From contig JASANE010003362.1 of the NCBI GenBank assembly GCA_030248225.1, positions 54,573-118,572 on the forward strand: a DNA stretch of 64,000 bases, read 5' to 3'. Of this stretch, positions 1 through 64,000 are shown piece by piece. The notes below the pieces were generated by a model. The model saw nothing but the letters and a program-made list of their open reading frames with translations, was not told the DNA's origin and searched no databases. The number at the start of each line of letters is the position of its first letter. The stretch's first letter is position 1. This DNA is from Trileptium ribeirensis. Lineage: Eukaryota; Nematoda; Enoplea; Enoplida; Thoracostomopsidae. Both the position numbers and the translations under genes were made by a program.

Positions 1-161
1 TATGGCTTAGTTAGGTCCACACGGTAGGTCGGAATCGCTGGGAGCTGGAACCACGTCGATTCTGGAGGGGCCAATGGCCCACTCAACGATACGCGTCCGC
101 TGGATCGCCTCCGAGTCTGCTCGGCTTCGTCGCTGCATTGCGGTTGCGTGGTGTCGGCCAT
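1..161 (-). CDS. Start of a third ORF of the giant retroelement (open at window edge)
   Basis: Reading leftward from an ATG at 161-159, 53 codons are open to base 3 and the frame leaves the window without a stop. The ATG directly follows a pyrimidine-rich 3' splice-site-like stretch ending TTCTTGCAG (176-162), the same arrangement as at the start of the SGNH-like ORF. The visible peptide is polar, with an Arg/Ser-rich patch near residues 16-24, and shows no recognisable domain, signal peptide or membrane segment. It lies about 200 bp after the SGNH ORF stop. It could be the start of a further accessory protein of the element, or a chance frame in the 3' untranslated region; the GC-rich coding-like composition and the splice signal favour the former. 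No function can be given. Confidence 0.45.
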   Translation of the reverse strand, partial: MADTTQPQCSDEAEQTRRRSSGRVSLSGPLAPPESTWFQLPAIPTYRVDLTKP

Positions 162-176
162 CTGCAAGAAGAAACG
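162..176 (-). promoter_or_regulatory. Putative 3' splice site before the third ORF
   Basis: On the minus strand a run of mostly pyrimidines ends in TTCTTGCAG, and the next three bases are the ATG of the open frame at 161. The placement directly at the start codon suggests a spliced subgenomic mRNA, as retroviruses use for env and accessory genes. This is inference from sequence only. Confidence 0.4.
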
Positions 177-324
177 CACATAAATATTCGGGTTGTCGTT
201 GCGTTGGGTCGCTCTATTTCGCTAATCGCTCGCTGGTTATTTCTTTCTTGTCCTGCTTTACCTATGCGTTTCCTTATAGCGCTACTACCCTAAGCGTTTC
301 CTTTATTTCTCCAAATAGGCTATT

Positions 325-341
325 TCTTCCCCCCCCTATTT
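325..341 (-). other. Purine-rich tract (possible polypurine tract)
   Basis: On the minus strand this reads ATAGGGGGGGGAAGAAA, a G/A run like the plus-strand primer of LTR elements. It lies just after the SGNH ORF. A terminal polypurine tract should abut a 3' LTR beginning TG, and that is not seen here, while another open frame starts 160 bp later. It may be an internal (central) tract or unrelated. Confidence 0.25.
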
Positions 342-365
342 GTTTGGGTTGGTACGGCCTCATTC

Positions 366-1613
366 TTACCAGGGTTCAGCCTTCTTATATAAATGGGCTT
401 CGCCCATGCGCCAAAATATGTCCGTACGGCGAATCAGTTCTTCCGTCCAATCGCATAGTTCTGGCCAAAACGACGGCGAAACTACTGGCTCGAGCCATCG
501 TTGGCGTTCTTCGCCTCGATTAAACGGACCAATCGCGTCCCAGGCTTCAACCCCTTTTAGCGCCGCGGGCCATTTCGGCATGATGACGCTCGTGAGCGCC
601 TGGTGCCCGTCCACCATCCTGGTCCTTCGCTCGGTCAGTTCATCGAACCACGCCGTGCTGTCGTACCGGAAATCATCCCAGTGTGGCGCTGGCCCGGTGA
701 TGACGATGGCCGAGTCTGCCCGGAGCCGTCGCTCGAGCACCATGAGGTGGCGTTTGATCCGCTTGAGGTAGGCGCCTGGCGAGAGTGCCTTGTTTGGCAA
801 GTTCCAAACATCCCGGTAGCCGCCGATGATGACGACGCAGTCTGTTTGCGGCGTTAGGAACGCGAGCGCCCAGTGGATCAACGAGATCATGCCGAGTCCG
901 GGCCGTACGAACGTGATGCGATTGTAGTCGTCGGCCACGTCCAACAGCGGCAAGGCACGCTCGTCGCCGACGATGATAGTCCGCGGCCACCGCACAAAAC
1001 GGTCGCGGTGGAACGACCGGATGTCGCATAGTAGATGTCCCAGCGCGTTGTGGTATGCCGGTTGGTCGGCCCCGCACTCGCTCCGGTGGACACCCGTACC
1101 CCAAAAGTTGTCAAAGGTGTCGTTGAGGAGCGGCTTATGGCCCGAATCATATAGGTCGTCCCAATAATCGAGGTCCTGGAACTTAGCCAGGAGAATTGGG
1201 CGCATGACGTGGACCTGGTATGATCGGAGCCATCGTCGAGTGTTGGCCGGCAGCGAGCGGAGGAGGGCTACGCTGCGTAGTTTAACCTCCGTCGGTGACA
1301 TCCGTTGATCCAAAATAGGGGCGATCGCCGAGACGAACCCCAATAGATCCAATATGGTGATGTAGAAATGCTCGGTGACGCTGCCGAGCTGGCGACCGTT
1401 GTGATTAAAGCCACCACCGTGGAGATAGTGTTCGTTGGCCAGCGTGTATTGATTGGATCGCTTGACCTCGACCGCCTCCCAGAAGCGTGAGCTGCTCATG
1501 TGGCTTCGGGGAACGGCCGGGTAACGGTGCCCATCGCACACTGCAGGCTCATGGAGCACTCCTTGTGGCAGGCGGGGCGCATGGAGATCGTTCTGGCTGT
1601 AGCTGCGACGCAT
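366..1613 (-). CDS. SGNH/GDSL-esterase-like accessory protein of the retroelement, catalytic serine apparently missing
   Basis: A 415-codon ORF 135 bp downstream of the gag-env-pol stop, on the same strand. Residues about 211-310 have the pattern of an SGNH hydrolase core. A hydrophobic strand leads into GDE (216-218), where active family members have Gly-Asp-Ser. A conserved-looking RPGLG loop follows, then a strand ending IIGGYRDVW (about 260-268), where active enzymes have G-x-N-D, and a later strand AIVITGPAP. The nucleophile position is Glu and the usual Asn is not evident, so a catalytically dead or divergent member is likely. SGNH folds are known in some LINE ORF1 proteins and in viral haemagglutinin-esterases, so a nucleic-acid- or glycan-related role is possible but unproven. 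No signal peptide or transmembrane segment is evident. The ATG lies right after a 3' splice-site-like sequence. Residues 1-200 are unrecognised. Confidence 0.6.
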   Translation of the reverse strand: MRRSYSQNDLHAPRLPQGVLHEPAVCDGHRYPAVPRSHMSSSRFWEAVEVKRSNQYTLANEHYLHGGGFNHNGRQLGSVTEHFYITILDLLGFVSAIAPILDQRMSPTEVKLRSVALLRSLPANTRRWLRSYQVHVMRPILLAKFQDLDYWDDLYDSGHKPLLNDTFDNFWGTGVHRSECGADQPAYHNALGHLLCDIRSFHRDRFVRWPRTIIVGDERALPLLDVADDYNRITFVRPGLGMISLIHWALAFLTPQTDCVVIIGGYRDVWNLPNKALSPGAYLKRIKRHLMVLERRLRADSAIVITGPAPHWDDFRYDSTAWFDELTERRTRMVDGHQALTSVIMPKWPAALKGVEAWDAIGPFNRGEERQRWLEPVVSPSFWPELCDWTEELIRRTDIFWRMGEAHLYKKAEPW

Positions 1614-1637
1614 CTAAAATGGAGGAAGCACAGGTAA
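1614..1637 (-). promoter_or_regulatory. Putative 3' splice site before the SGNH-like ORF
   Basis: The minus strand carries a pyrimidine-rich stretch, GCTTCCTCCATTTTAG, whose AG is followed immediately by the ATG at 1613. Together with a donor-like GTAAAT in the leader at about 14760, this suggests the ORF is expressed from a spliced mRNA rather than by readthrough. RNA evidence is not available here. Confidence 0.45.
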
Positions 1638-1748
1638 ATTTACATGATATGGATGAAAATTAGGTCTGCCTTAATTTTCACCCTTGTTCTGGGTTTTGTG
1701 GGATTTTTTGGGTTCTACCTCGGGGTACGTGCCGTTATGTCGGGTAGT

Positions 1749-4700
1749 TTAGTCCACTTGCGGGTCCGACTCATCGGACTCAGATTCCTCATGGGGTGGT
1801 GGTCGAGGTATGCGCTGTCGCCAAGCGGCAGGGTGCAGTTCTTGACTGGAGGGGTAGCGGGGGAACGTGGTTGGTGGCAAGGTTCCGCCGGGAGAGCGTT
1901 CTCCTGTTAAAAGTGGTCTTGGGGTCAGTATTGGCGCGCTGGTCATTGAAGTGGTGACACTTGTGGATTGTGCGCGTGTGGCGGAGGCTAGTCTAGTTGA
2001 GGTTCCCGCAGTATCGGCAGCGGTTGTCTCTGGTTCCTGAAAAGTCACGCGTCTAGGCCTACGTAAGGCGTCCTCTACTTCCTCGTCCGATGCTGCGCCA
2101 TACGGCCTAAAGACCCGGTCTCTAGCTTGTCGATGTAAAAGGTGCCTAGTTGGGGCTGTTGCCTGCGTGGTACTGAGTCGCATTATTCCTGAGGAGGTGG
2201 TAGTGGCTGTGGTACGTACCAACTCGGTGATAGTTACTGTGGACGGTCCCGGTTGTTCAGTGCTTGTAAACTGGATAGTTGAACTGCCTCGAGCCGACAC
2301 TATCTGTTTTCGTTGGGTGGCCCGTCCGACAAGGCCCTTTCCTCGCTCTTCTGACGGTGTTCGTGTGCTCCTTTGCTGGCTCGGCGGTGCTCGGGCGCGA
2401 GGAGGGGTACTTAGTGTTACTGCGCGCCCAGTTCCTCTCCGAGGTGCCGGTGCTTCGCTACTTGAACTTGCAAGTGTGAATTCACTAAATGAGTCAGAGG
2501 CACCCGGTTGCGTGGTAGGAGTCCTAGAGCTGGTGCTGGACGTTTCCTGTCCTGCCTGAGCGCGTCGTTCGGCAGAGGACGGTTCCTGCGAAGTTTGGCT
2601 AGTTAACTCGTCGTCTGCCTCAGCTGCTCTTATGTCTACTGTCGTGCCCTCTCCGGAGGTTTCCGACAGGTAACTGGACATTGGTGACCCTAGTGGTGGC
2701 TGAGTCATGGGTGCCTCGCGGAAGACCCATTGATGCGGAGACGTAGGCCAATTAGCGGCTACTGGTGGAGCACTATAAGGGCGCATTGTGGTATAGTCTC
2801 CTATGGTTTGGGTTGACATTTCCATTGGCACTCGCAATCGCGATGCCATAATGTGTTCGGCTGGTCGTGATTGAAATAGCGGGTGGTCCTGCGCGGCGAG
2901 CATGATTGCGTAGCGTAGATCCCCTGAGGTGTATGGTCCTGGTACGACGATTCCTCCCGAAGCTCCGCGTGGCGTGGTGGATAGCGTGATGTCTGCTGGG
3001 TAGAAATGTTGTCCCTCGAGTATTCCAACACCTACTGTTGGTACACCAAATGGGACTTCCTCGCTGGTAGCCACTATTCTTTCCATCGTGGTCACGGGCA
3101 CTGTATGTTGACCGTACTCTACCTGCGTATCTCGGCTACCAGGTTCTGGTATGTATGAGAAGGCTTCCTGACTAGTAACCTGCTCCTGTGATATTGGTGG
3201 CCATGATGGTTCTATTTCCCTATCCGGATCAGTTAGTGGGATCCGATTTCTGACCGTCCTTGGATTTTGAGGCTCGTAGTCGTCTGTCCGGTACTCAATA
3301 TGTTCCATCGCTGCTTGCTCGGCTTCGATCTCAGCGTAGGTCCGACGGTATAAATTAGGGTCATTAGGGTCACCCATTTCTATGCTTTCCGTATCGGAAC
3401 TGTCACTGACTGCTGTTCTTACGGTGCGCACTGCTACTTCGTCTACCGGCTCTATCTCGGTGACGAAATCCCTATCAGCGATAATACGTTGGGTCGCCTC
3501 AGTCAAACCTCGCTCTAGTACGGAAGCGTGTACTTGGCCTAACCAATCGCCTACGTTAGGTACTGGGTCTAATGCCCTAAAGCATGGTTTAGTTCTATTA
3601 ATATGTACGACATGGGCTATACCTTCTGGGTTAGAGTGCATTCGTACGCGCATACACGGCGGGGTGATCCCTAATATCTCGTATGGGCCACACCATCGAG
3701 GCGTGAGTTTCCTGGATGTTCCTGGTGTGGTGTCATGTCTATAAACCCAAACTAATTCCCCGGTGTGATAGCGTGGTTCGCGAGTTCGTCTATCGTATCT
3801 TAGGCGATTTAATTCTTGTGCGGCTTTCATTGATTGGTATGCACGCTCCCTAATAGAAGCCATCCAGCGCTGCGCGTTGGCCCTATAGGAATGTGCTCCT
3901 GTGTATCCAGTGGCAGCACTTTGCGTGTCGTATTCTCCGGGCAATCTAGGGTAAAATCCATGCATTAGCAAAAAGGGTGGGTATTTCGTTGCTGTGTGTA
4001 CCGAAGAATTGTAGGCCATGATGCAGAATGGTAGGGATACATCCCATGAGTGGTGATCATTTTGTGGTACACTCACTCGTAGCAAGTAGAGTAGTGTCCT
4101 ATTGAATCTTTCAATTTCCCCATTTGCTTGAGGGTGGTAGGCTAAACTCATGTGTCGAAAGATTTGCATTTCCTGGCATAGTTCTTCGAACATGTGCGCT
4201 GTGAAGGCACCTCCTCGGTCAGAATAGAGCTCCCTGGGAGCTCCGTACCTATTAACTACCTCATATAGGAATATGTGGGCAGCTGTATGAGCATCCTGGT
4301 GCCGCATTGGCACTGCTATTGCAAACTTTGTGAACTGATCTATGAATGCAATAACATAACGATTGCCTGCCTGTGACCTAACTTGAATATCCAGTATGTC
4401 CACAAATACACGGTACATTGGTTGATTTGCCAACGGAACCCTACCCAATCCTGTGGTTATCCGAGAAATTGGGTCCTTCGCGGACTGGCATAGAGTGCAC
4501 CGCCTGATCCATTGCTGTACGTGTTCGGACATACCTTTCCAGTAATAAAACTGTTTTAATTTTGCTATAAGCCGGTCACGGCCAGGGTGTCCTCCATATA
4601 AAGTATTGTGTTCATGTTTAAGTATTTGTTGTACAAGCGTGATAGGGACGCATAATTTGTAATTTATATCTCCGGGTTGTAACGGATGCATGTATAATAT

Positions 4701-7700
4701 TTTGGTATCCGCTGCCAATTCAAAATAATGTGCGCGCATTTCTATTCTGAGCGCCCCCAATTCGGCTTTAGGCCGAGTTTTGTTGTAAAGATACCACCAA
4801 ATTGGACCCAGTTCTGGGTCATTTCGTTGAATATATGGTAAGAGGCGTACTAAATTAAAATCTGGGAGATCTGAAAAGAATGGTAAATATATATTCTCAT
4901 GTGTGTCCTGAGCGTCCTCAATTCGGACGGTTGGTAATATCTCGGTTTCATAATGCATCATTAACTTCATGAGCCTATCAAATTCTTGTTCTGTGGGTAG
5001 CGTGGTTGCTCTTAAGCCCATGGTCTCTGATTCGGTGCGGAACGGTCTTTTAGGTCCCCGAGCCTGAGGTCTGCCGTCAGGACCCGAGATAGTGGTAGTA
5101 CGGACCGACATCACTGGGGTTTCTCCTGGATCCATCCTAATTGGGATGGCACTTAACGTTGCTGCCTGCTGGGTCAGCGTAGCCGGGGGTACTGTAGTTA
5201 TTTGCGTGTCAGGGACTAGCTGTGATGGGATTGCTTCGGGATTGGGTTGACCTGGAGGAGCCATCGGGCTCCCTGTTATAGGTGTCGGTGCACCGGTCGC
5301 AAGCGGTGTAACAGTGCGTACGGGGTACGGCAGGTGCGATTGATCCCATGCTGCGCAGGTTGTTGGCGGGCGTGGTCCGGTGGGTCGTCCCCGACCCATC
5401 ATAAGGACTTCGTACGTATCACCTATTTCCTCGATTACAGACGGGTCGTATCTAGGGTCGCGTGACAGAGCATCTGCATTGCCATTTTCCTTACCTGGTC
5501 TATATGATATTTCGAATCCCCCAAATTCAAGTAATAGCTCGCTCCGCCATTGGGACAAGCGTGAGTTTCTGGGTGGTTTGTCAAACAGGGTTTTAAGTGG
5601 TTTGTGGTCGGTTTCAACATGGAATTTGTGCCCTACTAAGTAATGCTTGAAATGTAATGCGGCCCATCTAATAGCGAGAGCTTCAGTTTCTATTGCGGGA
5701 TACCTGCGTTGATAATCAAGGAGGGCCTTACTAGCGTATGCAATGGGTTTGATTCCTTGCTTAGTCTTCTGGGATAATACTGCACCCATTGCATATCCGG
5801 AAGCGTCCGTTTGCAGGATAAACGGTTGCGTGAAATCAGGGTGAACTAGGACCGGTTCATCTAGTAGTGCTTGTTTCAATTTCTTAAAGGCTTCCTCGCA
5901 CCTAGGGGTCCATTTGAATTCCATGTCTTTGCGTTTTAGCTCATTTAACGGCTCACAGATGTCCGAGTAATTTTGGATGAATTTATGGTAGTATCCTACA
6001 AGCCCTAAGAAACTTTGGAGTTGTTTCAACGTTTCCGGACGTTTGAATTCTTCGATGGCTATCGCCTTTTCTGGGTCTGGTTTGACACCTTCGGTACTAA
6101 TTATATGTCCTAAATATTTGAGGCTGCCTCGTCCGAAGTGACATTTTGAGGGTTTGAGTTTTAAGTTTGCCTTACGGAAACGATCGAAAACCCGAATCAG
6201 GTCTGCCAGATGGGCCTCGAATGATGGTGAGAAAACTAGGATGTCATCGATGTATATTAGGCATTTTTCCCACTCAAGCCCTTTCAAAATCATTGACATG
6301 CAGCGTTGAAAGGCTCCGGGGGATGAATTTAACCCGAACGGTAGGACATTATACTCATACTGTCCGTGTACCGTCACAAAAGATGTCTTATCTTTGGTTT
6401 CGGGATCTAGTTCTAACTGCCAAAACCCCTTATTTAGGTCCAAACTGGACATTAATTTCGTATTCCTGAGACATCCTAGTATATCATCTATGCGTGGCAG
6501 TGGATATGCATCTTGCTCTGCTACGGTGTTGACCTTCCGAAAGTCGACACAGAGTCGGAGAGAGCCGTCGCTCTTAGTTACATAGACTATTGGTGATCCC
6601 CAAGGTGAGCTCGATGGGGCTATGAGGCCTGCGTCTAACATGCTATTTAGTTCTTCCCTGAGTGGTTCGCGTAAGGAATGCGCTAGCCTATAAGGTGCTT
6701 GTTTGATTGGCTTTGCGTCCCCGGTTTCTATGCGATGTCGATGTTCCGTGTATCGTCCAAGGTCAAAGTCATGTGTGCTGAATACGTCCGCATTTTCAGC
6801 AATTGCAGTTTTCAGCTGTTTTAGTTCGAAAGGCGATAACAGTGTCTTATCAAAATCTATTTTACTCAATACTGTTTGAGCGCGTTCGTGATCAATGGAG
6901 CGTTTGCCGGCCTCGATGTGCTCGATAATCCTCTCAGGGTGGGTAGTAATATGGTTAAGCTGTTTAGCTTCCTTATGTTCTTCGTACCGTATCAAATTCT
7001 GATTGGTATCCTTAAGGAATTGTATTGTGGGATTGCTCATAACCTCTATGTGCCCGATAGTTTGGCCTGAGTATATGGTGACCGGGGTATTACCAAAATT
7101 GATCACTGCGATTGGTATAGTTCGCTGACTCCTGAGCACTAATGCGTGTGCCATTGCAATGTCCGTCATTTCGGGAGCGGGGACAAATAGAGCGGGTCCT
7201 ACGCCTGTGTCAGCAATTTCGGGGATGGCGTTGATAAACGTTTCTGTATTTGGTTCGATAGTGGTGAGTTTTCTGCACATCACCGCTATTAAGGGTGGGT
7301 CATAGCGCTCTAAACCGGCGAAGGGTATTTTGGCTTCTTCCTCATCTATGCCAATTTCTAGACAGCGCTCGCGAAAATTTATAATGCACTTAGGCAATTG
7401 CGACAAGAAATTTGTTCCTAAGATGCAATGATACGGAGCGGTTTGGGTAACGAAGAATTCTGTTTGCACCTTAATAGGTCCAATTGATAAGGGTACACTT
7501 ATGCTACCGTCCAGTGCTAATTCCTGTTTGGTGGCCGATACTATCCGCGTCGAGTCGTCTGGGCGGGGCTGAAGGCCTAGCTTATTTACCAAATGCTGTG
7601 ATACGATAGAGACGTCCGCGCCTGTATCGATCAACGTGAGTACCGGTGTCCGGTAAATGAAAGCATTGATTAGCAACGGGGCGTCTACGTGCTGCATGGC

Positions 7701-10700
7701 ATTGACCTGCCGGTGGTAAGATACTGTGCGATGTCCCCTACGTTGAGCACGCTCGGATACTGCAAATAGTTCCGTAGGTTCCACCAAGACAACGTCCTCG
7801 TCCTCACTAGGGTTATTTAGTCGAGCCGATCGACGAGGGCTCAATGTCCGCAATTCCAGGTGTTCCGTGGACGCGGCTGGGGCTGAAACTGTCGGTCGGA
7901 CTGCGTCTGGAGTACCATACTCGTTCCCGGTTTTGATGTTCAACTCAAGTCTCTTCAGGTTAGTTTGGCTACATGGTCGTTGCTGCCACCAGCGTTGTAA
8001 GCGTCCCCGTATGCATTTCGGGCAGAAACCTGTTTTCTTCTTAAAGTAAATTATCGCCCCTATACCTACAATTACTAGCACAACGAGCATCCACAGGTAA
8101 GGAGCTACGCCCGTTGTCGTAATGTATGGGAAGTCGATCACCTTCTTCAACTGCTCGTCGGCTATCCGTTGGACCTGTAAGTTGGTAGCCTTGGCGTGTT
8201 CCAATGAGCTCCAAGTGATGGGTTGAAGAGGAATATCTGGGAAGTCATGTATGGTGATGTTAGGTCCGATGTTAACGGTGACCTCCTGAGCATCTAATGT
8301 ACTGGCGAGCATTAGTGGTCCGACCACTAGTTGGGTATAGTCGCTATGTGCCAGCCACAACACCCCATTTTCCGGTATCTGGATGGTTTCTCCGCGCGTA
8401 ACGTGACTGAGGTGCTTTTGCTTGGAGACCACTGCTTTGGGCTCAGCGGTTCGAATTAGTACCCCTTGCGCGGTGGTGTACACGTCAGTATGGTTGACCA
8501 TTGGTCCAACCAATGCGCTGTTCCTGCAAATGCGGCGCGTGTCATCTGGAGCATCTTCGCCCATGATGATCCAATCCAAACAGCGTGAAGAATGGTCAGT
8601 GGCTAAAGCGTGAACCTCGCAAAAAGCAATGCCAGGTCGCGTGTTGCATGCGTGCAGGTTCAACACCTCATATCGGGCCTGTTCCACTCGCGTGGCATAT
8701 TCTGGCAGAGGTAGTCTCATGTGTGCGCTGCGCTCTGGTACGTTCCAACCGACGTTGTATATCCGAAAATAAGGCCGGACGTCGTCCGACGTAACTAGCG
8801 GTACCCTTAGGATGAATGCAAACTTGAACGTGCCCAGGTCAATATGCACTGGGTAAATTTGTCCAAATTGGTAGGCTAGCGCTGGTTCGCGTGTTAGTAT
8901 AGTTTGTTCTATCCTTGGATCCTTTTCGAATAGACGCTTTAGTGTCGCGGCATCCACTACCTTGGGTGATAGCTGTCCGCTCATCATGGCTTCCATGACA
9001 GCGTCAACTGACGAGCGCAGGCTAGTGCGGAACATGTGGTTTACCAATTCGCGATGTACCTCTGTCACGTAGCGTTGTTCCTGGCATCTAACCTGTTCTA
9101 TCATGCCAACCACTTCCTGCATTTCGTGGTGCAAGAAGGAGTAAAGTTCCTCATTGGCGCGTGTTAATTTCAAAATTGCTCGCGCGTTGCCCTGGGCCAC
9201 ACTGTAAGTGTTTCGCATTTCCTTGGATAATGCTATCACCTGTTTATTCAGGTCCTTTAGGTGCACTGCATTTGTAAAAGCTACCCCTACTCCTAAAAAT
9301 CCTGTAACTACGCCTGCAGCTCCAGCTAGGGCAGCGAGAAATCTTTTCTTACGAGCCCTTGGCTCTTCACAAAAATGAACGTTCGCTTCGCAATATTCAC
9401 GCATTAGGGCCATGTAATAGCTTGTATCTAGCACACCCTGATATGTGCTTCTTAATTCTCGCTCCAACTCTTGAATTTTACGCTGTAGATCCGGCATGGT
9501 AGTACAATTCGGGTTGGGGCAACAGTTTCCCAGGCATGGTTTACCCCTGGGGGTGTAGACACACCACGCCATACCGGTTGCTTGCCTGCTCGGTTGCAAC
9601 CCATCTAAGGACAATCGCAAAACGATCGGTAGAAAAGTTGATCGCGCGGCGGTTATTACCAGACCCTGTGGTTCGATTAAGGTGCCTACTTGTTGGTTGA
9701 CCATAGCTCCTAAGCGTGCTACCTGGTCCGAAAATGGCGTGGCGATTGCCTGGGTCTGACCCATTTGTTGAACGATAAGTAGGAAAATTACTAATCCCAC
9801 GAATCTAATCCCGTGGCTCCACAATTCTGCAGCTGCTACATATTGTCGGCTTAGTCTACTTGAGAGGGGCCGTACCGACCTGGTCAGTATTATTCGGGCA
9901 CCCTCAGTTGCGTCGACATATGGTTCGTCCTCGAGATCGTCGTTGTCCGAGGGTGGGTCGAGTTCAGAAACCACGTCGTCCGAGTCGAGCGTTGCGATAG
10001 CGGACATATTAAATTCATCCTCGGTCAAGTCACTAGGCGCTGTACTCAACTCGCTCTCAAGCTCCTCCTCGTCAATGAATGTTATGTCTGCGTCTGGGTT
10101 GGCAATCGAGCCGGCGTCCATGTCGTCGTCCGGATCAGCTTGCCAGATATTTTGTGCGGGTTGACGCAGCCACAGTAGTCTCAGGTATAGCAGTTCTTCG
10201 CGTTTCTGCACGCTGTCTACTTGCTTAAAAATAGCATTCGCTATGACTGCATATACGATGTGGTCAATTGACAGCACCGGTGCAATGGGACCGGATTCGC
10301 CATATTCCGTAACAAGGTAGTCCAGCAAATACGGTGCGCTGGTCACAATTTCTAGCCATTCCAAATTAGCGTCCCTGTATGCGGTCAACTCAGGAGCTGT
10401 GTGCAACCCATATGTACGACTTGGCTGGATGGTGATAGTTCCATTGCGTCGGACGGTGCCGTATTCGGCAGACAAATTTCCTGTATAGTCCCACTCGCCA
10501 TGATAGGTGACAAAAGTGCAACCGCGGGTGGGCATAAAATTAGTGTTGTGTCGTCCCTCGCACGCCTGGCATGTCTGAAGGATGGGAATCTGAGAACGGT
10601 ATATTTCAGTAATGGCCTCAGTAATACTCATTGAGTTCAACACCCGGGCAACTAATTCCAGCAAGCCCTCGAGGTGTCTCACCATGCTACTGCTGACATG

Positions 10701-15656: not shown

Positions 15657-18600
15657 TGTACTAGGACCAGTTCTGGCCCTAAGGGATCCCAGCTGCACCA
15701 CTCTCAGTATTCATTGTGGCGCCCGGACAACCCCGGCTTACACGATTCCCCGGTGGACCCTAGTCTGACCGATGGGAACCGCTTAGCTTAGCAGGTTGCC
15801 AGCGGGTTTACCAGGGTGTTCGGCGTGGCCCCTATGATGGCCCACGTGTCTAATGGCATGGAGGTCCCCCTGAGGGAGGGTCATCCCTAAGCCTGCTCAC
15901 AGGTAATAAGGCTGACCCGTCATTCCCTCATCTTCGATTATCGAATCTTGTGCCCTATGTCGGGCCAGCATTTCCTAACGGTGGAGCCCAATTTTATAAA
16001 GATTTTAGTGAGCTTAAAGACTATTCCGTAGCCCTTGGGCTCGAGTACGCGGAGTTTGGCCGGATCCTCTTAGCTCAACTTAGAGTCGGACACGCTGAGC
16101 CTGCTCGGGCTATTATGTATAAGACGTTGGCGTTAAAGCTCAAGAACTCGCACCAAGACTTATTGCTAACGACGGACGGATGGGGCGCGGGTGCATGCAG
16201 AGTTGGGGGAGCGCTGAGGGTAGGCGGACCAACATTGAATTTTAGCAAAGCCCGAACAGATGCCTGGGCGGAGAGCGACGACATGGCAACAAGAAAACGG
16301 CATGACGGGAGCGAGCGTCGTTGGGGCTGCGTATTGGAGGAGGACAGGGATCTACGTTAACTAACACTGAACACCTTAGTGGGGTCATGCAATTCTTGCT
16401 ACAGGAAGCCTGAATTTAAATCGATATATTTCGCCTACTGAGTTTCACACGCAAAACTTTTATTTCATGGTTTTCCCTTTTTTGGCAAAAATTTAAAACA
16501 TAGGCACACGTTTACAAAACAATATTCACCCACTCGGGTGCATCAAAGCATTGTATTATTTACACCATGGACGAGCCAGGACCCGAGCCCCATGCGCGCG
16601 GTCCTGGGCCCGACTGATACTGTAACGATTAGCTCAGGTTTGATAGAAATTTGACACCCCTTTTAAAGTTGGTTTCTCTACGCCCCCATTGGCTGACGAA
16701 ATAGTGTCCCATGAGCTCCATTTGGGCTCTTTTCGAAACGCGGAGCCCTCGACCCGAAATCTGGTATTAACATCCTTGCCTACTGTTCATTTCCACGTTA
16801 ATTGTCCAAGACTGCTAACATCTTTAGTGCCGCCTTAAGCTTGATCTCGCATTTGCCTTTATTCAATTTTGAAAACGCGGGCACAGCACTTACGGGAGCG
16901 CGAGGCATCCGCCGGACACCGCAGCACCCGCAAGGGCTGCCCCAGATCCTACGCCTAAGCGACATGAGAAGTTTTAAATCTCTGGGAGGTGCCTCGGGCG
17001 GATCTCTTCCACGCGTCCGCAGTCGAAGAGTCCACCCGAGATAACCAGAGCTACGCTCCCCAAATGCTCAGCTCTCGAATTTTCCTTTTTGGTTAGAAAC
17101 TTTGACCGACGATCCTTCCTAAGCGAATTTAAACCAGAACAATACAATCCTCAAACACCTACTCGAAATTTTAGCGGCGTGCCATTAAAATTGCTGCGTA
17201 ACATGCTGTAACACATGAATAGTTCACCCCCTGGGCACAAACGATAAAAACGACCCAGGGGGCGGGGAACCAGTCGAGTGCGGGAGAACCTTCCCCAATT
17301 TTCTGCAATTTAGACGCGATTTTGACTACAATTTGTCCAACGCTCAACCCACTTCCCAGCGCGGGCGCAGCGCTTACGGGAGCGCGAGGCATCCAACGGA
17401 CACCCCAGCACCCGCAAGGGCTGCCCCTGATCCTAAGCTCGAGCAAAATTCAAAAACCTCGGAAAACCCCGGGCGGAGCCTCTTCCGCACGTCTGCATGC
17501 CGAAGAGCCCACCCGGGCTAAACGAAAAACACGAAAAACGAAGCAACGGGAAATTTAAAAGAAAAGCTTGGCGACAACCGCCAACACAAGCCAAACTTTG
17601 AAAACAAGGCTCGACTGGTCCCACTTTGTAAAGTGAGTGGTCTCCTTTTATACCCTGTCCCCCCAGCTTCCCCTGCCAATGCAATACCAACTTCGATAAG
17701 TTTGAAACCTTAAATGTGGTAGGCAATGCACAAATATAAACCTACAGTTTAAATCAGGCAACCGTAAGCGAAACTATATATATATAGACGTACATGTGCC
17801 AAATACTGAACAAAATAAGCGGCAACATGTAAAATAAAATGCCGCCGCTAACATAGCTGCAAACACAACACTGTAGCGATATAAACATAGCGACAGCCCC
17901 TGAACATTTGAAGCTAGCCGGACAGTGGCCGAACGTGCCAGCGGCGTAAACAACTAAACCTCGCGCTGGTCGGTGCGGGACAAATTTTAAACAGAAATAT
18001 AACGGCACTCAAGGCGCCGTTCGCTCATAGGGATATCGGCACGTTTTCGCCGATATCTCGAGATCTAGGAACAGTAGGCGGCCGGGGGCAGGACCGGAAT
18101 CATGCCCTGGCAGGCCGGCTACTGATGAAAATTTAATATTTAATGTAGCTCCCACAGGAGGCATGTTAGAGACCGATTTAGGCGACAATATATGATAATT
18201 TTGGGGTCCCATTTAAGTTTGGTGGATCCTGAGCGGACCCGCGGGGTTGGGCGGCCCCTGTTTTAAGTTAAGCGGTTAGGGGAAAACCCGATAAGTGTCC
18301 CGGGCTCCAGAAATCGGGGAGTTTCAGGTACGTTGGGTGCCCTCTAGGGCTTAGAAAATTGGAGGCTTGAGCGCCTGTTCGGGGGTCCCTAAGTATTTAG
18401 GGGATCCAAATTTTTAGACCCGCCGGGACGGTTTGGCACCCCAGCAGGGTCCTTAAGAGGGCTCAGTCACCCCCATTCCCTTAAAATTTGTGGGTGGCCC
18501 AAAAATTAAATTTTCGCGTCGCACCCTAAAAAGACGCCTTAGAAATTCTGTATCCTAGAATACTCTGTTTTGATTTTCTCCGGCCAAGGATTTTGATCGC

Positions 18601-19151
18601 TTAAAACCCTGCTTGGGCACATCCGGATATTCCTCGACCTACGAAAATATATAACGAGCACCAATACACAGCAGCTATCGCGAGATACTGATTATTCGGC
18701 GTGTGCGCTGGGATCGGCCAAGGGCGACCAGTTTTTGTATAATACCAAAAATCTCTGAAACGTCCGTTGGTCCCCGGCCTCGCCGAACGCACACCCGTTC
18801 TGCACACCAAGTACAATAAAGCATATACAATATAATGCACAAACTTTGTATATACGTAAGACAGCATCAATTTGTTTCCCGAGGATCGACCGGACACCCC
18901 TACTTAAGATACCTGCCTTCAATTTCGGTGCCAAAATCATCCCGGGCACCTTCGGGCGGCGGAGTGTGACCATACAAACACAATATAAATGCGATACAAG
19001 TGTTTATTTTATTACCATAACAATAGTATAACATTACACAATGATCATTTTATCAAAAGGCCACACTCCACCGGTATCCGGTCGTCCGTTTCCCGTTTTC
19101 CATAGCGCGGCGAATTACAGCTGGTTGAAAGCTCTTGCCAACTGCAGCACA
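15657..19151 (-). repeat. 5' LTR of the giant retroelement (about 3.5 kb)
   Basis: Starts TGTGCTGCAG (19151 downward) and ends CTAGTACA (15657) on the minus strand. Homologous blocks shared in opposite orientation with 19379-23676 include 15657-15940 with 23400-23676, 17230-17660 with 20800-21250, 18030-18500 with 19960-20390, and 18930-19110 with 19450-19600. The axis of symmetry shifts by roughly 400 bp between the outer and inner blocks, so this copy lacks about 0.8 kb present in the other. U3 is 19151-17617, with the transcription start predicted near 17616. A segment around 16840-17060 repeats part of the R region at 17330-17530, an internal duplication. Boundaries rest on the TG/CA ends and the sharp loss of homology. 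Confidence 0.85.
17608..17654 (-). promoter_or_regulatory. LTR core promoter (TATA + initiator), left LTR
   Basis: On the minus strand TATAAAAGG (17652-17644) is followed 36 bases later by the initiator-like ACCAGTCGAG, putting the start near 17616. The same two elements at the same spacing occur in the solo LTR at 20810 and 20845. Transcription from here would run into the gag-env-pol ORF. Confidence 0.75.
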
Positions 19152-19378
19152 TTAAAATAAAATGTACCCATATATGTATGTATATGCAGATATTTTTGTA
19201 GTCAGGTAATAATATTTATGTATGTACATTTAACAATGTTGACTGTTTTATTTCCACAAACTTTAAATTTGTTTTCAATTTGCAATAGTTTCAAGGGTAG
19301 TTCAGACATCGCGCCCAGTCGTTTCTGTGCGAACTTTGCTTCCGCATAAACTATGTAAAATATCGATATCAGTGCAAT
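19152..19378. other. Host spacer between two head-to-head LTRs
   Basis: A 227-bp AT-rich segment with no gene. It ends in CAAT (19375-19378), the left copy of the target-site duplication of the solo LTR. Confidence 0.7.
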
Positions 19379-22300
19379 TGTAACAGCCCGACCAATTTAC
19401 TGGGATTTCAACTAGATCTTCAAATAAGGAAAATTAAGCTCAAATCGGAAAAAGGGGTGCGATGGGCGATCGGATACCGGTGGAGCGTGACTTGGATAAT
19501 ATATTGTGTACTATTCACTGCCGTTGTTATAAAATAAAAGATGTACCATTCTTGTAACCTATTATATTGTCACGCTCCACCCGCCCGAGGTGCACGGGGT
19601 GATTTTGGCACCACAACAGATTAATTGGACCCTCGACGTGTGGTATCCGGTCGGCCCAGAACGAATTTAATCACGTAAAATGTATTGCTGCGATGATATG
19701 TTATGTATTAGAGAAAATGGTGGCGCACTCGGATCGACCGGGATAAGAGGGCGGAACGCTCATGTTTCTGATTCGATTTCGCTGATTCGGGGTAGGGCGA
19801 TCCCGGTGCGTGCGCCTAACATTGCTATAATCGATGCCTGTATAAAAGATTGGGATATAAAAAAGGGGGCATTTTCTGCCGTGTGTCATGAATAAAAACT
19901 TTCCGGGTTCAATTAAAACACAAATTTCTGTAGGTAAATTTTAAAGGCAAAATTTTATAGTTTTTCGGTACCCCACGCGATATAGGGTTATTACCGTATT
20001 AATAGGGCTCCCTAAGGCTTCAGAATTTAGCGATCGGGCCGAGCTGGCCCCTACTGGTAAGTACTTAGGGACCCCTGAATAGGCGTTTAGACACTAAATT
20101 TTCAACGGCTTAAATCTTAACAGAAATAACCAAAATTCCCCAATTTTTCAAGCCCCACACCTCTACGGGGTCTCACCCTAACTATCTAGTCGAAAACCGG
20201 GGCCACCTAACTTAACCGGTCCAAGCAGGACCTTGATAACCCTCCCGGGACACCAAAATTTCCTATCTTTAGCCCACAAAACGGCCTCTAACAGGCCACC
20301 TATAGGAGCTACGTTAAATTTGCCATTCTCACCAGTAGGCGACCAGCCAGGGCATGAACCTGGTCCCGCCCCCGGCCGCCTACTCCTTCGCGTTCTCCTG
20401 TAATTACAAAAAATATCTTACAAGCCTAAGATTTTTCTAGCGCCCTGGGCGCTCGTATATGTTGCTGTCGAAAAAGCCTCGCGCCTACCAGCGCGAGGTT
20501 TAGCTTGTTTACGTGCCGACTTGGCACTCTTCGGCCACTGGCCGCTACCAATTTTGTTTTGACAGACAATTTGTTTCGCCGCTGAGGGGCTACTACGAGC
20601 GATGTGACCGAGGGCGCTGTTTTGTTGACTACGCTTATGCCCATAGATGTTGTTTGTTTTGTATGCGCGCGAAGTTTAAATTTAGGACTTTATGTATATA
20701 TATGTCTCCAAAGTTTTGCGTTTTGCTTATGTACATACATTCTCGAGTGGTAGTAGCATTTTAAATTTCAAATTAGGGGCTCAGACTTTTAGGAGGGGGT
20801 TAGAGCAGGTATAAAAGGAAAGGGCCCGACGCAGCGTCGGAGCCAGTCGAGTGTTCGCACAGACCAAGTGGTCTGTTTTTGCTCTTGTAGGGCGGTTGTC
20901 GCCAAAGTAGTTTAAAATTTCGCGGTTTTCGTTTGTTTGAGTTTTCCTCCGCTTGTTGCTTTCTCCTTTTCCAAGGGTGTCTCCCACTGTGTAGCACAGG
21001 ACGGAGCTCCCTTGGCGATCTTTCTAGCTTTTAAATTTGAGTAGCAAGGACTGCCCTTGCGGGTGCCGGAGTGTCCAAAGGATGCCCCATGCTCCTGCAA
21101 GTGCAGCCCCAACAAAATCAGAAATTTACACGCAAATTTTGTTCGCAAAATATCTAAATTCTCGACTGGTTCCCCGCTCGCCGGGTCGCCATTTTTATGT
21201 TAGACCCGGGGGACGAAAATTTTTATGTTTTTAGTGATGTGAACGGGGATCAGAAAATCACACGGGGTGAGTAAGGTTTTTGAGTTTAGGTTTCGAGGCA
21301 AGGTTTGGGATTTAGGTAAGGCGGTTAAAGCAAGGAACTAGTAGCGTGTTGACCTGGAGGCAGCCGCTCAGGCAGGAGTGAGTTGAACATTAATAAGAAT
21401 CTGCGCTAGGCTTCCCATCAAAAGCTCGAGCCTTGATCCCTGAGCGTTTTAGCAAATCATTCTCCGTAAGGTCATTTTAAAAAACCCAGTCTTCCAGGCC
21501 GTTTTAGACACGGTAGAAGACTGTAATAATTTTCATCAAACAGTTTAAGATCCCGCCACAAATTGGCACTATGAAACAGGTCTAGTTTTTCCAATGACCT
21601 TCAAGAGATAATGGGGTTTCTTCCGATTAGTGCTCCATCCGTGCTCGCTTTCGAAGTCGTAGCTTGAGTCGAGCTTGAGACATAGGAAAATATATAAGAA
21701 CTACTCCAGGTCACTCGACTCAAAGACCCAGTATTGGGGAAGAACAGAGCGAGCAGTCCGCTCGGGACGGACGCGGTCACGTACACGCGTGGAGCCTTTA
21801 AAGCAAATTAAGAACGGAACCCCTGACGCTAGCCCCAATTTGAGCTTCTACTCTGAGAATCGTTTCGCTCCAAATGAAATTTCAGCCAACTGACCCCAAA
21901 AGTTTTAGACGGGTCTCAGGCCGTTTAGACACGGTAGAGCACTCCGTCACGTATTTAAAATAGAACAACTATCGATGGGTCGATGCGGCTGCTCCATAGG
22001 GAGCGACGCATCAGGACCTTTTGTGCGTTGTTTCCCCCTCTTCTCACGGTTTTGCAAATCTACAATGCTAACCATGCAGGGGTATCCGAAATGTTGTTTC
22101 TTTCAAACTCAAAACCATCACTGTCGTCTTTTGGCTTTTGGTTCGCAAACTGAGAAATTCATCGTGGGCACGGCAGCGTGCGCCCCTTCGCGTGTGTAGG
22201 TGACTGCGGACCTCCGTTTCGATCAAAGATATTTGGAGGAGCGCATAACAAATTAGAAAATGAGACGGAGTCAGCTGCCACGTATAGTCGAGCTAAATCT

Positions 22301-23676
22301 TAGGGAAGTTCTGGTGCTCGCACCCGTTAATCGGGCGACGACCCTGAGAAGGACACGAAGTAACTGTCCCCCGCAACTTTTCAGCGAAGGAAAAGTTATA
22401 GGCGCGGACCCATAGACCGTTTAGACACGGTGGGTTTCGGCATAGCGCCCCGTTTTCATGTCAAGTTATAAATTCAAAAATTTCACAAGGTAAACAATAT
22501 TCGGGAGGCGCGGCAGCGCCTCCCTCTCTTGACGAGGCCCCCCGCTTTCTATCTGACCCTGGCGCACGCAGAGATTGAGGACAAACTTTCATTGCAAGTA
22601 ACCAGCAGCTGACGTCCGGCCTCAAGATAACGAACGGCACAAGGATGGAGTACAAAGAAAAAGGGCAATGTCAAGAGGATGCCTGAGAGTCCAGAGCGTT
22701 TTCATAGGCAAAGTCACCAACCAGTCGGCCAGGAAACTTCATTTCAGCGTCCTGCCAGGCGGGTAGGACAGACCACAGGGTACAAAATGTGGGCATAAGC
22801 TGAGTCGATTTTTACGCGGGGTTTAATCAGGATTCACATCACCCGCTCGGTACCTAAGTATATCACGGGGTGCCCTGCGAGGTACCCATACATTTTATGG
22901 TATATAAATCATATTGGTTATTGGAATGTCATAACTTGCAATTTATCGAAATAAAGTGTTGGAGTGTGCTATCTATAGTCGGCGATACTTGTTCCGCGTC
23001 GTGATTAACCCACGTTCTAAATAATAACAATCTAGAGTAAACCTGAGGCGAAATCTAAGTCTATAGGACCTGCTGTGCCTAGGTCATGTAAGGCTCTCCT
23101 AAGTTGGCGAGGAAATTACGCCATCCGTTAAGGCTCCGCCGCAGCGGCGAATGACAAATCCAATTGTTGGTTTAGTCTTGAAGTTCACAGCAGTTAGACT
23201 CGTTTGGTAGTTGGTGCTCGGCTATGATCAACTTTATTCCAACTAGGTAGGGACCCTGTGGATGGATCCCCAGGTGTTCCCTCGAGCTACCAGCTTAGCA
23301 GAAAACTTCTGGTCAAACCCGCAGAATTTATCGTCGGGTCTAGGCTCCCGTGTACCCGACTGCAACAAGAAGTCGCGCCCCATTTAGGATTTAAGTGGAA
23401 TCGAGGGAAAGGCGAGTCAGCCCTATTACCTGTGAGCAGGCTTAGGGGTTGACTCTCCCTCAGGGGGATCTCCATACTACTAGGCACGTGGGCCAAGATA
23501 GGGGCCAGGCCGAACATCCTGGTTAACCCGCCGGCAGCCTGCTAAGCTAAGCGGTTCCCTTAGGTCATCGCATGGATCACCGGGGAGTCGTGGAAGCCGG
23601 GGTTGTCCGGGCACCACCCGCTGGGACAATAGTGGTGCAGCTGGGATCCCTTAGGGCCAGAACTGGTCCTAGTACA
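19379..23676 (+). repeat. Solo LTR (about 4.3 kb) of the same retroelement family, inverted relative to the provirus
   Basis: Begins TGTAACAGCC and ends CTAGTACA, and is flanked by the 4-bp direct repeat CAAT (19375-19378 and 23677-23680). It shares colinear blocks with the provirus 5' LTR in inverse orientation, including the TATA/initiator pair. No gag or pol follows, so it is best read as a solo LTR left by recombination between two LTRs. A donor-like GGGGTGAGT lies at 21264-21272, about 420 bp after the predicted start. Divergence from the other LTR is substantial, so the two insertions are of different age or subfamily. Confidence 0.82.
20809..20851 (+). promoter_or_regulatory. LTR core promoter (TATA + initiator), solo LTR
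   Basis: TATAAAAGG at 20810-20818 and the initiator-like CCAGTCGAG at 20843-20851, 35 bases from TATA to the predicted +1 at 20845. It is conserved with the left LTR and points rightward, away from the provirus, so the two promoters are divergent. Confidence 0.7.
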
Positions 23677-23680
23677 CAAT

Positions 23681-24450
23681 GACATGACCCTTGTAAGGAG
23701 GTATTTCGTTACCTTCTGTATGTTAGCTGCGGCCACGACCTTCTTCCGAAATAGGATGCGATGGTACACAATTATCTATTCCACGTTATTAATTCCCATT
23801 TGAATTAAACAATTTCGGCATGGTGAGGATTGCGAAGTGCCGGATAATCCAAAAATAGTTATTACTACCAGCAGAAAAATTGGCGGAGCCATGAAACAAC
23901 CTATATAAATGAAGACTTACATTGAACCATGCTTGTCTTAGATTTTGCAGAATAGCTGATTTAACGAAGAAACAAACTCGGGCTGGAAAACCCGACTCGA
24001 ATTCCGTCTTTAATCGATAATACTAAGATGTAAGCTACATCATAAAAATCTTTGGCAATACCGTATGCTGTCAGCTACATCATGCTGTTACTTGATATTA
24101 GTACTTACCTTCATAGTGCCAAGATTTGTTTTTGTAAATGGTGTCCGAGGCACCGCTACATATTATTATATATACTGCGGTCAGCAGATCAGCATCTCGA
24201 ATAACAATAAGGTTTAGTTTCCCACCAAAATTTGTGGGCAGTTTGACAGTCAGACGAGACTATGCACATGTCCTCGTGCAGCGTTAGCTAGCTATTGGGA
24301 TATTGGTAGCAGTTTGGGCTAACTACACGGCTTTCTAATTCAGTCACATTTTACACTAATAAATGTCTTAAGGAGTTACACTGTCTAGCGGTCCAAATCA
24401 GATATTCCGCCACAGTCCTTGTGTATAGCCCTACGCAATCAGTTTTAAAC
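23681..24450. other. Intergenic, no gene seen
   Basis: AT-rich sequence between the solo LTR and the mariner pseudogene. I see no supported coding or RNA feature. Confidence 0.5.
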
Positions 24451-25510
24451 TCAGGAAGAAGACAATAAAGGTTCACGATAGGTGGGGTGCACTATCCGAA
24501 ACGCTGTTAAAAGAAGCACAAATCGCTGCGCGGGCTCAACCAGAGAAAAAAGTATGTTGTATGTGTCCGTGACTAAACCAATTTTTTTGGTCTTGTCAGA
24601 ACGTAAGAAAATAATGTACTTAGCGACGTCATCGTACATAAGGACGGGAAAACAGCTGAGCGAACCCGTAAAGATAATCGAACGGTGGGCAGACCACTTT
24701 CGTGAATTATTACGTACATTAGATTTCGTACAACCAACGGCGCACAGCCATCGTAAAATTAGGAGGTGTACCATTCTGCATAAAGTGAAGCCTCTCAATA
24801 TTTGATAATGTTGAATATTAAGAATTAATGTATTTCCCAGCATCATTACATAGTGGACTGCATTCACAGTACCAACGAAAAAGAACGATCCAAAAAATAC
24901 ACCAGACCGCATACCGACCCTTACTGTCATACCAGGGACATTCATATGGGGATCGGTAGTGTTATAAGGGTTTTCTATTTGCCAATTAGCACAATTATGC
25001 CGGTTAGCGTGGCCGTTCAGTTTAAAAGTGCTTTCATCGGACCAAATGACATCGTCAGCTAAGTCTGGATCATCGCCGAGACGTGTAGGCGTTTTTCAAA
25101 AATTCAACCCTGTGATCAAAATCAACCTCATTCAGAGCATATATTAACGTCAGTCTAAAAGGTTTTAAATTCAGACTTTTATTAACAATTCGGAAAACAG
25201 TCCATTTGCTGATGCCGGCTTCAACAGCACAAGGGCGAATTGACTTTGTCGGATCTTGGTCAGAATGATAGGAAAAATCAGCTATCGCAGCATCACCTGA
25301 TGCAGTTAGTAGTCTCCCTCTTCTGGACAGTTCAGCTACGGAATCTGTAGGTCAAAGCTTTTGTTAATTGAACCAATGGTTTTACGATATGTGGGGTCTG
25401 AAGACAAATGCCTGGATCATTGTTGCACAACTTCACGACTATTTTGGTTTTTTGAATACAGTCGTATTGTAGTTGTTCGATCAGCTAAATTACGTCGAGT
25501 ATCAGACATG
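24451..25510 (-). pseudogene. Decayed Tc1/mariner-superfamily transposase
   Basis: On the minus strand, starting at an ATG at 25510 (MSDTRRNLADRT), broken frames together cover a transposase. A helix-turn-helix segment (GISKWTVFRIVN, near 25200) is followed by the DDE-type motif VIWSDESTFKLNGHANRHN (near 25040) and then a DPHMNVPGMTVR-GSFFF segment typical of the Tc3/IS630-like group. The C-terminal part, after about 24800, is recognisable only in fragments. Stop codons occur near residue 30 and again before the SDE motif, and frameshifts separate the pieces, so it cannot be functional. The right end near 25620 contains GACACCCTATA, resembling a terminal inverted-repeat end; I could not find the matching left end. 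Confidence 0.8.
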
Positions 25511-26280
25511 GTATACGTAGATATTTATAATATGATCGGTTATAATTCCTGATAGTATGAGAGTTGTAAGTATATTATGTCAGTCTCAGCAACATGTTGA
25601 AGTTGGCGCGTTATTTATTTGACACCCTATATATTTGGAAAGCGGGTTATTTCTTTGAAATATAAGGCTGTCGTAAGCCCTCCCAATAAGGCGTTAGCGC
25701 GGTTAGGTGGTTTCGCAGCACAGACGGGACGCCATCATATCTCAAAAATTATATACATAATGGTATCGTCAGCAACATATTTTTTGGCATTTAATATAAT
25801 CATTTTATAGGGACTCTGTTAAGATGTTTTAGAGTGTCAGTCACACTATCTCTAAAAATTTGTTTTTGTATGGTGTCTTTGACATAGTGAGTAAAACATA
25901 ACATTGTGTCTTAGACGTCATAGTTAGTTTGATGGTGTATCATATACCATCTGTTTCATTAAATAGCGTAGGTATACACCGTATACCACTGGATGGTGTG
26001 GGCTAGACTATTTGGGGACACAACTTCTATGTGGGGGTCTTTCAACGGGTAAACGCCGCAGTGGGCACGCGACGGACGAGGAGCTGCCCAGCTTCACGCG
26101 GATTGGACTAATTCCCAAAGGGAGTTCGAGCCTTAGGGGGATAATACTCTCTCCCTATAAGCATGTATGTACTAGACGGCACAAAAATCCTCGAATGTTG
26201 GTTATAGGCGATTATATATACAGAGAAAAGCTCCAGTACTGCGCTTTAACTCACCTACTCTAAAATAGTACACGTATAGG
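25511..26280. other. Mostly unassigned sequence next to the mariner remnant
   Basis: It holds the probable mariner end near 25620 and a stretch (25940-26000) with repeated GGTGTATCATATACC-like palindromes that may be another small inverted-repeat element. No gene is supported. Confidence 0.4.
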
Positions 26281-26331
26281 CCACGGCCGACCGAACGTTG
26301 GCCTATATCTGCTGACCAAGGGCATTCGCGA

Positions 26332-26667
26332 ATGTCAACGACAGAAAACGTATATGGCTGGCCGACAGATTTGCGGCCGTTGCCGGCCGGAAAACTGTTC
26401 ACCACCGGCTGTTGGGCGGCGTTTTTCATGGCCATGTGCTCAACACTAGTGGTTAGTTGGAACTGGCAAGTTTATAAAACGGAAAGACCACGTTGCACTT
26501 ACGTATCGACTACAGAAGATGATATAAACAACCATAACTGGCCTATGTTAGACTACTGGTTATCGGCAGGTAAAAAAATTAAGTATATATTTTCGTGGGG
26601 CGTTGGGGCCAAATGGTGCCCCATTTCGGTTGAAGGTATTGCACCCAACTTGGTTGAGGTTACCTAA
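26332..26667 (+). CDS. Unrecognised 111-codon ORF with one hydrophobic segment
   Basis: The ORF begins ATG at 26332 and ends TAA at 26665-26667. The first half is GC-rich at third positions, unlike the surrounding AT-rich sequence, and residues 19-45 form a possible transmembrane segment (CWAAFFMAMCSTLVVSWNW). The second half is AT-rich. It may be an exon, a transposon fragment or chance. No homolog or function can be named, and no clear promoter or splice sites were found. Confidence 0.25.
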   Translation: MSTTENVYGWPTDLRPLPAGKLFTTGCWAAFFMAMCSTLVVSWNWQVYKTERPRCTYVSTTEDDINNHNWPMLDYWLSAGKKIKYIFSWGVGAKWCPISVEGIAPNLVEVT

Positions 26668-26927
26668 AAAGTAGGCTTGACCCTTAGGACTTTAGTTTTG
26701 GTTAGGTTCTACCTAAATGTCGGTTGGCTGTAATAAAGCTAACATGGTCCTGGACATCAGATTGATGTTTAAGAACTGTGAACGTTATACACCAATGGCC
26801 ATCATAATTCTGCAAATAAGTTTTTTGATCACCATAACCAGGAGTAATAACACCTGGGGAAGAAAATTCCCATAAAAGAGATATTTTCAATTAACCCCCG
26901 AGGCTGTTACAAACATACCCGTAGCTA

Positions 26928-26973
26928 CGATCTATAGCAGGGGGGGGCTGAGCCCTCCCCCTGCTATAGATCG
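26928..26973. repeat. Perfect 17-bp inverted repeat (GC-rich hairpin)
   Basis: CGATCTATAGCAGGGGG is followed 12 bases later by its exact reverse complement. The G and C runs in between extend the stem with a bulge. A partial third C-rich run follows at 26974-26985. Confidence 0.8.
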
Positions 26974-27256
26974 AGCCCCCCTGCTTCGGGGACCGCCGAC
27001 TATTTCGTGCGACTGAGAACGACAGATTAGGGTGTAAAAATAGAATTTGAAAATAGCCAAGAAATCATAAGTTCCACAAAAACTGGATTTACCCTATGTA
27101 TTACATTATCTTCTTCTGTATTACACCGTGTTTTTACTTTGATTATATTACATATATTTCAGACACTCGAAGAGTTAGCGCTAAACTAGCCTATCATATA
27201 AACTATTTAACCATTTATGCGAAAATTTCGGTTGCATTTCGGCTATTTGTTTACTT

Positions 27257-27680
27257 ATGGATAAGTTTGTCATCCGTAACCCTACGGCTTCGGCTAGTGC
27301 CACACGGCAGCAGCAAATGACTGACACTGTTCAGCAAGCTGAAACCCCGTCGGCCAGTAGCATAGTATCACCAGAAACACCAGGCAACGATGATGAAGCA
27401 GTCACCATTGCCAGCCCGATAGGGGCTACTCATGCTTCTTCCAGAGCGCGCCCTATTGCACTGCCAGATGACATTTCCGGGGATAACCAAAAACAGCCAA
27501 AATTGACTCAGTATCCGAAAAATCATCACAACCGCTCATTTTAGCCGCAGTGGTTCAGTAAATATAATTGGTTGGAATACTCAGTCGAGCGTGACGCTGC
27601 ATTTTGCTATGCCTGCCGGCATTTTGGCACCAGGGTTTGCTACAGTCTGCTATTTCACAGATGTCGCGCCCCCCTAAATA
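27257..27680 (+). pseudogene. hAT/ZMYM-like transposase N-terminal fragment
   Basis: From an ATG at 27257 about 95 codons are open: a Ser/Thr/Pro-rich lead, then QPKLTQYPKNHHNRSF, then a TAG stop (27542-27544). Past the stop the frame continues with WLEYSVERDAAFCYACRHFG, which matches the start of the TTF-type zinc finger found in hAT transposases and ZMYM1-like proteins. The similarity fades after about 27640. A weak continuation (DEFEHWKNQVIRYA) is seen at about 27835. The internal stop and missing transposase core show it is a fragment. Confidence 0.65.
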
Positions 27681-28239
27681 TGCAGCCAGCCCACCTGCTG
27701 CGCAAGTCTAGCTACGGGCCTGGTTACAAATTTTTTTGATTTTTTGGGTTCCCAATGCCTCCCTTGCTACCCAAAATTTTTGAAAAATAATTTCTCGATA
27801 AATATAGAATTTTATATATCATTTTAACCGCATTGATGAATTTGAGCATTGGAAAAATCAGGTCATTCGGTATGCAAGTTTAAAAAAATCCTTTTTGCAG
27901 TTGTAAACTTGGGAGGGTACCAATCAAAATCGGGGGAACACTACCTAGCGGCAGTCCTTCTTCTGACTTGTACAAAGTCCTTTGTATGAAGTCAATAAAT
28001 AGTTCAACAACAAATACGGGGCCAAAATACCACGAAGCCACCCCCTTGTAATTCCTACCCACCTGCTGAATTGTACTTGTACTAGCTAAAGGCCTGGCAC
28101 ACAGAGCTGTCCTTTGCACCCACTGGAGGATCTCCTCGCGACGTGAGGACCTCTGCCCCTGAAATGACCTCCCGCCATTCCAGGCTACCATCGCCCACCG
28201 AGATATTGGATGCATCAGCATTTATGGAAAGAAGATTCA

Positions 28240-28590
28240 GATCAGTGTTCAATGGAAGGCGTCATATTACTCAGCTCTTAAATATTCCAATACTGATTAT
28301 AATGTGTAATATGTATTATAATTATTCATAATGTGTATTGTATTGGAATAATATCACTGGTAATACATAATAATATATGTTTTATTATTAAAAAAATACC
28401 ACATGATGTACATAATTACAAATAAAGATATATTGCCACACATTAATATGTGTCCAATCGACATCTGTACGATAAACAACACAATATAATACTGTGTAAA
28501 TACAATATAACTTTATAATATAAATAACTGTAAACATACTATATATGTAGTTGTACACTAACCGTTCTTATACAAGATAAAAGACAAGTT
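28240..28590. repeat. Very AT-rich segment with inverted repeat
   Basis: It contains TATTCCAATAC (28284) and its inverse GTATTGGAATA (28339-28349) around a run of ATTATAATGTGTATT-type repeats, enough to form a long AT hairpin directly upstream of the tRNA gene. No coding frame. Confidence 0.5.
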
Positions 28591-28597
28591 CGGTGTT

Positions 28598-28670
28598 GTC
28601 CCGGTGGCCTAGAGGATAAGGCGTTGGACTCCTAATCCAAAGATCGGGGGTTCGAATCCCCCTCGGGACC
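28598..28670 (+). tRNA. tRNA-Arg (anticodon CCT)
   Basis: A 73-nt cloverleaf. The acceptor stem GTCCCGG pairs with TCGGGAC (one G-T). The D arm is GCC...GGC. The anticodon stem TTGGA/TCCAA encloses the loop CTCCTAA with anticodon CCT at 28631-28633. The T arm GGGGG/CCCCC encloses TTCGAAT. The internal polymerase III promoters are intact: A box TGGCCTAGAGGA (28605-28616) and B box GGTTCGAATCC (28649-28659). A T run follows at 28676-28687 as terminator. No intron, and CCA is not encoded, as expected for a nuclear eukaryotic gene. It reads AGG codons. Confidence 0.97.
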
Positions 28671-30821
28671 TGTTTTGGTTTTTTTATTTCTAGTACTCAT
28701 TCAGTCTTAGCTGAGGTGGCTTACATCTTATTTATAATTCTGCGTTGAAAGCCATTGAAACAAGTCGAACACAATATATAGACGATGGCTTATGCCAGCC
28801 TACATATTCTGCATACAATTTTTTATTTTGCAACATATGAGGTAAAACACATAAGCCGGCACATAATTACAAGGATTCTGGGGATCACGACCCATATGAC
28901 ACGATAAATAGGCAGTTGCTAAATAATCATACACAGTGCTTCTCCCATTAGCGGATCTAGAGGGGGGCTGGAGCCCTAAGTCGCGTCATCAAAAATTACA
29001 AAATATGAAGTACCACACTAAAGTTTGTTGATCAAAGATGGGTTGAGATCCATAGGTATCGAAGGTCCACTGCGTTTGGGAGACAGATGGTCTTGTTGGG
29101 TTTTTCGCAACTAGCTATTAATTTTTTACTAATTTTACCAAAATTTTTACTACTTTTCATCTTATTTTACAAAATTACAACTTACGTCCTCATTTTACGT
29201 CTTTTCATCGTATCGGCAAAATTTTAGCGCGTTCGGCCCGCGGGCGGCCAGCCGCGAGGTAAGTTTGAAGCCTTCGGGGGATAGTGAGCCCCGTCACAAA
29301 TACCTCGATCCGCCAGTGGCTGCTCCCCGCACCCAGTGTGCCCTTTATAAGATTCGGATTTTGGGCGCGCAATTCAGACTTTCGCTTTTGAACACTGTTT
29401 TTTTACAAACCACAATATCGATATTAGATTTTTATACTGAAATTATTGAGTGCCCAACAAGACATATCTGATGTTTTTGTATAAACCAACGGCAAAACTT
29501 CCAACGGTGATAAAAGCTGCTGTATTCACAACAGACAAGCACTTCGGGAACAAGGGGTGGCTCAGGCCCTCTACATCAGCTGGAACCAATGTGGCTCAGG
29601 CCCTCTATATCAGCTGAAACCATCCGTGCCGCGATGGAATCGAGCAGAGGCGCACAACCCTAGCTGAGAGTGGGGGATGGAGCCCAGCTCATACATAGTC
29701 TAGGTCCGAGGCGGTAGCCGGATCCTCGGGGGACGTATTTAGCCTCCCGGGCGGGGGTGAGGGGTGTGCGGCGCTTTCGGTTCTTACGGTTCGGGGGGGG
29801 GTGTGACTTGAATGCAGGGATTCGGATGACCTGTCAGGGGGTCTGAGTCTCAGGGTTTAAGTGTTCTATGAGCATGTATGGTGCAGCTGTACCAGTTACA
29901 CAAGTTTAGTTGCACAAAATTTTCCAGCTGGAACAAATGAGTGGCAGGGTGTATAGAACATATGTGTCCAATAGCGGGTAGGGAGTTACCCCTGAGGTTC
30001 GGACTGTCCAAACAACATTTACTGCCACACTCTCCTAAGTGCGCCCAAGGCACATAAAAAATTTTGGCAAATTTGGCAAAATTTTGGGAAATTTTAGGAA
30101 AAATTAGCATAAATTGGCAAAAATTGGGAAAACTTTTAGTAAAAATGCAGGAAAATATGAACAAAATTTTTGGCATACGGAAGTCCAACTGTGTGAAACT
30201 TGGGATCTATCCCAGAGTACACCGCTCATGTATGACATCTGCGAGCCGGACCCGTCTCAGGACGCCCAACCAGTTCGCGTCTCGCGCCACTGGAGTCAAA
30301 TATCAAATGTATTTTGCCATTCACATATAACCAGATATGAGCTGCGCTTAGACGCTTAGCTCGCTTGTAGCTTAGCCGTTTCGTTTAATATACAACCAGT
30401 CCCCAATCGTAAATTGGGAAAAGTAGCCCCTGTTTGCATTGGCACAAACGCGAAGAAATAGTACGTTTTGCAAACGTTGTACGGTTATATGAACGCTGGT
30501 TACTATGACTTTATATATTATAGATACATAACCAACCTGCTACATTTCTGGTGGATTGACCTGGATATCCGTCCGCCTGACATAATTGATCAACTTGTTA
30601 CATTTTTGGGGAGGACGCCACACGTATTACAAAATACACATTTATGACTGACCAACTTGCCTATTTCTGGGAGGGATGACCTATAAGGCCGTCCCCCACC
30701 GGGCATATTAATGGAGAGGGGACGTTAAGGGCAGGAAGTGCCCTCCTCACCGATGTTTGCGCCCATGTGTGTTGGAGTATTCGGATGTTCCATGGTAGAG
30801 TGATGGTGACTTGTTTAACAA
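28671..30821. other. Intergenic with small duplications
   Basis: No gene supported. A 32-bp segment (GTGGCTCAGGCCCTCT...) is duplicated with period 34 at 29557-29588 and 29591-29622. About three degraded units of near 60 bp, each with CAACTTG and a TTTCTGG-like core, lie at 30531-30700. A GC-rich patch occupies 29630-29830. Confidence 0.4.
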
Positions 30822-30824
30822 TTA

Positions 30825-31151
30825 TGCATGAGTAAACTTAAGCTGCGCCCCTTACCATCCTCTTTTGTCAAAAGCAATTGCATGCAGTTGTTCACTGAAC
30901 ACGAATTTCATTTTTGCATTAAAGAACAGAAATTAGTCCGTTTCACATTTCATACATTATAATTTGAAATTGTTCGCGAACGCATTGGTGTTAAAGTACA
31001 GTGGCCGAATCGCATTCGCTAATGGCGTTATGGAACAGAAAAATGTCGAAATCGGATACGGCTATTGAAGTCCGTGTTTTGTTTTCTAAAACGTTTTGTA
31101 CATGGTGTCAAAACAGGATGTTTGGGGGTACAACTTAAGTTTACTCTTGCA
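30825..31151. mobile_element. MITE, copy 1 (PIF/Harbinger-like)
   Basis: 327 bp with 16-bp terminal inverted repeats TGCATGAGTAAACTTA and TAAGTTTACTCTTGCA (one mismatch), flanked by TTA on both sides (30822-30824, 31152-31154). A second copy is at 54990-55320, colinear along its full length. A 3-bp TTA duplication is the hallmark of PIF/Harbinger elements. It has no coding capacity. Confidence 0.85.
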
Positions 31152-31154
31152 TTA

Positions 31155-32050
31155 TAGTTGCAATTGAATCGGCCCGTATCGGGCCAATCCACTAATAATT
31201 TAGAAGATGCTGAATAAATCAAGTACAATTTAGCAGTTACTCCTATATTCATGGTACACTAAAATAAAGACCAATAACAACCTCTGGATGGGGTTTTCAG
31301 CACCGATGTTGAAATATTTATTTCAGTCTACATATGCTGCACTATAGCATGGCCCCCCGTCTCCAGGATGCAACCAGATGAAAACGTTGCATAACAGACG
31401 TTATCTTAAATTAATTTTTTATTCTATTTGCTGCTAGTCTTTAAAATCAAAGTGGCAACACAGTGACCACTACCGGAAACAGGATAACCACATTCCGAAA
31501 GCAAAGGACATTGTTCAAAACCATGTTCTGCAGTTTTACATGGTAATAGGGAATATCGCCCTATTCTTCTTTAGTTTTCCGTGAGTTGGTACTATTTATA
31601 CTGAGATACTAATATATTGTTGGAATGGTGATCACTGTTAGTCAAATAACGTCCTTTCTTTAACCCCGCTATTCCAGAAGCACGTTAACACCACAAAATT
31701 AATTTGAACAGGGTTGGTCCGTATCATACTTCCCTGTCTGATATGAAGTTTCATAAGTAATAAGAATCAATTTCTTTGCGATATAATGTATGAGATATAT
31801 CAGTAATCAAAATACTAATTATTGAATCGGGTGTAATTTGTAATTAAAAATGAAGTTACAATAGCAACTCAAATACATTTTGTTGCTAACCAGATTATAT
31901 GACTAGTTGGGAACTCGTTGACTGGTCTCACAATTTGATACTAGTGATCGGCAAGGATGATTCTGAGTATCCGGATAGGGTCTTATATCCAGACATTATC
32001 AGCGACGTCGTGATATCCGGTGAATCTGTATTTCTAGATATCCTGACCTT
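31155..32050. other. Intergenic, no gene seen
   Basis: AT-rich sequence between the MITE and the 52-bp array. No supported coding region, RNA gene or clear repeat. Confidence 0.4.
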
Positions 32051-32462
32051 GCAACCGGTGACCAGTTGCAAAATTTTTTAGCTACAGAAGCCACAAAATT
32101 TCGCAACCGGTGACCAGTTGCAAAATTTATAGCTACAGAAGCCACAAAATTTTGCAACCGGTGACCAGTTGCAAAATTTTATAGCTACAGAAGCCACAAA
32201 CTTTTGCAACCGGTGACCAGTTGCAAAATTTTTTAGCTACAGAAGCCACAAAATTTCGCAACCGGTGACCAGTTGCAAAATTTTATAGCTACAGAAGCCA
32301 CAAAATTTTGCAACCGGTGACCAGTTGCAAAATGTTATAGCTACAGAAGCCACAAAATTTTGCAACCGGTGACCAGTTGCAAAATTTTATAGCTACAGAA
32401 GCCACAAACTTTTGCAACCGGTGACCAGTTGCAAAATTTTATAGCTACAGAAGCCACAAAAC
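32051..32462. repeat. 52-bp minisatellite, 8 copies
   Basis: Units begin GCAACCGGTGACCAGTTGC at 32051, 32103, 32154, 32206 and onward at 51-52 bp steps, followed by a shared TAGCTACAGAAGCCACAAA. The first 19 bases of each unit are a near-perfect inverted repeat (GCAAC...GTTGC). Copies are almost identical, which indicates recent expansion. Confidence 0.95.
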
Positions 32463-33329
32463 CTTGATTCTAGGATGCCCAGGATACACTGTTTATGTTT
32501 TCCTATGACCTTTTGAGAAGTGATTTTGTCGTTGGATATGGATGTACATATCATGAGTTTAGACAGTCAGTTTTCGTGTACATATTTGCTTATCACCAAC
32601 GATATCGGCACTTCAGGCGACCGTCTCAGCATAACGGTAGTTGGAAACCCAAAATAGTTCCATTTTCAAAACTATTTTTGTTCAGTTCTCGTTTTTTCAT
32701 CGTTGTACCATAAATAAAATTTAGATACGGTATTACTTACCACAGTCAAAATGTATTTATATGCTGATTTAGATTCCTTAATAATCTGCCGTTATATTTT
32801 GGAGAGTTTTTAATCTGGATAACAGAATAACCCTCGAAATTTAGCCCTGGGCGGACGGACGGAACTTGGAAAAATATAACACATAAAATAAACATGTATT
32901 TTTTGAAAAGGGCATATTACTCTTCTTCATCGCCGTCTTAGCCGATTAGCCAAACCAATATAATATTACCGCAGATCTGTGACCACTTCCTCGGAAATCA
33001 AACTGAGTGGCTCACAATTCAAATTGGGAGGTTCCAGATACCTTAGAAGAGCAATTATATTTCACATTCGCGTTTTGGGATCTGATATAATATTGAAGCA
33101 GTGCATAATTATGCAAACATTTATTCTCGATTATACTGTTTTTTTTTCTTTTCTTTGCTTATCTCAAATAAAGGGGTCAAATTATGTACGCCCTTAGGTT
33201 TCGTATAGAAAAATGTGTTGCGTGCATGCGCTTTCTTGATCTGTTCGCAATGTCAAAATATATTTTATTTTTGGGGCCGATACGTTTACCGTTGTTTAAG
33301 TTTTATTTTTAGATAATTTTTATTTGCAG

Positions 33330-33491
33330 CTTCATTCGGTCGATGATCGCATGCCGGTTGTTATGTCTAACATTAAAGTTTCATCGCGGTGTACGAGTGT
33401 CTTCTTTATGCTATCAAATAAACTTTTTGGAATGGATTGCGTAGTGAAGCCTCGACTGCTGTATATTAAAGAATTAATAAACTCATGCAGG
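33330..33491 (+). CDS. Possible exon, unrecognised
   Basis: An open phase-0 segment of 54 codons begins after a good acceptor (TTTTATTTGCAG) and ends at a weak donor (AGG/GTTTTT). The peptide includes DDRMPVVMSNIKVSS and has balanced composition. Nothing recognised. It might belong to the same gene as the segments at 35180-35541, or be chance. Confidence 0.22.
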
Positions 33492-33969
33492 GTTTTTGTT
33501 AAATTTGAGCTATTTTGCGGTTTCTAAGAACTGACTGAAGCAGATTTTAAAATAATGTTTGGGTTATTTTTTTTGTTTTGTACCAGATAACTTTAGAACT
33601 CGAAGATCAAATAATTTTAATTCTGGAACGAATTTTGCGATGCTATTATAGTTTGTATATCTAAGGTTGTAGAACATTAACTAAATGCAATAATCGTGCG
33701 TACCGACACAATTTGGCGTCAAATCGTCCTCAAAACTGTCTCTGACAGCAAATTTAACCTTTTAGCCTTGTCGATAGCAATTCCTATGATTGGAATCTAA
33801 AACTAGTAACACGTAAACGTGGGTGACGGAGGCATGGTGGTTAACAACGGCGTGAATAGTGCATACAGCTTGTGGAATTTCTAACATTTTTGGTAACAAT
33901 AATAAGAGGAAGACATGAAAACGTCTAGTTATTTATACAGTAGAATGACAATACATCTATCAAGTTGTA

Positions 33970-34520
33970 CCCATCAATGAAATTTAGTCCAAATCGGCCG
34001 AGTCATTCAAAAGTTATAACACACTTAATAATTTTTCACTCATTTTTAAGAGACTTTGCTTAATTTTAAGAGAATTTATAAAGGTAAGTAGATCACTCGT
34101 ATACAATCTTTTAGAAAACGTGAAGGTACATGTTATGTCAAAAAATTACCGAGATAGCACGAACGGTTGTCGAGATATGATGAACTTAGGTTTCCCTAAG
34201 TCAAATTTAAGAGAATTTGCTTAATTTTTAAGGAAAGAGATGAAATACGTCAATCAGCTATATACAGCTGTTTAGAAAACGTGAAAATACATTTTATGTA
34301 AAAAAATCGCCGAAATAGACGGTTGTCGAGATGCGGTGAAAAAGCTGAAAAAATGGCAAAAATCCCTAAGTTTGAGCAACATTTGCTTAATTTTGAGTAC
34401 AAAGCAATTTTCGTAGAAAAAAGTGCTCAATGAAAGGGCACTCCGCAAGAGAATATGCAACACGAAGAAAAAAATTTCTAAAATCGGCCCAGGCGTTCAA
34501 CCTGCAGACCTGTCTGTGAC
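33970..34520. repeat. Degenerate tandem repeat, about 161-bp period
   Basis: TTTAGAAAACGTGAA...ACGGTTGTCGAGAT occurs near 34110 and again near 34271, with further partial copies around 34020 and 34370. AAATCGGCC appears at both ends (33985 and 34477). The same AAATCGGCCCAG motif ends the repeat region at 49640, suggesting one dispersed family. Confidence 0.55.
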
Positions 34521-35179
34521 AAACAAAAAAAAAGTCACAGAGAAAATTGAAATTTTGCGTCTAGTATATTGATATATATAAAGTTAAATGTACGCCTCCG
34601 GCTGCGACTCGCCACCTTCGGTGGCTCGTCTTGCCTCCGTCAATTAAATTACTATAGCTAGATTTTAGGTAATAGTCCGCCATTTTGTTGGAGGGTACGT
34701 CCCTACGTCCACATTATACATGCATGGTACCGGTGCCATTAAGGATCTTCTAGTCATAACATGATGTCGCTAAATAGAAGGGAGTGCAGTTTTATTCCGT
34801 TGCTCGTCTGAATAATACAAAACAAAACTTTGTATTTTTAGATGTACCGATGGTTATAATAATTGTAACTTCTTTGTAGCTTTTGGCGGTGCTTCTTTGT
34901 AGTTTTTGATCACGGATATCCAACATAAACAAAACAAAACATAGCTTTGTTCATGAAAAAATATTTGTAGTTCTTTTGTTCGAAATTGTGTTGTGGGTGA
35001 CTATATTATATGAAAGCGTTCCGCCATTGAAGCACTCTTTTTACAAAGTAACTAAAGGCATAGTACATATTATATTTTTGATGCTAAAGTTATAAATCAT
35101 TTGTATTTCCTTTTTTTGGTGGCTAATTTAGTTTTGCGTATTTTAGTGACATGGTGTGAACATTTTTGCAACAAGTCAG

Positions 35180-35541
35180 TGCAAAAAAAGGAAAAAAATT
35201 TCGGTGTCGAATGAACCTTTTTATTTCTCCTTGTGTTAACGAAAATGAAATAAATTGCCTGATAGATCAGTGTCCCACACTTTCCAATGTTGAAAATTTA
35301 TTGACCAAGGTTCCCATATTAGCATGTTTGTTAGTTCAAAAAAATTCATGATATTCTGCAGATAGATTGTAAGCTGTTGCCTGTACAACTGGCTTATATT
35401 GTTTTACAATTCTCAGATAGTGGTTTGAATGATCGGTGGAACATTTCGGTTGTAAATCAACTGTTTACGTTGGAAGTGATACACGCTTATGTGAAACTGG
35501 CTTTAACTATAAATCTTCTTTCAAGAAATGAATTTCCTATA
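35180..35541 (+). CDS. Possible two-exon gene fragment, unrecognised
   Basis: A first segment to 35309 ends in frame at AAG/GTTCCC; a 52-bp intron (35310-35361) ends in ATATTCTGCAG; a second segment 35362-35541 is exactly 60 codons and ends at a strong donor (ATA/GTGAGT). Both joins are phase 0, and the peptide (for example LPVQLAYIVLQFSDSGLND) has a helical, protein-like composition. An ATG at 35211 could be the start. I do not recognise the family. Chance is possible given AT-rich DNA, but the matched phases and splice signals make it worth checking. Confidence 0.35.
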
Positions 35542-36316
35542 GTGAGTATTTACAATAAGACCACCGTTTCCTTTTGTTAGCGGTTAGCTATTTCAGTGAT
35601 CTGGGAATGTGTTTGATTTGGCGCGTTTATGTTGAACTACTATACAAAGCTGGATATTGTGCAGTTTACAAATGTTGTGTTGAATAAACTCATACATGCG
35701 AGTACTTCGAAAAATGAATCTCTTTCTACGTGGTAGATATTTTTTTTAAGTTTTGCCCACTACTCCACCCCTGCTATTTCCAGAATAACAAAACCATTTG
35801 TCAAATTCCCTATCGTCATAATCGATATCTCTTTAATGCTGGCAGTGGTTCGTTTGACAGCACCTAACTCATTTCCTTGCATTAAAATGTTTAGCCCAAA
35901 AAAAATAATTAAGCCCTGTGGTTTTATCACCAAAGTCTTAGAGCATCTATTTCAAAGCAGATTTTGACCTCTCGATCGTAGAGTTTACATTTTTTATTTG
36001 GTCCATTTTATTTTTGTGTTTTAAGGTTTAAAGACTCATTCTTTAGTTTTCCTACACTGTCGTTTTTCTTCGGTTTCGCGTTTCTTTCTTCGATGTTAAC
36101 ATGTTTCAATTTGCAAAAATACATTTACGCTGCATCAAAATAGCCATAAACATTGGGTAGTATTAGCATATACTAGTTCTACAAATTTATTTCCACATTT
36201 TGATTACCTGTCACATGAAATGCTCTTGTTTCTGCACGGATAAACATAAAATTAATCGAACAAGCACCGAAAGCTGATCTACCATTATCCACAAATAGTG
36301 TTAAAGCTGTTTATGT

Positions 36317-36550
36317 ATGCATGTTCATAAGGAAGCTATGGGTTTCCCACTGAGGCGCCAGACCACCTCCCCCCTCAGCGACACTGCCCCAGCCCTTTTT
36401 GACAGATACTCAAACACTCTCCCTACTGACAGCGCCACTATCCAAACCAACCCGTACGCACGGTACCGTAGGCGCCGAGCCCATTTGGCCCTTTCTCCGG
36501 CTGCGATAAACACGAAGGAAAATCAGTACCTGCACGGCTACGATTTCTGA
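36317..36550 (+). CDS. Possible exon or transposon fragment, unrecognised
   Basis: A locally GC-rich patch (36335-36540) inside AT-rich DNA has an open frame of about 75 codons rich in Ser, Thr, Pro and Arg (LPTDSATIQTNPYARYRRRR) ending at TGA. Composition unlike the surroundings suggests former coding sequence. No domain and no convincing splice sites. Confidence 0.25.
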   Translation: MHVHKEAMGFPLRRQTTSPLSDTAPALFDRYSNTLPTDSATIQTNPYARYRRRRAHLALSPAAINTKENQYLHGYDF

Positions 36551-37062
36551 TCAGCAACTACAAGGCTGGGACTTCCACCAAACGGAAGATCAGCATACTT
36601 CTGTATTATGCGTGTAATTTATCCAGATACATATAATCTGAGTACAAATTATTTGAGTAATGCTCAAAATTTTCTTTGACACGGTTTCTTTGAAACTCTG
36701 GAACCAAGGGTCTCAAATGTGCTCCAAGTTAAAATTTTTTTTGGCATTATTGTTTCGAAATATTCATTTTTGTTCATATTTTCTAAACTTATCAGTGAAC
36801 GATTGCTGCTCAGCGAAATTCGCTAATTTTCGAAATTTTCATATTCAACATAATTAAACCCATAATTTGCGATAATACGAAATTATTAACGCCGCTGTTA
36901 TTATCGAAATTATTATTTTCCTGTGTCTTAATGGCGTAATGATGCTAATTTTACGTTTTTCAAAGCCGCTATTCAGTTAATTTGTTATAAAAATAGAATT
37001 TGTACTTTTACTAATAAACCATTCGTAGTTTAAGGTGAATTTTTCTGGAATTTAATCATACA

Positions 37063-37245
37063 TTAGCAAATCGCTTCACTAATCATTTCATGCCCTACTC
37101 TGTCAATTGTCATCAGCGCATGTTGCGACGCGTTGTGTAAACCTAGCTGTTCATAAGGATCCGAGCGATAGCTCCCAGATAGCTCGGTGGTTTGAGTACC
37201 CGATTGCCACCCATGCGATCGTAGTTCCATCCGCTGCACAGGCAT
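37063..37245 (-). CDS. Possible exon, unrecognised
   Basis: A 60-codon minus-strand frame from ATG 37245 with balanced codon composition, high in Gln, Ser and Arg, with a helical end (IDRVGHEMISEAI). It stands out from flanking AT-rich sequence. No domain is recognised, and I found no clear partner exon. Confidence 0.25.
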   Translation of the reverse strand: MPVQRMELRSHGWQSGTQTTELSGSYRSDPYEQLGLHNASQHALMTIDRVGHEMISEAIC

Positions 37246-37609
37246 GATTTAGTAAAAAATTTATAAAATACACAAACTAGCCTGGGTGTTATAGAACAAC
37301 TAACAGAAATAGTAACGCAAGTTGTACTGTTTAAATTACGATTGCGATTGACTTAATTCGCAAATCTATTTCGAATACTTTATCCTATCTGGTTTTCAAC
37401 TTACTTGCGTGATCTACCATGGGGCCTATCAGTGCTGTTTAACTGCAGATCTCGAAAAAGTCTTGTTTTTGTCATCACCGCCTATGCAAAGCAATGTTTT
37501 CACTATTTTTCGCACCATATGCCATCGCTACTATCGTATGTAGTCGGCAGAGCAATTGGAAGCTTTTGTACAACCAAGCGGGGCAATGCTACATCTGTTT
37601 CAACCTGAA

Positions 37610-40600
37610 AACCTATACATAAGCAATCGTTTCCGAATCACAACGATTTGTGTCGACGCAGCGGTCGCTGTTCTAGGTCATGGCATAAACGATAAAGTTA
37701 CTTCACAAACAAGCTCTTAGGGGTAGAAGATTCCTGTTCTTCGGTAAAATTCAGAATTATCATCTACCCTGGACTTACGCCGTCCTATAGTGTGCTTAGG
37801 AATTATTACGAATGCGTCTGTGCCATAACTTTCCTGTGATAACCTTGTGTTCTGCTCCAGGAATATCGGCAGCTTGATCACTGTTGGAATATCACTGCCT
37901 CAAGTCTGGGTGGACTTCTTTTTGGCTGCCTGGCTTTTGCTGCATGTAGCAAAGTACTGGACATGTTGGCCATGCGGAAGGCGGCTTTCATAAGGCAATC
38001 GTAGATTTCAAATCCTACTCCTTTTATAACTGTGTAATTAAGTTTTATGGTACTCACGTATACATGATTTCAAGGGATGGATAAGATGTCAACGCCCAAT
38101 AATTTTTTATTTTATGCAATTTCTTAATAATTTTTAGCTAAAATGGTTCGCCGATACATCTAAAATAAAAGTTAGTCATCTTCCAGCATAAAATAGACAG
38201 CAGCTACAGACCATAGGCCACAGTTTCAGTTTATCCACTAGTGAACTATTCACCCTAAGTATGGCAATTCGAATGACGTATGGTGGCTTTGCACTTGGAC
38301 CTGAAATGCTTTCGTTTCACTGAATATATCTGCCTCATATTCCTTCCAGGCCCTGTAAAACGAAAATGTCGCCTATCTATGAAGCACATCATACCTTATC
38401 GGATCGTGTCACTTGCAGAGAACTCCTTATCCATTATTGCACTATAGCTGGAATCTCGGTGCTTAATAGAGCAAGACTATGTCTCCAGCCAAGTGTCTCA
38501 AAATCGTATCGCTGACCTTTTGATACAGACCTAGCTTTTGCTTCATAAAGGCATGCATACTACACACCAGAACATAGTTAGACATGAAGGATTTAGAATG
38601 CTTACTAAAGCAGAACATATCAATATACAATAAGTTTCGTGTGTATGATTTATCGGCGGCAAGACTGTATCATAATAAAACTTTAACCGACTTCCTCCAT
38701 TGATTAATACATGAAATTAAATAAATACCTTAACTACCATAACTGTAACTAAGAGAGCAATGTCCTACCATAATTTGGGGAAATCCACCAAGGTCATTCA
38801 CAAAAACATCGATATCAAAAGCTAATTAATACCATAAGAGATGGTGTAGTTACAGTGGCCATACTACTAATGTCATATGCGCTGTAGACGAAAGGGCAAA
38901 GTTTGTTTCATCACCACTACCAATATAAAGGTTAGGCCATAGTAGCAAACCATGGGTAAAATTCTTTTTTGGAGAAAGAGGGCTCATATTACTTGGACAA
39001 TCATCACGATCAATACTGTTTTACTAGCTTGAATCAGGTAGATAGTAATTTCTGTTCACTGTTTGTTGTTCCAGTGTTTTTTTGGAAATACTGTCGTTAT
39101 AGTTCGAAAATACAGTTAAAAAAATTATATTTGCACTTGGTGCACGAAGAAGGCGTTCTGCTTAGAATTGGCATTGTGAATTTTTCTGTTAACGTGATAA
39201 AAAGACCGTAGTTCGTGGTCAGCCGTGATCGTAACAAACCAGTTAACTCGAGCTGCTATTGGCGAAAAATACTGTAGCTGGTAAGACTCGGTAAGTAAAA
39301 CAATGTTATAATTTTATTTGAATGTGTTCTTCAATGACTCGAGGTTGCCACAAATATTCAGGATATAGCTGGCATTGCGGGTTTTCAACTATGCGAAGAA
39401 GCAAACTCAAGCTCGTTAATTCAAAGACGAAGACTGGGCGCACATATAGGCTAATCTATTTTTTCTTGTTGCCCACAAATTGGTCATATATTTTTTTGGA
39501 ATATCAGCTATTCTATAGTATACCATGTTCGTGTTCTATTAAGTTGAAATATTCATCTCATATTGTCTATAACGGCCGGCCGGCTGTATCTAGGATTTTC
39601 TTAAATGGTTAATTTCTCCTGTTTAAACGCTGTTATGTGGGTCTATACTGTTTAACAAAAGCGCAGTAATTACGTATATATTTTGCTCTAAGTGAACGTC
39701 CGGCACCGACACCTAGAACCACTTCATAGTCATTTTAGTGGGCTAATAAATTGTGAGCGTGCACGGTTTTTTCTGTTTTGTCAATTTTTTATATATTCTA
39801 TTTTTTTGGCGACATTATTTTCGGAAAATTATATCAGCTTGCTCAAAATTCGACTGATATCCCACGCAAAATTCCGTGTAGGATTTATACCATTTAGTTA
39901 ATTGTAGCCCAATTATTTATTTTTATACTAGATAGACATTGCACTTAAAATTTGACTGTTCTATACATTTACAATGATATTTCATCTTGTAATGTTGCTT
40001 TGGTATATATTTACCCAATTGTAAAAGTCAAATAACGGCTGCCCTTAAGCAGGCAAATGCTTATTGGCCAAAACTTTATTATGATATTGACTGGTTACAT
40101 AAATTTTACGTGACAAATGTTACTGCAGGCTCCCAGTGTGCAAGTATTTTTCTTGTTAAAATACTACTTCCCAAATTATGACACTCAAATTTTTGAGCGA
40201 CAAGCTTCGCCTCACGTATGAATATTAAGATGCAGAACCTGGATTGGTTCGTCGTTTTACAAATTTTAAAACGCTTTCCTGAGTTGCATTCCATAGAATT
40301 TTGACTTAAAAGATAGCTGAAACAAAACGTTCTAAGATTTTATGATAAATTTTATAACAATTATGAAAACAAAGCTTGGATTTCTTTTACGAAAATTTGG
40401 GATAATATCACATTCGAGTTTTGAAGTTCATGACATGGTCGCCCCTATTATAAGAACTTGTGGTGAAAAAAATAATAGGGTTCTACGCCATAAAATGTAC
40501 TATCTTAAACAAACATTGCACATAGCAACTCTAATTGGTTCAAAATTTGAGTGGGAATTGTCCAGTACTTATTGAAAGTCACCTTGTTATTTGACCTTTA

Positions 40601-42640
40601 ACTTAGTTAATATTGAATCATTTGCTGATCACGACGCTGCATATCGCATTTCCCTACCTTGTGGCCTTCTGTAACCGGTATTGGTTATCTATACATATGC
40701 TTATGCACGCTGGATAGTGCGTACGTTGTTAGAGTTTTAATAGTTTTTTTAACAAGGTGCCACGTACGGCTAAAAAAAATTAAGAAACATTTTTTCAGTT
40801 GGAACTTTGTGTATACTATTGGATAGTAAAGCCATTGACTGGACAAATGTTTTTAGGCCGTTTTTTTCAGAGGGGTGTTTTGGGACTGGTAAGTGAGGTG
40901 TCAATTTTGTGAAATAATTTTTGCCGCAGGTCTTACAATTTGGCTTTTAGTTGTGGTCACACTGCAGCATTCTCTGTAGTGTGGAAGTGGTATTGTAAGA
41001 ATTGTTTTTTTGGCTTAAACAACCTCTAAAGATATTATGGTCTGCATGTAAAGATGGTATTAGCGTTTAAACACCTATGATAGGCTACTACGACAATAAT
41101 TGATTGGTTCAGATAGGTACAGTATAAAATGTGGGTATCTGAGATGATTAGTCTCTATACATTAAAATCAAACCCTTCTAACGGTTAATATTGTACAAGC
41201 AAAGCTTTTTTTTCTAAATTCAAGACGCTTACAGCTTTACTAAACGTGAGTAACATTGATTTTATGACCTAGGGAATTTAGACGTTTGTAATTAGAGAGA
41301 ATCATATTCGACTAGTTTTGCTGACCGGTTAGTCAGTTTGTTATAGTTTTTTTTCGTTAATTCTACGAAAAGACGCTACGAAGAATTATTGGTTTGATTT
41401 AATAGCCGAATACACATAGCCGCGTTGTTTTGATGATATGCATGCGACTATGCTTGTGGGCGTAGTGACTCATATATAACTGGGTATTCTAGGCACCCAA
41501 GACTGGTCGCTGCGATCGGTTGCCACGATTCAGCTTTTAGTGTGGATTAATTGGCGTTGAATGGTGGATGTAATCTTTCTTGTTTTGCTCCGGTTTGGTA
41601 CGGTAGTCTGTTGCTTGCTCTATTGGTTTATTCACTGGCGTTATATTTGCCGCCTGGGCCGGCACTCAGTTCGACGAATTCAGTCTGCTGGTACACGTGA
41701 GCATACGGGCTTATATTTCATTGGATAATAGTTATAAGAAAGGGGTACTTGTATTAACAAACTACGTTGCTTTATTGTTGTAGAAACGGAATTTCCCTAT
41801 AAAAAAATTTTTTTTAACGGCGTAGGTACACGTTGACAAATGGCGATGAGTTTCCACCAATATGATGTTTTTGGATGCTGGTTTTCAGTAGTTTTTGCAG
41901 TATATATAATTTTTTTGTTTGTTTGAAAACTGAACTATGAGAGTTTTGTTATTAGAGTAGTATAAGATAATTGGGTTGAGCATTACAGCTATAAAAACAT
42001 TAGCCCCAATATTTGTTGCCAGCGTTAATTAAAAATAGTTCCATAACATCAAATGGTGGGTAATTCGCTTTTGGCTTACCACACGCCACCTTGTTACGTA
42101 ATACTTTAATCCACTACATTTTTATGCAGTAACATTTTGGCATTTGTTGAATATGATCAGGCTTATTATTATCTTGTACAAATCGATGAATTACATTATT
42201 CATTTGTACAAATATCATCGCTGGAGCCCCGTTTTATCTACATTGTTGAAGGCCTTAATTTATTTTGTTTATTAATTTTTAAATGCAAGGTGCCCCTGGT
42301 GGGCCGTAAATTTAAATTTTTATATATTATTGAAATTTCAAGAGATCAAATTTTTGTTAGATATTAAACCCGCCAATTGTTATGATGCTCTAGACTTTTT
42401 CAATTATTTAGAAGTTTTACAAAATTTATTCTGTCCTGCAATAATATCAGCACCAATTTATTTAAATGTCGAATTTGCAGAACTGCGATTGCGTGGTATA
42501 GACCTGGAAATTTAAAAAGATTTGATCTTCTTGTAAATTCATAGAATTCTTACTGCACGAATTTTCGAAATATTATTATATGAGCAAACTGCAGTTATTT
42601 TTGTAAATTCTCGGACCTTAAGCCTATTGTCTGGATCTAG
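37610..42640. other. Long intergenic stretch, no supported gene
   Basis: AT-rich. TATA-like sequences occur at 41121 (CAGTATAAAATG) and 41473 (CATATATAACTGGG), the second followed by GCTGCGATCGG, resembling the promoter at 42659. Short open frames here have no codon signal I trust. Confidence 0.4.
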
Positions 42641-42658
42641 CTAGTCTGGATTTGGGAG

Positions 42659-42720
42659 TATATAAAGCTGAGGTTTCCTTCGATCAGCGAGTCAGTCGCG
42701 ATCGGAGATCTCAGAGTAAG
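42659..42720 (+). promoter_or_regulatory. Core promoter with TATA, initiator and adjacent 5' splice site
   Basis: TATATAAAG at 42659-42667 is followed by TCAGTC (42692-42697), an arthropod-type initiator at the correct distance. Then GATCGGAGATC and a strong donor CAGA/GTAAGT at about 42716 follow. This would make a very short first exon. The transcribed product is unknown; a retroelement LTR or a noncoding RNA gene are both possible. Confidence 0.45.
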
Positions 42721-42862
42721 TGTCGTTTATTGTCTAATTTATTTCTTAGCGTACAAGCCACACGGTACCTTGTTATCTAACACTGTACTAGCTAGGCAGT
42801 AGTTACATAAAGCTAAGACTTAGCGCTGATTCCGAGTTTAAGAAAAATTTGGGGTCTATTGA

Positions 42863-43056
42863 GAGCAGACGGGCTGCTCCGAAAAATTTTCTATTGAGAG
42901 CACAGGGGTGCTCCATATACTAGTGGGTCTTTGAGAGCACACGGGGTGCTCCACATTTTCTTTGGTTATTGAGAGCAGAGGGCTGCTCCGGAAAAATTTC
43001 TTCTTGAGAGCAGAGGGCTGCTCCAAAAATTTTCTATTGAGAGCACAGGGGTGCTC
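42863..43056 (+). repeat. Six tandem short hairpins with compensatory changes
   Basis: Six inverted repeats at about 35-38 bp spacing: GAGCAG/CTGCTC at 42863, 42973 and 43008, and GAGCAC/GTGCTC at 42898, 42935 and 43041. The loop-closing base pair is G-C in three and C-G in three, so the stem is preserved while the sequence changes. Two further GGATC..GATCC inverted repeats with a shared CCACCTTGT follow at 43108 and 43171. All lie just downstream of the promoter at 42659. Confidence 0.75.
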
Positions 43057-43573
43057 CGATAAATTTTATTGACTAGGTTGGGCTAAGCTTAAGTCAAAGC
43101 TTATGCCGGATCAGAGGATCCACCTTGTGGTTCATAAAGTTTGCTGCAGTACTAATATTAATTTATTATTTGGATCTTCAGATCCACCTTGTCAATTCAA
43201 ATAATTCATTACCTTATTGCCGTACTACTATTTATTTTAGTGATATTAAGTTAGGTGCTTATTATTTGTGTAGTAAGTGAAGTCCTAGGTTCCGAGTGCT
43301 AACCATTACACAAGGCCATCGAGAAACATTGAAAAGTTTTATAATCATTAGGACTCGCTTTGCTACAATATATTTAGCAATAATTTAATTAATAACTAAG
43401 CCGACTACAACGTTACCAGAACATTTAGATAGAGACAATATATATAGCGGCTCGTACATTTACCGAACAGTTTCAAAAAATTTACTCCCCAATAAGGAAC
43501 ATTTAAAGATTAACACGTGTGAAGTAGAAATTTTTCTAATTAATGTAGCCTACTAAGATAGTTCAAATATCTA

Positions 43574-46341
43574 AATGACATGAATTTCGTCAAGGACAGT
43601 TTTCCACAGTGAAACTGAAACGTAAAAACCTATTTGTTCCTTATATCCACTGATTTGGCACTACATATTTTGTTATTGCCAGGAATATTATTCCTCACAA
43701 ATGACATGAATTTCGTCAAGGACAGTTTTCCACAGTGAAACTGAAACGTAAAAACCCATTCGTTCCTTATATCCACTGATTTGGCACTACATATTTTGTT
43801 ATTGCCAGGAATATTATTCCTCACAAATGACATGAATTTCGTCAAGGACAGTTTTCCACAGCGAACCTGAAACGTAAAAACCCATTTGTTCCTTATATCC
43901 ACTGATTTGGCACTATATATTTTGTTATTGCCAAGAATATTATTCCTCATAACTGACATAAATTTCGTCAAGGACAGTCTTGCACAGTGAAACTGAAACG
44001 TAAAAACCTATTTGTTCCTTATATCCACTGATTTGGCACTATATATTTTGTTATTGCCAGGAATATTATTCCTCATAAATGACATAAATTTCGTCAAGGA
44101 CAGTTTTCCACAGTGAAACTGAAACGTAAAACCTATTTGTTCCTTATATCCACTGATTTGGCACTATATATTTTGTTATTGCCAGGAATATTATTCCTCA
44201 TAAATGACATGAATTTCGTCAAGGACAGTTTTCCACAGTGAAACTGAAACGTAAAAACCCATTCGTTCCTTATATCCACTGATTTGGCACTACATATTTT
44301 GTTATTGCCAGGAATATTATTCCTCACAAATGACATGAATTTCGTCAAGGACAGTTTTCCACAGTGAAACTGAAACGTAAAAACCCATTTGTTCCTTATA
44401 TCCACTGATTTGGCACTACATATTTTGTTATTGCCAGGAATATTATTCCTCATAAATGACATGAATTTCGTCAAGGACAGTTTTCCACAGTGAAACTGAA
44501 ACGTAAAAACCCATTTGTTCCTTATATCCACTGATTTGGCACTACATATTTTGTTATTGCCAGGAATATTATTCCTCATAAATGCCATGAATTTCGTCAA
44601 GGACAGTTTTCCACAGTGAAACTGAAACGTAAAAACCTATTTGTTCCTTATATCCACTGATTTGGCACTACATATTTTGTTATTGCCAGGAATATTATTC
44701 CTCATAAATGACATTAATTTCGTCAAGGACAGTTTTCCACAGTGAAACTGAAACGTAAAAACCCATTTGTTCCTTATATCCACTGATTTGGCACTATATA
44801 TTTTGTTATTGCCAGGAATATTATTCCTCATAAATGACATGAATTTCGTCAAGGACAGTTTTCCACAGTAAAACTGAAACGTAAAAACCCATTTGTTCCT
44901 TATATCCACTGATTTGGCACTACATATTTTGTTATTGCCAGGAATATTATTCCTCATAAATGACATGAATTTCGTCAAGGACAGTTTTCCACAGTGAAAC
45001 TGAAACGTAAAAACCTATTTGTTCCTTATATCCACTGATTTGGCACTACATATTTTGTTATTGCCAGGAATATTATTCCTCATAAATGACATGAATTTCG
45101 TCAAGGACAGTTTTCCACAGTGAAACTGAAACGTAAAAACCCATTTGTTCCTTATATCCACTGATTTGGCACTATATATTTTGTTATTGCCAGGAATATT
45201 ATTCCTCATAAATGACATGAATTTCGTCAAGGACAGTTTTCCACAGAGAAACTGAAACGTAAAAACCCATTTGTTCCTTATATCCACTGATTTGGCACTA
45301 TATATTTTGTTATTGCCAGGAATATTATTCCTCATAAATGACATGAATTTCGTCAAGGACAGTTTTTCACAGTGAAACTGAAACGTAAAAACCCATTTGT
45401 TCCTTAAATCCACTGATTTGGCACTACATAATTTGTTATTGCCAGGAATATTATTCCTCATAAATGACATGAATTTCGTCAAGGACAGTTTTCCACAGTG
45501 AAACTGAAACGTAAAAACCCATTTGTTCCTTATATCCACTGATTTGGCACTATATATTTTGTTATTGCCAGGAATATTATTCCTCATAAATGACATGAAT
45601 TTCGTCAAGGACAGTTTTCCACAGTGAAACTGAAACGTAAAAACCCATTTGTTCCTTATATCCACTGATTTGGCACTATATATTTTGTTATTGCCAGGAA
45701 TATTATTCCTCATAAATGACATGAATTTCGTCAAGGACAGTTTTCCACAGTGAAACTGAAACGTAAAAACCTATTTGTTCCTTATATCCACTGATTTGGC
45801 ACTACATATTTTGTTATTGCCAGGAATATTATTCCTCATAAATGACATGAATTTCGTCAAGGACAGTTTTCCACAGTGAAACTGAAACGTAAAAACCTAT
45901 TTGTTCCTTATATCCACTGATTTGGCACTATATATTTTGTTATTGCCAGGAATATTATTCCTCATAAATGACATGAATTTCGTCAAGGACAGTTTTCCAC
46001 AGTGAAACTGAAACGTAAAAACCCATTTGTTCCTTATATCCACTGATTTGGCACTATATATTTTGTTATTGCCAGGAATATTATTCCTCATAAATGACAT
46101 GAATTTCGTCAAGGACAGTTTTCCACAGAGAAACTGAAACGTAAAAACCCATTTGTTCCTTATATCCACTGATTTGGCACTATATATTTTGTTATTGCCA
46201 GGAATATTATTCCTCATAAATGACATGAATTTCGTCAAGGACAGTTTTCCACAGTGAAACTGAAACGTAAAAACCCATTTGTTCCTTATATCCACTGATT
46301 TGGCACTATATATTTTGTTTTGCCAGGAATATTATTCCTCA
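43574..46341. repeat. 126-bp satellite array, about 22 copies
   Basis: Units of 126 bp begin AAATGACATGAATTTCGTC and end GCCAGGAATATTATTCCTCA; the repeat of this start at 43700 and 43826 gives the period. The end of each unit holds the palindrome GGAATATTATTCC. Copies differ at few positions, for example C/T in CCCATTTG and C/T in ACTA(C/T)ATATT. One unit (near 44130) and the last (near 46320) have a missing base. Because 126 is divisible by 3, long minus-strand frames run through it; these are not called as genes. Confidence 0.97.
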
Positions 46342-47023
46342 AATCGCGGCCGATTTCCTTAGAGGTGTGAACCAAAGAAGCGTGGTGTCTAATTATGGTA
46401 GGTCATATCGAGCCGTCGAATGTGAGATTTTCGAAGAACGATCGGTCAAGCGCAGCGCTGATTTGAAGAAATCCTTTTATCATGTACTAAAGGCAATAAA
46501 TATGTTTCGTGGCTCGGAAAGGTTGAGGTTTTACAGGAATTATATGTAGTTACATGAATTTTATTGTCTACAAAACTTAGCTGATTTAATACAATAAAGA
46601 AGTGAAATATTGTTTGAGTATTGCCTGGCTGCTGCGACTTCATGAGAACTAGGGCAAAATACTGATTGAAGGAGGCGTCACGCGTGCTTCCAGCAAATAT
46701 GTCTGCGGTGACTATGTAGGTCTCTCTCCATAAATCTGCCAAGTTGACCAGTTGTGTATATATTTGTGTATAAACATGTTTCGGGTACGCACGTTTAGAT
46801 CGACCCTCAACGAGAAATGTACGAAGCCAGTCAAACCTATATGTATACATGGACTCATTGTGACCAGCTTGCATATAACAATACTACAGGTGTACGATGT
46901 ACTCCGTCCTGTCGTCCCGCTGCCCAGATTTTTTGATCGTACTGCCCTCGTCTTCTCCTCCTTATTTTTTCGATCGTACTGCACTTTGTGCCCTTCAGAT
47001 TGTTTCCGCGTTTGTGCGCTTGG

Positions 47024-47410
47024 CACCGCTGTAAGATATTTTGTTTCTAGGATATCGTAAACGCGGTGTTTGATATATGGAAACTATGGTTTTCAATAAA
47101 ACACCATTTATTAAAAATATTTATGGGGTTTAGACAGGAGATTTATAGGGTATAGGCCATAGGTGTCGATGATGGAGGCGTTACTAATAAAAGTCGGACC
47201 CCTAAACTCAGATATGGCGCTCCCTAAGAAGGCTTTGCCACCCCATTTTTCGCATTTACGCCAATGGCAACGTTGTGAGATATTTTGTATCCATGATATC
47301 GTAAACACTGGGATTGATATATAGAAGCTAATAGGTTTTCAATTAAACACGATTTATATGGGATCAGATCGGGGTTGCCACTTAGGGTCGGACCCCTCAA
47401 GTCAAATCTA
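47024..47410. repeat. Imperfect duplication
   Basis: A segment with AGATATTTTGT...GATATCGTAAAC, then TTGATATATAGAAGC-like sequence, occurs at 47024-47110 and 47267-47360. GTCGGACCCCT is repeated at 47194 and 47386. Degraded, no coding frame. Confidence 0.6.
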
Positions 47411-49039
47411 CGCCACTCCTTTGCCCACCGCCGCGCGTGTAAAGCACGCGTAAACTTTTCAGATAAAATTGACAAAAATTGGGAAAATGTTCCAAAAATT
47501 ATCAAAAACTGAGGAGTAAAATCGGAAAAAATTTATGAGTTTCTGAAATTTTCAAAAATTTATACCCCCCCTTACTATCATCCTTCTCCGCTGAGACCAT
47601 ATACTACCTCGAAGACGGCGGACCTTCAACAGCTATTGTTTTAGGCCCTAACCTGTGGCTCTCGGTAGTAAACTTACCAAAACTTAGAGCAGGCTCATCA
47701 TTTCCCTGCCAAGTGCGCTTTCGCTTAGCGAAATTAATGTATAGTAGCACTTATAACATTGTAATTCGTGATCACTAGATAGTATAAATATCTATCATCA
47801 GTGTCTCTTCGTCTTAAATTTGAGCGAGAGAAATTCTGTATTTTAAATGCTATAAGCATACATATGCATGCACGCTTTACTGTTTTGTCGGTTTAAATTT
47901 CATCAAATACACCTCAACAAAGATGTGCTTTGGTTGTTTTAGAGAAAGAAACGTTTTTTTGTTTCTGAAGATAGTTAAAAATATATTTGTCCATTATCGT
48001 TTTGCCATTATAACGTTATCTGCTGTCGTTCGTTAGTTTAACTATATATCAAATTATACGTTTTAAAATTTCTAATATATTCATATGAATTTCTTAACTA
48101 AATGTGTTTTTTAAGTGTAAAAATGTTATAAGTTACTGTTATTACGTTTTGCTAAGACATATATATTAGTTACTATGTTTTAGGTTACTGTGAGTTTGTT
48201 ACTGTGGCCTTTTACATTTGATGCAGAGGGTTTGGAATTCAGATCTGACACAGGGATTTATAATGGAAAATCTAATATTTTTGCAGTTTATAAAGATTGT
48301 TGTTATATGTTTAGGCCTAGCCGATTTGAAAAATACCTTTCGGCTCGGCTACCTTGTCCGGAGAATGTATCTTTTAACGGCGGAAGTGAAATGCATGCCA
48401 TGTCATTCTCGATATAATACGCCTTAGTTTTAGCCTAAGCTAAAGTCCCTATATGAGCCATGTACTAAGCCCAAGCCTAAGTCGAGATCTTCCCCCCAAA
48501 CTCCCCGCTCTAAGCTGTTCTTTTTTTAACGTTATAACGTCCGGCCTCTAAAGGTGACATCGGCCCCTGGTCCGATAATCCTGATTCCCGTAGTTACAGC
48601 AACACTTTTGGTACCATTTGACTAAGCGGAGCAATGCGGTTCTTAAAATGTCTATTTTGACATATTTCTGAAGCTGCTCCTCATTTTTTCAACTTTTTGC
48701 TTACAATTTTGTAACAGCTGTAAATGTAGTTGTAATTATTTTTCAGGTTCCTAAACACGATTAAAAACCATGCCTATATGAGCTGAGCCGAAGGGAAGCA
48801 ATGTCATTCTTCTATCTATTCAACTGCTAGTTATCGGCCTGGTGGCTAGCTAAAATGACCCTTAAAGTAGCACATCAAAAAAGGATAACATACTAGTTAA
48901 CGTAATAAATTACAAAAAGTGAGCGGAACGATAGGCAAAGTATTTGGTGTCTTATTTGTGTATACATGCATTTCAACTAAATATTTAGTCAATTTATAAT
49001 AAGTATCACGTTTCAGATTGCTGCCAAATCTACCATACA
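47411..49039. other. Intergenic, no gene seen
   Basis: AT-rich sequence with no supported coding or RNA feature. Confidence 0.4.
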
Positions 49040-49660
49040 AAAAGTACTAATTATATAGTAATATTAACTAATTAGCTAATTAATTAACTAATTAGAACCC
49101 ATGATAAAATCATAGAGCTTAAAAAGCCACATATTCATGATCAGCGGCATCGAACCCCCGAGCTCAAAAAATTTGCAATTATTAGGCGATTTTAAAATTT
49201 GCATAAATTTACCACATTAGCTAATTAATTAACTAATTAGCTATATGACCAAGTTTTAGAGCTTTAGGAATGTCATATTCGTGATCAGCGGCATAGAAAA
49301 CTCACATATGCAATTCATTTTTCATTTTTGAACACTGAAAATTTTCAAACAATTAGCTTACAAATAATTATGATGTAATTAGATAATTAACTAATTAATT
49401 AGCATGCTTTTAACTTCCTCGAATAATAAATAACACACCAGATTCATAATAAGCATGGGAAGATGTAGTATATGCACCAAAATTATAGCTTTACACTAGT
49501 TATTCACTGAAAAATATGCAATTTTTATTTGGAAATGTTAAAAATAGGCTAACTGGCTTAACTAATTAGTTAACTAAAAAGCTTAAATAATTTTGACAAA
49601 AACTACATGTCGGATATTAGCTTTTCAAACAAAATTTTTTTAAATCGGCCCAGTAGTTAT
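49040..49660. repeat. Degenerate tandem repeat, about 155-bp period
   Basis: The palindromic run TTAGCTAATTAATTAACTAA recurs near 49066, 49216 and, degraded, 49380. ATATTCATGATCAGCGGCAT recurs at 49130, 49286 and, degraded, near 49440. The region ends with AAATCGGCCCAG, shared with the array at 33970-34520. Confidence 0.6.
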
Positions 49661-49794
49661 TGCGGAGTTCAACGGACGGACGGAAAGACAGTGCCGATTT
49701 TCCACTCTCACGAAAACAAAAATGCTTCACTTCGCTCTGCTCAAAAAGCAACGTTATACTATACACATAAGTATTTTCAGAATAAGGTCACATA

Positions 49795-50450
49795 AAGTAT
49801 TTATGATTAAGTTGAAAATTGGACCATGATGACACAGCGATCAGAGTAAGTGTCACATAATATGTATATATCAGTAAGTTAAAAAATTGGACACTGACGA
49901 CATAGCGATTACAATAAGTGTCACATAAAATATTTATGAGTAACTTAAAGAACGTACCCTAATGACACAGCGACCAGAATAAGTGTCACACAATATATAG
50001 GTTAGGTAAAAAATGGACTCAGATGACACAGAGACCATAATAAATGTCACATACAATATTTTAGACCGTGACGACACAGTGATCAGAATAAGTGTCACAT
50101 AAAACATTCATGAGTAAGTTAAAATGAATCCAGATGACGCAGCTATCATAACAAGTGTCACATAACATATATATGAGTAAGCCAAAAATTGGACCCTGAC
50201 AACACAGCGATCAGATTAAGTGTTCCTCCAAAATAGTTATGAGTACGTTCAAAAATTGGAAACTGAAGACACAACGACCAGATTAAGTGTCACATAAAAT
50301 AGGTATAAGTAAGGCCTAACATTGTACACAGATAACACTGAAACCAGACTATGTGTCACAAAATATTTAAGAGTAAGTTAGAAATTTGACCCTGATGAAC
50401 AGCGATCAGAATGAGTAGCACATAAAATATTTGAGTAAGTTATGCATCAT
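49795..50450. repeat. 62-65-bp minisatellite, first block
   Basis: About ten degenerate units built on GACACAGCGATCAGA and AAGTGTCACATAAAATA. Further blocks of the same unit lie at 50990-51404 and 54189-54300; the last two are parted by a LINE insertion. Confidence 0.85.
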
Positions 50451-50989
50451 TTACGGTAAGATGCGTGCGCCAGGGCCAAATTATGTCACGCGTCTAACTC
50501 AACTAGTTTGGGTGAACTATAGCTTAGCTGGACTACTATGGTACATTTTTGTAGCTTAGCTAGTCTTATTGTGACAAACAGGGAGCTTAGCTGGGCTCTA
50601 CGTGACAAACGGAGCGTCCGGCTGAACTGTCGATTGAGAAATTATATTTAGTATTGTGCTTAATGTAATAGCATTTGGTTCTATAGTATTTTCACATTAG
50701 TTCTAAGTTATTTGTTTTAATATATACAATTAACGTTTGAAGCTGTATACCGATTTTGGGCATTATTTAGATACGTATAAAAAACGTAATGTTCTCGTAC
50801 TAAATAGTCTCTGGCTTAAGTTATAGGGCTCGGCTGAACGCCTCGAGACAAAAGCACAGTTAGGCTCGACACTCGATGACAAATGCATAGCCTAGCTAGG
50901 TTATACAAAATTTTAATAGTCGAGCTGGACTGTATGCGTGGCATAGTAGCTAGCCCATTTGAACGCGCGACATAATTAGGACCATGCGC

Positions 50990-51404
50990 ACGCATCTTAT
51001 TGTGAATGATGCATTAAAATTAGACCCTGATGACACCTCGATTAAAGTGTCACATAAAATATTTGTGAGTAATTTAAAATTTTTACTCTGATGAACAGCG
51101 ACTAGAATGAGTACAAAATAAATATTGGACGTGATTACACAGCAATCATAATAAGTGTCACATAAGAAATATGAGTAAGTTAAAAAATTGTACCATGACG
51201 ACGCAACGACTGAAACAAGGGTCACTAAATGTTAATGGATAAGTTAAAAATGTACTCAGATGATGCACGACCACAATAAGTGTCTCATAAAATATTCATG
51301 AGTAAGTTAAAAATTCGAAGTGTCACACAAAATATTTATGAATAAATGAAAAAAATTAAATCGTGTATACACAGCGATCAAAATGAGTGGCACATAAAAT
51401 ATTT
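50990..51404. repeat. 62-65-bp minisatellite, second block
   Basis: The same AAGTGTCACATAAAATA unit as at 49795. The first and second blocks are separated by about 540 bp holding its own minor repeat of TTAGCTGG and GTGACAAAC motifs (50510-50640). Confidence 0.8.
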
Positions 51405-54188
51405 TTCGGAAAGATAGGCAACATTCGAGAAGTGGAGGTGTAGCTCTGTCCGTGAAAACCGCAATGGCCGTGAGCGAGGTTTCTAATAACACATCACATA
51501 TGGACCTTGAAATTATTGCTGTAGACTTACTTATTCCTAGCAAACATCGGATCGTGTGCTGTTATCGCCCACCAAACAACAATATTGACTGCGTTTCTAG
51601 TATGATCATCTCGTTTAGGTTATTTTGCGATATTTCCTGACCAATAATACTTGTTGGTGATTTCAATCTCCCTGATATTGACTGGCTAAATTACTCTTGG
51701 CTATATAACCCTCTTAATGACTTATACATGAACGGTATTATGGAAATTGGCTTGGAACAACTGGTAACGTTTCCTACAAACGCTAACAATATACTTGATC
51801 TGGTCTTAACAACATCGTCAGTTAATATTCCTATTGTTGAGAAAGGCGAAGGCTTTCTGTGTTCCGACCACGATGCAGTTTAGTTTTCATTAATTGGTAA
51901 TTTTTGTAGTGACTCTACAAATCTGCAGTCAAATTTTGACTATAAAAATTCTAATTTTAATGATTTGAAACATTATTTGAACTGTGTTGACTGGGAAGAT
52001 GCATTATAAGCTGCCCATAGTGCGGAAGAAAAATGGAACTGTTTTTATAATATTTTGTACAATGCGTGTTTATTGTTTGTCCCCACAAAAATCAAACATT
52101 TCTGTGAAACAAAAATATCCTGATTATATAAAAAATTATTTCAAGGAAAAGGGTACTTTGGAGACTTTCGAAGAAGTTCGGTGATTTTCTACCTATAAAT
52201 TGTGGAGCCGGAAATGCTCTAAAGCTATTTTGAAATTTCAGAGAAACAAAGAGCCAAAATATTAACCTCAGGCGATAAAAATAAACTTTACAAATACGTT
52301 AATAACATGTGTTTTAGAAAAGGAGGCATAAGTATGTTGAACAGCCCCAAGGAGAACTGATCTTCGACGACGAGGCCTGCCCAAAATTTTTAGAAAACAC
52401 TTTTTCTAGTGTTTTCACCACAGATGATGAGCATTTGCCTTATAATAATAATTCATCAAACGTTAAATTGAGCTGGATTTCGCTCACTCCCGCAGTAGTA
52501 CATAAATACATGGGTAAATTGAAAAGGAAGCAGAATCACGCACCCGATGGATTCACCCAGTATTTTTGAAGGAGTTGCGATATTATGCTCTGTTTCCTTT
52601 TGTCTCACATTTTTTGAGCAGTCGTTTATCAATGGTATTCTACCAAGTATTTGAATACATTCTTATATTATTGCTATATTTAAAAAAGCATTTGCGCCAA
52701 ATCCATTAAACTACAGACCAATTTCTCTAGTTTCTAACTGCCGTAAGCTAATGGAATCCATAATTAATGACAAGCTTACAGATCACTTAACGTCAAATGA
52801 ACTGTTACCAGAAAACCAGCACAGGTTTTAGGTGAAACGATCTACGTGTACACAACTACTAGAATGTATTAATGACTGGTGTATATCACTTGATATCGGA
52901 AATTCAGTAGCCATAACATATATAGACTTTGCTAAAGCTTTTGCCAGTGTCTCACATGTAAAATTGATAAGCAAGTTTTCTAATTTCAGTATATCCAATC
53001 ATCTAAAAACTAGATTGTTTCATTTCTAACAAATCGCAAGTCGCGTGTAAAAGCAAACAACTTTTTTCACCTTCTGGTGTTCCACAAAGAAGTGTCCTCG
53101 CACCAACCGTATTCTTGTTATATATAAATGATATTGTTAATAACTTGTCTAATATTTTTTCTAAAATATATGCGGATGATGTGAAATTCTACATGCATTG
53201 TACTCCGACGAATAATGATAGTGCAAACATGTATTTGCAAGACGCACTTACTCGTATCGAAAGCTGGTCTAAAAATGGCACCATCCCATATCTGCGCCAA
53301 AATGCAAACTTGTTTCTCTCGGAAATAGTAACCGAATCAGTCAATATTTTATTGACGGGTACAGTGTGCCATATGCATTCAAATGCAATGATTTAGGTGT
53401 TTATATTAATAAAATTTTAAAAAGCACCTCTCATTGCAGAAAGATCTCATCTAAATCATAAGCATACAGCATCATATTATTCCGCTGTTCCACGGCGACA
53501 GACTGCTCTGGTTTGATTCACGCATACATTTCGTACGTAATTCCATTTAGAATACGCGTGTCCGGTTTGGTTGAGATGCTCTATTGGAGATATTGATATG
53601 AACGAACGAGTACAACGCCATTTTACGCGACGACTTTTCGCTAGGCTTATATGGCAGCATACAGATTATACTGAAAGGATTAAGAAACTTAATTTTGAAC
53701 CACTAAATTAAGGAGGTTGCAGCTTGACCTAATAATGGTATATAAAATACTTCATAATTAAACTGACACTTGTGGTGATTGGGTTCATACGTCCGCTTTA
53801 CCGACCACTAGAGGCCATGCCAAAAAGCTGGTTAAAATGAAATTTAAGATTAACCATTAAAACACTCACTTGCCATAAGGGTTATTAATGTGTGGAATTC
53901 GCTGTCAGAAATGAATTGTCAGAATCTGTTGGTAACAAAAATCTTCTGAACGCTCCAAACGCTAAACAATTCAAACACAACTTAAACAGGTTGACCGAAC
54001 TCGTTTTTGCTTTATGACATACACATATAGTCAGTTGTAAGAGGGTACGCGTGATTAGTCTTTATTGGTTGACGCAATGGTTTTTATTTGTTGTGACAAT
54101 AATAGCAATATTTAGTTTTAATTTTGACATGTATGTATAAAATATACGCAGTGATAAGCCAATAAAATTTTGTTTTGTTTGTTTGTTT
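51405..54188 (+). pseudogene. Degraded CR1/Jockey-type non-LTR retrotransposon (LINE)
   Basis: Broken frames in order. Endonuclease (51430-51890): CCYRPPNNN, LVGDFNLPDIDW and SDHDAV motifs. Reverse transcriptase (52660-53200): NYRPISLVSNCRKLME, YIDFAKAFASVSH, FLLYINDIV and YADDVKFY. C-terminal segment (about 53690-53880): TTRGHAKKLVK, as in CR1/L2-type elements. It ends in AATAAAATTTTG and a TTTG repeat at 54161-54188. Many stops (for example 51638, 52830) and frameshifts show it is dead. The 5' end is truncated inside the endonuclease. It interrupts the minisatellite: the array unit stops at 51404 and resumes at 54189. Confidence 0.88.
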
Positions 54189-54300
54189 AAGTTAAAAATT
54201 ATATCCTGACAGAGCTATCAGAGTAAGTGTCCCATAAAATATTTATGAGTATGTTAACAAATAAGACTCTGATGACAAAGCGACCATAACTAAGGTAGGA
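54189..54300. repeat. 62-65-bp minisatellite, block after LINE
   Basis: AAGTTAAAAATT...ATCAGAGTAAGTGTC...AAAATATTTATGAGTA continues the unit interrupted by the LINE. Confidence 0.8.
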
Positions 54301-54986
54301 CAAACCACAATTGCACAGCGATGTCACTGCGAGCAAGCGACGTTCTATTCAGATAATTTCGAGCGAATAATTTTTACCGTCCTCGAAAACCTTTATATTT
54401 GCAAATTAAAGTACAGCATCAGACTGAAATCCACAAAATTATGTATCCACCAATGTTTGCTAATCTGAACCAATTATACATGTGTTACGAAATTTTTTCC
54501 CAAATTTAGCCAAACTCCACGGAATATTTCGCGCGTGGGGACGTGCGGGTGGGGGACGTGCAGCCGTCACAGGGTAAGCGCGATCTTCAATAGCGTTCAC
54601 TCTACACTACATTTGACAGGTCAAACAAAAGCTTACACGCATTCGCTTCGCTGCTAAAAATTATTTTTGCTACCTAAGTAATTTCACGATAAATATAACA
54701 CTTTTCCGTAAATAAATACCTCTTGTGAAAAGTATTTTTTTGAATAGTAGTCGTTATGCCATGAGCCGATTAACTCGTGAATATTATGGGCTTCTAGCCA
54801 TAGTCGACAAGCTATCTCTCCTGAGCAGTTTGAGATACTTAACTTTAGCACTTCTGTCAAACATTAATACTACAGCAATAGCGGTGAGGTATGATTTTGT
54901 TCAGCTAGGCCTGAGTTGGTTGGGTGTCCAACGCAGCAGCAGCGGTGAATTAACGTTTGAAGTGACCAAGGGTTTGAACCCAACGG
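54301..54986. other. Intergenic, no gene seen
   Basis: AT-rich sequence between the minisatellite and the second MITE. No supported feature. Confidence 0.4.
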
Positions 54987-54989
54987 TTA

Positions 54990-55320
54990 TGCATGAGTAA
55001 ACTTACGCTGCGCCCCTTACCACCCTCTTTTGGCAAAAGCGATTGCCATTCAGTTGTACACTGAACACAAATTTCATTTTTGCATTAAAGAAAATATATT
55101 TTAGTCCGTTTAATATTTCATGCATTATAATTTGAAAATGTTCGCAAACACATTGGTGTTAAAGTACAGGGGCCGAATTGCATTCTCTAATGGAGTTCTG
55201 GAACAGAAAAATGTCGAAATTGGATACAGCTATTGAAATCCGAGTTTTGTTCGCTAACAACGTTTTGTATATGGTGTCAAAAGAGGATGGTTGTGGGCGC
55301 ATCTTAAGTTTACTCTTGCA
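54990..55320. mobile_element. MITE, copy 2 (PIF/Harbinger-like)
   Basis: 331 bp, same orientation and ends as copy 1 (TGCATGAGTAAACTTA ... TAAGTTTACTCTTGCA), flanked by TTA at 54987-54989 and 55321-55323. Differences from copy 1 are scattered single bases and small indels. Confidence 0.85.
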
Positions 55321-55323
55321 TTA

Positions 55324-57540
55324 ATATATACCTTTTCGTCGGATTCGATCTGCCAAACAAGATATTACCAGTGGTGATATGTGCTCAAGGTGCTATAAAA
55401 TATTTAATAATTACAAATCTTGTCAAAGCCAACGTCGAAAATAAATCTGACATTTTATATGATATGCAGTGTTAGTGAGACTATTTATTACATTCACGTT
55501 GGGATTACCATAGTTTTGTAGGCTTATTTTCGCTACAGCCAAGTCTGAGCCTTACATTAAGTAAAGCAGGGAGCGGGATACTTGAACAATTATATACCTA
55601 TGTATATACACGTGCAAGGCAGCTGCATTTAGGTTACGCTTCCAACAGAGCACCTAGCTTTGAAATAATATATGGATAATGTTTGTATAATTATTGTTAA
55701 TACATCATACATATACAATACATGACGAAGCAGGGGTGGTACACCCCTTAGGGCATCGGCACCCTCCCGAGTGCCTGGTCTACCCAGCTCCCTGGAGGTT
55801 ACCTCACCGCACACTGCCCTCCCGCACACTCATGGAGTATTTTGTAAAGGGGCAGAAATAAAGATAGGTTATAAAAATAGGTTGAATATAAAAATAGCTT
55901 ATAACAATAGTTTGAAAATTTATCAAAAATAGATGTAGAATAGGCAAAAATAGGTCGTCGACGAGGAGGGTCGTCAACTTTTTTCAGTACCCCCTAGAGG
56001 ACCCTCTCCCGAGGGTGTGCAGCCACTGAGACACGATTCTCTCCACCCCCACGCCTGCTGACCCGGGTTAGCTCCTGAGACCTCGGAGCGTCAGCATGTA
56101 TAATATGTACCTATTATAGTATATCTTAGTAAAGAAACCGGACTGTGCTTGCTTAAATTCAAGGGGATAGGTCTGACAATACGGTGACCCATCTTTGGCC
56201 GGTACATCTAGCAATAGAATATCTGAATATTCAAGCGTGAGGCGCAAACTAGGCAACAAACTAAATGACTTTACAACATGAAAACTCGCCAACATGTGCA
56301 ACCTTGAAGCAATCACAGCGACAATAATAAAATCGTTCTCTCTCAATATTAGTAGATGTCTATAATACTATTTCCAATACAGTAAATTCTATTAGCCTTT
56401 GCAAACATGCTAATCAGGTTCATGCATACGACCCTTAACAAGATTTTAGCATTCAAACTCGTAACGATCTTCCTTGAGCGTCACGTTGTATCTTTCGTGA
56501 TTTTTTGTTTTCGTGTATAGCAGAGTAGCTACCATTTTTGTGATCCGGTGAGCCGGTCTGGATAGTGATCCGGCGAAAAGCGAATCGGTAATAAACAAGT
56601 GTGGAAAGGTCACTTATCAAAACAGCTAAGGTGTAATAGTCATGGAGAGCTGTAAAACACTCTTGAAAAACAGTTGGATATCAAACCGGAGCAACTGCTT
56701 TACGAACTGTTATAGTATAAAGTTTTGTTTTCTGCGTGGTCTTAGCCAGCGGCTTTTATCCTGGATAAAAGAAAGTGTTGAAGTGACATATCTAGGAAAT
56801 CATATTGTTATCGTCTGAAGTTGTTACGAGAACATACGAAGTAGCTCACATATAAAAAGAAGTCAAGATATGCATACGGCTCTCCAGGGCTGTAAATCTT
56901 GTTTTTTTGTCGCAACACAAGAGTCGTGGCGCAATGTTTCAGACCAACATCATTGTCTTAGATCCCACGCTTTTGGCGGCGTCTGATTGCGAATTTATAA
57001 CTATCGTCATGGCACAGGTACATGCATGCCCATGGGGTATAGGGGGTTATCCCACTAAGGTCCAGATGTCCCACCCCCCGATTTTTCGGCTGCCGCCCCA
57101 CCCTCCGACAGGTCACGCGAACACGACTCCTCGCTGCAGGTGCCGTAGGTGATGAACTCATCGCGTACCTCCCCCCTGCCGATCACTCGGACATCCTCCG
57201 CCGACCACCCAGATTTCTCGGGTTCCGGCTACGCCGTCCCCCCGGCGTACCCGGATGCCCCTGGGACCTCGAAACCTTTATTCACTAGTACCTCATCTGT
57301 TACAGTGTCTGCAAAATAGTTCAGCATGAAAAAGCAATAGGAACGTGTACTGTTCTGCTATGTCGAACACATCCTCGAGCGCTGCTTTGGGCTTCTAAAT
57401 CAGACAGGCTCACAGCACTTGACCCGGTGACCCGGTCACAGATGGGACTCGAACCGTTCTGCTGACCGAGCTCTTTCTCTGATGTATAGTTATTTTACTG
57501 ATAGTATAATAACGTTAACTATTATACTTCTGCACTAAAA
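55324..57540. other. Intergenic with GC-rich transposon-like patches
   Basis: C-rich patches at 55730-55830, 55990-56070 and 57040-57260 contrast with AT-rich surroundings; the last gives a minus-strand Gly/Ala/Arg-rich frame reminiscent of retroelement ORF1 sequence. None is long or clear enough to name. Next comes the anoctamin gene, so its promoter may lie within the last few hundred bases, but I see no convincing TATA or initiator. Confidence 0.35.
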
Positions 57541-57561
57541 TAAATTTTCGTATATTTCACG

Positions 57562-58021
57562 ATGCCGATTTCCCCACTGTCGCTAAATGTACACAGTAGA
57601 ATTCGTCGCAATAAAGCTACGGTCGAGATCCCGCCGAGTATCGATGAGGATTTAGCTACACCCACAACCAAAAACGATGCCGATACTGAAGGGCGGGTCC
57701 GTGCTCGGAACAACACGGTTGAATTAGCTCGTCTTAAGTCAAGGCCATCTACATCAAAAAAACATCCTACAGCTAGCGGTAATAAAAACCAGTCGGGTCA
57801 ACAGCAACAGAATAATGTTGACGACCGCTATGCGTTTAAAAGAAATGGAAAGCAGGAGCTGAGCCTTTTTCAAAATGCCGACAACAATAACTATAACAAG
57901 GCGAGAAACTTGCTAGATCCACGTGTTGGCGGGAAGGCTTTTGGTAGTGATGGTGGTGCTGCAGCGGCAAAAACACGAGATTGGATACAAAGACCTGACA
58001 ATTGTTGGACCAACGATGCAG
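57562..58021 (+). CDS. Anoctamin-like gene, candidate exon 1
   Basis: ATG at 57562 is the first in frame after a TAA (57541-57543). It opens 153 codons of polar, disordered sequence (Asn/Gln/Lys/Arg-rich, e.g. GNKNQSGQQQQNN) to a donor at 58021/58022 (CAG/GTTTGT, phase 1). The next candidate acceptor (59718/59719) is also phase 1, so the join keeps the frame. Anoctamins commonly have long variable cytosolic N-termini, which fits. The link to the downstream exons rests on phase and order only; it could instead be a separate gene. Confidence 0.5.
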
Positions 58022-59718
58022 GTTTGTTTGTTATCGATATTTCATTTGTTTAATGAAAATATATATGTACCTTATATGTACATTCTTCCACAAGGTACTG
58101 GTTATTTTCATTAATGACTTGGTTTCGAGAGAATTGTGTCAGGTGTCGAGGTAACCAGTACACCTCACGGAGAATGATATACACATAATTGAATTTTGCG
58201 GGATCAGTGAAACGAAATTTTGCATAATATATCATGAATTGAATTTTAATGGCTTAAATGAAGTGACACAAAGGTGCCCTTTTTATACTAACCCAAAGGG
58301 GTTTGCGTGCAAAAATCTTGAAGCCCGTGGCTACGCGCGAAAATTGGAGGTTATCCATCGACGGCTCAGGAAATTTTTTCAAGCCCGCGAAGCCCGCAAC
58401 TTTGGGCCTACAGCGTTGGCCTTGTAAGTTCATCAATATTGACTCTAAACTATTCTTCCTCATAACCCTCGTAACACTTATCTTTTCGTCACTGGTATTC
58501 ACGGCCAAGGCTACCCGACCATGAAATTGACACTGTTCCGTCACCGAGTTATCTACCGCCTTGAAACTATTCACCTTGAACGAAAGGATTTCCGCATACG
58601 ATTTGTGAAATTGGTCAGTTCCCTATCTCTTGGTCTTTGCGAAATTACACAAATCACTTAGTTTTTAGGAAGGACAGCTAATAGCGCAACCTTTTAGATA
58701 GCGCTCGCTAAAGACAATAAACCATCCACTCTTTGAAAAAGCTCTCAGTAAAGGAACAATTTAATAATTTCGATGACAGCCCCAACTGCTTAATAAAGAC
58801 ACGCATGAAGTGATCACTGAACAAAATCGTTTAGTAGTTTCGATAGCGGCTGCTAAAAGAACCACCATGTTTGCACGGCATTGCATACTAAACAGGACCA
58901 CTATGTATTTTTGACGGCGCTAAGCATACGGATCCACCTAGTTTTTTTGACAGCAGCGTTTGCTGCTGAACACGTGGGGTTGTGACCGTTACGGTTGCCC
59001 ACTACCCGGGCGTACACCCCCCACCCTTGGGTTCAGGCAGGCAGCAGTGGCATAAATCTGTCCGAAAAAGGGCACTCACTTTAGATAGCATGTCCACAGT
59101 AACCAAATATATTTTAATATGTATGCATTGATCTGATTAGATACACCGCTGACATATTGGTGATATTGACGAATTATTAGGGATCCGTTGTGAATTCTAA
59201 CAGCAACGGGGATGTGAGATATTGCAAATAACTGTACTAACTCGCTATTGGTCATGAAGGACATTACTTTAAAGCCCATTCTCGTAATTTCATCTAATAT
59301 TAGATTCAGCAACAACATATATTGAAAGTTCACGGTTAAAGCTTAATAAAAATCAGATGTTACAGCTGAAGAAATATCGAAAAATTATCTAACCATACCT
59401 GCTTATAATACATAAAAGTGAATGTGATATAATAGAAATGTGAGTATTCTATTTCTTATTGCTTGTTATTCATTAAAAATTTGATCAGTAGAATATATAA
59501 TGATTTATCTATTTGCGTTAACGGAAGTGCTATAGTGAGTAATTGCTGCATGTAGGGTTACTGCAGACAGGCTCTCTAAGTGAGTGCCCAAAACCTTAGT
59601 GCGCAAATATTTTCACACGCAATTAAACAATTCTATCACTTGGTTTTGTTTCGACCAGGAGATTTATCGGTGAAACCATTAATTTACGTTCAATATTTAT
59701 TCACTGTTATAATTTTAG
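58022..59718 (+). other. Candidate intron 1 of the anoctamin gene
   Basis: Bounded by GTTTGT and ATAATTTTAG. AT-rich, no inner gene found. A CCCGGGCGTACACCCC-type GC patch lies at 58980-59040. Confidence 0.45.
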
Positions 59719-60408
59719 CTAGCCAGATATCGACAACGAACGAATCACATTTGTTGCTCGAGCCATTGCCAGATTATGCGGAAAGTTATTTGGGAACGTT
59801 GCCTCTCCCACCAAATGGATATATGGCCGGAGCGGGTGCGCCATATGACGGAGATATAGGGCCGGAACATCAACATACGATTCCCGAGTGCTTACCTAGT
59901 CAAAATCGGTATCTGTATGGGCAGGATATTGCTGGAGACCATGAAGATTCAGGGCTTATAGGCCGTGCGATGGCGCTACGGGGTAAAGCAGCACGGCTCC
60001 AGCCAAACAAATCTGAGATGAGTACCCAGCAGTATCCACAACATAATGGATTAAGTGTCCCAAATAACGGATATAACGATAGTGGTTTCAGCGGAAGTGA
60101 TCAGTATTTGCTACGAACACCAAGTTCAGAAGAAAGTTTCCGGTATGGTTATGAACAGATGTCTAGGGTATATCAAGAACAACATCAGGACTTAAATAAT
60201 GTTGAAGCAGTCCCGTTTGACAGCGGCTGGGGTAAGCCTAGGTCTGTAAATGGGTCAGTAGCAACGTCTGATATTACAGATTTGCTTGCAATTGAAGATC
60301 AAGAATGGCTAAATGAGAGATATTTGGAATCCGATTACGACGAAGAAGAAAGGGGAAGTGATTTTGGTGGTATTTCGGTGAAATCGGAAGGTTCGGAAGC
60401 GATGCCGC
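59719..60408 (+). CDS. Anoctamin-like gene, exon 2 (N-terminal cytosolic region)
   Basis: 230 codons open between an acceptor (TATAATTTTAG, 59718) and a strong donor (CCGC/GTGAGT, 60408/60409), phase 1 at both ends. The peptide is rich in Gly, Ser, Asp, Tyr and Gln with acidic runs (YLESDYDEEERGSDFGG) and no predicted fold, as in anoctamin N-terminal tails. The donor phase matches exon 3 exactly. Without splicing, a stop follows three codons later (60420-60422), which supports the exon end. An upstream Met at 59580 keeps the frame open through the probable intron end, so an alternative first exon is possible. Confidence 0.65.
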
Positions 60409-60860
60409 GTGAGTTGTACTAATGTTTGTGTGTAAAATGGTAGTCGTTTAATAATGCAAAGTAAATGAACCAGTACAATATGGCGCTAAAATTATTTATT
60501 TATAGTCACCGTAAAGATGGCTTTTCACATTTCTGCTACTGTTGTATTGTAGGTCTCTTTGGGTTTTTGGTATCATGTAGATCTTCGTGAGCTGTCTCTA
60601 TGTTGTAAGAACCTGATGTAAGATCGAATATGCGCTGTTCAAGATTATATTATCCTCAAGGTGCTCGCGCAGTGACAGGAAACAGAGCGACTGTACATAA
60701 TTTACGTTTGGTCTATTTTACGGCTCCAAAGGGAGTCTCTGGAGCCAATTCAGAGTCGCAGATCGGTAATCAAGCAATCAGGGTCGCAGTACGCGGGAAG
60801 GGGGCTTGGTGGCCAGCCCCCTCAGTTTTCGAGAAAAAGGCCGTCGTAAAGCGGTCACCC

Positions 60861-62048
60861 CAACTTCCCAGTAGCGCCCCCACTTTTGAGAGGTTTATAC
60901 TGCGCCCTTGTCGCTAATAATACATCAAAGCCGACTCGGTCCATATTTTAATCGTATTTTAAAATCATAATACTTTTATTTTTTGTATTGTTCAAAAAGG
61001 TTGAAACCTTCGAATTGTACAAATTGCTAGTTTCAACAAACATTAGCAAGCATAATGGCAACTTCCCAGTAGCGCCCCCACTTTTGAGAGGTTTATACTG
61101 CGCCCTTGTCGGTAATAATACATCAAAGCCGACTCGGTCCATATTTTAATCGTATTTTAAAATCATAATACTTTTATTTTTTGTATTGTTCAAAATGGTT
61201 GAAACCTTTGAATTGTACAAATTGCTAGTTTCAACAAACATTAGCAAGCATAATGGCAACTTCCCAGTAGCGCCCCCACTTTTGAGAGATTTATACTGCG
61301 CCCTTGTCGGTAATAATACATCAAAGCCGACTCGGTCCATATGTTAATCGTATTTTAAAATCATAATACTTTTATTTTTTGTATTGTTCAAAAAGGTTGA
61401 AACCTTCGAATTGTACAAATTGCTAGTTTCAACAAACATTAGCAAGCATAATGGCAACTTCCCAGTAGCGCCCCCACTTTTGAGAGTTTTATACTGCGCC
61501 CTTGTCGGTAATAATACATCAAAGCCGACTCGGTCCATATTTTAATCGTATTTTAAAATCATAATACTTTTATTTTTTGTATTGTTCAAAATGGTTGAAA
61601 CCTTCGAATTGTACAAATTGCTAGTTTCAACAAACATTAGCAAGCATAATGGCAACTTCCCAGTAGCGCCCCCACTTTTGAGAGGTTTATACTGCGCCCT
61701 TGTCGCTAATAATGCATCAAAGCCGACTCGGTCCATATTTTAATCGTATTTTAAAATCATAATACTTTTATTTTTTGTATTGTTCAAAAAGGTTGAAACC
61801 TTCGAATTGTACAAATTGCTAGTTTCAACAAACATTAGCAAGCATAATGGCAACTTCCCAGTAGCGCCCCCACTTTTGAGAGGTTTATACTGCGCCCTTG
61901 TCGGTAATAATACATCAAAGCCGACTCGGTCCATATTTTAATCGTATTTTAAAATCATAATACTTTTATTTTTTGTATTGTTCAAAAAGGTTGAAACCTT
62001 CGAATTGTACAAATTGCTAGTTTCAACAAACATTAGCAAGCATAATGG
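60861..62048. repeat. 198-bp tandem array, 6 copies
   Basis: Units begin CAACTTCCCAGTAGCGCC at 60861, 61059, 61257, 61455, 61653 and 61851. Copies differ at a handful of positions (e.g. AAAAAGG/AAAATGG, GTCGC/GTCGG). Because 198 is a multiple of 3, each unit gives the same 64-codon minus-strand frame; there is no independent evidence that it is translated. Confidence 0.97.
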
Positions 62049-62877
62049 CAAAAATCACTTTCTTAATGTATATATGCTGCTAACGATTGCAATATTCGAT
62101 GCATGTTTTTTTACGTGTTCAGTTCCCCGAAGATCAGTGAAGCCGTTATAGAGCTCTCCGTACAACTAAATATAAATAGTAAAAAAACACTCAACTTTGT
62201 TGCAAAAAAATTCGCATTCGTAGCAGTTGCAGTGTCAAAAAGAGTTTACAACCATACATGCTTATAGTGGGGGGGCACGGGGTACCGAAGGCGTCGCGCA
62301 CTCCTCGTTTACAGGCTTAAGATAAAGCAACAAACGTGTTTTATTAAATAATCTTAAACTCGTAGTTCGCTCGAACACGCAAGAAGCTCAGCCATGATGT
62401 GATTGTTTTTAAATTTCACTGATTATATATCTTGTTTTTAATCTTGTTTTTAAATTTTACTGATTTGGGTGCTTATATATCTTGGCCCATAGGAAAACTG
62501 CAGCAAAAATATTTTTGGGAAGCTTGTTGCTTTCACTGGGGTTGTAAATAGTTGTGTGTAGAATGGTTTACATTTTCAACTGTTCGTTAGATTCAGCTAT
62601 CGCTTTTTGATGTGCTGTTTTTTTTCGCCCAGCATTTCGTTGATCGAAATTCGATATTATACAAACCAAACCGGCTGGCCCTGGCACATACGATAATTTT
62701 AGTATTTTTTTGGTATAGCTAGCTCAATTTGTAACGTAATTTCTTCTATTCATATAAGTGTGGTGAGTTTGTAGCTGCTTTAAAAACCGGCATAGTTTTA
62801 TCTAGACTCGTGATCTTCCAGCCTGCCATAGCACAAATCACTCGACCACAATAAATAAGCGGCGCTATACTGCGCTT

Positions 62878-62878
62878 G

Positions 62879-62914
<36 letters not shown>

Positions 62915-62922
62915 CATATATG
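62878..62922. repeat. TA microsatellite
   Basis: A TATATA run interrupted by C (ATACATATATAT) within intron 2. Confidence 0.9.
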
Positions 62923-63121
62923 GCGTACTGTTCCAAAAAGAGTATGAATCCTGGATCCCATTCTGTTCATCAATGAGCAAAATTTTAAATTCAGAACCAG
63001 TGCAGGAAACTTCACATGACGAGCTGTAGAACGAGATAAATTATTACTGCTTAGGGCGTTGGTTGTGGTGATTGACTGACAGAGGATACCGGAAACTTCG
63101 TGTATGATATTAAATTTTCAG

Positions 63122-63373
63122 GTCGCTATCGTGATAAATCTTGCTTTTTTGAAGACGGCAAAACATTGGTTGATTTTGTCCTGGTCTACGAAAATAAGAG
63201 CAAGTCGTTGTCACGCTCGGAGCAAAAAGTGGAAAATCGTAAGCGAATCTATCGATTGTCGTTCGAGCGAAAGCTCAAAGACATGGGACTCAAGCTTGAG
63301 CATCAAGTGCCGGAGTTGTCGAATTTACGCGATACCGCAGTGGTAAAAATCCATGCAACTTGGGAGTTTTTGA
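63122..63373 (+). CDS. Anoctamin (TMEM16) gene, exon 3, start of the dimerisation domain
   Basis: 84 codons from an acceptor (TAAATTTTCAG, 63121) to a donor (TTGA/GTAAGT, 63373/63374). The peptide has the family pattern of the anoctamin dimerisation domain: CFFEDGKTLVDFVLVYE, then a basic stretch, RLSFERKLKDMGLKLEHQ, and VVKIHATWEFL. Anoctamins are dimeric ten-helix membrane proteins acting as calcium-activated chloride channels or lipid scramblases; the membrane domain must lie in exons beyond the window. Phase 1 entry joins exon 2 in frame. Which anoctamin subtype this is cannot be told from this part. Confidence 0.9.
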
Positions 63374-64000
63374 GTAAGTGCCCTTTCACACGTAAATACA
63401 CACATAAATATATACATCAAACAATGAAGCTCCATCAATTAGGGGGTCGCAATTCATTACTTTACGAACGATCCATCCGGTTTCACATATTGCGCCTTTT
63501 GTATGTATAGGATTATGTCAAGTTCCTATATAAGAGTGTGGCAAAAAAGTTGATATGAGTACCCCAGGGCCAAATATTAGTACCAGTATAAAATAACAAG
63601 CAAAACGCCAAAAGTTGTTCAATTGTTAGGCCAGCCTATGCTTATGCCTTAATTTAGGCTTGACTTATGCTTAGCTTGTAGGCTTAGTTTTAAAGGTGAT
63701 CACTCAAGTGGGAAAACTAGATATGATCCGCTAGGAGAGTCGGCATCATCCCATATATATGGATTGAACGAAATAACAGCAGCAAATCTGAATAATTGCA
63801 GTAAACATGTCCAAGGCCTGTCGGCTCAGGAGGGGTACAAGTTCGGCAGAGTACGTATTTAAGTGGTCACTAAGTCAGGAAGGAAGTAAGTTTTCGAATT
63901 TCATTAGTAGCTCTTAATTTTTTTCCAATTTGCTTAAATTTTTTTCGATTTTTGCCAATTTACCCCATTATTTTCTACAACTTTCATCAATTGTCTAACA
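63374..64000 (+). other. Anoctamin intron 3 (open at window end)
   Basis: Begins GTAAGTG. AT-rich, with no further exon recognised before base 64000. Confidence 0.5.

What the first reader, a model, noticed from the sequence alone, without database searches (positions are those of the whole stretch)
1749..14744. Envelope module sits between gag and protease in a single 4331-codon retroelement ORF
The intact ORF reads gag (zinc knuckle 322-335), unknown segment, envelope (polybasic site 1796-1801, fusion-peptide-like stretch, anchor 2217-2234), then protease, RT, RNase H and integrase. Retroviruses and errantiviruses place env after pol. A gag-env-pol order within one frame would need unusual processing, splicing or membrane insertion. 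The frame has no stop over 13 kb and the pol catalytic residues are all present, so the order is not a product of decay.
Basis: partly seen in the sequence, partly recalled or inferred. Interest (0 to 1): 0.92.

Follow-up and report, generated by a model that had tools for sequence, protein, structure and literature searches.

The report
Retroelements with envelope before the enzymes

Summary
The minus-strand ORF 14744..1749 (4331 aa) reads Gag/CCHC, spacer, envelope, PR, RT, RNase H, IN. The order belongs to a family: 15 of 86 scored PR-RT copies keep an open frame of at least 4314 aa, 19 of 19 loci examined keep the placed segments colinear in one frame, and a Logan protein (P0007) has the same order with a 30%-identical envelope. 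Envelope dN/dS is 0.036, PR side 0.031. A diverged family in this genome links the envelope to paramyxovirus-type F0: PF00523 over cut-off at 2 of 6 places, 24% identity, same gag-envelope-PR order. Another own-genome family, an ENA protein and a C. japonica protein carry a different glycoprotein (PF24664) in that slot. No acceptor-like splice site was found between residues 72 and 3290, whereas both downstream accessory ORFs start at one. Most likely Gag-Env-Pol is one polyprotein threaded through the ER membrane and then cut. The order is shown; threading and fusion activity are inferred.

The parts
1749..14744 (-). Single 4331-codon ORF: Gag - spacer - Env - PR - RT - RNase H - IN - C-terminal extension
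   Evidence: 15 of 86 own-genome rows, the window's included, with open frame of at least 4314 aa
13737..14744 (-). Gag with CCHC zinc knuckle (residues 1-336, knuckle 321-336)
   Evidence: PF00098 over cut-off; 27% identical over 144 aa to the gag of family D copy C12847
9828..13736 (-). Spacer, residues 337-1639: low-complexity, in-frame duplications (spacings 162 and 123 nt), less constrained (dN/dS 0.177 for residues 1145-1639)
   Evidence: no family over cut-off
7998..9827 (-). Envelope segment, residues 1640-2249: signal-like helix, RARKKR furin-type site, fusion-peptide-like stretch, cysteine-bearing ectodomain, membrane anchor
   Evidence: 30% identity (173 of 574 aligned columns) to P0007 env; about 24% to family C env, which hits PF00523; dN/dS 0.036; nine cysteines and RKKR kept in 28 of 28 copies compared
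9342..9359 (-). Polybasic site RARKKR (residues 1796-1801) before FLAALAG
   Evidence: RKKRFL also in P0007, REKRF in family C
8043..8099 (-). Membrane anchor YLWMLVVLVIVGIGAIIYF (residues 2216-2234), 6 K/R in the 15 residues after the hydrophobic core
3585..7652 (-). PR (about 2365-2449), RT (2723-2882), RNase H (2945-3070), IN zinc finger and core (3366-3538), IN C-terminal match 3658-3720 (just below cut-off)
1752..3344 (-). C-terminal extension, residues 3801-4331, Ser/Thr/Pro-rich, no family over cut-off
366..1613 (-). ORF2, 415 aa, weak NADAR match (28.8 bits, cut-off 35.1); its ATG directly follows an acceptor-like ...TTTTAG
1..161 (-). Start of ORF3, a diverged paralogue of ORF2 that runs off the window (contig positions about 54733 down to 53474); ATG directly follows ...TTCTTGCAG
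15657..19093 (-). 5' LTR, inner end ...CTAGTACA at 15657; outer end not resolved. Partner LTR outside the window at about contig 48959-52473; the pair aligns at 86%
   Evidence: 98.4-98.8% LTR pairs in two other copies
15630..15647 (-). Candidate primer-binding site TGGGGGCCACGCCGTGAG just inside the 5' LTR, seen in three of four other copies read (one mismatch in C12847; LTR end not located in C12305); tRNA not identified

Best explanation
This is an intact-frame member of a family of giant (about 25 kb) Ty3/gypsy-type LTR retroelements that captured an F0-like fusion glycoprotein between nucleocapsid and protease. Shown: the order, the single frame, its conservation in many copies and in diverged relatives, the strong purifying selection on the envelope, and the use of the same slot by a different glycoprotein in other families. 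Inferred: the full-length RNA is translated as one Gag-Env-Pol polyprotein. Gag stays in the cytosol, the internal signal sequence starts translocation, the ectodomain folds in the ER lumen, the anchor stops translocation, and PR-RT-IN is made back in the cytosol. Signal peptidase and furin cut the lumenal side and the element's protease cuts the cytosolic joints, as in the processing of flavivirus or alphavirus polyproteins (recalled). Gag, Env and Pol would thus be delivered to one membrane site in fixed proportion. The two downstream accessory proteins would be made from spliced RNAs.
For: Order and frame. Copies. Independent protein P0007: CCHC, env 660-1224, PR 1316, RT, IN, sister of the window in two RT trees (99; 100/97). 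Selection: env dN 0.0075, dS 0.210, ratio 0.036 (20 copies, 190 pairs); PR side 0.031 (18 copies, 153 pairs); spacer 0.177 (18 copies, 153 pairs); the other subfamily 0.022 (8 copies, 28 pairs); between subfamilies dN 0.063-0.070 with dS 2.2 and 3.1 in 2 of 8 comparisons and saturated in 6. F0 homology: P0007 env 20.2 bits, family C 30.9 and 29.8 bits at its two best places, with CCHC, Fusion_gly and PR in one frame in 3 of 3 loci scanned, RT and IN further on in 2 of 2. Same slot, other glycoprotein: P0022 (PF24664, E 2e-97, between gag and PR); own-genome family D, glycoprotein then PR in one frame in 4 of 4 loci scanned; gag upstream in 2 of 2 (in the same frame in C12847; in C14492 a stop or shift separates it) and RT/IN downstream in these 2 and in 2 weaker-scoring copies. 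Hydrophobic segments before and after the ectodomain in window, P0007, P0022 and family C. No acceptor-like site between residues 72 and 3290: 0 observed, mean 6.6 in 200 synonymous shuffles, lowest 2; ORF2 and ORF3 both have one at their ATG, seen also in some other copies.
Against: No RNA or protein data. The window env itself matches no Pfam envelope family, so F0 kinship rests on homologues, and the three family C loci scanned as proteins score 24.0-27.7 bits, below the cut-off 29.8, with their CCHC at 18.6 bits, below 20.8. Structure prediction failed (two rows, mean pLDDT 34). Splice matrices were generic and recalled; for the 300 codons around the env start alone the absence is not unusual (mean 0.97, 28% of shuffles have none) and over the whole ORF it is 5 observed against a mean of 10.9. 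The 15 residues before the signal-like helix have no charge bias (1 K/R, 1 D/E). One of 12 extra copies tested lacks the envelope. The window's own LTR pair is only 86% alike and I read no matching target-site repeat. 17 of 72 env copies hold stops. The copies used for dN/dS were the best-scoring ones.
Confidence: 0.72

Rival explanations
1. Env order is real, but Env is expressed from a spliced subgenomic RNA, as in errantiviruses, and the open frame from Env into PR is incidental or makes an Env-Pol fusion.
For: Errantivirus env is made from a spliced RNA, in one subclade joined to an exon within gag (PMC12992720, passages). Donor-like sites lie in gag and spacer (residues 253 and 1004). Cer1 makes a spliced protein from an element without a stop between gag and pol (PMC10309623, passages). 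Near the env start the lack of acceptor-like sites is not unusual.
Against: No acceptor-like site of 7 bits or more between residues 72 and 3290, while both accessory ORFs have one at their ATG. Env and PR lie in one frame in 19 of 19 loci, open as far as the PR active-site motif in 15 of 15 plus-oriented loci, and in P0007, P0022, families C and D, which splicing would not require.
Confidence: 0.17
2. The segment is a membrane-anchored capsid or assembly domain with class I-like looks, not an entry protein; the element stays inside the cell.
For: No experimental fusion data; window segment without Pfam envelope match; AF2 model uninformative.
Against: Furin-type site directly before a hydrophobic stretch, conserved cysteines, anchor, and homology through family C to Fusion_gly F0, over the curated cut-off at 2 of 6 places. 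Other families put a viral fusion glycoprotein (PF24664) in the same place.
Confidence: 0.09
3. Assembly chimera or decayed copy that happens to be open.
For: Window LTR pair only 86% alike, no target-site repeat read.
Against: 15 of 86 rows with open frame of at least 4314 aa on different contigs, dN/dS 0.036, independent protein P0007.
Confidence: 0.02

Closest known systems
Errantiviruses / insect endogenous retroviruses (gypsy, ZAM)
   Same: Ty3/gypsy pol with captured glycoprotein, furin site, fusion peptide, anchor (PMC12992720, passages)
   Different: There env-F is a third ORF made from spliced RNA and is of baculovirus F type; here Env lies between Gag and PR in one frame and its homologues are F0-like
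Atlas virus and hookworm belpaoviruses
   Same: One stop-free polyprotein holding gag, pol and env (2828 aa, PMC9094657, passages)
   Different: Order Gag-Pol-Env with the glycoprotein at the C terminus; belpaovirus RT; class II glycoprotein
Bdelloid TelKA LTR elements
   Same: Envelope of paramyxovirus F type, pfam00523 (PMC5408684, section 3.2)
   Different: Described as an ORF3, i.e. downstream of pol
Anakin (mosquito Pao elements with chuvirus glycoprotein)
   Same: Capture of a glycoprotein from a negative-strand RNA virus (PMC7642597, passages)
   Different: BEL/Pao. Order within Anakin was not read here (figures not held); the paper describes earlier BEL/Pao envelopes as downstream of the polyprotein
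Cer1 (C. elegans)
   Same: No stop between gag and pol; accessory protein from a spliced RNA (PMC10309623, abstract and passages)
   Different: CERV's ORF follows pol and is a nuclear RNA-export protein, not an envelope
Lokiretroviruses
   Same: Env similar to Mononegavirales fusion glycoproteins (PMC9040795, passages)
   Different: Retrovirus sister group with dual RNase H; env placed after pol (placement recalled)

Membership tests
Ty3/gypsy-type LTR retroelement (Metaviridae) | PR-RT-RNase H-IN order, closest solved relative Ty3 | tested here: met
   best PDB match Ty3-G Gag-Pol, E 1.5e-104
Ty3/gypsy-type LTR retroelement (Metaviridae) | Gag with CCHC knuckle | tested here: met
   PF00098, 23.8 bits, cut-off 20.8
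Ty3/gypsy-type LTR retroelement (Metaviridae) | Paired LTRs, TG...CA, with target-site repeat | tested here: inconclusive
   LTR pairs 98.75% over 3688 bp (C15305), 98.4% over 3615 bp (C1266), 85.5% over 4443 bp (C12847), in three pieces of 92-99.9% in C12305; a TATG repeat can be read in C1266, not in C15305 or C12847; window pair 86%, no repeat read
Retrovirus / errantivirus gene order | env after pol | tested here: not met
   Env 1640-2249 before PR 2365
Errantivirus env (baculovirus F type) | match to the baculovirus F family | tested here: not met
   no such family listed up to E 10; HMMER filters limit this
Paramyxovirus-type F0 glycoprotein (PF00523) | profile match over curated cut-off | tested here: inconclusive
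   window segment none; P0007 env 20.2 bits, below the cut-off 29.8; family C over cut-off at 2 of 6 places in the genome search but 24.0-27.7 bits, below it, for the three loci scanned as proteins
Paramyxovirus-type F0 glycoprotein (PF00523) | furin-type site, fusion peptide directly after it, conserved cysteines, C-terminal anchor | tested here: met
Paramyxovirus-type F0 glycoprotein (PF00523) | class I trimer fold | tested here: inconclusive
   model pLDDT 34
NADAR (ORF2) | profile match over curated cut-off | tested here: not met
   28.8 bits, cut-off 35.1

The most novel reading that the evidence does not exclude
There is an overlooked assemblage of gag-env-pol retroelements. The joint between nucleocapsid and protease is a docking slot into which different viral fusogens (F0-like, and Monjiviricetes/gB-like) have been inserted more than once, flanked by a signal helix and an anchor so that one membrane-threaded polyprotein yields Gag inside, Env outside and Pol inside. 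Env expression then needs neither splicing nor a separate gene, and Pol is delivered to the budding membrane by Env.
Probability: 0.55. Interest if true: 0.93.

Novelty: new variant of a known kind. Interest (0 to 1): 0.88.

Why it matters
Retroviruses are thought to arise when an LTR retrotransposon gains an envelope, and in the papers read here the gain is a gene or domain after pol. Here envelopes of two different families were gained inside the polyprotein, in frame, and one shows selection about as strong as that on the protease. If the threading holds, a retroelement uses an expression strategy known (recalled) from flaviviruses and alphaviruses, which removes the need for env splicing and makes testable how a Gag-Env-Pol chain in equal proportions assembles.

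Tried and rejected
Env segment alone against proteins of about 336-1067 aa: none of the 7996 candidates scored reached E 0.01. P0007 env region against proteins of about 1397-4445 aa: of 7770 candidates only P0007 itself. Phage records and IMG/VR: no relative. PDB with env: nothing convincing, best E 0.21. AlphaFold2 with two rows: mean pLDDT 34, not used, and no fold search was made. RT tree of 51 chosen rows to ask whether env-in-slot elements are one clade: backbone unresolved, the label needs 5 changes (bootstrap 4-6), at least 2 forced by well-supported branches; rows without the label are often partial proteins, so this counts little. NADAR plus retrotransposon paper search: 104 papers, 20 listed, no title bore on it and none was opened. 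Host phylum: COX1 search did not complete. Assembly artefact and decay: rejected on copies and dN/dS.

Full report
Observation. The minus-strand ORF 14744..1749 is real: 4331 codons, one frame, about 202 stops expected by chance and none found. [quoted passage not shown] the best solved relative of the pol part is Ty3. Between them, after a 1300-residue spacer, lies a 610-residue segment with a signal-like helix, RARKKR at 1796-1801, a hydrophobic stretch and an anchor at 2216-2234.

Other copies. The window is G000:C2216:54573-118572 of a 687-Mb assembly of unnamed host. The env segment has 72 scored copies (2639 first-look candidates, 72 scored) at 87-100% identity; 17 of 72 hold stops; 10 of 72 lie in open frames of 4319-4346 aa. 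The PR-RT piece has 86 scored copies (4798 candidates), 15 of 86 in open frames of at least 4314 aa. In 19 of 19 loci examined (L002-L020, the best-scoring ones besides the window) the segments that could be placed (spacer, env and PR in 15 loci, two of the three in 4) lie colinear in one frame. In 15 of 15 plus-oriented loci the frame is open from env through the PR active-site motif; the minus-oriented ones were not read properly in that script. 43 of 86 PR-RT rows share a contig with an env row, distance not checked; of the other 43, 12 were tested and 11 have env at the expected distance; C12031 does not.

Selection. Among 20 copies of the window's subfamily env dN/dS is 0.036 (190 pairs), against 0.031 for the PR side and 0.177 for the spacer (18 copies, 153 pairs each). 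In the other subfamily it is 0.022 (8 copies, 28 pairs); between subfamilies dN is 0.063-0.070 while dS is 2.2 and 3.1 in two of eight comparisons and saturated in six. In all 28 copies compared RKKR and nine cysteines are kept. The 20 copies are the best-scoring ones, so intactness itself was selected for; the dN to dS contrast should be less affected.

Relatives. A search with env to IN gave 420 proteins at E up to 0.001 among 7981 scored candidates, the best 120 listed; of these 120 only P0007 matches the env segment convincingly. P0007, a 2540-aa protein from a Logan contig, has three CCHC knuckles (about 397-465), an env homologue at 660-1224 (30% identity, E 7e-96), PR at 1316, RT and IN. 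Its RT is sister to the window's in two trees (99 in the quick tree of 120 rows; 100/97 in the careful tree of 51 chosen rows). P0007's env alone reaches Fusion_gly F0 (PF00523) at 20.2 bits, E 2e-4, below the cut-off, the match beginning just before the furin-type site. Searching the own genome for PF00523 gave six places, two over the cut-off, and none in 14 control genomes. All six are relatives of the window env (23.6-25.8% identity, E 1e-28 to 1e-41). In the three scanned (L039, L040, L042) CCHC (18.6 bits, below cut-off), Fusion_gly (24.0-27.7 bits, below cut-off) and PR lie in one open frame, and RT and IN follow in two of two, in the same frame by arithmetic on the coordinates. I call this family C. 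Eight cysteines are invariant among window, P0007 and C.

A second fusogen in the same slot. P0022 (ENA, 2871 aa) holds gag 67-160, Monjiviricetes_fusion (PF24664, E 2e-97) at 558-1205, PR 1292, RT and IN; P0058 (C. japonica, no gag family found in its model) holds PF24664 342-478, anchor 551, PR 645, RT and IN. In the own genome PF24664 has 68 scored places, 11 of 68 in stop-free frames of 2006-3016 aa, none in 14 controls. In four of four loci scanned the glycoprotein and a hydrophobic anchor are followed in frame by PR. For C12847 gag homologous to the window's lies upstream and RT and IN downstream, in one frame of 2367 aa by arithmetic on the coordinates. For C14492 RT and IN follow in frame, but the gag upstream ends at a stop and is not in the glycoprotein's frame. 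For two weaker-scoring copies (C56, C2829) RT and IN lie downstream; gag was not found in the piece fetched for C2829 and not looked for in C56. That PF24664 is a class III fusogen is recalled; weak PF00606 (herpesvirus gB) matches below cut-off agree in 3 of 4 loci and in P0058. Of the 120 listed relatives, 32 have an RT start beyond residue 700; among the rows printed (RT start beyond 500) only P0007 and P0022 show a CCHC motif and two or more hydrophobic segments between it and RT; many of the rest are partial.

Expression. With generic splice matrices (recalled) no acceptor-like site of 7 bits or more lies between residues 72 and 3290, against a mean of 6.6 and a minimum of 2 in 200 synonymous shuffles. 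Over the whole ORF it is 5 against a mean of 10.9 (3.5% of shuffles as low), and close to the env start alone the lack is not remarkable. ORF2 and ORF3, diverged paralogues downstream of pol, each begin at an acceptor-like AG|ATG. Of four other copies looked at, the ORF2 site is seen in L033 and L035 and not found in L031 and L037; the ORF3 site is identical in L031 and L035, diverged but kept in L033, and not found in L037 (L021 is the window's own copy). This suggests spliced accessory RNAs but an unspliced Gag-Env-Pol RNA. Hydrophobic helices before and after the ectodomain, and six K/R after the anchor core with none before it, fit a chain that enters and leaves the membrane; the signal-side charges are neutral. 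The threading model is inference.

Element. LTR pairs align over about 3.5-4.4 kb, TG...CA, 98.75% (C15305) and 98.4% (C1266) alike within copies, in broken pieces of 92-99.9% in C12305, with a conserved candidate primer-binding site. The window's own LTR pair aligns at 86%, and C12847's at 85.5%, without matching target-site repeats that I could read; recombination between proviruses would explain an intact ORF between unlike LTRs, but this was not tested. The element spans about contig 48960 to at least 73665, about 25 kb.

Literature. The phrase gag-env-pol occurs in 0 papers of the held library. Nine other searches listed no paper that, from the listings or the passages I read, describes an envelope between gag and protease; most listed papers were not opened, and the library lacks most subscription journals. 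Single-frame gag-pol-env is known in Atlas (PMC9094657), no stop between gag and pol in Cer1 (PMC10309623), spliced third-ORF env in insect errantiviruses (PMC12992720), F0-type ORF3 in TelKA (PMC5408684), negative-strand virus envelopes in Anakin (PMC7642597) and lokiretroviruses (PMC9040795). What I saw: passages of all six, abstracts of PMC10309623 and PMC5408684, and one whole section (3.2) of PMC5408684.

Verdict. The gene order is real, conserved and recurrent; I hold it a new variant of the envelope-bearing LTR retroelement, with an expression mode that deserves testing.

Noticed in passing
window 366-1613 (-) and L021 8702-9979 (-): Two diverged paralogous accessory ORFs (415 and 425 aa as listed), NADAR-like below cut-off in the first, each opening at an acceptor-like AG|ATG.
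   Followed up: partly
window 15653-15929 and 23403-23680: Inverted 85-98% repeat; the right arm is another piece of the same LTR family in opposite orientation.
   Followed up: partly
window 15657-19093 against contig 48959-52473: Unlike LTRs (86%) around an intact ORF; the same holds for copy C12847 (85.5%), while two other copies have 98-99% pairs.
   Followed up: partly
window 11914-12067 and 12354-12582: In-frame duplications (spacings 123 and 162 nt) in the spacer.
   Followed up: no
P0022 residues 2480-2567, 2610 and 2731: A second protease-like stretch (E 0.03) and two further hydrophobic segments after integrase.
   Followed up: no
L044 3894-5600 (+), L045 3809-5599 (+): A further long open frame downstream of pol in family C, unidentified.
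   Followed up: no
window 43572-46341 and 60861-62051: Tandem arrays of 126-bp (22 copies) and 198-bp (6 copies) units.
   Followed up: no
window 28598-28670 (+): tRNA-Arg (CCT) gene.
   Followed up: no
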